Shown here one piece after another: positions 1-64,000 of a stretch of DNA of 64,000 bases. Origin of the DNA: Physcia stellaris (taxonomy: Eukaryota; Ascomycota; Lecanoromycetes; Caliciales; Physciaceae); assembly GCA_018902385.1 (NCBI GenBank), contig JABSSW010000001.1, forward strand, positions 744,001 to 808,000, written 5' to 3'. Position numbers and translations under genes: made by a program. Positions within the stretch are counted from its first letter, which is position 1. Every line of letters begins with the position of its first letter. Below the pieces are notes generated by a model. The model saw nothing but the letters and a program-made list of their open reading frames with translations, ran no database searches and was not told the origin of the DNA.

Positions 1-433
1 TCTCCTTCTTCAACCACTCCCACACCGGCTCCGCCTTCTCCCCATTGACCTCCGTCTTGCCCAAGATGGGGAAACTGACGCCGTAGTTGACCTGGCAGAA
101 CTGCTGGATCGTGTCGTTGTCGCCCGGGTCTTGGTTCATGAATTGGTTGCAGGGAAAGCCGAGGATGGTGAACTTGTCCGGGTGTTGCGCCATTATGGAC
201 TTGTAGAGGGATTCAAGGGCGGTGAATTGGGGGTGAAGCCGCATTTGGAGGCGGTGTTGACGACCAGGACGACTTTGCCTTTGAGGGAGGTGAGGGGATA
301 GGGTTGACCTTTTTCTATAGAGGGTGGGTTAGTGAAGAACGGAGAGTTGGATACTTTATCGAGGGGATGGAAGATCGGGTGCAAGCTTACTGTCTAAGGG
401 CTTGAAATCGTAGAAGGTTGTTGCAGATGCCAT
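1..433 (-). CDS. gpx: Glutathione peroxidase (thioredoxin-type), 3' end outside window
   Basis: Non-selenium glutathione/thioredoxin peroxidase that reduces hydroperoxides. Exon 1 is 433-391, intron 390-315 (GTAAGC...TATAG), exon 2 starts at 314. The start MASATTFYDFKPLDKKG is typical of fungal Gpx. The peroxidatic Cys is at residue 39 in NTASKCGFTP, and the second family motif GFPCNQF follows near position 150. The reading then passes VNYGVSFPILGK and WLKKE and leaves the window. Oddity: after CGFTP the frame moves by one base at a run of five G (229-233 on the plus strand); one more base would keep the family sequence in frame. I read this as a probable homopolymer error, but a real lesion cannot be excluded. 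Family assignment is firm. Confidence 0.88.
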
Positions 434-822
434 GGTGCGCGATCGAAGAAATGTCTGGATAATGAATGGTCTGCCGAGGTTGATGTAGAGTTTTGGATGC
501 TGATGAAGAACGAATCGAGATGGGAGAGGAGGGAATGATGATGATCTCAGTAAGAGCATGAGACAGGTAGGTAACGTTCCTGGATGACAGGCCCGTGACT
601 GCAAGCACGGCGGAAACAGATTGGTAAAGACCGAGCCGAGGATCTCGGAATAAGCTAGTATGCTTAGCAGGCACATGCTTGGAGCTAATTAGCGCGCGGC
701 TCTTATCCGACAACCTTGCTCGTCCACAGTCAGTCGATACATAATCCAAATGATTTCCAGCCTTGAGAATCCGAATTTCGATATTGCATTTCATTTGGTG
801 GTTCTACAGCTGATCGACATCT
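434..822. other. Intergenic, GPX promoter and 3' end of lamA-like gene
   Basis: About 390 bases between the GPX start and the stop of the lamA-like gene. Only overlapping short open frames without family resemblance are visible. It presumably holds the GPX promoter; no convincing regulatory motif was identified. Confidence 0.5.
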
Positions 823-3800
823 CTAGTGGTCTTTCTTGCGCACTAACACTACAGGGTCGCCGGCTTTGACAACATCGTTCGGCCTTACTAGCAATTTTTC
901 CACTTTACCGCCTGCTAAATCTTCCTCTGCTCTGACTGTGATCTCCAACTTCATCGCTTCAAGGATTGTTACCGCCTGGTTGGCTTCGAGGATGTCTCCT
1001 TCGTTTGCTGTAATTTTCCATACATTGGCATTCAAAGGGCTACAGATTTTCGATATCGATGGATCTAAGTGATTGAGTTATATTAGCATGGCAACGAAAA
1101 TGGAGTGGCATTTACAGTGAACGATTGGGGTTCATACCGTTAAGCAATGCTTCAACTTTGTCCATCGGAATCTTTCCCTCTGCTTTCTCTTTGTCCCATT
1201 TCTCCATCAATTCGGCCTCTAATTCTGCCATCTTTGTCTGTGCCTCTGCTTGTTTTTTCCTTATCTCCTTCACTTCGTCGCGCGTACCTTCAAGCAAGCG
1301 ATTGTGTTCTTCCATATCAAAGGTCGTGTCTTCGACCACGTACTCGTACCTTCCACTGTGGAATACGGCCAGTTGTCGCTCGTATTCTTCTTCTGAGACT
1401 TCGTGAAATGCTAACTGATCAAAATCTTCGAAGAGCCAAGGTCGTGATAGCGAGTATCCTTTCTTCGAACCAAGAATGTCGACCCCGGGTATTGTCAAGC
1501 CTGTCAGCTGATAGCCGCCCGGTGACTCGACGTTATAAAGAGCCATGCATGCTCCTCCCCATGAGACCTGTCCTTCGGGAGTAAAGACACGAGAGGGGTT
1601 CATCTTAGGGCAATACACTCTCCTCCGGGGATCGATGGGCAGGCATAGTGGAAGTGCCGCAAAGAAGCCGACGCTGATAGCCATTAGACTGTTGTTGAGC
1701 AGTATCTTCTTCAGATCTGCCTTCTCAAGCCCGTTGTTCTTAGCTACAAACTCCATGTTGTCTGGTAAGTACGATGCATAAGGTCGTTGCGTCTCCATAT
1801 AACGCTTGATCGCCTCTTTTTCTCGAGAGGTGTCGAAGGTTATTGGAAGCTTGAATATTCGGCTAGGCATCTTTGCCTTAGACAGATTCCCAATTGTTTC
1901 TTCCAAAGATACTAGATGTGAGATGAGATTATCTTGTGAGATCTGTAAACCATCGTAGTAGATGAGAAGCGAATTGCAACAGCCGACGGTATTGACAAGA
2001 CCATTTGAGAACTTGATATTAGAAGTGGACTCTTTCAATGTTTTAGTGAGAGCTGTGACACGGCAGCGATGGTTTAGGTCAAATTCTCCATGACCATATT
2101 CGACAAGGAGATAGTTGTCTCCCCCCTGTCGATACGTGGTCAATGGCTGCTTGTCGTTCACTTCAATCTGGTGAATGATCCCCTGGCCTGGCTTCTCCGA
2201 TGTTGCGCAAAGCGGTAACTTGTCATAATTTAGAGATTCGATGTTTTCAAAGCTTATGTCCCCTCGGCAGGCCTTTCCTACCTGATCAATGAAATGATCC
2301 ACACGCTGCCGGATCTCGATCGCTTGTTTCAGTGAGGCCTGTCGGTACTGTAGAGTGTCTCCAGCTTTCATCTGTCCCAGGCGCCACCACTCGCCCCTTA
2401 TGATTGTAGTACTGGATACGAATCCGCCAAAATCTGGGCAGTCAACCGGAAAGATACACGGGTCATCGCCCGTCCAATTCAGCGTTCCAACTGGATAGCC
2501 ATACTCCGCAACATTACTGGGATGTGCTCCCCCTTCTCCACCATCCTTCCGCGCCCAACGAGGTTTTGGCCCAATAAGTCGGATCCCTCCTCGGGCGGCG
2601 TTGTGCGATACTTGCCATTTGGTCTCGTAGATCATAGAAACATCGGAATCTGTAAGGTAACCGTGATCATAGGGGCCAGGAAGAGCGGCCAAGGACCAGT
2701 GAGACGGGTATGTAGGAATAAGGTTATTAGGCAATACGACGGATGTACTAGGCCTGGAGATATAATCAGGCACGTCCTTCATAGTTGCAAGAAGATCTCC
2801 AGCGGCAAGTGCACGCCCCTGGTAGCCGCCAACTCCTACACCAGGAGAAGTTGCTTTGGATCCAAACCACTCAGCTACGCTTGGCAGTCCACCGTAGATC
2901 GCTAGGTACGCGCGGCAGCCCCCATCTGTCGTTTTGTCTATCTTTAGTCGCTGTCCGGCAGAGATCTCTGTCCGGGCCCACATTGCTATGCTCCTTCCGT
3001 CGAGCTTAATATCAATGGGAGCTCCACAGACTGCAATGACCGCAGAACCGAGGAAGAGAATTTCAGGACCGTCCAATGTGATCTCGAGACCCTCCTTACC
3101 GGAGGGGTTTCCCACTAGAAGATTGGCAATCTGGAAGGCTAACGGGTCCATAGGGCCTGAATGAGGAAAGCCCCGACCCATGGTCGGTCTCCCTGGATGG
3201 TCTTGGACTGTAGTATAGGCGCCACCATGAATAATGTCAATTGCTGATGGTGCATACTTGAAGTCATTTAGAAATCTAGTCATAGTGTTGCCGGATCTGA
3301 ATATCTCGTTGACGACAACGCTGGCGAGGAAATCCATGTTTGTCGGTGGACCACATATACGAGAGTCGTTCAGAAGCTTATGCATACCTTCAATTGCCTT
3401 GTCTCGGGTTGAGTCATGAAACATCATTTTTGCCAATAGTGGATCGTAGTGCGACGATACGACTGTGCCTGTGTGAACCCATGTATCAAGGCGAGATCCA
3501 TCCAACTCTTTCCACTCCACGATCTGTAAAGTACCAGGAGATGGTGCGTAGTCTCTGGCAGGGTTCTCAGCATACACTCGTGCTTCGATGGCTGCACCCT
3601 TTGGCTGACTAGGCTGCAAAGACTCCAGCTTCTCGGCCTCGATGCCTCCGTTCCCTAGCAACTGGGCGTCTGCTTGCTCGAGCATCAATTGGACCAGGTC
3701 AACATCATAACAGAGCTCGGTGATCCCGTGCTCGACCTGCAGTCTTGTATTCATCTCCAGAAAGAAGAAGTCGGCCGTCTTGTCGTCCACCAGATACTCG

Positions 3801-4817
3801 ATTGTGCCAGCTGATGCATACTCAATCGACTCGGCAAGTCTAACAGCAGCGGCGCAGAGTTTTTCACGCAGTCCTGAATGCCTGTCCACGAATGGACTGG
3901 GACACTCTTCGATGACCTTCTGATGCCTTCTCTGGATCGAGCATTCTCGTTCGCCGAAATGGATCGCATTACCTCTACCGTTACCGAAGACTTGGACCTC
4001 GATATGATGGCTGTCGGGGTAGAAGCGCTCCATGAACATCCCAGCATTCTTGAATAATGTTTCTCCTCTGGATTTCACAGTCTCGAAGGCCTCCTTGACC
4101 TCTTTCGCATCTTGGCAAGTGGACAGTCCCATGCCACCACCGCCCGCAGTGGCTTTGAGCATGACAGGAAAGCCCAGCTTCTCAGCTTGCCTAACAGCAT
4201 CGTCCACATTTTCTATCAAGCCTTTGGAGCCTGGGACAATGGGTACACCAGCCTGGTCGGCAAGCTCACGAGCGGTGTGCTTGATCCCGAAGGATTCAAT
4301 GCTAGCTGGAGAGGGTCCCACCCATGCCATGCCAGCCTCGGAGACTGATTTAGCGAAGGCGGAATTCTCGGAGAGAAATCCATAGCCTGGTATGACAGCA
4401 TGCGCCTGGTGCTTTCGCGCGATCTTAATGATCTCATCGCTGGAGAGATGTATCTATCAGATATTGAGAAGGGAGTATTTGGTCAAAATGACAGACTATG
4501 GAGATGATATAGGAGATGGTTCTCTACGAGGGGAAACATTTATGAATAGCTGAAAGGGTTGGACAAACTCTACTCACCCGTCAAGGTAGCCTTTTGCATT
4601 TCCGCCGGGCAACAAAACCGATTCATTAGCTTCTACAACGTGGCTTGAGGCAGCATCTGCTTCTGTGTAAATGGCAATAGTGTGAATATTGAGCTTCCTA
4701 ATGTCCTAATTTCAGTGGCTGCTGCTTTGAAAAGGGGCTCGCTTACTTTGCCGTTTTGATGATCCTAGCAGCAATCTCTCCGCGATTCGCGACAAGGAGG
4801 GTTTTCAATTTGTCCAT
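823..4817 (-). CDS. lamA: LamA-like biotin-dependent carboxylase with AHS2/AHS1 (KipA/KipI) domains
   Basis: Predicted 1,244-residue biotin enzyme. Exons 4817-4747, 4697-4578, 4439-1138 and 1064-823 join in frame. The N-terminus KTLLVANRGEIAARIIKTA opens a biotin carboxylase (about 1-460) with an ATP-grasp glycine loop GGGGMGLS near 163-170 and EMNTRLQVEHGITE near 292-305. An AHS2/KipA domain follows (about 465-770; VQDHPGRPTMGRGFPHSGP), then AHS1/KipI (about 800-1020), then a biotin carrier domain with the biotin-accepting Lys of LEAMKLE near 1203. This is the urea carboxylase layout but without the amidase half of fungal DUR1,2. The LamB/YcsF gene starts 297 bases away on the other strand. 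As I recall, Aspergillus nidulans lamA and lamB are likewise divergent and needed for growth on 2-pyrrolidinone, so a lactam role is preferred. A urea carboxylase function is the alternative. Confidence 0.82.
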
Positions 4818-5114
4818 CTCGCTGCGTTGATCGCTGCACGACGCTGCAACGAAGAATTCGTCCACATCTTCCGGAAGGTGACTATCCTCACCACTATACG
4901 CCTTGGACTGCCCAGGCGCGGATCAACGCTCCAGCGGAGATTTCATCTGATGCGGGGTGAAGTCAATGGCCCCTCACATATCATGGGAGGGGCAGGGGAG
5001 GACTACGTCAGAGCCGCTCGATGTAGTTCTTACAGCCTCGCGTTCTCTCAAGTGCTGGTCCTTTTCTTGATCTCGAGATAGGTCGCACGCAGGAAATCAC
5101 AGTCACGCACTAGC
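4818..5114. promoter_or_regulatory. Divergent lamA/lamB promoter region
   Basis: The 297 bases between the two start codons must hold both promoters. Visible candidates are a GATA-type site AGATAG at 5076-5081 (AreA-like, nitrogen control), a GCGGGG CreA-like site near 4953-4959, and a CRE-like TACGTCA near 5004. In A. nidulans the lam genes respond to nitrogen state and omega-amino acids. That these sites act here is inference; short motifs occur by chance. Confidence 0.4.
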
Positions 5115-5982
5115 ATGGGACCAATCAAGCACAAGGCTTTGATTAACGTCGACCTAGGTGAGGGCTATGGGAACTTGAAATGCGTAATAGACCCCCTTTT
5201 TAAGATCATTGACTGTATACTGAGAGATGCATAGGGTCCAGATGAAGAGCTTCTCCCATATATATCCCAAGCCAACGTCGCCTGCGGCTTTCACTCCGGC
5301 GACCCTTTGATTATGCAGTCCACCGTCCGCCTATGTAAAGAACATGACGTTGCTATCGGTGCGCATCCGGGCCTTCCTGACCTCCAAGGGTTCGGTCGCC
5401 GTGAGATGAAGCTCCAGCCTGAAGAGCTTACTGCCATCACGGTATACCAAGTGGGGGCGCTTAAGGGCTTTCTTGACCGCGAGGGCGTGCCTCTAAACCA
5501 TGTGAAGCCACACGGGGTGCTGTATGGTATGATGTGCCGCGATTACACCGTTGCGCAGGCTGTGATGAAGGGAATACCAAAAGGAATACCTGTGTTCGGG
5601 CTGGCGGGAACCCAGATGGAGAAAGCAGCACAGGATCTGGGAGTAGAATTCTGGGCTGAAATGTATGGAGACGTGAAGTACAGCGCTGATGGAATGCTGG
5701 TTATTGATCGAATAAAGAAGTAAGTGGTCCCTCTCAGGCGAAGCGGGGAAGTGGGTGCTGAATAATGGTAGACCATGGAAAACAGAGGACGTGGAGAGGC
5801 ATGTTGGGCAGCAAGTTACGACGCAGTCAGTGACAGCAGTTGATGGGAGCACCGTACAGCTTCCTGTCAAGGACTATCCAATAACCATCTGTTGTCACTC
5901 GGATTCTCCTGGTTGCTTGGAGATTATCAAGACGACGAGGGCCGTAGTAGATCAATTCAACAAAGAGCAAGGCTGGTCATAG
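5115..5982 (+). CDS. lamB: LamB/YcsF family protein (5-oxoprolinase subunit A homologue)
   Basis: Predicted 254-residue cytosolic LamB/YcsF protein, the size usual for the family. Exons 5115-5183, 5235-5719 and 5772-5982. The start reads MGPIKHKALINVDLGEGYGN, then GPDEELLPYISQANVACGFH with the metal-site-like CGFHSGDP, GAHPGLPD and NHVKPHGVLY, all family blocks. The 52-base intron ending at 5771 was chosen because it gives DRIKKPWKTEDVERHV, keeping the family spacing. Bacterial PxpA acts with PxpB (KipI-like) and PxpC (KipA-like) to open 5-oxoproline with ATP; the divergent neighbour carries exactly those two domains. The pair therefore probably opens a lactam ring. Substrate is not visible in the sequence. 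Confidence 0.88.
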
Positions 5983-6240
5983 TTACAGTAAACATTCTCA
6001 TATCTCCATTTCCAGGTTTTGCAAAACCCCAAGTTTGCTCAGAAACACCAGACAGTTTCCCAATTGCCTGCTGCCAATTGGCTGTCTTTTAACCTGCTGA
6101 CTAAGCAATCTTTACGAAATCTCGCAATTTAATATCTGGTCGAATAAATTCCGGAGCATTTGGGAAAGTGTTGTACAAGCAGGCCATGAATCTTCCTCAT
6201 TCTCAATCAACTTTGTTTTCGCTTCTAACAATCGAGCAAG

Positions 6241-7661
6241 ATGTGGAGATTACCTTTCTACTGGCGTCGCCTGACTCAAGCTCGCATTGAGGAAGAAACA
6301 ATTCCACACTGGTCTCCGTTTCGGTATCACCCGACTGCCATTGGCGACTGCTTCAACAAGCGCTATCTAGTCCTTTCGAAGCTCGGATACGGTGTGTATT
6401 CCACGGTCTGGTTTACCAAAGACAAAACGTAAGCTTGGTGTATCATTTCAACTCTAGAGATATCTAAATAATGCAGAACTGATCGATTTTTCTCACTGAA
6501 AATCTTGACCTCCGATGCTGGCCGCGAAGGTGCTGCAAAGCGCGAGCAATACGTCATAAATTGCTTGACAAAACAGAATCTCGACCACCCAGGACATAAC
6601 CATGTCATCAATTTACATGACTCATTCTTCCACGAAGGTCCTAACGGCTGGCATGTATGTCTCGTCTATAAAGCCATGGGCGAGAGCCTTTCCTACTTTC
6701 AAAATAGATTGAAGGACACAAGGTTACCGCTGCCGCTGATGAAAAGAGTGGCCCGACAATTACTTCAAGCACTTGACCACGTCCATAGCACTGGATTCGT
6801 ACATACCGGTAAGATTGTCCCTATCATTAGATGGGCTATTCCGCAGCGAAGACTGAATGTCACCAAAGATATCAACCACAAAAACATCCTAACCGAGCTT
6901 GACGATCTTGATGTATTGCCAATGTATCTAGAATCGATTGCGAAGACGCAGCAACCGAGCGCCACCCCTAGGACCCGTTACGACCCGCCAGTCAAGTCAC
7001 TTGGCATGCGAGCTCCAAAAGACTTTCTTCACCTCAATGTCAGGCTGGCAGATTTTGGAGAAGCCGTCATAGATGATGGCTCTAATGTCCATCTCATACA
7101 ACCTAGTGACTGCCGTGCGCCAGAGGTCATTCTCGGCATAGGGTGGAATTCCAAAGCTGACATCTGGAACCTTGGCTGTATTGTAAGTTGTCAACGCGTC
7201 TTTGTTCAGCTGGCAAATATGACTTATGGCTGACTCTAGCTTGTGTAACAAGATATGGGAATTGTTCGAATACAGTCGTTTCTTTGATGGCCGGGTTCTT
7301 GCAACAGATCCGTTTTCTGATGAGGGTGTACTACGTGAGATGGTGCACTACCTTGGACCTTGCCCTGCTGCTCTAGTGGCACGTTCACCGTTAGGAGATA
7401 AGTTCTTTGATAGTCAAGGTATGCCCAGCGTGCCACAGCTCTACACGTCGATAAGCATTAACGTTATCAATGATAGGCAACGTGAAGATTCTACCGCCTC
7501 CAACTTTCAAACCGATCTGGGAATCGGAGGAGAATCTGCAGGGACGTGAACAGGAAATATGGTTTGATTTCATGAAGTCGATGATGAGATGGCTGCCTGA
7601 GGAGCGCTTGTCTGCCAAAGAGCTGATCCAGCATGAGTGGCTCAAGACTGAAGATGCTTAA
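6241..7661 (+). CDS. SRPK-like serine/threonine protein kinase
   Basis: Predicted 394-residue kinase, five exons: 6241-6428, 6477-6808, 6869-7182, 7253-7418, 7477-7661. The start MWRLPFYWRR and the phrase YHPTAIGDCFNKRYLVLSKL are typical of fungal SRPK-type kinases. Glycine loop LGYGVYSTV (48-56), catalytic Lys in FFSLKIL (71), catalytic loop HTDINHKN (Asp 174), ADFGEA (DFG 235-237), CRAPEVILG and IWNLGCIIWELFE are present. The HRD arginine is Thr, common in this branch. The spacer between the lobes is short compared with Sky1/SRPK1. Filamentous fungi carry many such paralogues with unknown substrates; a role in SR-protein phosphorylation is not assured. Confidence 0.85.
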
Positions 7662-7932
7662 GGAGTATCTGTAGCAGGCTCCACTTTCCCTGGTCCTGTG
7701 AGTTACTCCACTCTTGCCGCTGTACTACATTGACCGGGTCATTCACCTGTGAGCGATCACGCAGCAATTTGAGATTCACTTGCCATATCCGGCTTCATGG
7801 AGCCCATACTCACTCTTCTCCCAATTCTCTACAGCTTTCACCTCAGTGGCTCTTCAGTTCGCAAACAGCTCTCATTCATATCTTGCCTTTTCAATCCTCA
7901 CAATACAATTCCGAGCCCGGGTAACCGTAATT

Positions 7933-8634
7933 ATGGCCAACGCTGTCCGCTACATAGCAACAAAGGCACAGAACATTGCCAGTCCAGCCTCCAAAATGTA
8001 CAAAGGCTTCAAATTACAATTCACCGACCCCACTCACCGACAAGTCGAGGCTTGGCAATTGATGGAGCGGTTTGTCGACACTGGCGGTTTCAAAGATGCA
8101 GAGGAGGCGCTGAACGTCACAGGCATTGACGCAATGTCGGCTCGGTCAGTACATTTCTCAATTGCTCCAACGATTACCCGACTTGGGGCTGACGAGTATG
8201 AATGCAGGACCAATGTACATCCGAAAGCTGCAGATCCCAAGCCTTACAGACCACCGGATGGACCCAAGGCCGGGGAATCGTCGCCAAGCACCAAAGTTGG
8301 GAAAGCTGTGGACGAGTACAAGGCCGGGGAACCAGTGAACGATAAGCCCGACAAAACGGGGAGTCGTCCAAAAGCCGACACGTGGTCGGACCGAGTGACA
8401 GTATTCCTCTCGAAGCTGGGCAAAGTCGTGGGATCGGGCCATCTCTTCAAGGATGGGAGTCGGGAGTTCCTGAATGTTGATCCCCAGAAGCCAGTTCTCA
8501 AAGGTATGTATGCATACTGGCGACTCAACACTTGGACGACTCTGGAAACCACTGGCTGATGTGTGTTTATTCTGACGATCGTAGGCACCGACACAACGAG
8601 CACCCCAGCATCTTCGAAATCATCAGGGGATTAG
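7933..8634 (+). CDS. Hypothetical protein, 206 residues
   Basis: Two exons, 7933-8503 and 8585-8634, joined across a GTATGT...TCGTAG intron in frame, giving 206 residues beginning MANAVRYIATKAQNIASP. The first 90 residues look folded (KGFKLQFTDPTHRQVEAWQL, then TGGFKDAEEALNVTG). The middle (about 105-150) is Pro/Lys/Gly-rich with two KAGE repeats. The protein ends in a Ser/Thr tail (TDTTSTPASSKS). No family recognised. No signal peptide or membrane segment is obvious. The start at 7933 is the first ATG of the frame. Confidence 0.55.
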
Positions 8635-9261
8635 GTACCTTAGTTTCCAGGCACGGGGAAATGGGCTTTTTTTTTGTATCTATTACCTATGTGGTTTTCG
8701 GAGGTTCCTTTCCTGTGTATCTACTGCACTGGCCACCTAGCTTTCTCTATCCTCTGAATACTCTCAGCTACCTCTACGACACAAATTAGACTCGGCCAAG
8801 CGTCATTTGGTTCGATTCAGTCCCTTGCTCCGTATCCCTACCGAGGGTCAGTAAATAGAGACTGGCCAAATTGCCAAGTACTGAATTTCATCACGGTTCT
8901 ACCTAGCAAGCACGGGAGAATGTGATTTGAACATGGATTTTGTATTAACAATCTATCTAAGGCAGCAGCTCGCTGTACAGCCATTTTCGAAATACAAAAA
9001 GTGAGTTGGGTATAGTCTCTATGCAAACAATGAAACCCATAGATCGCTATCAAGAAACATAAGTAGAGATCACCCATATCTTAACAAAAGCCGAAACGCC
9101 TCGCTTCTGGAATAAAACGTCGTAAAGTTTTTCGTACACCGCCAATGCCTGATGACCTGAATAGCTCTTTACCATATATCCAAAAGCCCCGTACCAAACG
9201 CCGCTGATGCTGATCCGATGCTGTTTCCAATACTCGAATACCATAGATATTACAAATCGGT
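8635..9261. other. Intergenic, 3' flanks of two convergent genes
   Basis: About 630 bases. A 64-codon minus-strand frame (9244-9050) beginning with ATG is present but resembles nothing known and lies where the 3' UTR of the zinc-finger gene would be. Nothing else supported. Confidence 0.4.
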
Positions 9262-11301
9262 CTAACTTCTCGCTAGCCTTTCAACCGTCTCCTCCAGTTT
9301 CCGTAACCGCTCATCCTTCTGTAGAAGCTCAAGTTCTAGCTGTTTAACCTTTGCTTGCAGATCTTTCGACTCATTCTGGTCCTTCACAGCGTCGTCGTCC
9401 ACGATTTTTCTTCGCTTGGGCTCTTCAGACGGATCGACGTTCTCCGCTCTGTCCCCGTCATTAGCTGGCCTTCTCCGCTTCTTCTCAGGTCCTTTTGGTA
9501 GCGGTGAGTCCGTGCTCTCGTCCCCAACACCCCTATGTACCCGTCTGAGATGCTCGACGAGATTTTCTTTTCGAGAAAACCCGGCGCCAGTACTTCGTTT
9601 GCAGTCACGGTGAGGACACATGCAAGAGGCTTTTGGGCCGCCATGTTGACGATGAACTTCGCGCTGATGCCGGAGAAGACCACCAGAGTAGGTGAAGCCG
9701 AGGATTTTCTCGCATCCGCGCTCTTCGCAAATGTAGGGACGGTTGTGTTTGTCCATGTGTTTTCTAAAGAGGAGAATGCCAAGTTAGCAAAGATTCGAGA
9801 ATAGGCAACCGAAGGGTTCACTTACGACCACTCGCACTTCCTGGTGAATTTTGGAGGTTCGTCTGCGCAGTTCTTGTGGCTACAGTACATCAGACCTTCA
9901 TCGTTTCGCGTCGGCTCTTCTGACCTCGCGGATTGGGGGCTTTCGTAAGTGCTTGAAGCTCTTGATGTCGTGGTATAAGGAACAGTTGCAGGAGTCACGC
10001 TTGTACCGGCAAAAACAGAGGGACATGGAGAGACTCGAAGATCCGACATGTCGCTGTGTGGACTTGGATAGCCGGGCATGTTGCTGTTGGTTCGCCCCAG
10101 GCTGGGCTCACGGCCCGTCACGTTTCCCCTTGGTTCGTGCGTAAACGCCTGGTTGTACTGAGCCGCATATAGATTTACTGAATTGGCTGCTTCCAGAGCT
10201 GGGACGGAACGTGGTTGACTTGAGGTCTGCAGATTTTGCAGCCGAGGACTGATGTTGTAGCTATAGTTGGGAGCGTAGGTGTAGCTTGAGGTGGCGTTGA
10301 TGCCTGAGTTGATGTCCTGAATATGAGGCCAGAAGTCCGTCAGGGTCCCAAAAGAGGCCGAAGAGGTAGAAGGACTAGTAGATATATAAGGAGAAGATGA
10401 GACACCGCTTGAGAATGCAGGCAATGTGTAATAGTCAGAGATGCCTGCAGCTAGGGTTAGACAGGGGCACGTGCGTATCTCGTGACTCCGCGTGACTCAC
10501 GATTAGCGCTGCGCGGTGCCGCCTCTGGATGTGACTCGATCAATTGTTGCAGCTTATTAGAAGCGGTGGTTGTCCAGGCTCCGCCGTCACCTGAAAAAAA
10601 GCCAGTCAGTGTCTTTATAAGAAAGTGAGTGATGACTCGTACTTACCACTATTTGGGTGGAAATGTGGCGGAAGGTGTGGCGATTGTCCTGTCCGAAAGT
10701 CGCTATGGAATTCTGCCGCCTGAGGCTTGCGTGGCATGCCCTCGTTTCCATAGAACATCCAGCACACCCCCCAAAGAACTAACAATGACGGTCGTACGTT
10801 CCATGGCCATGTGGTGCTCAACGGACGTCGGCCACTTGGCCATTCTGCGAACCAAGCATCACCGGTTTGCCACCGCCGCTGCCAGTACGAATGCCAGTGC
10901 ATAAACTCGGCTTCGACCACCCTGAGGTAGCAGTAGGTTAGCGCCTCGAGCGCAGCATGTTGCAGACACCGAAGCATGTGCTCAAGGTTCGCGGCGGTCT
11001 TCTTGCATCCGGAATCGGCCCAACGATTTGGTCCGAGGGTGTCCACACAATTGTCTAGGCTGCCAAAGCATTGTTGTAGCCTACCGAGCAACGCTGTGGT
11101 GAGGTCCAGAATATTGCCAAGAGCGGTAACGTCTCTCGAAGCTACATTGTGCCGGGGATCATATTGAAGGAAAAGAGCATCATCTGCAGCGATAGTAGCT
11201 GTCGCAACACCCTGTGGCTGAGTAAAGCTATCAAGCTTGTCGAGCAGTCTGTCAAAGAGTTCTGTCAGCAGTCCAAACTTCTGCATGAAGAGACAGATAA
11301 C
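9262..11301 (-). CDS. C2H2 zinc-finger transcription factor (5' end uncertain)
   Basis: Exons 11301-10647, 10590-10501, 10444-9826 and 9763-9262 join in frame to at least 621 residues. Three C-terminal fingers are of the fungal type: CSHKNCADEPPKFTRKCEW..H, CEERGCEKILGFTYSGG..H and CPHRDCKRSTGAGFSRKEN..H. After them come a basic KKRRR/PKRRK stretch, probably nuclear localising, and a leucine-heptad coiled coil at the C-terminus (VKQLELELLQKDERLRKLE). The long N-terminal half is helical and then Ser/Thr/Pro-rich. The sequence opens at a splice acceptor (TAG at 11302-11304), so one or more 5' exons are likely upstream; a 120-codon frame at 11679-11302 is a candidate but its junction phase does not fit cleanly. 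Target genes unknown. Confidence 0.75.
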
Positions 11302-12767
11302 CTACATGCGTGTATAACTGCTTCGTCTATTACTAGCTCTGCCTAATGTAGTGTGCTTTTGACTGTGTGCAACGAATTCAAAATCGGACGAACAACTCCT
11401 GCGTGGCAGCTTGAAGGTTGAGGGATCAGTCTCGGACGTCAGAGTACCTCGTTCAGAGTCATAGTCCTTGGCATCTTGAGAGCACTGTAACTGGCTGATA
11501 CAGTAATTTGTTATGGCCCTTTGACTCGGGACCGAAGGTCTCTTGATACGGCACCTAAGACGGTTCTTGAAGGCTCGAACAACGCAAGCTACGGTAAATG
11601 CGGTATAGAGAGACGGACGGCGAGAGCGCTTTGAGGGAATAATTGGTGGTGATTGTTCGCAACTAAAGAAGAGAGTCATGGAGGCGATGCAAGGGAGCTA
11701 ACGAGATCTGTATTGCCAGACGAGACGAATACAAGGAACAGGAGAGAGATAGTCTATATACTTCCCTTTCAGAGCACCTACATAGATGACACTTAGACGA
11801 CATGGTGAAGAAAGCCTGGCGATGCATGTAGTACGGTAAGCAAGCCACATATAGCAATGTAAGGCGCAAGAGCATATAGTTCCACAGAAGCTAAAGTGCA
11901 AGCATGAGTCGAAGGACACTGTATCCAATATGCGCGAAGTTGGACGCCTGAATCTTTAAAGGTCTTGGGGTGTGAATTTCGGGGCAAAGGTCATTGTCCT
12001 CTGGGAGCTTAAGCGAGAGTAGGGCAAGCCACCGCGGGCAGTGTCGATCGTTGCCAGCTGACATTCTGCTGCACCATTGTGTCATCCATCGCTTGAGCCG
12101 CGAATGAGAGGGTCACCAGCCACAGCTAAGATGTAACAGGATGCCTACTATCCCCCAAATGCTCTAGATCACTCCATTATTCAACGGACGTGCGACGGTA
12201 TGAAGGCATCGTGGCGGTGCGAAAAGCTTAGCAGTAACTTTGAGTAGGAGTTTGGCACTGGCACCGATGGTGCCGAAAGGGTTCCTCACCGACTCGTTGC
12301 AAACTCCAGCTCAAGCTGTGTGGCTCATATCGATCGAGAATCTCTGGCTTCCTGAGCTGATAAGAATATTACAGCAAAATTTTCTAGAGTCGCAAGTAGG
12401 TAGGGTCCATAGAAGGCGCGCATGGAATATGACGAAAAGTAGTGTTGTCTTCTCGGGTGCCCCTTCCCTTAATTTTAATTATTGTGGGTCTGAGTCTCTG
12501 AGACGAACATCTGAATTGGCAAGAAATCCCTCCGGGCCTCATGAGCCTCCTTAGGTGAATGATTATTGGATTGGTCGTTCCGTTTGCCAACTGTGGTCGT
12601 ATCCTATTAGTCAACAGGTAACCAAAAACCCTAAATCGACATCAAATATCGACGATTTGAGAAATCATCTCATTGGAGCTTGAAGCAGGCTTGTTGCATC
12701 ATCCATCAAGTTCTAGTGTATTGTCACTACTATTACATACTGCCGTCAGTATTGTGTCCCTTCCACC
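11302..12767. other. Long intergenic stretch
   Basis: Nearly 1.5 kb between the zinc-finger gene and BUD32. It may include the first exon of the former (11302-11679 region). The rest shows only short frames on both strands without family resemblance, no tRNA fold and no clear repeat. Confidence 0.4.
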
Positions 12768-13643
12768 ATGTCTGTCTCCATCTCCACCCCTCCTGGCCTA
12801 CCTGCTCCTTTTGCGAATTCCTTCCCTCGCCCTACTGTAGTTTCGCAAGGTGCGGAAGCTCTCCTCTATCGCACACATTTTCTGCAACCCACCAACCCTT
12901 GTGCACTCAAATTCCGTCCCTCGAAGCCTTATCGACATCCAATCCTCGATGCTCGTCTAACCAAACATCGAATATTGAGCGAAGCCCGTACGATGGTTAG
13001 AATGAGAAAAGAAGGAATAAGAGTTCCCGGAGTGCTAGGTGTTGATTGTGAGCCGGCAGGCGGGGAATCGGGCAGAAAAGGTATTGGAGGATGGATGATG
13101 ATGGAATGGGTTGAGGGACAGACTGCAAAGGAAGTATTGATGGGGGTCAAAGAAGCACGGAAAAAGAATGAGAAGGAGGAGACCCTCCGTGGGGAAGTCC
13201 AGAACTTGATGGGCAGGATTGGAAGGATACTGAGCAAAATGCACGACATGGGAGTCATACATGGGGACTTGACAACGAGTAACATCATGATCCGCCCTGG
13301 TACCCAACAAGCGAACGAGCTGTCCAATGGCCAGGAAGAAGCCCACTCACACGAACGGCGTACCTCTGAGGCCGAAAAAGAGGCAATGTTATGTGACACA
13401 CTTAACAATGGTGAGGTTGTGCTCATCGACTTTGGGCTAGCAACATCCAGTATACAGGATGAGGATAAGGCTGTCGATCTTTATGTCCTGGAAAGAGCAT
13501 TTGGAAGCACCCATCCGGAGGCAGAAGATGAATTCAAGGAGGTACTGAAAGCATATGGGGACAGCTCGCGAGGTGCGAGATTGGTGCTCAAGAGGCTTGA
13601 AGAAGTACGGTTAAGAGGGAGGAAAAAGAGTATGATTGGGTGA
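12768..13643 (+). CDS. BUD32: BUD32, KEOPS complex atypical kinase
   Basis: Single-exon, 291 residues. Bud32/PRPK is the small kinase/ATPase of the KEOPS (EKC) complex that makes t6A37 in tRNA. Visible motifs: nucleotide Lys in CALKFRPSK (48), HGDLTTSN catalytic loop (165-172), LIDFGLA (219-225), and the family C-terminus VLERAFGSTHP followed by a basic tail RLRGRKKSMIG. A hydrophilic insert of about 35 residues (178-212) separates catalytic loop and DFG, longer than in archaeal Bud32. The family recognition is strong. Start at 12768 is the first ATG. Confidence 0.93.
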   Translation: MSVSISTPPGLPAPFANSFPRPTVVSQGAEALLYRTHFLQPTNPCALKFRPSKPYRHPILDARLTKHRILSEARTMVRMRKEGIRVPGVLGVDCEPAGGESGRKGIGGWMMMEWVEGQTAKEVLMGVKEARKKNEKEETLRGEVQNLMGRIGRILSKMHDMGVIHGDLTTSNIMIRPGTQQANELSNGQEEAHSHERRTSEAEKEAMLCDTLNNGEVVLIDFGLATSSIQDEDKAVDLYVLERAFGSTHPEAEDEFKEVLKAYGDSSRGARLVLKRLEEVRLRGRKKSMIG

Positions 13644-13781
13644 TTGCTCTGGGAACGAATCTCAAAGAATCCTGACCAATTAAACCAAGAAATACCTCTA
13701 CGCCTTCCTATCTATGGTAAAGAGCTGGTTATACACACCTAAGGCTACATGTACAGTGCAAATGTAGCATACAGCCGTTGC

Positions 13782-14759
13782 TTACTCACGAACTTCGGCC
13801 ATCGCAAAATACCCCTTGTACTCAATTACGCCTCGATCTCGCACGACGGCGGTGTACTTTACCACCCATTGCGGCTCGACGTCACCTCGCAACCCTTCAG
13901 AATCATCTTCTGGGCCGGCCAACACCCCAGCGCCGTTCTCGTCTCTCCCTAGAAGCTCTCTCACAGTACCTCTTGGCAAAATGTTGGTACAGTCGTTGTG
14001 AGTCAGGAGCTCAATCTTCTCGCTCTTGGCATACATTATCAAGGACTTGGGTACGACGCAGCAATCCCGGACATTGATCTGGTCTACAGAAGGCTTGACT
14101 TTGGTCCTCGGGAGGAACTTTTCCAGTCTTTCATTCCCAAATTCGGCCAAGCCTATTTGCAGAGCAATGCCTTTGGAGTGAAGGTACTCTAATGCTCTCC
14201 AGGTTTCTATCATAGCGTCCAGATCCTCGCTTTCGCCAGACTGAGAGTCTGCGTCTTCCTCTTCGTCGTCGGCATCAAAAGACACGCCTGGAAACGACAC
14301 AATCAGAAGATCTATGGACTCCATGTGAAGCTCCCTCAATACTAGATTGACAGCTTCCTTGGTGTGCTTACACCGGTCTGACGCTGAAGTGTTCGGTAGG
14401 AAGAAGAGCTTGACTGTGATGTCATATTGCGATCTTTCTTCCGCAAGGCCCGCCTGACTGAAATTGGTTGAGGGCACATAGAGGGAGCCATCCTCCTGGG
14501 CTGTCCATGCGGTATAATCTATATGCGTAACCTTGGCCTCATCCGACTGAGTACCATTGGTCGTTGGGGCAAAAGCCTGCTTCGAGGCGATAAAGTTGGA
14601 GCGGAGCGAATTGATGAGTTCGATGTTAGACTTTTCCGAAGCTGGCCGTCTTATGATCGAGGGTCCTCCATTCATGATATTTCTACGTCGGGTCAGTGCT
14701 ATTGTACATGTACCCATCATGAACATTTCTTACGAAGTCGATAGAATCAATTTCGTCAT
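13782..14759 (-). CDS. Glutamate-cysteine ligase modifier (regulatory) subunit
   Basis: Exons 14759-14734 and 14682-13782, 308 residues. The first exon encodes only MTKLILSTS before a GTAAGA donor; the joined start MTKLILSTSNIMNGGPSIIRRP fits fungal GCS light chains. The protein has an aldo-keto-reductase-like barrel (ITVKLFFLPN, ESIDLLIVSFPGV, ALEYLHSKGIALQIGLAEF, VDQINVRDCCVVP) and an acidic insert EEEDADSQSGESEDLD. It binds and tunes the catalytic subunit in the first step of glutathione synthesis in the cytosol. A GPX gene lies in the same window but 14 kb away. Confidence 0.88.
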
Positions 14760-15152
14760 CTCGACGGCCACCGCTTAGGTTCAAGCATGAATGATACGAA
14801 ATGAACCCCCAATATATTTCCCCGGTTTCTCATCGAAAGGCCTGTAGATGTGAAATTAAAGCAGTAAGATATTACAGTAAAGTACATTCACGTCAGCGTG
14901 ACGGAACCTGCCTTAGGGTTTGCAGGCCAGTAGATGTTTTGATCTTCCTCTCATTGAATCTCATGATACTAGAGAATTACTTGATTTATGTTCAATACCT
15001 TCCGATGGATAGCGTGGATGACTGGGTGAAAAGCTTTCTGATAGTGGGGGTGGGGCGTTCGAACTAGGGTAGCTCCTTGTCGTAAACTTGAGTGCAGGGC
15101 CGCTCTCACACAAATAATTTTACCTGTCCACACAGGTGCCCTTTGCTTTGCT
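14760..15152. promoter_or_regulatory. Divergent promoter region, GCL modifier / AP-1 sigma
   Basis: 393 bases between two divergent start codons. No recognised binding site beyond general AT-rich and pyrimidine stretches. A GTTCGAAC-like string near 15056 is not part of a tRNA fold. Confidence 0.45.
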
Positions 15153-15936
15153 ATGGCCATCAAGTATGTCGCAGTCTTCTGGAAGCACTCAATAGGTAAT
15201 GCTCGATGCTGACTTCGACATAGCTACCTCATCCTGCTATCGAGGCAGGGAAAAGTGGTCAGTCTACTTGTCGCCCACCTTCCTATTCATACGCTAACAA
15301 TTCCAGCGTCTCGCCAAATGGTTCACCACCCTTTCTCCCAAAGAAAAAGCCAAAATTATCAAAGATGTCTCCCAACTAGTGCTGTCTAGAAGGACGCGCA
15401 TGTGCAACTTCCTTGAGTACAAGGGTTTGTCGAGGCCACCGTGGCTCTCGTGTTGAATGACCCGCTGACCCCATTTACTTAGACACCAAGGTCGTTTATC
15501 GCCGCTATGCCTCTCTATTCTTCATTGCCGGTTGCTCGTCGACCGATAACGAGCTCATCACTTTGGAAATAGTCCATCGCTATGTGGAACAAATGGACAA
15601 ATACTACGGCAATGTCTGCGAACTCGACATCATCTTCAACTTCCAGAAAGCATACTTTATCCTCGATGAACTTTTGCTGGCGGGCGAGATGCAAGAGAGC
15701 AGTAAAAAGAACGTGCTAAGGTGTATTGGTCAACAGGATAGCCTGGAAGATATGGAGGTAAGTGGAGGCTGCCGTCAACGTTTCTCAACTCCAGACCTGC
15801 CAATGCTTTCTGTCCTTGGACTTCTATTGTTACTCTCCCAGTTCTATCTCAGTCTTGTTATTCGTCAATCTTTCACAAACTGACTTAGATCGCATGGCAT
15901 CAGGTCGACGATGATGGCGTCAAAAAGCTAATGTAG
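15153..15936 (+). CDS. APS1: AP-1 clathrin adaptor complex small subunit (sigma1)
   Basis: Five exons: 15153-15163, 15224-15257, 15307-15424, 15483-15757, 15904-15936, giving 156 residues, the usual length. The start [20 protein letters not shown] is assembled from three tiny exons and is diagnostic, followed by [15 protein letters not shown] and [20 protein letters not shown]. Sigma1 is the small core subunit of AP-1, which sorts cargo at the trans-Golgi and endosomes with clathrin. The second intron starts GTCAGT and the third GTTTGT, weaker donors than usual. Confidence 0.95.
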
Positions 15937-17019
15937 CCCAACCCATCGTCCTGGATTCATGTATATATATTGGTGTCGCGGGTTTTCCAGTTGGGTGTAG
16001 CTTTGTATGTATGAACACGTTGAGTATGTGCTAATTCGACCCTCGTCCTCATCTCTAGGCCTCGGAGCAAGTGGTTGACAAACTCCGGCAGGCTGGATTC
16101 GTTTGATAGTCACCTCAATCCTTTCCCCATAGCCAAGCTTGGTTTTCGACCTTGATCTCCGTATCGAGACGCGCAGTTTACCATGCTTGGAGCAGATCAA
16201 CTTGTACGAAGATCATCTCGATCGTTACTGAATCCCTATGTATGGCTGTTGGCATTCGCCTAAACCTCACCTCAATATGCTGCCGCTCGTCTGTTCATAC
16301 TTTGATCTGTGGGCCTTCTGTTTGACCGGCAAGATCTTCCTCTCGCAAGCTGCTGGCTACCTTGGAATACGAAGTCTGCTGATTGAGTTGTGGGCCTACA
16401 CTGATAGCGACCTAGGACAGGCCCAGCCTTCACCGAACTCGAACCTCTAACGCCTGGCTTGTACGGCGGTGTCTGCTTGACAATACTGAATGCACCAGTG
16501 GCTGAAGCCAGCAACGTGGAACGACATTCACCATCGATTGGCGACTGATTTAACTTGGCGAATCAGCTGATGGGGCTAAGCTGCTTTTGGCAAGACGCTG
16601 GATCTTCGCCGGTCGCAATCAACATCATCTCATTGTCCTCTCCGCTGCTGCTTCCATCACAACCACTTCTTCCCTTATCATACGAACATGTCGCAAGTAT
16701 GTGATGGATTGTCCTTCTAGGCATAATTGCCTGGAGGACACCACTTTAGCAAAGTCGCGAACAAGTGCAACGCGCCTGAATCTACTGCCTCTTCCACAGC
16801 CATCGAACCCTCAAGAGGAAGCTTAGTAACAAAATGCCCGCTCGCTGAGCTCTGCGACAGGCCTTCAGCTGTTGATTAGATTTACATCCTGTGCAGCAGC
16901 CAGATTTCCAGCGCCTTGGGGGCCCCCTCTTTGTCTCTACTGCAGTATCGGTTCGTCCAGCCTGACAAACCCGCGCTCAAGTTTATTGACCTTCGAGAGT
17001 TCTCCACAAACCATCCGCA
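15937..17019. other. Intergenic stretch between APS1 and MAF1
   Basis: About 1.1 kb. Short frames on both strands show no family resemblance. The right part probably contains the MAF1 promoter and 5' UTR. No repeat or RNA gene recognised. Confidence 0.45.
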
Positions 17020-18206
17020 ATGAAGGTAAGTCATTTTCCAATCAAGGCGTGATCCGGCTCATCTTGGTTTCAACGCTGATGCATGGTGATCTTGATTCAT
17101 GTTTGACGAAAGTGCTAACACTTCCCGCGCTGTAGTATCTTCCTTTACCTGCCTTTGACGATGTTACCAACGCCCTCAACTTCGATACTGCCGACTGCCA
17201 TATCTTAGGAGGATGCGATATGTACACCACCAAAGCCGCTACCAGTGATAAGAAGCTATACAAATCAATTGAGCATTCATTAGAGTCGCAGTATGCGTCT
17301 CTTCTGAGTTTCTCCGCGGGGCTATCCTCATCAGAAGCCGCCTCAGCCGCAGCATCGCTGAATCTATCCAGAGCATCACCGTTTGGAAGTCTAAGTTCCT
17401 CTTCGAGCCGTCGAACCTATACATACCTGATCGCGACACTGAATGCCAGCCATCCCGATTACGATTTCTCGCATCTGCTTCGTCCAAGCGACTTCCGGCG
17501 CGAAAAGAGTCTGAAACGGGTCATGAACACACTTGATACTACCCTCTACAACCTTCGACCCCGACATACGAGCAATTTCGCCCTCGGATCAGCTCCGCAT
17601 TGGTTGGCTAGTGTAACCCCTTCGGCTCCTTCCCCAGGTAACGAAACGTGGAATCCCCGTATGTGGCGGCACATTGATAAGGAGATGGACTTGAAGAATT
17701 GTAGCATCTATTGCTACCTTCCTGAAGAAGACCCTTACGATGGCGAGGAAGGCGCTATCTGGAGCTTTAATTACTTCTTCTATAACAAAGTCCTTAAACG
17801 AGTTTGTTATCTTTATTTACGAGGGTTGAGTGCTATCAGCCACGACTCTGGTCAGAAGACTCCGGTCAGGGTAAAGCGAGGTGTTGAGATAGACTGGAGT
17901 CTGGACGAGCCAACCAGTTCAAAGAGAGCGAGGTACTGGCTTGGAGATCGGGCCGTCAATGCTACCAGTGCCTGGGCCGAAGATGACGATGAACTGGAAG
18001 AGTTGGACGTCAATTCTCACAATGATCCTCTCGTTGATCACAGAAAAGAGCAGCAAGCTGTTATACCCGATGATGACCAAGCTGCACTGTCATCAGCCGA
18101 TTTTACCAGTCTCTCCACCTTCGACACGGCTAGCCCAGAATCTATACGCAGAAGTCCAAGTAAGAGTACTACACGAGGTGTCAGCGAGGAACCTGCTATG
18201 GTTTGA
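17020..18206 (+). CDS. MAF1: MAF1, repressor of RNA polymerase III
   Basis: Exon 1 (17020-17025) encodes only Met-Lys, then an intron to 17135, then exon 2 (17136-18206); 358 residues. MKYLPLPAFDDVTNALNFDT is the Maf1 N-terminal signature. Also visible are YTYLIATLNASHPDYDFSHL, the B-box area with WNPRMWRHIDKEM, CSIYCYLPEEDPY, and GAIWSFNYFFYNKVLKRVCY. Maf1 binds Pol III and shuts tRNA/5S transcription under stress; its activity is set by phosphorylation and nuclear import. The Ser-rich linker (about 75-100) is the likely phosphorylated mobile region. The C-terminus is acidic. Confidence 0.95.
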
Positions 18207-18711
18207 GGCCTTTGGGCGTTTGTAAGAGTAGTATGTAAGCCGAGGCTAACCGCGACCAAGGTAAGGTTCGTAACTTTCTTTAGTTGTTGATGTCAATTTC
18301 GTTCCCGGAGGCGTTTCAAAGGCTTTTCCTGTATTAGAATGCTACGAGAAGATACCAGGGCTTGGAGTTGGTGCCTTTTCAGCAGGAAATGGAGTTTCTG
18401 CCAGGGTATAATACGTGGAGGAGTACTATGCAACAGCAGACGGGCTTCAATAATCGATGGCAGACGCTTAGGCTGCATTTATCAAGATGAACGCCTTCTC
18501 CGCTGACAAAGCATATTCCTATCTGTTTCCATTTCGTGAAACTAACACAGTCATCGACTGGAGCCCGTTGGACCACAAATGTGAATAGGAGGGCTGTGAA
18601 GCCTCTTTCTTGCCTTGAACCCATAGACCAATCATAACAGATCAGAAAGACGTCATCACGGAGCATATGGTCAATCTGTGCTGGGCATTCCAAAAAGTTT
18701 TCTGTATTTAT
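18207..18711. other. Intergenic, convergent 3' ends
   Basis: 505 bases between convergent stops of MAF1 and the next gene. Nothing coding or repetitive supported. Confidence 0.5.
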
Positions 18712-20004
18712 CTACTCATTCGCTGCAAGGTAACCCATCAACTTCCACAAAGCCAGCTGGATCTTCACCGTATTGCGCTTCTGTTTCACAACCACGAATT
18801 TATTTTGGAAAATAGCATTCAACCCCTTCAGTTGCTCCAAATACTCAAGGCCCAACAACGTCCGGAGGTTGTATAACGGGATATAGCGACCTCTGTAGTC
18901 CAGCATCGCATAAGCAGGCGGAGGACCATCGCTTCCCTCCGAAGCAGCACCAGTATCTCCTCCGCTCCCTGTCCCCTCGAAACCGGTAGAACTTGGTCCT
19001 TCAGCAGCAGCATCACCCAACCACAACGCCGCACCAACCTGGGCATGTTTCCCAATCTGCTCGTACGCTCCACAGCCGACCATATATCCCACTGGCCTAG
19101 ACGCAATGTATTTGAGGTTCGTCAGTAGGTCCTTCCTCAGTAGTCCGAGCACGTAGGTGTCCATATCCTGGCGCCAGACCACCTCCCGCGTCTCCAGATT
19201 CGAACCCGTCTTCCACCGGAGCGGAAACAGCTTTCGGTATTTCTCTTTCTCTAAACGGGAGATGAAGCGCAGGGTGGACTTCTGGGCGATGAAATGCGTG
19301 CCGGTTAGCGTGCGACGGGGGTTGGGGGCTTGGGGGTGCGTGTTGCTGGGAGTGGGGTCGGATTATCTGATACTTCATCCAGGCCTGCGTCTTCCTCGGC
19401 GCCGGTATCCTCGCTAGCAGCTTTAGATTCAGCGGTCAAGGCCAGCTTCGGCAAATGCCACGGTTTGCCGGTGGTAGGATGGCTTTGCAGGCCGAAGTCA
19501 AGGTGGAAATACTCCGGGAGTCTGAGGCCGGTGAATCTGCATTGGCGGACCGGAGTGGCTAGGGCTTGGGCTATGGGCTTCATGTCAGCTAACTACCCTT
19601 CATGTAACGCGATGTCTCTCGTTAAGAGACTTACCGAATGGATTGCTCCGCAGCTTCTTGGAGAAGGCGGAGAGCTCGCGCTCGCTGGGCGCTGGTTTTG
19701 GGGTGCGGTGCCGTTCGCGGGCGGCAGTGAGCTTGGGATCCATCAACGGCGACAGCGGGAGGGTTGCAGATGGCAATGGCAATGGCGACTGCGCCTGGCT
19801 CTCGCTTTCGAGCGATTGGATCTTCTTTCGGTCATCTTGTTGCTGGACTGGTGCGGTTGCGGGTTGGTTGCTGTCATCTGGGATGGCTTCATCTCCATTC
19901 TTCGCCGCGGCGAATTGCCTGATCCAGGGCTGCGTGCGAGTCGAGGTACAATGAACACACCAGGAGGTTCTGAATAGTAGTCTGGTTGTATGGAGGCATC
20001 TCAT
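18712..20004 (-). CDS. Conserved-looking protein with mitochondrial-type presequence, function unknown
   Basis: Exon 1 is 20004-19635 and exon 2 starts at 19588 after GTTAG, giving ...LRSNPFADMKPIAQALATP. The N-terminus MRCLHTTRLLFRTSWCVHCT is basic, hydroxylated and free of acids, as in mitochondrial targeting peptides. The middle is Pro/Ala-rich; the C-terminal half looks folded (THFIAQKSTLRFISRLEKEK, then YVLGLLRKDLLTNLKYIASR, then YNLRTLLGLEYLEQLKGLN). I do not recognise the family. The frame shifts by one base within a cluster of C5 runs (plus-strand G runs at 19317-19336), so the upstream and downstream halves are in different frames; an intron does not explain this and a one-base assembly error is likely. 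It shares a 130-base promoter with clpP. Confidence 0.65.
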
Positions 20005-20134
20005 CACATCCTGCACCTTTGATCTGGGACTGTCACGTCTGAGATGCCTCCCAAATTCTGAAACCGCGGAAAAGGTCCGCAAGACAGGGAAGTTCTTCGA
20101 CAACTCAGACGGGAATTTGATAGCGCATCGTAAA
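20005..20134. promoter_or_regulatory. 130-base divergent promoter, mitochondrial-type gene / clpP
   Basis: Only 130 bases separate the two start codons, so both genes must share this promoter space. Both products appear mitochondrial. No named motif recognised. Confidence 0.5.
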
Positions 20135-21030
20135 ATGCTAGCCCATCTTCTTCCTTCCTCACAGCCAATGCTGAGCAGAGCCGGGCTTCGCAATGCCTCA
20201 AGGCTTGGGCTCAGATGCTTCTCCAGCGTGCCGGCGGCGCAACCTCCCAAAGGATGGACGCCAACGCCATACGTGACTGAGACAATTGTAAGTCATCCGT
20301 TGGCAACATGCCAGAGAAACACCCGCTGACTGTCTAGGGAGGTGGTTGGAGGACCCGTACGTCCAAGATAATTCAGAACCAGCAATTGAGACCTTCCGCT
20401 AATCCCTTCAAGACGATATCTTCTCCCGTCTCCTAATGGTATGCCTCCACCAAAACTAAGTGTACAGCCAACCCCTAATGTAAAGACAAGGAACGCATCA
20501 TTTGCCTCAACGGCGCAGTGGATGAATCCGTCTCCGCCTCCATCGTCGCCCAACTCCTCTTCCTCGAAGCCGACGCCCCCGAAAAGCCCATAAATCTCTA
20601 CATCAACACCCCCGGCGGCTCCGTCACCGCCGGTCTCGCAATCTACGACACCATGACCTACATCTCCTCGCCCGTGACCACCACCTGCGTGGGGCAAGCC
20701 GCGTCCATGGGCTCTCTCTTGCTCTGTGGAGGCGCGCCGAAGAAGAGATTTTGCTTGCCGCATAGCAGTATCATGGTGCATCAGCCGAGCGGCGGATATT
20801 TTGGGCAGGCGAGCGATATCGCGATTCATGCGAAGGAGATATTGAGGGTGAGGGAACAATTGAATGGGATTTATGTGCGGCATTTGACCAAGCCGCATAC
20901 ATTGGAGGAGATCGAGATACTGATGGAGCGCGACAAATTTATGGGTGCGCAGGAAGCATTGGAATTAGGGATTGTGGATGAAATTCTGACGCGAAGGGTT
21001 AAGGAGGGGGAAGATGGCAGTAGAAAGTAA
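20135..21030 (+). CDS. clpP: Mitochondrial ATP-dependent Clp protease proteolytic subunit
   Basis: Exons 20135-20287, 20338-20356, 20413-20438 and 20491-21030; 245 residues. The N-terminus [20 protein letters not shown] with RLGLRCFSS is a mitochondrial presequence; an internal ATG at 20168 is an alternative start. The ClpP core follows: [26 protein letters not shown], Ser138 in [11 protein letters not shown], His163 in [12 protein letters not shown], Asp214 in MERDKF, making the Ser-His-Asp triad. It forms the tetradecameric matrix protease fed by ClpX. Budding yeast lacks ClpP but filamentous fungi often have it. Confidence 0.95.
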
Positions 21031-21374
21031 AGAGCCGCCGATGTTGCAGTTATGCTCGGTATCGATGCATTGTGATATGCCATTATTGGTCTACCTGTAA
21101 ACCCCACTTACTCCAGAAACATTGCCCGTCCCTGTCGGTGAAGGGAGAATGACCCACAAACAACGGGGAAGGACGATAGAGCCTTCTCCCGGAGTTTTGC
21201 CAAGTAACCAAACTCCCATCTTATGCATTTATTAATAGAGGTGTTTCCTTTCAGTGTAAGAAATATGAAGTCGGAAGTCCGCAGTAATCATCGCCAAATT
21301 CACGTTGAGCCCTGGCCGTAAGCATCCTGCTATTATTTCATACGCCATGATCGCAGAAGCATTGTGCCGGAGCC
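21031..21374. other. Intergenic, convergent 3' ends
   Basis: 344 bases between the clpP and TAF5 stop codons; nothing supported beyond UTR sequence. Confidence 0.5.
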
Positions 21375-24300
21375 TCACGGCAGATAGGCTCCACCAGCCA
21401 ATACGAGATTCTGACGCGTAAAGTGGACCTTGTAGACCGGACTCTTCTTGGTAGGGAAAGCGCTGATCTGGTCCGAGGTTACAACAACGTCTTTACCCTT
21501 CTTCTTACCCCCAACACCCTGCCCTTGCGCACCACCATCGACGTTGATCTTCTGTCCGGTGCCACCTTCTCCGATGACTCTACCTTGTCCGCCAGCGGCA
21601 TCGTTAGGCACTGCGATATCCCAGACTCGAACTGTTCCGTCCCCAGCTCCTGAGACAAGGACGGTAGACTCAACGCTCCAAGTCAACGACCAAATACCAG
21701 CCTTCTGGTGACCACGCATGCGCTTCAAGAGCTTGCCAGGTGCCAGATCCCAAAGGATGATCGTTCCATGATCATCTGCAGAGGCCAGTATCTTGCCGCT
21801 GGGGCTGCAGGCCATGCTAGTGATACTGCCTGTATGGCCGGTAAATAGACGTACAGCTGTACCGTCAGTAACTTTCCACATCCGCACCGTCTTGTCACAG
21901 CTTCCCGTGAAGGTGTAAGCGTTGTTGGGGTGGAAACAGACGACATCGACGTCATTGTCATGGCCAACGAAAATCCGGAGTGCTTCGATACGATCGGTAG
22001 ACCATAATCGCGCAGTCCTGTCATGAGAGCCAGTCAAGAAATAATGTCCGAACGGTCCCCATCTAACGTCCCACACAATATCATTATGTTCTTTATAAAC
22101 CACGACGCATGACCAATTCTCAAGTGACCATAAACGGACAGTTTTATCGGCTGAACACGACAGAAGATATTTGGAAGTTGTTATGTTTGACGTGTTAGCT
22201 GAGGCGTTCGGGGTTTGAGCTGAAGGCGAAAAAGAGACATTATATACTGATCCAGAATGGCCAATGAGGCGGCGTGACCCAGAAGGCTGTAAGCTACCAT
22301 TGGCTTGTGAGCTGGGTGTGGGTAGAGGCTTGCCATCGAGGGTCCAGACTCGAATGTACGACTCACTCATGCCAGCAGCAACGAGAAGATTGTCTTGCGA
22401 GAAATCTAAGCAGTTGATGCTTTGCACGATGTAAGTAAACGGCCTATTGTAAGTTTGAAGTTGTGACCATACCTATCGTGAGTGTTGTGAAATGTGTACA
22501 TGACGACGCTCACGGCAGGACCAACTCCACCAGTCCTGCTCTCGATTTTGAATCTATCGCGATTCTCTTTGACCTTTTGAACCTCCATGGCGATGTCGCG
22601 GGGTGAACTTGCTGGCAGGGGAAGCTCGGTACGGCTTGGTGCGTCTTCACTCTCTTCACGTTTTATCTGCTGGTCGAAGTGTTGGCTGAGCGAAATTTGT
22701 CCTTCTGCTGGTGGGTGTCTAGCATCTTCTTCATCCAAACGGGCGCGGACCTCCCCTACATAATCCGGGTCCATTGGCAGCGGTCCAAGCCGTAGTCTCG
22801 CCAATACGGTGGAGCCTGGAGCCTGGTCTGTATTTGCTGATCCAGCATTGTGGCCGGGAATGCCTTCGTCCTCGGCAGGGTGATTTTCGAGTTGGCGTGC
22901 ACGGTCGAGCAACCTTGCCAGGTAGGACTGGTTATCTGTTGAGCTTTCGAAGGTGACGGTTTGGAGTTTGCCTTGGATGACATTGACAAGGACTGCAGAA
23001 CCCTGTTTGTGTGTATTTTCCAAGAAGAGGATCAGAGCAGTAAAGGCCGTCCCATTCACACGGAGTCTGTATTTATTCCCCAGAAAAACCTTAGCGGTTG
23101 CATTGCTAGTCACATGTTCTGGAAGATGGATTGGCTGAAGGGCGTGCAGCTCATCTGAGTGCTCTGCTTCAAAAATGTCTTTAAACTTCTGAAAAAAGGC
23201 ACGACTGTCGCTGCCGTGGCCATCGCTCGCCAATTGCAAGAAAGAATACACAAAGACCGGCCATCGAAAACGCCTCAGGTCCGCCTATGGATGATTAGTG
23301 TTTCTGTCTAGGATGGCAGAAAGCGCCCACCTTGTAGATATCTAGAGCCCCCTCAATGTAGTTCACCATCAGTTCTGTATCAAGCATCAGAAAAGCGCTT
23401 CACCCAAATGTATAACGCCCTATACACACCGAAAGCTCTCATGTACTTGGTTCCGATGGGCTCGTCGGCTTTTGTTTGGAGAGAGCCTGCTTCGGTGCTT
23501 GATTCTATGCGGAGCATTGCCTCGGATTTGCTGTACCCTTTCTTGTTCAGGTATTCGAGAACCTGAGGAATCAAATCATTAGTTTTCTTTTCCATGATGT
23601 GTTATCTAAACTTGACAACAGTGATGTGAGACAAGTCTCACTGCGGTGTTACCAGTCAAGGATGGTCATGGAGTGAATTGCAGGTATCACACTGAATGCC
23701 AAGCAATTCTAAGAGGACACGGAGTAGGAATGCCGTTGTTAGAATATCTAAACATGAAGGAGTTGACGCTGGCGATCGTTTAAGGCCACCAACATACCGA
23801 CTTGGTGAGTGCGCGACTAGATACTAACGCCGTCTCCGAGGACACCATTCTGCTCTCTAACTCTTGGGGCAGCAATTCCCCTTGGGAGTAAGCAGATGTC
23901 AATTCCGTTCTCCTAGACGAAGGCTTCCCAAGGAAGATAGGTCGTTCTACGCGACTTGGGGGAGCTGGACCCGGTCCTTGTGCATACATGGATATTTCCT
24001 CTTCTTGTGTTTTAGACGGCTTCCATGGGACAGCAAGATTTCCTTCTGCTTGCTCAGAAGTGAACCGCGTCTCTGCCGAACATTGAGCGCGAGGAGACTG
24101 GCGAAGAGAAAACCCCTGAGCTGGAGAAGGAGGACTGGTTGGAGTGTTAACTGTGTCTTGTGTGGGCGATGATCCCGAGTTGACAGCTGCCTTCTTGCGG
24201 GCCGACACTGAACGTGTGATCCTGGCTGAGCTTGGGGGCTCCCGAATCCGTCTTGTTGCCATCTGCCGTCCTTCTGTGAGGCCTTCTTGGGCTTTAACTT

Positions 24301-25221
24301 TTGGAGACTGGTCTGTCGCTGACGCCTTGCCAGTGGATTCAGCTTCTAGGTTCATGGCGTCTCCACTCCGCTCTTTTGATTGAGATATTTGAAACCGCTA
24401 GCTGGACTAATATATGCGCATTGGATGGGCTCGACGAAGTCTCACCATTGGTATCTTGGGGGAAAATGAGGAATGAGTGTCCTAGAAGCCGAACCAGAAA
24501 AGACTGGATTCATGGAGTGGCTCTGCGTGGCTTTGCGCATGGCGAGGAAGGAGCTACCCATCCAATGTGGTAGTTTTTTTTTTTGGAATATTAGGGAGAA
24601 GAGCATCTCACAGCTTGCTAATCGTCCTCGTGTTCTCTTGATATTGTCGTCGTTGGCTTTTGTTCTTTACTCGATCTTGCAAATCTGATAAAACGATTCA
24701 GGTTTCAGGGTCCATGAATGAAAGCATCATCTCATTGAAAGTTCCGGGATACTACAACATCCGGATGATAGACTTATAGCGTGGCGTGCTTTTGTACCAA
24801 AACCAGAAGTAGTTCACCCTCGACAGACCGTATTACGTCTTCATCGGCATCCTCAGGCCCAAATCCGTTTCGCGGAACCCATCCATAGCGTACGGCCCCC
24901 TCTCCAGACGAGATTTACTCATGATCCGTGGCTTCTCTCCATGGTGAAAGTCCAGAAAGGTTGAAATGACGACAAGTGAAATGTTACAAATTCGCCAGTC
25001 AAGTGGACGCAGAAGATTCAGAGAGACAAGATCATGTTCCTTACAATGCTATTCAGATTTTGCTGCGACATATTGCCACCTTGCACAGAGCCTCCCCCTA
25101 GTTGAGAGTCTCCAGTCCTATGTTGTTGTGGCATTGACACGGGCATGTTGCCGTTGGTAGTGCCGTTTGCGGTAGGTCGTGGGACGGAAGCACTACCGCC
25201 ATTGGAAGGCTGTCCAGACAT
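21375..25221 (-). CDS. TAF5: TAF5, WD40 subunit of TFIID and SAGA
   Basis: Proposed exons 25221-25045, 23562-23430, 23374-23331, 23284-22473 and 22419-21375; 736 residues, all junctions in phase. Order: Gln/Asn/Gly-rich N-terminus, LisH motif (VLEYLNKKGYSKSEAML, about 60-76), TAF5 NTD2 (ELMVNYIEGALDIYK to KVFLGNKYRLRVNG, about 104-185), linker, then six or seven WD40 repeats (for example GSHDRTARLW, GSCDKTVRMW, GAGDGTVRVWD). It scaffolds TFIID and SAGA in the nucleus. The first intron would be 1,482 bases, far longer than any other here, and contains a separate open frame. The joint NLNSI|VLEYLNKKGY matches fungal TAF5 N-termini and is in phase. A short alternative start is the ATG at 23595 (MEKKTNDLIPQVLEYL). 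Confidence 0.9.
23780..24355 (-). CDS. Hypothetical ORF inside the long TAF5 intron
   Basis: A 191-codon open frame on the TAF5 strand, within its first intron. The product is low-complexity: basic RRIREPPSSARITRSVSARK, then Ser/Pro-rich (TPTSPPSPAQ), ending SRALTKSVCWWP. A GTATGT donor lies near its end (about 23805), so it may be an exon of a longer transcript. Upstream sequence (24400-25040) is not coding and could hold its promoter. No family recognised. It may be a nested gene, an alternative TAF5 exon, or chance. Confidence 0.35.
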   Translation of the reverse strand: MNLEAESTGKASATDQSPKVKAQEGLTEGRQMATRRIREPPSSARITRSVSARKKAAVNSGSSPTQDTVNTPTSPPSPAQGFSLRQSPRAQCSAETRFTSEQAEGNLAVPWKPSKTQEEEISMYAQGPGPAPPSRVERPIFLGKPSSRRTELTSAYSQGELLPQELESRMVSSETALVSSRALTKSVCWWP

Positions 25222-25972
25222 TTGGATACCATAAAGGAGCAGAGACGTACAGCTATGATTAAATTGAGGGTTGATTCTTTAGATTTCGGAAGAGATGTGT
25301 TCGTCGGAATAGAAGAAGAGAAGAAGAGTATTGAGACCCTCGGGGCAGACTACCAGTTTATTTTTATGGTACTTGTAGAGTCAACTTCCGGCCCTAGCCG
25401 GCAGACGGACCTTTTCTCGATTTCAAAACGCTTGCGACTGCTTGGCGTCTTTTTTTTTCACACATTATTACCCCGCGATAGCAAGAACAAAACAATTTCA
25501 GGCAGTATTTTGTGTACAACAACTGATACTACCTGTAGTATCAACATAACTTCAAAATTTAAAAGCATATGAAATTAATCTCGTAAAATCGAAAAGTTGG
25601 GTGTGAAAAACTACAAGTCAGAATTAGGTTTGCGACTTTTGATGAAAGAAATCAAAATCGTGGAATAACGTGTGAAAAGATACTGTAACGCCAAGGAGTC
25701 GCAAGCGTTTTGATATGTATCGAGAATCAGTAAGGTACCTCCGTGGAAGCCTAGAATAACTCAAAAGTCAAGTCGACAGCTCGCTAAGTAGACACTTGAG
25801 ACGTTTCTCAGGCCTTGACACTTAGGTCCCTGATGTAACAGTGGGATCCGAAACATTCTAACGGAAATGAGAGCCATGATACTCGTAGATGTTAACTTCC
25901 TTCCTATCAACTGATATTATTTGAGCGCTCCAACAAATCACGCTACATGTATGAATTTGGGGAAACATCAGT
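25222..25972. promoter_or_regulatory. Divergent TAF5/MED11 promoter region
   Basis: 750 bases between two divergent starts, AT-richer than the coding flanks, with long T and A runs (for example near 25450). No element or RNA gene recognised. Both neighbours belong to the Pol II machinery. Confidence 0.45.
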
Positions 25973-26590
25973 ATGACCACCGCCGATCGAATTAAGCAGT
26001 TGAATGACCTTGAGCAGGTTTGTTTGCCTATTCGTCTCCATCCTTTCATTCTATGCTCATCGGTCGATCAGGATGTGGTTCAACTAGTCAAGTCCGCGGG
26101 CACGGCTATCAAAGCCCTTGCACCAACGTCGCCACCCTCTACTGAGGCACTGACTGCTACGGATCAATCCGTTGAACAGCAGAAGCAGACATTCTCTGCA
26201 GCTACGACTGAGTATTTTAAGCGATTGTACTCTCTAGACGTTGGTTTGCGGACCCAGATTCGAGCGCTCGAAGAGGCCGAAATCATCTCTACTGAGGCTG
26301 CTGGAAGAGACCAACCTAAAATCACTACCTCCGGCAAATCTACCGGTCTGCTAGGAGAGCCCTCTTCTGTGACTAGACCTGCTGCAATCAACAGGTCTAA
26401 TGTGAGTGGAGGTGGGCTCGGAAACCTGGATGTCGGATGGCTTAACAGTCGGAATGACTACGTAGGCAAGAACATGGAAGCAGCATTATTGAAGGAAGCA
26501 TCAGAGTTTCTGGCTGGATTGGAGTCTCAGGAGTCTCAACAGGCCCCAAGGAAAGTACGTGAGGAGCTCGATATGATAGGCGTCGAGTAA
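25973..26590 (+). CDS. MED11: Mediator subunit 11
   Basis: Exons 25973-26017 and 26072-26590; 187 residues. MTTADRIKQLNDLEQDVVQL followed by KSAGTAIKALA is the Med11 N-terminal helix pattern; the next helices include EYFKRLYSLDVGLRTQIRALE. The C-terminal part (RNDYVGKNMEAALLKEASEF) is the usual fungal extension. Med11 sits in the Mediator head with Med17 and Med22 and contacts TFIIH. The intron starts GTTTGT and ends TCAG. Family identification rests on short helices, hence not full certainty. Confidence 0.85.
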   Translation: MTTADRIKQLNDLEQVCLPIRLHPFILCSSVDQDVVQLVKSAGTAIKALAPTSPPSTEALTATDQSVEQQKQTFSAATTEYFKRLYSLDVGLRTQIRALEEAEIISTEAAGRDQPKITTSGKSTGLLGEPSSVTRPAAINRSNVSGGGLGNLDVGWLNSRNDYVGKNMEAALLKEASEFLAGLESQESQQAPRKVREELDMIGVE

Positions 26591-27103
26591 GAGCTGTTCA
26601 GTCGCTGGCGGTGGACAGACAGTTATCCATTAGCCTGTGCCGAGTGGCGCTTCATGGCATAACTCGATCGCATTCACCGTCTATGGAAATGTTGAGACCG
26701 TTCGAATCTGCGCGGTGACTCCTTCCGTGACTCCTCAGTAGACAAGCTTGACCTCTCGAGCTGGGATGCAGATCGCGCCTGCTGGCAATGAATAATTCCA
26801 GCTTTAATCCTTGTCACGTAGGGCAAACTCGCTGAGAGGCCACTTGTCTCGGATGCTTTATTGAGCTCGAGGATCGTGAGTGTCAAAAAGTCCAGATTGA
26901 CGATGCCGACCTGGAAAATGTCGGGCGTGGGGGGGGTTGAAAATCTAGCATGGGCGTCACAAGCTCGCCAAGGAACGGATGGAGATCCGCATGTACCCAA
27001 TCAACAAACTGTCTCCACTCTTCGTCCTTCATCACCACAATGGTCAATCGCTACTGTCAAAAGCCTTGACATAAGCTCCCATATACCCAAGATAGCCGTT
27101 GCA
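26591..27103. other. Intergenic, MED11 to VPS5
   Basis: 513 bases holding the MED11 3' end and VPS5 promoter. An open frame runs through into the VPS5 start but has no resemblance upstream of it. Confidence 0.45.
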
Positions 27104-29106
27104 ATGGATGCCGAGGATTCTCCCTGGGGTGGTACGTTGCCAGCTACATATCGTAATGCGCTCTAATATAATTCTCTAGATGTCCCTTCCCGCTCAAGCT
27201 CTGGGGCAAACCTCAACAAAAGTGCGGATACCGAAGGGCAAGGTTAGACAATTGATCCTCCCTCCAGCTGTCTTTACTAACTTTCACTCATCCTAGACAG
27301 TAAGCCTCAATCAACCCCAAATCTCAATTCCCCCACATCGGCCGCACCAAAATCCCCAGCAGGAAGAGGTCCGCGAACACCTCGACGAGTCGGGGCTCAA
27401 GCAACACGACTAGAAGCTGTTGATGACTCGCTTGGGCCCCTTGGACCTTTGGGTGAAAATGCAACGGCCCCTGAGCCCGAACAGCCGCCAATACCACCTT
27501 CCAAAGAGCAATCGCTCCCGCTACGAAATGCCCGCACGCAAGCCTCACAATCTCCGATGAGCCGGAGCATGATGGACTCCGTAAATCTCGGTGATACGGA
27601 CGGGTCTACCAGCTCTCTAAGAAGATATGCGCAAGGGCAGCCTTCACCTGCAGGACCGGAAGGTACAAGAAGGCAGAACCAACCAAGCGTAAGTATAGAA
27701 CAAGCCGCAAGGCCAAGCTTCGATATCACTGTTGGAGATCCGCATAAGGTTGGAGATTTGACGAGCAGTCATATTGTTTACCAAGTCAGGACGAAGGTAC
27801 CGACAATCTACTCGTGGAAGTACCATCAACTGCATTATTGATTTCAATAGACTTCATCAAAAGCCTACAGGCAACCTGAGTTTGCGGTCAGTCGTCGTTA
27901 TCGGGACTTCCTTTGGCTTTACAATACCCTCCACAACAACAATCCGGGTGTCGTCGTTCCTCCTCCCCCTGAAAAGCAAGCAGTCGGTCGGTTCGACAGC
28001 AATTTCGTTGAATCACGACGATCTGCACTGGAAAAAATGCTTAGCAAGACTGCAGCTCATCCCATACTGCAACACGACGGAGATCTTAAGATATTTCTCG
28101 AAAGTGATGCGTTCAATATGGACGTCAAGCACCGCGAACATAAAGAGCCTGGTCTTGGTGAAAGCAAAGGCATGTTTAGTGCCATTGGCCTGGGTGGTAG
28201 TGGAGGGGGCAAATTCATCGAGCATGACGATTGGTTCCATGACCGAAGAATATACCTTGACGCCCTGGAGATCCAATTGAAGGCGCTTCTCAAAGCCATA
28301 GATACTGTCGTGCAACAACGAAAGGCGTTGGCTGAAGCAGCAGGTGATTTCTCTGCGTCCCTTCATGCACTCTCTACGGTTGAGCTCTCTATATCTCTCT
28401 CAGTACCCCTTGAAGGTCTCTCCGATCTCCAACTCCGTATCCGAGAGCTTTATGAACGCCAAGCTCAGCAAGACGTCCTTACGCTTGGCATCACGGTCGA
28501 TGAATACATACGCCTTATTGGTTCAATCAAAATGGCATTCAACCAGCGGCAGAAATCATTCCACGCGTGGCACAGCGCAGAAGCAGAATTATCTAAGCGA
28601 AGGGCGACGCAGGATAAGGTATTGAAATCAGGCAAGACGCAACAAGATCGCCTGAATCAGTTACAAGCAGACGTGGGGGAGGGTGAAAGACGAAGTCATC
28701 AAGCAAGATTGCTCTTTGAGGATATGGGCCGGTTAATGCGAGGAGAGCTAGAAAGGTTCGAAAGAGAAAAGGTCGAGGACTTCAAAAGCGGAGTCGAAAC
28801 GTTCTTGGAAGGAGCCATTGAGGCACAAAAAGAGGTAAGCCTTCATTGCTGTACAACAGGTAATGTAGACACTAGAGGTGATACTAACCAGTATAGCTCA
28901 TCGAACTTTGGGAAACCTTTCTAATGCAATTCGACGCCGACGAAGATGGGGAACCATTCTTCAAGCCACCAGCTGTATCCCCAGCACCCTTGAAACAGCA
29001 AGACGATCAACAAAGTACTGAGCAGCATTCACCCGAACCGAGTACCGAGGAGGGCGGGACCACCCAGGAGGCTGCAGCTACCGCCACCATAGAGCAGGAA
29101 GAATAA
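27104..29106 (+). CDS. VPS5: VPS5-type sorting nexin (retromer), PX-BAR
   Basis: Exons 27104-27131, 27180-27242, 27297-27796, 27851-28834 and 28897-29106; 594 residues. MDAEDSPWGDVPSR is a typical fungal Vps5 start. A Ser/Pro/Arg-rich N-terminus leads to a PX domain (about 170-310) with RRYRDFLWLYN and the lipid-binding PPPPEKQ, then a BAR coiled-coil (about 340-560; FIEHDDWFHDRRIYLDALE, then LYERQAQQDVLTLGITVDEY). The C-terminus is acidic and Gln-rich. Vps5 with Vps17 bends endosome membranes and, with the Vps26/29/35 trimer, returns cargo to the Golgi. Confidence 0.95.
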
Positions 29107-29401
29107 CACAAGCGTACTTTCAGCCTGTATGTACGATTCAAGGCGATTTGATGCAAAGATATGACTCTTTGCTACTTTTGTATTCTACGCGACTTGATGC
29201 TTACAGCAGCAGACCGTGCTGCTTTTTGCAAAGGCTGTGCGGGGCTGACTCGCCGATCGACATGCAGCACTGCCACTCATTACAGGTGAGGCAGCAACTC
29301 TCACCGCATTCATTGTATAAACTCTCACTGTGTCCATTATACAAGTGCGCCGTCTCATTAATGTACCCCTGTTCTTTTGACAAGTAGGCGTCTCATTCGA
29401 A

Positions 29402-31306
29402 ATGGCGCTCCCTATCTCTGCGGGTGAAATTTTTGGAGTTGCGAAATTTGCATACGACTTGTGGCAATCATGTAAGGATTTTGAAGGCGAGTTCGAGCAG
29501 GTAGGGAAGGAGCTGTTCGCTCTGCGTACCGTAGTCGAACTCGTGCATATCGAGTGCCAGGATCCAAATTCGATCATCAACCTTGTCGATAATAAGGAGC
29601 AAACCGTACGGAAGCAGCTTGGCGTCTACGTTCGCAATTGCAGACAAGCACTAAAGTCTGTCGAATTTCTGCTGAAGCGCTATAAAGCGATGAACCTATG
29701 GGACCGCATGGCTTGGAGTCTGTCAGGGCACGCAGAAGTTTCGAGCTTGGAGTCCAATCTCTCGTCGTTCGCTACACAGCTGGATAGCTATGTGCAGAAG
29801 CTCGAGCTTAAGGGTCTTGGACTGTTGAACAAGAATGTTATTCTAGCGGACAAGAACATTTCATTACGCATTGGACGCCTTGAAGAGTTATTAGAGAAGC
29901 ATGACGGCGATGGGAAGGCCGCCGTGACAGACCTGATGCAGGAAAGACTGAAGAGCGGCGCTTCGCAGAAGGATCGAACCAGGTCTCAAACCGTCATGTT
30001 CGATTACGTGAAGGAGGTGTGCCAGGGGAATAATAAGAAGCGGCGGCCGCAGACACCCGATCCGCCACGAGGACGACCTGATGCCAATGGTGGCAGTCTC
30101 GGAGTTCCCAAGGAGGGAAAGCGTGCTCTGTCGACCGGTGGGACATCTCCATCGAGTGGCCATGCCACCAAGATTCCACCAAGACCCACAAAACCTGATA
30201 ACCCGAGCTTTACCCTTGAGTGCTGGCTCATTCAAAAAAGGTCTGCCCAAGCTTTGTTTGTCACATTTGAGCTCTCGGAGAAAGAAAAGCAATGCAGGGG
30301 CCAGTGGAAGCTGCGAGACATGGCTCGGCAATTTAATGGCTCCTGCAAATCCGACAGACTTGATGGCAATCATAACCTCGTTAAATGGGTATTGGAAGAC
30401 CGGAAGAAGAAAGAAGAAGATATTAAATACACGTGGTACCCTCATGCGGCGAAAATCGAACGCAAAGGTAATGATGTATTGTTAGGCATGGGAGTGGAAG
30501 AGCAGGCCATGGTGATTATCAAGAGGCAGATGACTCCAAGTGCTCAGAAGATAGCCGACGAGAAGACAGCCGCAAAGGCTGAGAAAGCCGCGAAAAAAGA
30601 CAATGCAGAGAAGGCGGCTGCGAACCAAAAAGCCAAGGAAGCAGCACTTAAGAAGGAAAAGAAAGAGCAAGCTGACAAGGTCAAAGCCTTAGAGAAGGAG
30701 AACGCCAAGTTAAAAACGCTAAATCATGATAAGCCTAATCGGAACGCTTCTGGGGGAGCTGCAAGTTCAGATGAGAATGCGAAACAGCCCACTCAAGATA
30801 AGTCTGAGCTTGACAGCACTAATAAAGGGTTAAAAGAGTCAGCTTCGAAGTTAGATGAACAGAGTTCCAAAGCCAACAGCAAAGCCAAGGAAGCTAAGTC
30901 CGCCGAAGACAGGTCCTCAAAGGAAAACTTTCGATCAGGCCCCAACAAGAAACAGGGGAAAGAGGCTGTAGTATCAACTGGTAAATCGTCAAATTCCTCT
31001 ACCGCCATTACCGGCGCTAAGGCCATGGAGAGTAAAACTGCGAAAAAGTACAACAAGAAGCATAACAAGCCAGATATTAAGAGCCAAGACCCCATTAATG
31101 GTTCTGCTCCCAAGCAAAGAAAGATCCATAAGCCTGCGAACAAGGATAAGCAGAACGACAACAAGCCAGACACTAAGGCCCAAGAACTCATTGATGGTAC
31201 TGCTCCCAAGCAAAGAATGGACCATGAAAAAACAGAGATTCGGAATCTAAAGGAGGAAAATGCTAGATTGAAAGCAGCCTTAGAGGAAGCTAGATCTGAG
31301 GTATGA
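29402..31306 (+). CDS. Protein with STAND-type N-terminal helical domain and Lys-rich tail
   Basis: Single exon, 634 residues. The first 150 residues (MALPISAGEIFGVAKFAYDL, then CKDFEGEFEQVGKELFALRT) match the all-helical N-terminal domain that precedes NACHT/NB-ARC regions in many fungal STAND (NLR-like) proteins. No nucleotide-binding domain follows. Residues about 215-265 are Pro/Arg/Gly-rich; 270-380 look globular (TLECWLIQKRSAQALFVTFE); 385-605 are Lys/Ala/Glu-rich and highly charged, with two imperfect copies of about 20 residues (NKPDIKSQDPINGSAPKQRK and a variant 41 residues later). A leucine-heptad coil ends the protein (NLKEENARLKAALEEARSE). Function unknown; a signalling adaptor is only a guess. 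Confidence 0.7.
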   Translation: MALPISAGEIFGVAKFAYDLWQSCKDFEGEFEQVGKELFALRTVVELVHIECQDPNSIINLVDNKEQTVRKQLGVYVRNCRQALKSVEFLLKRYKAMNLWDRMAWSLSGHAEVSSLESNLSSFATQLDSYVQKLELKGLGLLNKNVILADKNISLRIGRLEELLEKHDGDGKAAVTDLMQERLKSGASQKDRTRSQTVMFDYVKEVCQGNNKKRRPQTPDPPRGRPDANGGSLGVPKEGKRALSTGGTSPSSGHATKIPPRPTKPDNPSFTLECWLIQKRSAQALFVTFELSEKEKQCRGQWKLRDMARQFNGSCKSDRLDGNHNLVKWVLEDRKKKEEDIKYTWYPHAAKIERKGNDVLLGMGVEEQAMVIIKRQMTPSAQKIADEKTAAKAEKAAKKDNAEKAAANQKAKEAALKKEKKEQADKVKALEKENAKLKTLNHDKPNRNASGGAASSDENAKQPTQDKSELDSTNKGLKESASKLDEQSSKANSKAKEAKSAEDRSSKENFRSGPNKKQGKEAVVSTGKSSNSSTAITGAKAMESKTAKKYNKKHNKPDIKSQDPINGSAPKQRKIHKPANKDKQNDNKPDTKAQELIDGTAPKQRMDHEKTEIRNLKEENARLKAALEEARSEV

Positions 31307-32549
31307 TATGGCTAAGGACCAAGTCTTTGCTCAGACAACCTATTTCGTCACATGGCCTAGCCTGATATGATCGTGCTACTCGGCCGTCCCGTGTTTGAGC
31401 TTCTTGCTCTGAGGATTTAATTTTTATCGTTGACTGGACGTTGACCTGTTTTTGGGACCCCAGCTAAGGTTTAAGGTACTAGTCTTCTGGTCCTGATTAC
31501 GGCCGAGGTAGTCTTCTATCTGATGGGATGCGCCCAGACGGTTGGCACAGGCCATGGACCACTGCTCAAATGAGTAGAAACTGCAAAGAGCCAAGGGTCA
31601 ATTGCATTTTTCAATGACGGCAATGATAGCTAGGAGGTGCCTCCAAACTGGGTTATTCGACTAAGGGACATCAAGAGAAGCATTCCTCGTGGTGTATGTC
31701 GTTGGGATCTAGCCAGAACCAAACGATTTACAATTGAAAGAACTTGAAAAGGCGCGTCAAGTAATTGATGTAGCATAAATTTAGTACATGACAAAATCAA
31801 TGCTAATCGTACGTTGCACGTTCACGCCTCTGACGGTCATTATTGTCTTATTATTGTCTACTCTTTTCATAGTATGCATTTGAACCATTTCGGCTTTAAA
31901 ATGAGTGCTTTTGCCTTGTATAGGTGGCTTTCTGTGACTTACATATAAAGGAAAGAGCTTACTTGTGCTTTTTCCATCATTCCTGAATACATTGAGGCCT
32001 ACTTCTTTCAACCGAAGGTGGATACATACGTAAATTTTTCTGTACACGTAGTATTTCCTTCCGATTCTCTGTGCTCCTATTTCAGAGCTGATCTCAGCCC
32101 ATGGAGGTTCATGCTTTATCCTAAGAGTCACCATGAGCAGACCTGTACTGACTGGAGCTTTCCACCTTATGGGATAATCATGGAGCCTCAAGGGTCACTT
32201 GAGTTCTGGCCATAATCCCAGGCTCAGTCTACTACAGAACCCTCTAGGTTCAGCTCTGAGATGGTCCAGCTCTACTTAGTGTTTCTCTCCCTTTCTTTGA
32301 AGGAGAAATGACTAGATGTGTCTTACCGGACGGTTCCATAACTACTTACAAAGCCCCTACCTACTAGCCAGTAGACCTTCCTCCTATGCGATTGCACCTT
32401 CCTCAAGGTCCCAACGTTGATCTTCCAGTCAGCTGCCTACATAAGAGACAGCCTCCCAAGTGTTGGCATCAATACGTGGCAGAATTCAAGATATCTGTTT
32501 GAGGTATGTTCAAGCCACCCTTTTCTTTCTTGCTTATTAACACGCCCCG
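31307..32549. other. Intergenic stretch
   Basis: About 1.2 kb. A minus-strand frame of 136 codons (32191-31781) lacks family resemblance and plausible splice context. No RNA gene, repeat or transposon recognised. Confidence 0.4.
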
Positions 32550-33044
32550 ATGCCACTGTTCTATACGATCGTAATAATGATGAGGGCTCTCGTCATAGCA
32601 AGCCTAGCTATTGATGGTGTAATCTTCAACATGCAGCATTGCGAAAGGTTTAACAAGAGATTTGCTAAAGTCCTGGATGAATTAGCTAACGACTCGGTGT
32701 TTCCGAATAGAGGATATTTGCCCAGCATGGACTTTTTAGACGAAAACGATGATGGAGAGTTAGGTCCCGGAGGTAACCCTAGACTTATGCCGGATGGAAC
32801 TCTGCGCTATTCTCCCGAGCCGCCCGGGACGCCCGAGCCGCCTTCGCCGCGATCACCCGAAGAGCTTCAAAATGATCAGCCGGGAAATCGTCAAAGCCAG
32901 ATTTCTGCCTTCAATAGCTTTCCGCAAGCTTTGCAACTCGTCAATAGCGCTACAGAATTTCAAGGTCAAATACCGGCTGGAAGATCAACAGCTCAACAAA
33001 TAAATATGTCTGATAACGGTTTTGACGATGATGGTGGAGCGTAG
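32550..33044 (+). CDS. ORF upstream of and in frame with RPB6
   Basis: A 164-codon frame whose last 12 codons are the first exon of RPB6, in the same frame. It starts MPLFYTIVIMMRALVIASLA (hydrophobic) and continues FLDENDDGELGPGGNPRLMP and PEPPGTPEPPSPRSPEELQ, compositionally protein-like. It could be an N-terminal extension of RPB6, a separate short gene, or an open 5' UTR. Known RPB6 proteins start at the internal ATG at 33006, so the extension is doubtful. Confidence 0.3.
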   Translation: MPLFYTIVIMMRALVIASLAIDGVIFNMQHCERFNKRFAKVLDELANDSVFPNRGYLPSMDFLDENDDGELGPGGNPRLMPDGTLRYSPEPPGTPEPPSPRSPEELQNDQPGNRQSQISAFNSFPQALQLVNSATEFQGQIPAGRSTAQQINMSDNGFDDDGGA

Positions 33045-33706
33045 GTTCAAAATCTATACCTGGTTCCATTGAAGACCGTGACAAGCTCGATGGATGCATG
33101 CCTTTCACATGACAACACTTGCTGACTAAATCGTAGTGATTACTATGAGCCAGAAGAGGCCACTTTCGACGAGCCCGAAGAACCCGATGTAGAGGAAGAG
33201 CCAAACAACGCAACTGCCGACCCTACCGCAGAATTAGATCCTGACAGCCACGTTGATATCGGCGGCGGCAATGACCCCAAGACACGTGGTCAGACGACGA
33301 TCGGTGGGAGCCGTGAGAAGAAAATCGCAAAGGAGAAACGGAACACAACGCCTTACATGACGAAGTACGAGCGAGCTCGTGTGTTAGGCGTGAGGGCCAC
33401 TCAGATTGCGTAAGTGGGCTTCCTTGAAAAGCATGAGAAGGCCATGGAATCTAAATTGTGGAGCTGTGCTTACTCGTGGACTTCTTAGTCAAAATGCTCC
33501 AGTGCTGGTCGACCTAGAAGGCGAGACAGATCCCCTGATGATTGCGATTAAGGAGCTGCGTGAAAAGAAGATTCCACTAGTCGTACGCCGCTATTTGCCT
33601 GATGGCTGGTAAGTCTTTGCACACATGTCTGACTACTTATCTAGACAGCGTACTGATTACGCTGTCACGTAGGTACGAGGATTGGACATGCGAGGAGCTC
33701 CTTTGA
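33006..33706 (+). CDS. RPB6: RPB6, shared subunit of RNA polymerases I, II and III
   Basis: Exons 33006-33040, 33137-33409, 33489-33608 and 33673-33706; 153 residues, normal for Rpb6/RPABC2. The acidic N-terminus ([20 protein letters not shown]) precedes the conserved core [36 protein letters not shown], and the C-terminus [18 protein letters not shown]. Rpb6 is a small core subunit of all three nuclear RNA polymerases that stabilises the clamp region. The last intron splits the Trp codon. Confidence 0.97.
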
Positions 33707-34241
33707 GTAAACCACATGACTCGGCTTACTGCTGTGGACCACATTTAGCGAGGCGTAACGGGTATGGGCTAGGTCACATATGCAACATTGATTCTGGATT
33801 TTGAATGCATTTGGCGAGGCGTACAGGGTGCTCACAAGGTGCCCATCTACATGCATGCTGCGTGTTTTAACCATTAGTTTAGGGTATCTGTTCACTCATA
33901 AATCCCCTGGTATCTCACACGCATCAATGCTCATCCATATTTGACGTGGTTGTTATTGCACTCATTCCACCCTAATATTCTGTTTCTCCGCTCGACTTTG
34001 ACGATACTCGCGCAGGGTCCTCTTCTTGTGTCGGTCGCTAACGAGCATTGGCTATCATTTACCTTGCATCAATCCTAAGTTTAAGCTGCACCTAAAGACG
34101 GTCCGCGCGACGTAATTGTCAACCATTACTGGCTCAAGAAAGGTAAAAGGTGGTGCTTGAGCCAATCGACGTCGGATTATCGGTGCCTTTGCCATCGCTA
34201 CTAGACGGACTAGAATTCTTTCCGAGGACAGTTGAGCTGAC
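33707..34241. other. Intergenic, convergent 3' ends
   Basis: 535 bases between the RPB6 and sirtuin stops. A 16-base direct repeat with one mismatch (CATTTRGCGAGGCGTA at 33742 and 33808) is the only structure seen. Confidence 0.4.
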
Positions 34242-35439
34242 TCATCCGTTTGCCTGTGCTTTATGAGCTGCCTGTAAGTTTTCGACGAGCTTGGGCAAGA
34301 TTTTGTCAGCACTCTCGCTACAGCGAGTTCCTGAACTGCCATCATTCCCAGACCCAATGTCTGCGAAGAAGCTTTCTTCCCCACGGACGCCGCCAAGGTT
34401 TAGAACACCAATAGGCATGCTACGCTCTTTGGCTCTCTTGACCAATCTCCAAGCAGAATAAGTCGCTAGACTGCTTCCAATGACCAGGATCCGATCTGCC
34501 TCATCGATGGCTCTCTCAGCAGCAATTTTAATATTGCTGGCGATCGATTCCCCGAACATGACAACCGCAGGCTTGAGAACACCAGCAGTCGAAGTGGGCG
34601 ACCAGGCACTATCACGGTCAATCTCAACTCGGGACTGCGTCCCATCCAATAATTTTGGAGGATCCACGAGACAGACTGGACACGCAGGGTATCTGAAAGT
34701 GGTGTAAGGCGCATCAGGCAAATCCACGTCGCCGTCTGGATTGGTCTTTAAGCCTTTCTTCCGCCTTTCGTCCGGGTTCTCCGTATCTAAGGCACCAGCT
34801 TCGAGCATTTCTGCCAAAAAAGTGGCCCATGCTGGATTGAGCTTTGAAAGTTGCCGCTGAAACTCTTTCCGAGGATAATCATTCCCGCAGTTTACGCAGA
34901 CCAATGAACGTAGATACCCGTGGAGTTCCAAAGTTGGAATGTCAGGGTGTGCCATAGGATGGAACGAATCCACATCTACAGACGATGTCAGGCTTTATGT
35001 CCAAAATCTTGCAGAGAGACTGACTTTGGGTGATGACGCTGCTTATAACACCTAAGCGGCCGAGGTCCTTTACAGCATGATGAGCACTATTCGGCTTCGA
35101 CTTGTTTAAGTGCGTCCATCCCAGAAAACTTCGAGCCCAGTATCTCTTCCTCGCTTCATGACTCGTGAGGAACTCATTGTAATAAATAGGTCTATACGTC
35201 TTGTTCAGGGTGTATGTTCCTGCTGTGCCCCTATAGTCCGCAAGGCCAGACGCAACAGAAATACCCGCGCCCGTTAACAGCACCGTTTGTCGAGACTGTG
35301 TACGGTTCAAGGACTTCGGGGCGGAGAGGAAGCTGGAGAGGGCGTGGATGGCGCCCGCAGGGGTATTTGCGGACTTTGGTATTATGATGGGAGGAGGTAA
35401 AGGACCCGTGTAAGGGATTCGCATAAAAGATTTTTGCAT
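34242..35439 (-). CDS. Sirtuin (class II, SIRT4-like) NAD-dependent deacylase
   Basis: Exons 35439-35025 and 34975-34242; 382 residues. Start at 35439 (MQKSFMRIPYTGP) or 35424 (MRIPYTGP); the latter resembles fungal relatives as I recall them. Sirtuin motifs: LLTGAGISVASGLADYRG (about 55-72), SSVITQNVDSFHP with the NAD-binding Q-N-x-D, catalytic His in LELHGYLRSLVC, zinc ligands CVNCG and CPVC, GESI, VIGSSLATYSAWRLV, and LNLGG. The NAD-binding GTAGTYTLNKTYRPI loop is typical of the SIRT4-like branch, commonly mitochondrial. A 65-residue hydrophilic insert lies between the two Cys pairs. Confidence 0.9.
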
Positions 35440-35767
35440 TGACGATACATTGAGAGATATCTTGTAGATAGAACGTTGGGCAAGGGACAAAAGTTTCAGG
35501 AACGGTTGAACAAGATCTTCGAATCGTCATCATACAGTAGCTACTCGTACTCTACCCTGCAGGAACACTAGGCAAGATCGGCACAGGGTCTAGAACTAAG
35601 CGATTAAATGCGCTGTTTGCGCACTCAGCAAGGGGACCTTTCTCTACCCATCGTGAAGGTTGGATGGTATCTATTGATGATGAACTGTAAAGCAGTGACC
35701 AACAGCCTGCCGATGCCGCAATTATGACTTTTCTCTCACGATACGCGGGCAGTAAACCGTTGCGTCA
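35440..35767. promoter_or_regulatory. Divergent promoter, sirtuin / mitochondrial CDF transporter
   Basis: 328 bases between divergent starts. No recognised motif. Both products are probably mitochondrial, which makes shared control conceivable. Confidence 0.4.
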
Positions 35768-37190
35768 ATGGCATACGCGTCCCTCAAAAGCAGCCTGCCG
35801 AAAATCAGAGCCGTGGCTTTCAGCCCCTGTCGCGCGCAATTTACGCAACGTGTTCCTCGACACCCAGATCCTCAATTGAGGTCATTTCTATATTTCAAGT
35901 CAAGGATAGGAATTCCTCGACATTATCCACATGGCCTGAAGCACCCTTCCAACAAACCTGTCAACAAGCAAATCCTCCCCATCATGGCTTCGCTAGTCCA
36001 CTCGCACCAGCATTCGGGGCACTCTCATGGTCACCACCACGACAATACCTACCTGACCTCAAGTAATAAGAAGGATGCCGGCGTTCGAATCACTAGGATT
36101 GGACTCTTTGTTAACCTCTTCATGGCCATTGGAAAGGGTGTTGGCGGATGGCTCTTCAATTCGCAAGCCCTAATTGCCGATGCCTTCCATGCCCTCACCG
36201 ACCTTGTCTCCGACTTCATGACCCTAGGAACCGTTGCCTGGGCTCTAAAACCGCCGACTCCCCGCTTTCCGAGTGGCTATGGCAAGATTGAGAGTCTGGG
36301 GTCACTCGGGGTCAGCGGTCTTTTGCTTACAGGTGGATTATTGATGGGCCTGAACTCGGTCAACGTACTTTGCGAACAATTCCTCGACATTGAGCTACTG
36401 CATGCATTCCACTCTCACAGTCATGCTATACCGGACTGGAATGCTGCATGGTTGGCTGGCGGGTCGATTCTCATCAAAGAATGGCTGTACCGAGCAAGTA
36501 CGTGACCCCAATATACTGACAAGCTGTACTCACTGACTTTGATTTCTAGCTATTAAGATTGCACGAGAACGCAAATCCTCTGTCCTGGCCTCCAATGCTG
36601 TTCATCACCGAATCGATTCACTAACAAGCATAGTGGCTTTGACTGCGATCACAGGTTCGCGATTATACGGCGTGACCTGGCTCGATCCGGTGGGAGGGCT
36701 GATTGTGTCTATGATGGTAATAAGGGCTGGCTGGGGAAATACAAGAGCCGCTCTTCTTGAGCTGGCTGACGTCGGGATCGACTCGGAAATCAAAGGTTCT
36801 GTGCGCAAAGCAGTCTCAAAGGCCGTGGAAGCGAGCAGCGCCGATCCCGACAGCAGCAATATTGCAATTCGAGATGTCCAAGGCGTTAAGGCCGGGCAGA
36901 ACTACCTGGTCGACATCGAGTTGGGAGTGCCAGAAACATGGTCTCTCGCAGAGACTCGCCCAATAGAAGAGGCCGTGCGGCAGCGAGTAGGGTCAAAGGT
37001 CCGAGGTATTCGAAGAGTACGAATACGATTTGTATCCAACGAAAGCCAGAAGCCGGATTTCTCGGATGAGTTCATTGGTAGAGACGTCAGTCCTCGAAGC
37101 AGCCTCGAACCTGAAGACGAAGAAGAAGCAAGACACGAACATGAACATCGTGAAGATTCTTCGAACGGGCATATACGAAAGCGAGGTTAG
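35768..37190 (+). CDS. Mitochondrial cation diffusion facilitator (MMT1/MMT2-like)
   Basis: Exons 35768-36497 and 36550-37190; 456 residues. The first 75 residues are basic and free of acidic runs (SSLPKIRAVAFSPCRAQ), consistent with mitochondrial import. A His-rich stretch HSHQHSGHSHGHHHD follows (about 76-90). CDF membrane segments include GLFVNLFMAIGKGVGGWLF and the metal-site ALIADAFHALTDLVSDF (D-x3-D pairs), then NAVHHRIDSLTSIVALTAI with the second H-x3-D. The cytosolic/matrix C-terminal domain carries IAIRDVQGVKAGQNYLVDIE. Yeast Mmt1/2 move iron across the inner membrane; the metal here cannot be told from sequence. The tail is acidic and His-rich. Confidence 0.9.
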
Positions 37191-37684
37191 AATGAGTTGG
37201 GAGTACCTAGGTATGGAGACATGGCCGGGCTACCCCACTCCAGAGCTATGAAGATCAGCGCACATCTCATCGGCCAAGCCTTCCTTCAAGGTATACTACA
37301 ATTTACAGACGCTAAACGGCAATCAAGCGCCATCTCAGTCTCGCTGTTTCCGCGGTCAAAAGCGACCTACGACGGCAGCCGCGGTATATCAACGCTTAGA
37401 GGTCACCCGCCAAGGCTGCAGCATCGAAAAACCCCAGTGATGCCCATTGTTGTGTGCAAATATCCTCGTGAGTTTCATTAGCTCAAAGAGAAATTCGAAG
37501 CAACCTCAAACCTTTCTGCTGTTCGTACGAGTACTCCTCTACCCCGCGCTTCAAGAAGTGCCATGGTCTCTGTAAATACTATTGATAAGTTTGACGTCAT
37601 TTATGTGCTCCCATTGATATACGCGCTTCACGGCAGATAATTTCACTCTTACAGGACACCTCAATTCGAATTCTTGTTGATATT
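37191..37684. other. Intergenic, transporter to xylulokinase
   Basis: 494 bases. A 95-codon plus-strand frame (37197-37481) lacks resemblance and is treated as chance. Probably 3' UTR plus the xylulokinase promoter. Confidence 0.4.
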
Positions 37685-39452
37685 ATGGACGATCAGTCAG
37701 CTCTATATCTCGGTTTCGACCTTTCTACACAGCAGTTGAAGGGCGTTGCTGTCACTCCCAATCTGAAAGTTGTGTGTGAAGCAAAGTTTGATTTTGACGC
37801 TGACTCGAGAGGCTACGGTACGACCAAAGGCGTTTTAACAAATGAAGAAGAAAGCGAAGTCTATGCGCCAGTGGCTGCTTTCCTCCAAGCACTCGACGGT
37901 GTACTGTCGAGACTCAAGCAGAATGGGATTGATTATAGTAGGGTAAAAGGTGTCAGTGGTGCTGGAATGCAGCATGGCAGTGTTTACTGGAGCAAAGCTG
38001 GGGAAGCCGCATTGAACACACTCGATAAAACCAAGGGCCTCGAAGGGCAGTTGGGACATGCTTTTTCTTATCCCTTTAGTCCTAATTGGCAAGATGCCAG
38101 CACGCAGAAGGAGTGCGATGCCTTCGACTGTCATCTTGGCAATGAACGGAAACTTGCTGTCAATACCGGCAGTAAGGCACACCATGTGAGATCACAGGTA
38201 GCAAGCCCTATTTCAAATACTAACAGTCGGGCTCCAGCGCTTTACTGGTCCACAGATACTTCGGTTCCGACGGAAGCATTCTAGAGAATATGAGCAGACT
38301 TCACGCATTTCACTTGTGTCATCCTTTCTCGCCTCGCTTTTCTTGGGCAAAATTGCTCCTTTTGATATTTCTGATGTCTGCGGGATGAATCTCTGGGATG
38401 TCAAAGTTGGTGCTTGGAACGAGCAACTTCTCAGTCTGGCATGTGGTTCGTCGGATACTACAGATCTGAAACACAAACTGGGCAGTGTCCCAGAAGACGG
38501 TGGCGGCAGCTTTGGAAGCATCAACAATTACTTTGTAGAACGGTATGGGTTCAATTCATCTTGTCAGGTATACCCTTTCACTGGAGATAATCCGTCGACA
38601 ATCCTTGCACTCCCGCTTCAACCGCTCGATGCAATCGTTTCCTTGGGCACTTCCACGACCTTTTTGATGTCGACCCCTCATTACAAGCCTGATCCCTCGG
38701 TGCATTTCATGAATCACCCTACAACTCCTGATCTTTACATGTTTATGCTTTGTTACAAGAATGGCGGTCTAGCCCGGGAACAGGTTCGGAACTCGCTGGG
38801 TTCGACACCCACCAAAGATCTAGAATCTTGGGATACCTTCGATCAGAAAGCTTCATCATCCCCGCAGATGGGACAACAGAAGGAGGGCCAACCTGTTAAG
38901 CTAGGTCTCTATTTTCCTCGTCCGGAGATTGTTCCAAACGTGCGTGCCGGGACTTGGCGCTTCACTTACAAACCCGGCAGTCAATTTTTGTCTGAGAACG
39001 AGGATGTCTGGGATTTGCCTGCTGATGATGCTCGGGCCATCGTAGAGAGCCAAATGCTTTCCCTACGTCTGAGATCTCAAGATCTTGTAGAGCCGCCCCG
39101 AGACAAGTCCCTGCCAGCGCAGCCGCGCAGGATCTATCTTGTAGGCGGCGGAAGCAAAAATGCCGCTATAGCTAAGATAGCTGGCGAGGTCCTCGGTGGA
39201 GTCGAGGGGGTCTACCGTCTTGATGTTGGGGAGAATGCTTGCGCCCTAGGAGCAGCATACAAAGCGGTCTGGGCCGGTGAGAGGAAGGAAGGGGAAACCT
39301 TTGAACAGCTGATCGGTGATAGATGGAAGGAAGAAGACTTTATCAGAAGGATTGCAGATGGATACCAGAAGGGGGTTTTTGAGCGTTATGCGGAAGGAGT
39401 GAGAGGCCTTGCGGCTGCAGAAAAGCAAACCTTGAAGGGCGAGAGGGAATAG
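37685..39452 (+). CDS. XKS1: D-xylulose kinase
   Basis: Exons 37685-38185 and 38238-39452; 571 residues. FGGY carbohydrate kinase: N-terminal phosphate loop [49 protein letters not shown], then across the junction [43 protein letters not shown], and the C-terminal [20 protein letters not shown]. It phosphorylates D-xylulose to xylulose 5-phosphate in the cytosol, linking pentose catabolism to the pentose phosphate pathway. The 52-base intron begins GTGAGA, contains CTAAC and ends CTCCAG. Confidence 0.95.
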
Positions 39453-39972
39453 TACGATAGACAAAGCCATAAATGTACTAGAGTCGATCAAAGGGACTTG
39501 CTAGTCACAGGTATAAAAAATGTCAGCCTACCACTGATTGCAGGTGGACCTTACCGCACAAAAATCAAGTGTGCCTTTACTTCGTAGTGACTGTTTGAAC
39601 ACAAATCCCGTCCGATTCTTGATTCCATCACTATCGTACATGCTCGAGGTTGGACTGTATTAATAATAATATTAGTGCAATTTCAGCTCATATCTGCAAT
39701 CGCCCACGATGATCTAAAGTACTCGTAAGCTTAGCCCTAAAAGCAAGCTAGTAGGAAGATTTGCGGAGAACAACGCCAGAGCTTAAGGTAACTTGAATAC
39801 CACCTGCTCTATTGCCTCCTCTTCTCTAAGGATGGACTTGTCCCGCTTCTTGGATGACACCGGGTAGGAAGCAAAAGAACTATCCATGTCCTCATAACCC
39901 TCCGCCCATGAAGCAGCAAGTTAGGCAGGACGAGGATCGCTCTCCTTCGCCCTTCTGCAAGCTTTCTCGACC
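39453..39972. other. Intergenic, xylulokinase to DCR2-like gene
   Basis: 520 bases. Open minus-strand frames overlapping 39809 onward are antisense shadows of the phosphatase gene. Nothing else recognised. Confidence 0.45.
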
Positions 39973-41728
39973 ATGACCCGCAGAATTGTATGTCCCCTTC
40001 AGAACGAGCACGCGCTTTTTCGTAACATGATCTTCTCAGGTCCGCACGAGCATCCAGCTTGGAGCTCTCACCTTCATAGTCCTCCTCCTTCTCTTCTTCC
40101 TCGACAATCGTTTCCGCGTTCTGCCCGACGCAATTCACAATGCCCTTCCTGCGCATCATCCTGGCCTGGTGATAACAGACCTGACCCTCGCCACCTGCTC
40201 TTCGCTCAATATACTCTCGAGCTGTAAGCTTGACGCTGCGAAATGGCATCGAATAGACAAAGACTTGTACCTCTCCTCGACCTGGGTCAGTCATGCATAC
40301 ATACACGTCCAGCGGAAGAAGGAGTCCGAGTTGACAGACGAGGACAAAGTCATCATCGATGTCCGCATTAGCCGACTTGATCCCATGACATCGGAGAAAG
40401 ACCAGGGTCATGAGAGATGGGAACAACGGCCTGGCGGGATCTGGCTCAAGCGAACATCCAAAAGACATGCCTCGGATAGTCAAAAAGCGATCACGGCAGC
40501 GGATGTACTATTCGGTGCAGACGCCGTCGAGGCTCGTCCGTCTTGGGAGCTCGTCCAACAGCCAGTCATACTGCCGAATCCCGCCAGCAGGCCCGAGGCC
40601 CATCTTACCCTCCGCCGCGGATCAGCACCGAAGATCGAGAAACCTACACTTCGCGTCCGCAAAGATGGAAAATTCAAAATCCTTCAAGTTGCCGACCTCC
40701 ACCTCAGCACCGGTCTTGGCATCTGCCGTGATGCTGAACCGCCTACCCTCCATGGTGGGAAATGTGACGCCGACCCCCGCACTCTTGAATTCGTGGGCTC
40801 TATTCTTGACGCCGAGAAGCCGGATCTTGTTGTCCTTTCTGGAGACCAAGTCAATGGCGAAACCGCTCCAGACGCTCAGTCCGCCGTCTTCAAATACGCC
40901 GAGCTACTCATCAGCCGCTCCATCCCCTTTGCTACCATATTCGGGAACCACGACGACGAAGGCAGCCTCACGCGCTCGGCAATGATGCAGCTCTCTGAAT
41001 CCCTGCCATACAGTCTTGGTATTCCGGGAAAAGCCGCCGTCGACGGCGTGGGGAATTACTACCTCGAAGTCCTCTCCCACAAAGCCGCGCAGCACTCCTC
41101 CGCCATGACACTCTACTTTCTCGACACCCACGGCTACAGTCCCGACGAGCGCAACTTCCGCGGCTACGACTGGCTGAAGAAGTCCCAAGTCGACTGGTTC
41201 CGCTCTACAAGCGAAGAGCTCAAGAAATCCCCCTTACACAACCACGCCAGCCACATGCGCATGGATATGGCTTTCATCCATATCCCGCTCCCCGAATACC
41301 GCAACACAGCCGACATTGTCGAAGCCAGCGGAAAAGCCCTCGAATCGCCCACCGCACCCGGCTTCAACAGCGGCTTCAAGCAAGCGCTTGTGGACGAAGG
41401 CGTCATGGCGGTAAGCTGCGGCCACGATCACGTAAATGACTACTGCGCGCTCTCCCACTCGGAAACCGAGAAACAGGACAACGAACCTAAGCCCGAGCTG
41501 TGGATGTGCTATGCTGGTGGGAGCGGCTTCGGCGGGTACGCCGGGTACGAGGATCCGGATAACGATAAAAAGGGATTCAGGAGACGGGTCAGGGTGTACG
41601 AGTTTGACATGAACGAGGCAAGGATAAGTACGTGGAAGAGGGTCGAGTGGGGACCTAAGAAGGGAGATACGGAGAAGAGGGTTGATGAGATTATTTTGGT
41701 GGAGGGCGGCAAAGTTGTCGCTGCTTGA
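39973..41728 (+). CDS. DCR2: DCR2-like metallophosphoesterase with N-terminal membrane anchor
   Basis: Exon 1 (39973-39987) encodes MTRRI; exon 2 is 40040-41728; 567 residues. A signal anchor (LGALTFIVLLLLFFL, about 11-27) follows Arg residues. The calcineurin-like phosphoesterase core has VADLHLS (Asp224, His226), LSGDQVNG (Asp274), GNHDDE (Asn308-His309), FIHIPLPE (His419) and CGHDHVN (His467-His469), the full dinuclear-metal set. Dcr2 in yeast is a phosphatase linked to cell-cycle entry and unfolded-protein-response down-regulation. Localisation to an endomembrane is inferred from the anchor. GC content is higher in the last two thirds. Confidence 0.9.
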
Positions 41729-42382
41729 GGGACTAATGAGTGAGATATATGTTATAAAAGGACAGGCCTGGGCCCTTTTCCGGAATGGGTGAGCGGAGGC
41801 GTTTAGGGATGGTGGATGTATGAGGCGGCATCTTGGGCCTTCCGGTCGAGGGATTCATCACGCGTTGCCATGTTTCCTCAATTCTTCTGAATATTGCTGC
41901 TTCTATCTACGAAGCCATCAGGCGACAAGGCGGCTATTCATCCCACCAATGCATCCTGTGTCGTACTACCTTTATTCGCCACTCATTTGTTTTGAAGACT
42001 GAAAAGTTCTTGTTACCGTGTATATGTGCTGAAGTCCTTCTGTAGATTGCTGAAGCTCCGGTCGACTCTGGCATTTTCCTACCGAGTTCATGTGTGCAGC
42101 GGGCTTCGCTAACTTCGCTTTATTGGCCGTTTGGACATCCAGCAAATTGACAACCCGGCAGATGATACGATGAATTAGTCTGAATAGTTCAAGGTCGTCG
42201 ACACAGAGCCATCCGATATCTCTTCTAACTGGAGACTTGGATATGGTCGCTCACTGTCATATTGTAAGGAGATGATTGTCAATAGATTCCTACATAGAAT
42301 CCGAGGAGTAAAGAATTCCGGAGAAAAGCAACCTTTAATTTCCAAGGGGTATCCCATCGACGAATCACCTACTTTTTGGAAG
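41729..42382. other. Intergenic, convergent 3' ends
   Basis: About 650 bases between the phosphatase stop and the probable LOS1 stop. Nothing recognised. Confidence 0.45.
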
Positions 42383-45300
42383 CTAGGCTAAGCCCATCTT
42401 CCGAGAAAAGGACTGGGTTATGCAAAACTCACGCCCAGAGCTTCCATCATGCTCGGTATGCAGTTCAACCACCTGTCCAATCAACGCCTGCAATGTTTCG
42501 CTAAATGAGGATTATGAGTAATACCGCTTATACCGTGGGTATCATTGCCTAGTTCGTTGGACGAGATTCTATGATAGGATCAGTATGTATAGGTTTGTAG
42601 ATTAGTAATGGTCGCTGCCTACCTGAAAGAACTGCCGAAAACCTTTCGCATCGAGTCCGGCTAATGCATTGAGATATTCATTGATGGTTTCGTCGCCCAT
42701 CCCCATGTTTCGAAGTTCAACATCTCTGAGATATGTAAAATAGCTTTGCCCAGTCTTGGAGAAGATTGTTTTCTGTAGGATAGCCGCTTCCCCTAATGCC
42801 TGTTTTCCCTGAGCATCTTTCGAATTGAAATTAGGGTTACTTGGTATCGCCCAACACAAGGGCGAGAAGTGGGTAATCATGAATTGATCGAACCCGGGAA
42901 GCGATGGCTCAGCAATGGTGCTGACGGATAGGTCCCTCTGTCGCGATGGAACAACGACATCTGGGCCGCCCCAGACAGTGACCATCTTAGTGAGCACAGT
43001 GAAGGCTAATTTCGCGGTGGGATAATCTGAAATGTCCTTTGCGAGGTGTTCGATTGTAGATATCACGGCAGGAAACGCAGGCTGGTTGGTCTCACTGACC
43101 AGAGCAGAGGCAAGGCTGTTGTTCATGAGATTTAGTAGAAAGGTGAGGTATTCTCTTTTCAGTTCAGCGAGCTGTATCTCGTCGTCTGTCCCACTGGCGG
43201 GCTCATTTATGCCGGAGAAGACTCTCTGAAGGAATGAAGTGAGGAGGGTGTTGAGAATGTCAAAGATCTCCGATTTGAAGCCATAGACGACCTGATCAAG
43301 AAGCTTGAGGAAAAGCGCCATCTCGTCCTTTGTGGATGTTTGGGACAACAGTCCATCAATCCACCTTGGAAGCTGCGGTAGGATACGACTTCCAAGTACT
43401 CCTATGAGGCGAGAGAAGCTGAATCTTGCAGCCTCTCGAATCTCAAAAGATGCGTTTAGAGATTCTAAAGCAAGTAGTATAGCTTCGGCAGTTTGCGCAA
43501 ACTCCTCAGAGACAGGTTTTGCCGGGGGAGCAGAAGCTGGCGATGTGTTCGCAGGAGTCCAATCTGAGAAGCCCCGAGCGAGAGTCCCTAAAGCCATGAT
43601 GAGGTGGTGGACCTGTAAAGACGCTCGCTCGTCGCCTGCCTTGGCTGCGTTAAGGTGGGCTTCTAGATCCGAAAATAACGGATTTATCACCGATCTAATA
43701 TACCGGACCTGGTTATCCACAGGCACTGCATTAGTGGAGCAGATACAGCCGATGGCTTCATAAAGGTAGAGCTGACTATTGAACCTTGCACTGGCAGATT
43801 GATCGTTCTCGTCCGAGGACATGTCATCATTATCCGAAGCGCTTTCTGGCAGCTCTGCTTTTATGGGAAGCAAATCGCTCACAGCCTGGATGACATTTTC
43901 TGCAATGTTTCCAAGATGTTGACGCAGGGATTTCGAGAATCGAAGAAACAAGTACCACGATCGAGCTCTGACTTTGACATGGTTGTGATGTATGAATTCG
44001 ACAAATTTAGTGAGGGCGCGCGTGATAAGATGAGCGTTCGGTTCGAAGAAGGCCGAATAGCGAACACATAACTCCATGTACTGAAGCTGGATAGCTGGAT
44101 GTTGAGACGAAGCCACATCTAGAAATCTGTTAGCAAGATTAAGAATACGTAGCACATCAGTACATTGTTACCTGACTCGACCAACTTGAACATGGTCCCT
44201 ATAAGACACTCGGCAGCTGGAGAAGCGGGTTTCGACTTGCTGTAAAGGCCACCGTCCTTCATAGCCAAATCTCCAAAAAGATACATTTGGTGCATAGCCA
44301 AATCAAGATCCCGCCAATCGAGTTGGCCATTCTGATTCTGGAACTTGTCGAACGTTGAGATCACAACATTATTAAATCTGTCAAGGCAGAGATTCTCATC
44401 TACAGCTGCAACCGCTCTTTGCAAATTGTGCAATCTTTTCCGGAGCTCTTGAAACTCTGCCTCGTCCGTCTGTGCGTCTTCGTTGCCCCATGAGGCTGTT
44501 TCATCGTACCTCATTTTGGCAATGACAGCGTCCAAGATTGCCGGCAGCATGCCTGAGCACTCCGCATACAGTGAGCTGTTCGACTTCAATTTGTTTCGCA
44601 GGAGGGTAAGAAGATCGGTAAGGCAGGGAATTACTGTTGAGCAGACCTCATCATACTCGTCAGAGAAAAAGCGAAGAACAAATGGCACGAAGTTCTGCAA
44701 TTGAGCGATTGCTCGCCGAGAGACAGGATCACCATCTTGTGCTCCATCGAGTGCTTTGACTATGTCGAAAACTGCATTGTTGACTAGTCTAGCAACGGAT
44801 TCTGCTAAATCTGTATCATAGTTGAAAGTTGAACGAAGCTCGGTTAAAGCTGGGCTATTGACCAGCTGGGATACAACCTCGTTCACCTTTAGGATATCTA
44901 TAAGCTCGAGCTTGTCGCCTGCACTCATCTTTTTCCCGATGATCTCGATGACTGTGTCAATCGCCGCGTCTCTTTTCTTATTAGCGACGGTATCCTGCAG
45001 GGAGTTTGATGGGTGGCTGAGTAATTCAAAGAGGATGTTGAGCAAGGACTGGTTGACAACCAGGGCAATATCCGTCCAAGAAACCCATCGGCCAATGGCT
45101 GTTAGGCACAACTCAGTAATAGTATCGTCGCGCATTCTCCACTCAGATAGTATTTCTTGCCAGCTGGACGCAATAGCAGCAGCGTCTCTCTGGCGAACCA
45201 TGTCCTTAAGATCTCTGTGCCTCCTCTGCTCATCTGGTGATCTGGAGACCATGACGTCTGCTATCTCGTCGTGCACAGATATAAGGGTGCGTAGGTATAT

Positions 45301-45845
45301 GAGGATCCCCGGAACATTAGTCTTTCCCAAGTTACCATTGTTGGCTGTCAAGGCAAGAATATCCTGAAAGAAGGATGTCCATTCCGAGCTATACATAACG
45401 ACGAACAGATAGGTAAGTGTCTGCGTCAGTTTGTTCTGGATACTTGTCGAATCAAGCTGGCTATTGGGCCCATTCCTACCGCCGTACGTCTCCCGGGCGT
45501 AGGCCATGATATTATCTCGGAGAAGCACCAGATTATGCTGGTCCAACTGACCGACTTGGATAGCATGATTGATGATATCCAAAGCCACGTGCCGGACTAC
45601 GTCGGAAGACCTTGGAGTTCGTATGGCCAGAGATAGGCATACTTGCCAGCCTTGAGGTTCATTGCGGAGCTGATTCAGGAACTCAAACGCTTGTGCTTTG
45701 AGTGACTGCTCCACTCGGGGATTCCAGGCGATTTCGATGGCATTTTCAACCTACAGACATGGTCAATAGGGCATCCTCTTCGCAAGATAGGTTAATTAAG
45801 TTTTGTGGTAGAACACGGCGGAGTGCCGCATACCTGAGCTTCCAT
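42383..45845 (-). CDS. LOS1: Exportin-T, tRNA nuclear export receptor
   Basis: Exons 45845-45834 (MEAQ), 45750-44172, 44118-42623, and a last exon that is uncertain. The body of 1,029 residues is all-helical HEAT repeats of the importin-beta type: [59 protein letters not shown]. Los1/XPOT carries mature tRNA out of the nucleus with RanGTP. After FFQ a GTAGGC donor is clear. An acceptor at 42488 yields a 34-residue tail ending at 42383; another at about 42499 yields an 11-residue tail. A further donor (GTGAGT near 42433) means the C-terminus needs transcript evidence. Confidence 0.92.
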
Positions 45846-46333
45846 ATTCGTGCTCACTGATGATGGTCAGGATGCCTTTGCAGCAAATGTACGAACACAA
45901 TACCCGATTAATAAATGCATATGATTGGTCCTCCACAGTATGTCGTGGGACCATTGGAATCTGTGCTATCGAGTCATAGGCGTGAAGAAGCGTGTGTTGT
46001 GAAAGTCACACATTTTCTACTCGTACCACAAATGAAAATGGCAGACAAATCGTTATCGATAAGCCATCTCCAACCAGATCCTTCGCAGATGTGGGACAGA
46101 TGATGGATAGAAATCGAACAGAAACGGGGAAGTTCAGCGTGAGTTCTGCTGGGCGTGGTACAGTAGGATTCAAAAGGTTTAGGCGGATGAGGCAACTGGT
46201 CACATTGGCTGTCACGTGTTCGCTCTCGGATTTACTTGAGGCTTTAGGAAGAACTTAGAAAGCTGTTGGCTACTGGACTACCGAGTAGCTATTCCACTGT
46301 GCTGGCCGTGCCCAGTTCCATTGATCTTTGTGC
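45846..46333. promoter_or_regulatory. LOS1 upstream region and TFIIIA 3' flank
   Basis: 488 bases upstream of the LOS1 start and downstream of the TFIIIA stop (both minus strand). No specific motif recognised. Confidence 0.4.
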
Positions 46334-48012
46334 CTACATTAGACAGGGATCTAATGCTGTTGGATCCTCACCCTCCCGCCCATGATCCGCCAAATGACTG
46401 TCCGCCTTTGCAAACACACTACCACTCCATAGAGCTTCTTTCCCCGCTGTGCCATTTGCGTGTGGAACGTCCTGACCGCCAAGCCAAAAGCTACCACCAA
46501 CAGAAGCTTGATACTCCAATCGGTCGAAGTAGTCGTCAGGTAATCGAGAGTCAGCCTCCAGCTCTAGGGCGTCGGTATCAAAGAGACTGCTCGAGCCATG
46601 TTGCGCCTGCTGATTCAAAACATCCGAATATTGCTGGTTATTGTCAACTTTCGCTGTGTCCAAGTCATGATAGCTCTGAAGATGGCGGTGCAAGTCATAA
46701 TCTCTGGGGAAGCGATGCTCGCAGCCTTGAATTGGGCATTCTAATTCGCGCCCTGCCTCGTAGCCAATCCCAGTCAGACGCATCAGAGTTGTATCGTTTG
46801 ACCCCCGTCCTTTGTCTTCTCTATCAGATCTTCTCAGTCGGTCGAGACCAAGATGGACAGTTCGAATATGCCCAATCAGGTTGTACTTGGAGGACAAGGC
46901 ACGGCCACAAGCGTTAGACCCATCCCAATTATCGACATGCATGAGTGTTGTGGGATCAACCATGCCACAAACGAAAGATCTGGCTTCCTCATGGATTTGT
47001 TTTATATGCTTGTTGAGATTGCTTTTGCTGGTGAACGACCTTCCACATCCAGTTTCGATACAAGGGTATTTCTTGCGTACTTCAATGTCCAAATTGCTGT
47101 GCTTCGCCTCAATGTGTTGTTCCAGGGTCTCATGGTTTGCAAATTTGGAACCACATACATGGCATGCGGGTGGATGATCCGTCCTAATGTGGCCTTGCAA
47201 TGCTACTAACGTTGGATAGCTCGTATCAGATGCCAAACATATCGTGCAATAGTAGCTCCTCCCGGAATGTACCGAGTTCACATGGTTTCGAAGGTTCCCT
47301 TCGATATCGAAGCTAGCGCCACACGCGATTCCATTATGGTCTTGCTGATCACACACGAATGGCTTTCTCTTCCCCTCATGAACTACGGCGATATGCTTCT
47401 GAAGTGTGTTGTGCTTCCTGAACTCTTGGCCGCACCCTGGAAATGTACAAGCGAACTGTTGCCGTTTGATGTGCAACTCTTGATGCCTTTTCAATCTTGT
47501 GGATGTGACAAAAGTCTTACCGCAGCGCTCCCATTGGCAGACGTAGTCCCTTTTGTCGGAATGTGCAGATTTGATATGGTGCTTAAGGTGTGATGAGCGG
47601 AAGAAGGCTTTGGAACAAGGATTGTGAGGGCAGACGAAAGGCCGAGTGTTGGTATGAGAGTTCAGGTGCTGGACCAGCTTTGCTTGTCGGTTAAAGGTCT
47701 TCGTACAGCCAGAGTATGTGCAAAGTATTGTTTTGCAATTGGACGGAACTTGTGGAGAGTTGGGGTCGGAAATGGGAGTCAGAGGCGTTTGGGCATTAGT
47801 CTTAATCTGATGTGTATCCTCCTGGCTTTCGTCGCTGGATGAATCATTATCGCTTACATCGGTAAAGTCGGATCCTGTGGAGATCAGCAGGCAGTGTAGA
47901 CGTTAGACTGATTGAATTTACCCTCCCCCAATCTACTAGGATCCAGACGGCGCTTTTTGGATGATAAATGCTCTGCTGGGGGGCACTTTCTTTTCGAAAT
48001 TTGACTAGCCAT
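46334..48012 (-). CDS. Transcription factor IIIA-like C2H2 protein
   Basis: Exons 48012-47922 and 47874-46334; 543 residues. A basic start (MASQISKRKCPPAEHLSSKK) and acidic linker precede about nine to ten C2H2 fingers in tandem: CTYSGCTKTFNRQAKLVQHL, CPHNPCSKAFFRSSHLKHH, CQWERCGKTFVTSTRLKRH, CTFPGCGQEFRKHNTLQKH, CGASFDIEGNLRNHVNSVH, CTICLASDTSYPTLVALQGH, CHVCGSKFANHETLEQH, CIETGCGRSFTSKSNLNKH, CGRALSSKYNLIGHIRTVH and CPIQGCEHRFPRDYDLHRH. The count and spacing fit TFIIIA, which nucleates Pol III on 5S rRNA genes. The C-terminal 130 residues lack fingers, as in yeast Tfc2. Another long-finger factor cannot be excluded. Confidence 0.88.
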
Positions 48013-49231
48013 TGCGAATAGCGATTCAGCAGCTCAATCATTGAAGGATTTCTGGCTGGTTATGTCATCCTGTATTGAGAGGCTTTATCAAAGCATTGAT
48101 GGTTAGGAGTGGTAATCTGGGCCAGGAGCGCGCATGTAGTAGTAAGCGTTATTGAAAAGATTAATCGTTGTGGGCGGGGCAAAAGAGAGCGAAAAATCAA
48201 GTCCCTTAGCGTGATACTTCGCTCACACATGGTGGTACCCGGCACTCGTCCCCAACTACTTATGCCCACTCGCTCTTGATTATTTCTAAAAGTTCGACCA
48301 CACTTCATGTAAGCAACCCCACCCCCAACTTTTGCCCTTCATATATTCCGGCGCTCAGGAGAGTCACCTGAATCTCACGCTAATAATCTTTGTGCAACAG
48401 AGAATCATTTCTAAAGTATGCGTCTCTCACTGGTTTTCTCACAAAAGCCACAGAATCTCCAACCTGGCTGATGACTTATTTCCTTGACACCCAAGAGTGA
48501 ACGACCTTATACTCTCGTGGCCTTGTGCCTCTTGGTCTCCTTGGAGATTCCCGAAGAGAGTGGTGATGATCTCAACCCTGTCCTGATGTCTGGCTTCGGT
48601 CGGTCGGGCTGGGTGGGTGTTGATGGAGGTCTGACAGGCTTCATGTAGTCAAAGTAGTGATATCGAGTTTTGGATGGGTGGCTCTCGTATATGCTTGAAA
48701 TCGCATGTGTATCTAGAACAATGAACGAACTCACTCTGTAGCACCTCGAATAATACTAGTATCATTTGATGCTATGTCTTCCTGTTGAATCCCTCTCGCA
48801 AGAACTCCTTTTGATGTAACGAACGCACACATGGATGGTTGCTTAACACAGGTTTAAGCTTTGATGTTTGAGATATGATCATGGAGATTTCCATCCTGAC
48901 GGCAACATCTGACTTTCAACCGTTAGGGCAATTTTCAATTTTGGTGTGGTGTTTATATTCGCTTATTAATAGTGGCAACCAATCGTCGATCGTACTGGAC
49001 GACCATACATACTGTACGGAGACCCACACCATTAGTTCTGTCAGCTGGGTTAGGGTTGAGTAAAATTCTGCACCCAAATAACGCGCCAGACCCTAACCCT
49101 TCTGACAGAACTTATGGTGTGGGTCTCCGTACGTACATTACTCCGTAGTGCCACACAGTTTCTTCTTTTCACATGCAAATCATCGAGGATAGAAACCGCA
49201 TCCTAAGCAGGGTCAGCGGTTTACTTCAAGC
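48013..49231. other. Intergenic region with a MITE
   Basis: 1.2 kb between divergent TFIIIA and the peroxin. It contains the palindromic element at 49017-49129. A 75-codon minus-strand frame (48734-48507; MSSFIVLDTHAISSIYESHP) is open but unrecognised. No tRNA or 5S gene seen. Confidence 0.45.
49017..49129. mobile_element. MITE-like palindromic element 1 (113 bp, TA-flanked)
   Basis: Terminal inverted repeats of about 40 bases with three mismatches, beginning CGGAGACCCACACCA on both strands and separated by about 33 bases. TA lies directly outside each end (49015-49016, 49130-49131), the target duplication of Tc1/mariner/pogo transposons. The inner part of each arm contains GGGTTAGGGT. No coding capacity, so it would be moved in trans by a Fot1/pogo-like transposase (inference). 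It shares its 15-base tip with the element at 51649-51841. Confidence 0.8.
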
Positions 49232-50813
49232 ATGGATGAATACACAGCTGATGCCTTCGTTAATCGCGAGGAGCCGGTGCCAGTCATCGCTGTCTCAGCC
49301 GACCCTGACCTCTCCAGTCTATCATCTGACAAAGAGCACTCGGAGAGCAAACGTGAGAGACTAAAGGGGAAGCTATCAAACTCGCGTCTCGGTGAGAAGA
49401 TGCAAGATGCCAACAAGCAAGAATCCGGGGCTTCTTTACAAGATCGCCTTTTCAGCAAGTAAGCCAACCCTATCATGAGAAAACCCACAATTCTTCTAAG
49501 GCTATGGCCTACTAAACGCCGACGTCGAAGGTTGATGCAACAAGTCATACCTCATGAAAATGGCGATGTTGTCGATGACGTGCTGGACGAGAGATCTTCA
49601 AAATACATCAGACGCCCTGGGTTCAGTCTCCCTCTTATGACGAACAATTTTCGCCGCTTCAATGCCAGGTGAGAGTCTACAAAGATCTGGAACTAAGCCA
49701 GGCCTGAGATATCTCTAGGATTGGAGTAGTCTTTGTATTTCAGACACGACTAATACGCCTTCTGAATTGGACTACCCCATCTCACACGCTGTCTCTACTC
49801 GCAGTTTGCACCTTTGTGTGCCTTGACCCCTACCTTCTATCCGTTCTACCGATTGCTTCTACGCTACTATTCATCTTGGTACCCGCTTTCCTGGCCCGTC
49901 ATCCTCCACCCCCTGTAGCAGCGTCACAGACATCGTATTCCCTCCATGGACCTCCTCTAGCTCCGCCAAGGACCATCAAGCCTGCAGCTGAAATGTCGAA
50001 AGACTTCTTCCGCAACATGCGGGATCTGCAGAACAGCATGGATGACTTCAGTATCATGCACGATGCAGTATTTAAGGCTCTTGCTCCACCTACCAACTTC
50101 TCGAATGAAGCACTCTCATCAACCATTTTCTTGTTTCTGTTCATAGTAAGCTGCACGCTGTTCGTTGCTTCCCACCTCTTGCCGTGGCGGTTTCTGTCGC
50201 TTGTCATCTGCTGGACAGCCATCATCCTTGGTCACCCGTCTGTCCAGAAGTTCGCCTTAGCTACTCGAGCGTCTCATCTACGGCCACGCGAGAAGAAAGC
50301 ACAGACATGGCTCGAAGGCTGGATAGCCTCTGACATAATCCTTGATGCACCGCCAGAAGAGCGTGAAGTCGAAATCTTCGAATTGCAGCGACGCAAAGGA
50401 GGTCAGGCGGGGAATGGGAGCCTTGGGTCTTCGGTCCAAGTCCGTACGATCCGTTATCACCACAGCGCATTTCTGGCGACAGAGCGAAAGGAACACGCTT
50501 CTTCGAGGATGTACAGCCGCCAACAGGATGGGAATGGGGCGATAGGAAGTGGGTACTTGATATGGGCAGTAAAGAGTGGGTAGAAGATAGAATGGTACAG
50601 GGTGTTGAGGTGGAGATAGAAGGTGAGAGATGGGTGTTCGATTTGGCTGAAGAACGGATCTATGATACGAATGGAGTGAAAACTAGAGGCTCACAGGGAA
50701 AAGCCAAGGTGCCAGATTGGGAAGAAGGGACAGCCACCGAGAAGACAGGTGAATGGAGAAGACGAAGATGGGTCAGAACGGTCCGGAGGCAAGCCATTGA
50801 AGCTTTCGAATGA
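49232..50813 (+). CDS. Peroxisomal membrane peroxin of the Pex23/Pex24 (DysF) group
   Basis: Exons 49232-49458, 49531-49668 and 49719 onward. The start MDEYTADAFVNREEPVPVIA and RRPGFSLPLMTNNFRRFNAR are typical of fungal Pex24-type proteins. Membrane segments include LSLLAVCTFVCLDPYLLSVL with PIASTLLFILVPAFLA, and STIFLFLFIVSCTLFVASHL. The C-terminal DysF domain shows WEPWVFGPSPYDP, RFFEDVQPPTGWEWGDRKW and MGSKEWVEDRMVQGVEVE. These peroxins sit at ER-peroxisome contacts and set peroxisome number and size. The frame changes by one base near the GGGG run at 50409-50412; the downstream frame is the family one. I read this as a likely homopolymer error. Confidence 0.85.
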
Positions 50814-50844
50814 TAGTGAAGATGTTCCTCCTTGATTGGGACCC

Positions 50845-51543
50845 TTAATCAATCTTTCGTTTCGATTTCTGCCACATCTCCACCCTCCTGCTGATGTCAG
50901 CTTCGGTCTGCTGTTTTGGATTCAACTTCGGGTCCATGCTCATCGATTTGATATCCTGCCCATACTTAGTTACCAGTTGTTCGATCCATTCCTGTTCTCT
51001 ATGGCTTTGCTTGCGGGGCTTCTTCTTTCCCTCGATCACCGCCAGTTCCGTTCGAGCGGCGGCCTCAAGCTCGGGTACCACCCCAGCGTGATCCATTCTA
51101 TCATGGTTGGTGCGATCCCAGGTCTCGTGGGCTTCAGTGACTTGATTCGTCGCAATCAAAGGGTCATTGAGTGGATTCCACCTTGTGTTCTCGTCGTAAA
51201 CCACTTTCAAGATCCTACCCTCCTCGTCCCTCACAACTTTTGCCGTTTGCAGGCCTGTCGTGGTTGCGGGTTTCGAAGCCGCGACAGCTAGCGCGTCATG
51301 TCTGCTTTGAGTCTCGTATTTCATAAGCTCTGAGTCCGTAGTTTTGACCTCTGTTCCTCCAGTCCTAGCATTAAGCTTACTTGTCAAACCCAGACGGCGA
51401 TAGTTTTGAGATAAGGTGAGGTGCTTGTCCCATTTTGCTGCAACAAGAGGGGAGGCCTTGATCGGCAGACGTTTTGATTTTGGTTTCTGGGTCGCACGAG
51501 GAACGGAGGATCGGTTCTTCTTTTTCTGGAGCATACGACCCAT
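50845..51543 (-). CDS. NOP16: NOP16, nucleolar 60S ribosome biogenesis factor
   Basis: Single exon, 232 residues. The basic start MGRMLQKKKNRSSVPRATQK and the phrases AKWDKHLTLSQNYRRLGLTS, VVYDENTRWNPLND, and YGQDIKSMSMDPKLNPKQQT with the C-terminal ISRRVEMWQKSK are characteristic of fungal Nop16. It acts in early pre-60S particles. The MITE at 51649-51841 lies about 105 bases upstream of the start, in or near the promoter, and the AT-rich repeat block begins just beyond it. This is the last host gene before that block. Confidence 0.92.
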   Translation of the reverse strand: MGRMLQKKKNRSSVPRATQKPKSKRLPIKASPLVAAKWDKHLTLSQNYRRLGLTSKLNARTGGTEVKTTDSELMKYETQSRHDALAVAASKPATTTGLQTAKVVRDEEGRILKVVYDENTRWNPLNDPLIATNQVTEAHETWDRTNHDRMDHAGVVPELEAAARTELAVIEGKKKPRKQSHREQEWIEQLVTKYGQDIKSMSMDPKLNPKQQTEADISRRVEMWQKSKRKID

Positions 51544-51648
51544 TTCGAGGTACGTAGAGCTCTTGTGGCAGTGGTATGCTCAAGACCTTTATGTTTAACC
51601 CTCTCAAGCAAAGCAAATTCAGAGGGGGCGATGACCCTAAATCGGCTA

Positions 51649-51841
51649 CGGAGACCCGCACCAAAAGTCCTGATGTGCGCTAAAAACAGGGGGCCATTAG
51701 AGGGGGCAGAAGTAACCATCGAAATAGATTGAGGGGGTATGCCTAAGCTGCCAAAGGCGGGCTGCCGGGGGCAGCTGTTACTTCTCTAACCCTAAAAATT
51801 CAATAATCTTGGCACATCAGGACTTTTGGTGCGGGTCTCCG
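51649..51841. mobile_element. MITE-like palindromic element 2 (193 bp, TA-flanked)
   Basis: Perfect 30-base terminal inverted repeats starting CGGAGACCCGCACCA, with TA immediately outside both ends (51647-51648 and 51842-51843). The inside is G-rich on the left and carries a further short inverted match (AGAAGTAAC). No coding capacity. The 15-base tip differs from element 1 by one base (CGGAGACCCRCACCA), so both likely belong to one family. It sits between NOP16 and the AT-rich block and does not share that block's base signature. Confidence 0.85.
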
Positions 51842-51899
51842 TAGGGTTATGCATGAATTGGAATTTATGCTACAAACCCAATTTTTGAAATAACTCAAC

Positions 51900-54040
51900 A
51901 ACGAAACGTGATATTGACCTGATTAACGCGTCATTCGAATCGCCGAACCTTTGCGCACCGATCAGTGAACAATTGATGATAATGAAAAAAATAACATGAT
52001 CGTTGTTAAATCAAACGAATGAAAACGTTCACGAGCAAAAAACAATGTTGTTGAAAAACATCAAAAAATGTCGAAAACTCGTTCGAACAAAAAAAAAATC
52101 ATCATCAAAAATCATTGAAAATTGATTTACAATCGTCGTGACATATTTTGAAAACACGCAATTTGCATTCATTCAAAAAAATATGATGAACGCAATGAAC
52201 AAAATGATTGTTCAATTCAACAAAAAACACGCGAAAATGAAAAAAAGCAATGTCATGATTCGTCATGAAATTACAAAAATAATCATTTTTTTTAAATTTT
52301 TCTTTTTTTCACGATCAAAACGAATTCACGCAATTGAACAATCGTCGTTGCGATTTTTTCAACGTTCAAAATCATCGCAAACAAAAACATCGAAATCATA
52401 ATACGTTTAAACGACAACGAAAAAAAACAACAATTGAATCAATACGAAATCAAACGTATCGTCAATGAAATCAACACGTGCATTACGAAAAAAAACATAC
52501 AAATCAAAAATATTCGAACGATCAAAAAACTTTCGAATGATAATTTCGCGATACACGCGATAAACGCAAAAAAAGCAAAAAAATTGCGAAACAACAATGC
52601 ATGAACGACGATACTCGATAAAAAAACGAAAACGATCGTTTCGATTTACGCGATCATGATCAACGAAATAAAAATCAAAAAATTCGATTTAACAACGACA
52701 AAAAATAAAAAAACGACGATGCATAAAATCAAAAAAAAAAACGAAAACGTGAAAAAATTAAAAAAAATGAAAATTTTGTACGTGTTTTGAAAAAACAAAT
52801 TCACGACAATGCAACAATATCATTTTTTGATTATTGAAATCACTATTTCAAAAATGAATAACAATATGTTGAACAACAACATCATGATCGGAAAAAAACT
52901 GAAAACTTGCTCAATGTTCAACAAGACATGCAAAATTATTCAATGTTATAAATGTCATCATCACGAACACAATACAATTCAATGCACAAAAAAAGAACGA
53001 TACGATTACTGCGCAAATGCGCATGTTACAAAAAAAAATGTGCAAAAAATTACAAAATCAAATGTTGTGTATGTGAAAAAACACATAATTCATGAAAAAA
53101 AAAATGCAAAAAAAAACAAAAAAAAATCGAGAAAATCATGTATTAACGTTCGATTACGTCAACGAAATTCGAAATTCAAAAACAACAATACATCGTCGTC
53201 AACAAAATGATAACGATTTCGAAATCGATGAATACAATTCACGAAAATTCAAAAACGACAATCGTTGCGAAAAAATTCAATCAACTAAGAAAATTACAAC
53301 GACGAAACATCGAAAAATCACAAAAAAAAAAATTTATTTAAACGAAATCAACAAACGCAAAAAAACGAACGCGCATGAATTTCACGTGAAAATGATTTTG
53401 TCGATCGAAACAATAATGTTATCGCAATTATTTTCAAATTCACAAAAATCTCGAAACAAAAAAAATGATAAATCGACGTCATCGATCAAAAATAAAAAAA
53501 CATCAATGATCAAAAAAAAATATGAAAAATTTGAAAAAAAAGAAAATTTTTCGTTCACGATCATCAAAACATCTTTAATTAACGTCACGAATCGAAATAC
53601 GAAATTCAAAACAATGAAAAAATGTTAAAAAACGACACATTATCGATATTACAATACAACGTCAACAATTCGAAAATTCAAATCATGATATCGCTGTTCG
53701 AAACAAAAAACATAAAAAAATTCGATATATTGATCATGCAAAAATCATGAAAAAATTCATTTCAATTCACGACAAACAACAAATTTTCGCAACAATTCGA
53801 ATTATTGTACATGTTCGATGCAATCACGAGAATGTGCATGTTCGTCAACAAAAAAATAGCGAAAATCGAATATTTTCACACGTTTCACAACAAAAATTTA
53901 ATTTCGTTAAAAATGCAAATCGCGAACGACAAAATTATCAACATTCACAACATGTATAATTTATGCAAAAACAACGAAAACTTCAACGCGATATTCAGTT
54001 TTAAAAACGCGATGCAAAAAAAAATCAACGAAAAACACGT
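51900..54040 (+). mobile_element. Decayed non-LTR retrotransposon (LINE, Tad/I-like), 5' part
   Basis: Plus-strand LINE, 5' boundary not exact. An ORF1-like segment at about 52800-53210 has a zinc knuckle CYKCHHHEHNTIQC (C-x2-C-x4-H-x4-C, 52944-52985) followed by a second Cys cluster, as in fungal Tad-type ORF1. From about 53640 an AP-endonuclease domain starts (phrases ILIMQKSW and IHNMYNLC). It is interrupted at 54040 by the LTR element and resumes at 61504. Reading frames are short and repeatedly interrupted, so it is inactive. Clade is by resemblance only. Confidence 0.7.
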
Positions 54041-54234
54041 TGTTATGGCACAAGACCAGATTAGATGATATGAACTTAAATCAAATATTCTGACATGACT
54101 TTTGACAAAGGTTTTGTCGTCATCTCATACTAAATGAATGATGATCAGACAATTGACTCGCAATTATTGTACATAAATTGACATTTTGTCGTTTATAGTT
54201 TCTAAATCAATCAATTCACACATTACGCATAACA
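54041..54234 (+). repeat. 5' LTR of the Gypsy fossil
   Basis: 194 bases, starting TGTTATG and ending CATAACA, a 7-base inverted end with the canonical TG...CA. About 92% identical to the 3' LTR, with roughly 16 differences, all transitions. Confidence 0.92.
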
Positions 54235-57200
54235 ATTGATAGTATCATTCAAGCGATGATCTGTACGTAGACAAAACGACATCATTTTTTGTCTTTTAAC
54301 GTATCAGTTTTCGAACAATTTTGTATTCAAACGATCAAATCAATTGTTCATCATTATTTTCGTCGTTGTCGTTGTCGAAAACTTTATTGTTCGTTCGATT
54401 TGACGTGTCGATCGAAATCAATCATCAGCAACAAATATTCAGTTGAAAATGAGAATTTCAATCAAATTTTTCACTTTTTTTTTACAATTTTCAGCAAAGA
54501 TGATTGATTTTTCATTCAAATATTCAAAACATTTCGAGTTTTCGTTGAAATTCGCATTGTCATCGCTCAGTGACGACGCATTTGAATGTCAATTCACATT
54601 TGAATTTTTGTTTGATTCGAACAATTTCAATTCAACGATTTCATTTGTTTTTTCAACAACAGAAAATTTGTTCAATTATTTTGGAAATTTCAGCTCGCTT
54701 TTCTTTTTCTTGTTCTGTTTATCATTTTTTATTTCAAAACTTAGCATTGCTTGTCATTTTCATTTAAGTCATTTTGATTGTTTTCATATCACAAATCATT
54801 CGCATTGCGTTCGAATTATTCGATTACATCGATACAATTGATTCGATTTATTTTGTCAATACATCGGCAGAAATTATTGTGAACAACATCGTAATCAGTT
54901 TTTTTAAATCAACATCGTTGTCAGTCATTAATCATTCGATCTCGACAAACATTGTTTATTCAACAAAGTGAATTGTCGACAAAATTCGCTTTCGCAAAGA
55001 TTTTAAAGTTTTTGTTATTGTCACAGAAATTTATCGAAATAGTCAATCATTTCTCGACTGAATTAGTGATCGTGTTACGTCATTCATTTTTGATTTAAAA
55101 TCGACGATTGCAAATATTTTTCTTGATATTTTTACATTCATTTTTCGAAAAATTTACGTCGTAAATTTCAAGTCATTTCGTCGACGTCGTTTTTTCAACG
55201 ACGAAACAGCATCATAATTTCGCTGAACATCATTTTTCGAAACACAAAAAATATCGAATTTATTTTCGCATTCAATTCAGATATGACGAGCGAGAATAAC
55301 AATTGACAAAACACGAAGTTCACGCAACAGCAATGACAAATTTTTCAAACATTGATTACAAATGTTCGAAACGATGTTCAGACAGAATTTCAAGATTTTG
55401 TCGAATCATCAGATTCAATCGAATTTTCTGACAATGATGATGACGTCAAATGAAATGCTCAAAAAACAGAATTTTTCGATTCGTGATACGAAAAAAAAAA
55501 CGTTATCATCGGCAATTCGATCGAGCATTCGAACAAAAATACATATTTTCGAAATGTTCATTTCTATATTGAAAAAATTAAAAATATGACATTGTTCAAA
55601 GATATTGATGTGATTCGAACAAATTTTTATAATTGTATGCGTGATCACGCGTTACGTTGATACACAGAAATAATCAACGATGATCAAAAACGATTGATCA
55701 AACTCGAAAATGACGTAAAAAAATGAAAACGTTTGTTGTTGAAACGATACAAAAAATCGTCATCAACAGCGTTGACGATTATCACGAAAAAAAAATACAC
55801 GATGAAAAATGTTCGTCGATATCGCGAATCATTCGATTTCGCTGAAATTATAATCAGAAAAATTAAATCGACAATGATGTCAGTTTATTCGCAATTGTAT
55901 CTAATTTACAATGAATTGAAATTGAAGTTTCGACGAGATTTGATCAAATCGACAAAAAAAATTACAATGAATGAGTTTTTTCAACAATTTGATGATAAAA
56001 AGAAAATATGATGAAACATCGAAAATCGATATCGATTTTATCATTCGCTCGAAGACGAACGTCGTTTTCAATTCATTTATCGTTTTCAATTATCAGTTTT
56101 GTCAACATCATTCGATTCGTATAATATTTTTTTTGTTATCAATGAACGTGTAGACTACGAAAATTTCAATAAATTTTTTTCGCAGTTTCGTCAAATTCAA
56201 TATTCGACATCGTATCAGTTTGAAAAACAAAATAACGTTTACATTTTTCAACAGCGTTCATATCAGTCAAATTATTCAAATCGACAGCAATCGACACAAA
56301 ATATGCAAGAACGTTCATACGGAAATCAACAATATCGATTTCAACAAACGCAACAAAACGAAACTCAAGAAAATCGAAACACGTTCGATTCGCGATTTCA
56401 ATATTCGCAATTTTTACGTTTTAGTCAATATTTTGCTGATTTTTCAAATTCATTTTCGTTTTCGTTTAAACAAAATATTTATTTTAATCAGAATGAAGCG
56501 TCAAATCAAGATGAAACATTATATCGACGAACGTATTTTGCGAAAGAAGAAACAAAAAACAATTATTCAATCGATGAGAAAAATTATCAAAATGATCACA
56601 GCATGAATACTGAGAACGCGTCAGAAATATTTATGATAAATGATGAATATCATGACGAGAAACATTTCGAAACTCAGAAATTTAATGAGAATTATGTGAT
56701 TCATGAGTCATTCGAATATTTTGTGAATATTTCAGTCAAGCAGACAAAAATTTATTCATGCAAACGTTGTCAATCGAAATTTTATTTTAATAACAAATTT
56801 TATCGACATTTGCGCTCGTGTCAGGCAGTTTCGATTAAATTTGACACATCGTCGACGAAAAATGTTCATAATTATCAGACATCTATCATACAATCAAGTG
56901 TCAAAACAAATACACGACTTAATTTCGAATTTCGCTCGTGACGTTACGTCACGATGAAGACAAACATAAAACAGTTTTTCATTGATATGTGCGTCGATAT
57001 CGAATGCGATACATTTTTAATCGATCGTAAATTTCTGATGCAAGAAATATTTGATTACAAAACACATGCGCGACAAATCATGAAATTTTTCAAAATTCGC
57101 GATATCGAGAATGTCGTCGTCACAACAATTGATCATATTTCATTAATTTTTCGTGTTTTTGAAATTTCGATTGATGACGAGAATACGATTGTCACGTTCA

Positions 57201-60200
57201 TTCGGCAAATTTACATAGTGAAAAAACTGAAAACAAAAATTCTTTTAGACAATGATATACTGAATTCAAAGCAAATGAGTATAGACGTAAACAAACAAAT
57301 CGTTATTATAGAAAGCTGCAAGAATATTCGAATTAAGTTAAATGTCATTAATGTTGAATCGCAAGTCAAACGCGTTGTTTGTGTCAACGAAATTATTAAA
57401 ATTTCAATTAAATCAATTTTTACAATCTTTTTCAAGTTACGCGAAAAGAATAATTTATTTATTGAACGCGATTTTATGTTCACGTTTTCACGAATTGAAC
57501 GACTAAATCAAAATGAAAACGTACTTTTTCATATTATCGATGCACATACAAAAATCGTTCAAGTTCACAACATCAACGTTGAAAATGTCTACATTCTCAA
57601 AAATACGCGTTTTGGGCTCGTACAAGAATACGAGAAAAAAAGATGCTATTTAGCTAATTCGGAATACGCTCATTTAGCTGCTAATGCTCATAAGTTTGTT
57701 TCTAGAAATTGATTCAAGCAAACGTTGAAATTTGATGTTTCGATCATGACAGCTGACGCGACTATGACGACTAGCTATGAAAATTTGCACGATGCGATCG
57801 CGATTAATTTCGTCGATGCAAATGTCGATTCTGCGTTCAATTCTGCACGCAATTCTAACGATTCTACTGCTGTAAATTCTAGTATTAGTGCGAAAGAAAT
57901 GTTGTTTGCTGAAATTATTGTTTACGATGACGTTAACGCTCGAACTAAGTTTGCAAACGTTGCGTTGAACTATTCAGAACTGTGAAACGACAATGAATTT
58001 ACGATGAAAATTTCGAAAAATGAGTGAATGTTAATCGAATTGAAATTTGACGTCAAAATCGAAACAACAAAGATGTATTCGCTTGATTTCGCAGACAGAA
58101 AATTTGTAAACGAAATTTTTGACAAACTACATGCACAAAAACGTATGAAATACATTATTCAGTTTACGTCGCACGGTTATTCAGTATTCGCAGTTTAACG
58201 AATCGTGTTTGAATCAAATGAATCAGAACGCAAAAAACGCGTCGTTGTGAATATACGTGATTTAAACAAAATCATTTTAATCGATTTTTATTTTATGTTT
58301 TTTCAATCAGACATTATTTCAGTTGTCGTCGAATGCAAATTCATATTCGTTTTTGACGTTGCGAATTTCTTTCATCAGTGATTGATAAAGTTTGCAAATA
58401 AACATAAGTTTATCGTCGTATCACATAAAGAACAAGAACAATTTAACGTCGTCGTGATAAATTTCAAAAATTCATCATCATACGTACAGCGACGAATCGA
58501 CTTCATTTTTCGAAATTTTCGCGAGTTTGTTCGTGTTTACGTAAACGACATTGTCGTTTTTTTCAATATTTTTGAAAAACATATGATTCATTTACACTCG
58601 ATATTCGAACGACTGAATATTTATGAGATTAGTTTGTCGTCGAAAAAATCATTTTTCGACTATTTTACGATCGCATTTCTTGATCAGAAAATTGACGTTT
58701 TTGATTTCATTATCGCAATCGATAAGTTGAAAACAATAGTCAAATTGAATTTTTTTTATATTTTGAAGAATTTGGAAGTTTATTTAAATTTAACAGAATG
58801 ATTACGAGAATTCGTCGCGTTTTATGTTCAAAAAACGAACGCGTTACAACGTCGCAAAATTTTATTTTTACGTCAGTCATTTTTCAACAAAGACATCATT
58901 CGCAAAGTTTATTCGCAGAAAATCGTAATGAACAATTTTTCAATTGAGAAATTAGAGTCATATCGACTATTGCAGAAGATTTTTAGCAAAATTTCATTTC
59001 TGATACATTTCAGTCTCGATCGAAAATTGTACATCGATATCGACGCGTTTAAACGACGCGAATTCGACGCGATAATTTATCATTTCAAAACAGACAATAA
59101 TTCAGACAAATTCAAGCGTAACGATATCGAGTTCATTTTATTTCTAAATCGAATGCTGAACGAAATCGAAATCAAATATTGATTCACCGAACTCGAAATG
59201 TGTGATTTAATATGAATTGTCAGAAAAATTCGACATATGATAAAAACAATCAAAAATATCATTGTTGTGTTCACGAATCATGTCGTCAATATTTTCATCG
59301 TTAAACAGATCACGATGAACTCGAACAACATCGATAAGTTCAATTTTCGTCTTGTTCGTGTTTCAGTTTATTTGTCACAATTTAGATTGAAAATGAAATA
59401 TAAATCAGAAAAAAATCATGTTGTTTCGGATGCGTTATCAAGATTAGCGTTTGAAAATGAACAAATCGGCAAAAATTCAGAAAATAGACTTGATTTGAAC
59501 ACATATCATGACGAAATAATCGATTTTTCGAATAATTTCGATTGTTACGCTTTTCAAAACACTCTTATTGTCATGTCGAAAAATTTAAAAAAAAAGATCA
59601 AGAACGAGTATCAGAGAAAAAAGACATGACGAAACATGATCAAAATGTTAAAATCGTTGACGATTCGAATGCAAAAAAAAAAACAGAAATTGTCGATTCG
59701 AGATTTTCAAATTTCATCGTCGCTCGAAAACAACGTAGCGAAACGAAACGTCAGTGAGCAAAAAAATGACGATACGAAATTTATATCAAGAAAGTTCAGA
59801 ACAGAAATCAATTTCGCGTTGAATACGAATGACATTATATATCATGTTGACATTGACACGCGTCGATCGTGTATATTTGTTGTTGTGAAACGCGAAATAT
59901 TTCGTTTAATTCACGATACGAATCAACATTCAGAAATTCATCGATGCTATGACAGAATTTTCAATACGTTATACATATTTCGATTTTCGCGAAAAATTAA
60001 AAGATATATCGAGCATTGTTTTATTTGTCAGTTGACACAAATCAAGCGTCATCGATCGTACGAGAAATTCATATTTATTACATTCGTTTCGCGTTCGTTT
60101 CATATCATTGTCATTGATTTCATTTTAGTTATGTTCGGCGAAATGAACACTGTTATGTTCGCAATTTGTAAACATTCTCGTCGAGTTTCATTGATTTTCG

Positions 60201-61309
60201 ACAAAAACATTTATGAAACGAAAAAATGAATCAACGCATTACTGAACAGACTATTAATCGTCGACTGAGAAATGTCTGAAATTATAATTTCCGATCGTGA
60301 TTCAAAATTCATGTCGAATTTTTGACAGATGTTTTTCATCAAATTAAACACGAAATTGTTAATTTCAATGACATATCATTCGCAAACGAACGACTTGTCA
60401 AAACGAATCAATCAAATTGTTGAAATTGTTATCAGATATTTCGTCATCGAGTTTCCGAACATCGATTACATTTTAGCTTTTTTTGCAATTCAGATTCAGC
60501 TAAACAACACGTTTAACATCGTTACAGATTTATCATTCAATGAAATCATATACGAATTCAAAGTCAAAAACGCGATATCAAGTTTAATCGCATTTAACAC
60601 AACAAAAATACAGAATTTGTCAACTCAACGCATGAAATATCAGCGAAAAACTGTCGATGTCACGAATTTTGCGATTGTCAAAATCAAAATATATTATGAT
60701 TCGCGTCATATTTCTATTCGACTAAAACAAGATGAAAAAATTTATTTACAATTCAACAAAAATTACAAGCTGTCTGACAAATCAAATTCGAAATTTTTTC
60801 AACAACGTTGTGAATCATTTCGGATTTTTGAACGCATCGAACGTTTCGCGTACAAATTGAAATTGTCATCAACATGACGAATTCATTTCGTTGTGTTTAT
60901 TGCACAGCTCGAATCAACATCTGTCGAAGCTGATTTTTACAATCGTTCGCGTTTTCATTATTTTGACTTCATTGAGATCGAAAACGATACGAATCAGTAC
61001 AAATTTTATGAGATTGAGAAGCTAGTCGGAAAACGAATTAGAAAGTACAACAAAATTTTCGTAATTCAATATCTAGTCAGATGAATCGGCTATGAGTCGG
61101 AATATGACGAATGACGATTTATTTCAGAACTGAACAACGTCACGAATTTCATTGAGCAATATGAATTCAATCATTCGAATGATTCTGATGATCGCAACGA
61201 CAAAAAAAAAACGAAAAGAAAATAAATTGATGCATGATATGATTACGCATGATGATAGAACATGAAATTCAATGAAAACACTGATTTTTCTTTTCTTTGA
61301 TTGACAGAT

Positions 61310-61503
61310 TGTTATGACACAAAATCAGATTAAATGGTATGAACTTAAATCAAATATTTTGACATGACTTTTGGCAAAAATCCTGTCGTCATTTCATACT
61401 AAATGAGTGATGATCAGACAACTGACTCGCAATTACTGTACATAAATTGACATTTTGTCGTTCATAGTTTCTAAATCAATCAATTCACACATTACGCATA
61501 ACA
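61310..61503 (+). repeat. 3' LTR of the Gypsy fossil
   Basis: 194 bases, same length and same TGTTATG...CATAACA ends as the 5' copy. The LINE resumes directly after it. Confidence 0.92.
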
Positions 61504-64000
61504 TACGTCGTCGTGAGAAATTTTAATTTACATCATTTCAATTGAAAAAAATCACATGTGAAAACAAACGCGAACGCATACGAACTCATAATCACGATAA
61601 AAAAATATAAATTGAAAAAAATCACATCAATCGAATTAATTACATGAAATAAACACACGAGCGAAAACACAATCGATTTTACATACGCAACATCGTTGTT
61701 TCGAAACAACATAATCGAAATCGATATCGACGAAAGCATGAACAATCATTCGAATTATCGTTCAATTAAAACGATATTCAATTTGCGAACGAAAGCGATC
61801 GAATCAAAAATCACAAAAATTTGAACGAAAACAAATATCGATATATTACGCGAAAAATTGCAAACGAAAATCACGAATAATGAAACGTTCATTTTCAACA
61901 ACGACACGTACAATAATTAAACAAAAAAAATCGACGATCAAATCAAAAAAATGATAAAAATTATTCAAACAATTATCGAAACAATCATTTCGATCAACAA
62001 ATCGAATGTTTACGCGAAATCAAAATTCATCGAAAAATGCAAACAAACATCGAGAACGATCAAATCGATCAAAAAAAAATATCAAAACAACGACAAAATT
62101 GAAAATCTGTGAAAATCGTACAAAAAAGTGAAAAATCGCTTGAATCACGTAATCTCTAAAATCATGAAAACACAATACAAAAAAAAAATCGAAAAAAAAT
62201 ATGATACATCAAACAACATGTGAAAAACATGCAAATGAACAAAAAATCGTATTTCAAAAAAAACTTGTTTGTCGATTTTACACGATCATTCATTCATATT
62301 GTTCGAAACTGATTCAATCAAAAAAGCACTCATATTGCTGAAAAAGTTTTTTTTTTCGCCGTTTACGATTGTTCTAATCGACATACAAAAAATCACATAC
62401 AATCAAAATCTGAAACTGAAAAACATACAATTTCACGAGATGACGAAAATCATAATCAAACAAAATTCGAGCAAAACTTCAAACGACGACGACATAATCA
62501 ATAAAATATGAAAATGAATAAATGATATAATCGCATCACATTTGCAACGTATATACAACGTCAATCTGAACGAAAATTACTGTTCGAAACATTTTCGAAA
62601 ATCGATCACGATCGCACTACGTAAATCAAACAAAAATATCTATTCAATGACGATCTCGTACAAATCAATAATTTTATTCAATATTATAAACAAACTCATG
62701 AAATTCATACTGATCAAACGAATCAATTTTTTGACGAAAAAACACGATTTGCTGTCACGCACACATTTCGAAATCAAAAAAGTCGTGTTTACGAAACACG
62801 CACTACACTACATGATAAAACGAATACACTCGACATGAAACAAAAAATTAATAATCGTGATCATGTTTCTCGACGTGATGAACGTTTTCGACAATATAAC
62901 GCGTTTAAAATTGTTACACAATCTCAAAATGAAACGTTTAAACGAAAAACTGATACGATATATTGACTTTTTCTTGTTCAATAAAATGACGATATTGAAA
63001 ACGAACGAATACGATATCGAATGACTCGAAATATTCATAAAAATTTCACAAAACTCATCGATGTCATCGATTCTTTTTCTCTTTTACAACGCACTTTTAC
63101 TGAAAACTTTGAAAAAAAAAAATATTTCAACGAGCGAGTTCGTCGACGATGTAAAAATGCTGACGAAAAATCACATTTTCGAAAAATGCAACGATATTAT
63201 AATCAAAACACACGAAAAAATTTGCGTATCGTGAACATTAAAACATGAAATGAAATTTGCATTTTTCAAATATCAACTCATTTATTTCAACCGAAAAAAA
63301 AAAACAAACGTCATCGAATCGATATTATTTTTTGAATTTAATCAAAAAATCAAAACAAACAAAAAAATGAAATATTTGAACGTCATAATGAACGAAAAAC
63401 TCAATTGAAAAACACAAATCAATCAAAACAAAACGAAAACATTGAAATCAATAAAAACATTACGCAATCTTGACGACACTACATGAAATGTTAAACTCTC
63501 GAAAATGAAACAAATAATGCAAACGATTTTCGTTTCACAATTCACATACGCATGCTCGATGTGATACACGTCGACGAAAAAAAAAAATCACAACAAAAAA
63601 ATAACGAAAAAATTAACGAACGTTCAATATCAAATCGAAAAAATCATAACGAAAACATACAAAACGATTTCGAAAAAAGCGCTCAACATCGAAATCAACT
63701 CAATGTTCATGCATTTACGTTTGAACAAACTCATCAATGCATTCGCAATGAAATTGATAACAAATTCAACATACGACACGATTATACGCGATCGTTTCAT
63801 CAAAAAATCGAAAAACGTCAACTCATTGAAAAAACTAATGAATAGATTCGAAAGAAAAACGAACATCAAAACACACGATATGAAAAAATTTTTTTTTTGT
63901 CGCATCGTCATGATTTAACATCGTCAATTGCACATATCATGAAAAACAAAAAAAAAAATCGAAAAATATCATAAAATACAATTAACAATGAATTCGATCA
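61504..64000 (+). mobile_element. Decayed LINE, 3' part (endonuclease end and reverse transcriptase)
   Basis: Continuation of the LINE interrupted at 54040. First comes the remainder of the endonuclease (about 61504-62000). The reverse transcriptase follows (about 62270-63250 and beyond), recognised by the order of blocks such as SKHFRKSITIALRKSNK, YKSIILFNIINKLMKFILIK, and HALHYMIKRIHS, which match fungal Tad/I-type RT. Frames are short and repeatedly interrupted. It leaves the window at the right edge, so the 3' end is not seen. Confidence 0.75.

What the first reader, a model, noticed from the sequence alone, without database searches (positions are those of the whole stretch)
51880..64000. 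RIP-like block with a non-classical context: CC/GG nearly absent, CA/TG and CG kept
Reading line by line, CC and GG are almost missing over about 12 kb and CT/AG are scarce, whereas CA/TG and CG stay common and TA is not strikingly raised. Classical RIP in Neurospora attacks C before A, which would deplete CA/TG and raise TA. The pattern here instead suggests C-to-T change when C is followed by a pyrimidine, with CCG partly spared. It affects both the LINE and the LTR element, and both strands. This may reflect a RIP variant with altered methyltransferase specificity.
Basis: partly seen in the sequence, partly recalled or inferred. Interest (0 to 1): 0.78.

Follow-up and report, generated by a model that had tools for sequence, protein, structure and literature searches.

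The report
Fungal repeat mutation with reversed target
This fungus appears to ruin its repeated DNA by turning C into T almost only when the C is followed by C or T, nearly the reverse of the preference known from model fungi, and the usual indices for such damage do not see it.

Summary
In the block, the C share of pyrimidines is 0.018 before C and 0.106 before T (0.446 and 0.504 outside), but unchanged before A or G. The block is a LINE-like element split by an LTR element, both dispersed in many copies.

Unmutated relatives in the same 44-Mb genome polarise the change. In one saturated copy C>T hit CpC 427/433, CpT 399/460, CpA 28/442, CpG 16/409, on both strands, with no clear effect of the 5' base. 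Two sister copies isolate later rounds: CpC 47/70, CpT 37/262, CpA 1/437, CpG 2/449, largely in strand-coherent patches.

The change fades at the repeat's ends, spares unique flanks and an adjacent 197-bp repeat, and also hits DNA transposons and an rDNA unit. Best reading: RIP with CpY (CpC > CpT) specificity. N. crassa and T. reesei both rank CpC last (PMC5496416). The genome has a DIM-2-type and two Masc1/RID-type genes; which one acts is inferred. Standard RIP indices score the block as clean. I found no CpY-specific RIP in the papers searched; Clutterbuck 2011 could not be read, and CpT-rich RIP has been reported.

The parts
51862..54039 (+). 5' part of a dispersed LINE-like element, mutated except its first ~100 bp
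54040..61503 (+). LTR retroelement inserted in the LINE-like element, mutated
   Evidence: 195-bp terminal repeats 91.8% identical; Integrase_H2C2 E 4.2e-09, RVT_1 E 9.4e-07 just under its cut-off; 39 other matches of 58,200-60,900 listed
54040..54234 (+). left LTR
61309..61503 (+). right LTR; differs from the left one by 16 transitions, 15 in CpY/RpG context, no transversion
   Evidence: contexts read by eye from its list
61504..64000 (+). 3' part of the LINE-like element, mutated; runs on to about L013:1197 (65,197 in extended coordinates)
   Evidence: 39 other matches of 61,600-64,000 listed; right end; CC/GG absent between 64,500 and 65,136
51647..51843 (.). 197-bp repeat with ~32-bp inverted ends (MITE-like), next to the element, multi-copy and not mutated: internal control
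   Evidence: 8 other copies, 85-94% identical; 25-41 CC/GG per copy and no context bias
1..51600 (.). ordinary low-repeat DNA used as background

Best explanation
This is repeat-induced point mutation (RIP) with an unusual target. Long repeated DNA is recognised and its cytosines are turned into thymine on both strands, but only where the 3' neighbour is a pyrimidine: CpC fastest, CpT at very roughly 0.1-0.5 of that rate, CpA and CpG exempt or nearly so. Shown here: the C>T direction, the CpY rule, action on integrated DNA, one-strand patches, spread over retroelements, DNA transposons and one rDNA unit, and sparing of unique flanks and of a 197-bp repeat. Inferred: that homology between copies is the trigger, that it happens in the sexual phase, and that a Masc1/RID-type methyltransferase of this genome carries the changed specificity.
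For: Saturated copies L007 and L008 against L001: CpC 427/433 and 251/259, CpT 399/460 and 240/279, CpA 28/442 and 29/266, CpG 16/409 and 8/243; 5' base A/C/G/T 0.57/0.46/0.49/0.50 in L007. Partly mutated copies L051-L053 show the same order. Sister copies L051>L052: 47/70, 37/262, 1/437, 2/449, with patches in which mainly one strand changed. LTR pair: 16 transitions, 15 at CpY. Stops in RT matches 249 TGA, 33 TAA, 3 TAG (149 of 150 rows); in DDE_1 matches 44 TGA, 3 TAA; TGA is what CpC targeting makes of Trp codons. An rDNA unit is hit too. Mutation stays inside the repeat; a 197-bp repeat escapes. Two RID-type genes and a DIM-2-type gene are present. CpC took about 250 times as many hits per site as T>C (my arithmetic), above the 10-50-fold cited for 5mC deamination (PMC5870242 passage).
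Against: L002 and L003 are 95% identical over 3.4 kb, unmutated, with 128 third-, 15 first- and 7 second-position differences in the open frame: a long pair that was not caught. CpA is somewhat raised in older copies (29/266 against CpG 8/243 in L008; 0.096 against 0.064 in 15 LTR-element pairs). In the reverse direction L052>L051 the numbers are CpC 2/24, CpT 14/242, CpA 0/429, CpG 5/456. 33 TAA and 3 TAG stops are not explained by the CpC route. No cross, methylome or mutant exists here, and no reference RID sequence was available for comparison. The hit rDNA unit is odd, since rDNA is often protected (for N. crassa: passage of PMC5496416).
Confidence: 0.8

Rival explanations
1. Stable methylation at CpY in repeats (MIP-like, by a RID-type or DIM-2-type enzyme) followed by slow spontaneous deamination of 5-methylcytosine, with no active mutator.
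For: Masc1/RID-type and DIM-2-type genes are present; DIM-2 is tabled as acting in all CpN contexts with CpT preference (PMC13297926 passage).
Against: The rate is about 250-fold over T>C (my arithmetic) against 10-50-fold cited. One-strand patches in sister copies look like events, not site-by-site decay.
Confidence: 0.1
2. A DNA cytosine deaminase (AID/APOBEC-like or unknown) rather than a methyltransferase-type enzyme.
For: C>T in one-strand patches. No methylation data exist to exclude it.
Against: The 5' base has no clear effect while the 3' base decides; AID/APOBEC enzymes read the 5' side (recalled). DNA transposons and an rDNA unit are hit and LTRs diverged after insertion, so cDNA editing fails. 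The APOBEC_N search found nothing, but it had no positive control.
Confidence: 0.05
3. Classical CpA-directed RIP, seen through ageing or base composition.
For: It is the common kind in ascomycetes (PMC12543289, section 9 read).
Against: CpA 28/442 in a saturated copy and 1/437 in the later round; TA falls to 0.42 of expectation.
Confidence: 0.01
4. UV damage at dipyrimidines.
For: CpC and CpT are dipyrimidine steps.
Against: TpC is kept: C share in T_A 0.657 against 0.665 outside, T_G 0.514 against 0.450; restriction to repeats.
Confidence: 0.01
5. Assembly or base-calling artefact at modified cytosines.
For: It could be confined to methylated repeats; no reads could be examined.
Against: Near-complete conversion (427/433 CpC), partly converted sister copies with patch boundaries, and TGA stops spread over independent element families are hard to get from miscalls.
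Confidence: 0.02

Closest known systems
RIP of Neurospora crassa (RID, with DIM-2)
   Same: C>T on both strands, dispersed long repeats hit, RID-type and DIM-2-type genes in the genome.
   Different: Order CpA>CpT>CpG>CpC there (PMC5496416 passage); here CpC>CpT and almost no CpA or CpG. RIPCAL did find much CpT change in N. crassa Tad1 (PMC2621366 passage).
RIP of Trichoderma reesei
   Same: RIP-type C>T in crosses.
   Different: CpA~CpG before CpT before CpC (PMC5496416 passage).
CpA plus CpT signatures of Botrytis, Sclerotinia and Magnaporthe
   Same: CpT is used and RID/Masc1-like genes occur in one or two copies in the species with CpA signatures (PMC4352252 passages).
   Different: CpT comes together with CpA there and CpC is not among the signatures named; here CpA is spared and CpC leads.
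CpG-type C>T bias of basidiomycetes such as Microbotryum
   Same: A context-limited C>T bias in transposons.
   Different: Target CpG or TpCpG, with a Masc2-like enzyme and no RID (PMC4352252 and PMC2621366 passages); here CpG is spared.
MIP of Ascobolus immersus (Masc1)
   Same: Repeat-directed and a Masc1/RID-family enzyme.
   Different: Methylates and does not mutate (start of the PMC4352252 abstract, listing).

Membership tests
RIP | C>T transitions, both strands, far above other changes | tested here: met
   878 C>T against 29 T>C and 18 transversions, L001/L007, strands pooled
RIP | Confined to repeated DNA | tested here: met
   Mutated zone lies inside the repeat; flanks normal. Only this locus was examined base by base for its limits.
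RIP | Short repeats escape | tested here: met
   197-bp repeat, window copy and 8 others, without bias; one family only
RIP | Near-identical long duplicates are hit | tested here: inconclusive
   24 of 30 LTR-element loci have a C-before-C fraction of 0.02 or less and six have 0.04-0.12, but L002/L003, 95% identical over 3.4 kb, are unmutated
RIP | Acts on integrated DNA | tested here: met
   LTR pair of one insertion differs by 16 transitions, 15 at CpY
RIP | Occurs between fertilisation and meiosis and is triggered by homology | not testable with these tools
   needs crosses
RIP, classical CpA type | CpA is the main target and TpA rises | tested here: not met
   CpA 28/442 and 1/437; TA 0.42 of expectation
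Masc1/RID methyltransferase family (the two genes) | C5-methylase domain and a short stretch between motifs VIII and IX | tested here: inconclusive
   PF00145 matches; mutual 40% identity in the catalytic part and a shared N-terminal part; the short stretch was judged by eye on unspliced frames from the description in PMC2432034; EET/EQT in place of ENV is a recalled family mark; no reference RID sequence was compared
DIM-2 (third gene) | Close match to a fungal DNMT1-like enzyme | tested here: met
   9bap_A, 607 bits, named only DNA (cytosine-5-)-methyltransferase; that this entry is DIM-2 is recalled
AID/APOBEC-type editing | Target choice set by the 5' base (recalled) | tested here: not met
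   0.57/0.46/0.49/0.50 for A/C/G/T

The most novel reading that the evidence does not exclude
One of the two Masc1/RID paralogues has evolved a CpY-specific target site, so that a whole fungal genome is policed by a RIP that reads the 3' base in nearly the opposite sense to Neurospora, with CpA and CpG discriminated against about 300-fold in the later round caught here. RIP specificity would then be an evolvable property of RID's short target-recognition stretch, and surveys that rest on CpA/TpA indices would have passed over a class of RIP.
Probability: 0.55. Interest if true: 0.86.

Novelty: new variant of a known kind. Interest (0 to 1): 0.78.

Why it matters
CpC is the least mutated context in the two fungi whose RIP order is given in PMC5496416 (passage), and a 2025 screen of 1,239 species concluded that RIP-like defences share a CpA preference (PMC12543289, section 9 read). 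A near-saturating CpY process in a genome with RID-type and DIM-2-type genes departs from that and offers a natural specificity variant for asking which enzyme writes the mutations and how it reads the 3' base. In practice TpA/ApT and CpA-based indices score this block as clean, so such genomes can pass as RIP-negative. The CpC index of RIPCAL, (CpC+GpG)/(TpC+GpA), would find it: 34/1805 here against 6010/7480 outside (counts).

Tried and rejected
Considered and rejected or left open: classical CpA RIP; UV damage at dipyrimidines (TpC kept); editing of cDNA (LTR pair, DNA transposons, rDNA); special sparing of CCG. The APOBEC_N search gave no match, but nothing rang in its controls either, so it shows little.

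Species: an exact conserved 5.8S pattern found nothing. The only 5.8S match reported lies in a mutated rDNA copy. I therefore claim only a filamentous ascomycete of unknown class, from the RID-type and DIM-2-type genes, which is itself an inference.

Literature: nine searches turned up no CpC- or CpY-specific RIP. Seen as passages: PMC2621366, PMC3828140, PMC4352252, PMC5870242, PMC8959702, PMC5555474, PMC7882544, PMC13297926, PMC3897900, PMC5496416, PMC2432034, PMC4522978, PMC4014442, PMC11969663. Of PMC12543289 I read the outline with abstract and sections 9, 10 and 11. Seen as listings only though they hold the words searched: PMC3017866, PMC7493409, PMC10170752, PMC2973834. Clutterbuck 2011 is known to me only as a reference in other papers and may hold a precedent. 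Reports against full uniqueness: CpT-dominant RIP in alignments of RIP-capable fungi (PMC7882544 passage), much CpT change in N. crassa Tad1, and CpC>TpT double changes beside CpA RIP in Monilinia.

In one search I retyped 149 of the 150 rows; one row is missing from that tally.
Full report
Observation. Counting both strands, 51,880-64,000 has CC at 0.06 and CT at 0.36 of expectation, CA at 1.28, CG at 2.79 and TA at 0.42; the 51.6 kb before it have 0.95, 1.09, 1.10, 0.85 and 0.70. As the C share of pyrimidines given the next base, the block has 0.564 before A, 0.018 before C, 0.481 before G and 0.106 before T, against 0.608, 0.446, 0.430 and 0.504 outside. 36 CC/GG remain in 51,862-64,000, where 1,000 mononucleotide shuffles gave 477 or more. 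The two usual RIP indices, TpA/ApT 0.42 and (CpA+TpG)/(ApC+GpT) 1.28, would both call the block unmutated by the thresholds quoted in PMC3828140.

Anatomy. The window is C1:744,001-808,000 of a 44-Mb eukaryotic assembly. The block is one dispersed LINE-like element from 51,862 to about L013:1197, which is 65,197 in extended coordinates. It is interrupted at 54,040-61,503 by an LTR element with 195-bp LTRs, an Integrase_H2C2 match and an RVT_1 match just under its cut-off. The three searches with parts of the block listed 39, 40 and 39 further matches, some of them pieces of one copy; the search scores at most 40 candidates.

Direction and context. Relatives that escaped exist elsewhere. Aligning one (L001) with a saturated relative (L007) over 3.5 kb gave 878 C>T, 29 T>C and 18 transversions, strands pooled. 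Mutated fractions were CpC 427/433, CpT 399/460, CpA 28/442 and CpG 16/409; by 5' base A, C, G, T they were 0.57, 0.46, 0.49 and 0.50. L008 gave 251/259, 240/279, 29/266 and 8/243. In a second family, L002 against L051, L052 and L053 gave CpC 355/461, 401/460, 425/463; CpT 189/427, 215/429, 317/428; CpA 13/449, 15/447, 30/451; CpG 10/446, 13/443, 14/445. Two escaped copies set against each other (L002/L003) show no such bias. The rule is thus C followed by a pyrimidine, CpC faster than CpT. CCC is slower than CCA or CCG (62/98 against 108/128 and 93/111 in L051), as expected if its middle C is often converted first. The apparent sparing of CCG in raw counts is not seen in alignments.

Later rounds. 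L051 and L052 are sister copies, 95.7% identical, whose base changes cluster mainly in two stretches (about 1,176-1,447 and 2,641-3,474 of the alignment); there are 74 G>A, 14 C>T, 16 T>C and 6 A>G, with 3 transversions and a number of small gaps. L051>L052 changed CpC 47/70, CpT 37/262, CpA 1/437 and CpG 2/449; the other direction gave 2/24, 14/242, 0/429 and 5/456. Against L002, L051 has 600 bp where one strand is hit (16/25, 24/28, 28/38 per 200 bp) and the other hardly at all (3/27, 0/20, 1/23). These look like strand-wise events, not site-by-site decay. Taking CpA and CpG together, CpC is favoured about 300-fold in the forward direction (my arithmetic on small counts).

Scope. Of 30 LTR-element loci (L020-L049, L020 being the window's own), 24 have a C-before-C fraction of 0.02 or less and six 0.04-0.12; flanks in the loci were not masked. 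In 15 pairs of these copies CpA differs more often than CpG (0.096 against 0.064), so a weak or old CpA component is possible. Stops inside reverse-transcriptase matches are 249 TGA, 33 TAA and 3 TAG (149 of 150 rows, 10 of them without stops). In DDE_1 matches, 10 in all and one without stops, they are 44 TGA and 3 TAA. CpC targeting turns the Trp codon into TGA; [quoted passage not shown] The one 5.8S match reported sits in an rDNA unit with LSU, 5.8S and SSU matches and only 7 CC/GG in 3,154 bp by a simple count. So the process is not tied to retrotransposition.

Limits of the mutated zone. No CC/GG lies between 51,959 and 52,300 or between 64,500 and 65,136. The first ~100 and last ~67 bp of the element hold 6 against 8.6 and 6 against 5.5 expected; unique flanks hold 40 against 39.3, 41 against 41.9 and 58 against 65.1. 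The 39 one-kb bins after the block are normal. Beside the element lies a 197-bp MITE-like repeat (51,647-51,843). Its window copy and 8 others (85-94% identical) keep 25-41 CC/GG and differ without context bias: 18/392, 31/570, 15/224 and 23/417 before A, C, G and T. Long repeats are hit and this short one is not. The two LTRs of the window's element differ by 16 transitions, 15 of them at CpY/RpG, so the change came after insertion.

How it most likely works. Active rather than passive: CpC took about 4.3 hits per site while T>C took about 0.017 (my arithmetic), some 250-fold, against 10-50-fold cited for 5mC deamination (PMC5870242). A process that reads the 3' side fits a C5-methyltransferase-type enzyme better than AID/APOBEC deaminases, which read the 5' side (recalled). 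PF00145 has four matches in this genome, in three genes. One is a DIM-2-type gene (607 bits to 9bap_A; that this entry is DIM-2 is recalled). Two are Masc1/RID-type genes, on C6 and C5, 40% identical in the catalytic part and sharing an N-terminal part. Both carry PCQ with EET or EQT and look intact: the two TGA inside the C6 match fall in stretches that read by eye as introns. That one of these enzymes has a changed target stretch is inference, as is timing in the sexual phase.

Against this. L002 and L003 are 95% identical over 3.4 kb and unmutated, and differ at 128 third, 15 first and 7 second codon positions of the open frame: functional-looking relatives that were not caught. Recent arrival, rarity of sex or incomplete efficiency may explain it; none was tested. 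The TAA stops and the raised CpA in old copies are not explained by a strict CpY rule.

Comparison with what is known. PMC5496416 (passage) quotes CpA>CpT>CpG>CpC for N. crassa and reports CpA~CpG, then CpT>CpC for T. reesei. PMC4352252 (passages) finds CpA, CpT and CpG signatures over 10 genomes, CpT together with CpA, and one or two RID/Masc1-like copies in the five species with CpA. PMC7882544 (passage) reports CpT as the dominant form in alignments of RIP-capable fungi, and RIPCAL saw much CpT change in N. crassa Tad1, so a CpT share is not new; CpC in the lead with CpA spared is what I did not find. PMC12543289 (sections 9-11) concludes from 1,239 species that RIP-like defences share a CpA preference. 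PMC8959702 mentions CpC>TpT double changes beside CpA RIP in Monilinia. The Rhizoctonia table lists SNP spacing by context, CpC among them, in a paper that proposes a CpG bias. Nine searches found no CpC- or CpY-specific RIP; Clutterbuck 2011 could not be read. I therefore rate it a new variant of a known kind.

Noticed in passing
L050 (G000:C41, around 45,899-46,052): The only 5.8S match reported in the assembly lies in an rDNA unit mutated at CpY; the working rDNA array is presumably not assembled.
   Followed up: partly
L009/L017 (C6) and L011/L019 (C5): Two Masc1/RID-type methyltransferase genes in one genome, one with a long insert of low complexity look between its N-terminal and catalytic parts.
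   Followed up: partly
L002 (C5) and L003 (C12): Two unmutated LINE-type copies, 95% identical, with differences mostly at third codon positions, coexist with many mutated relatives.
   Followed up: partly
L051 (C95) and L052 (C51): Sister copies that share one mutation history and differ in one-strand patches; a natural record of single rounds.
   Followed up: yes
51,647-51,843: A 197-bp MITE-like repeat with inverted ends, at least 9 copies in the genome, not mutated.
   Followed up: yes
older LTR-element and LINE copies (L007, L008, L020-L049): CpA is mildly more often C/T-variable than CpG, and CpApC stands out in two LINE pairs (11/75 and 10/49) though less so in LTR-element pairs (0.102, CpApT 0.127): perhaps a weak second specificity.
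   Followed up: partly
48,393-48,639: A fungal U3 snoRNA gene on the + strand.
   Followed up: no
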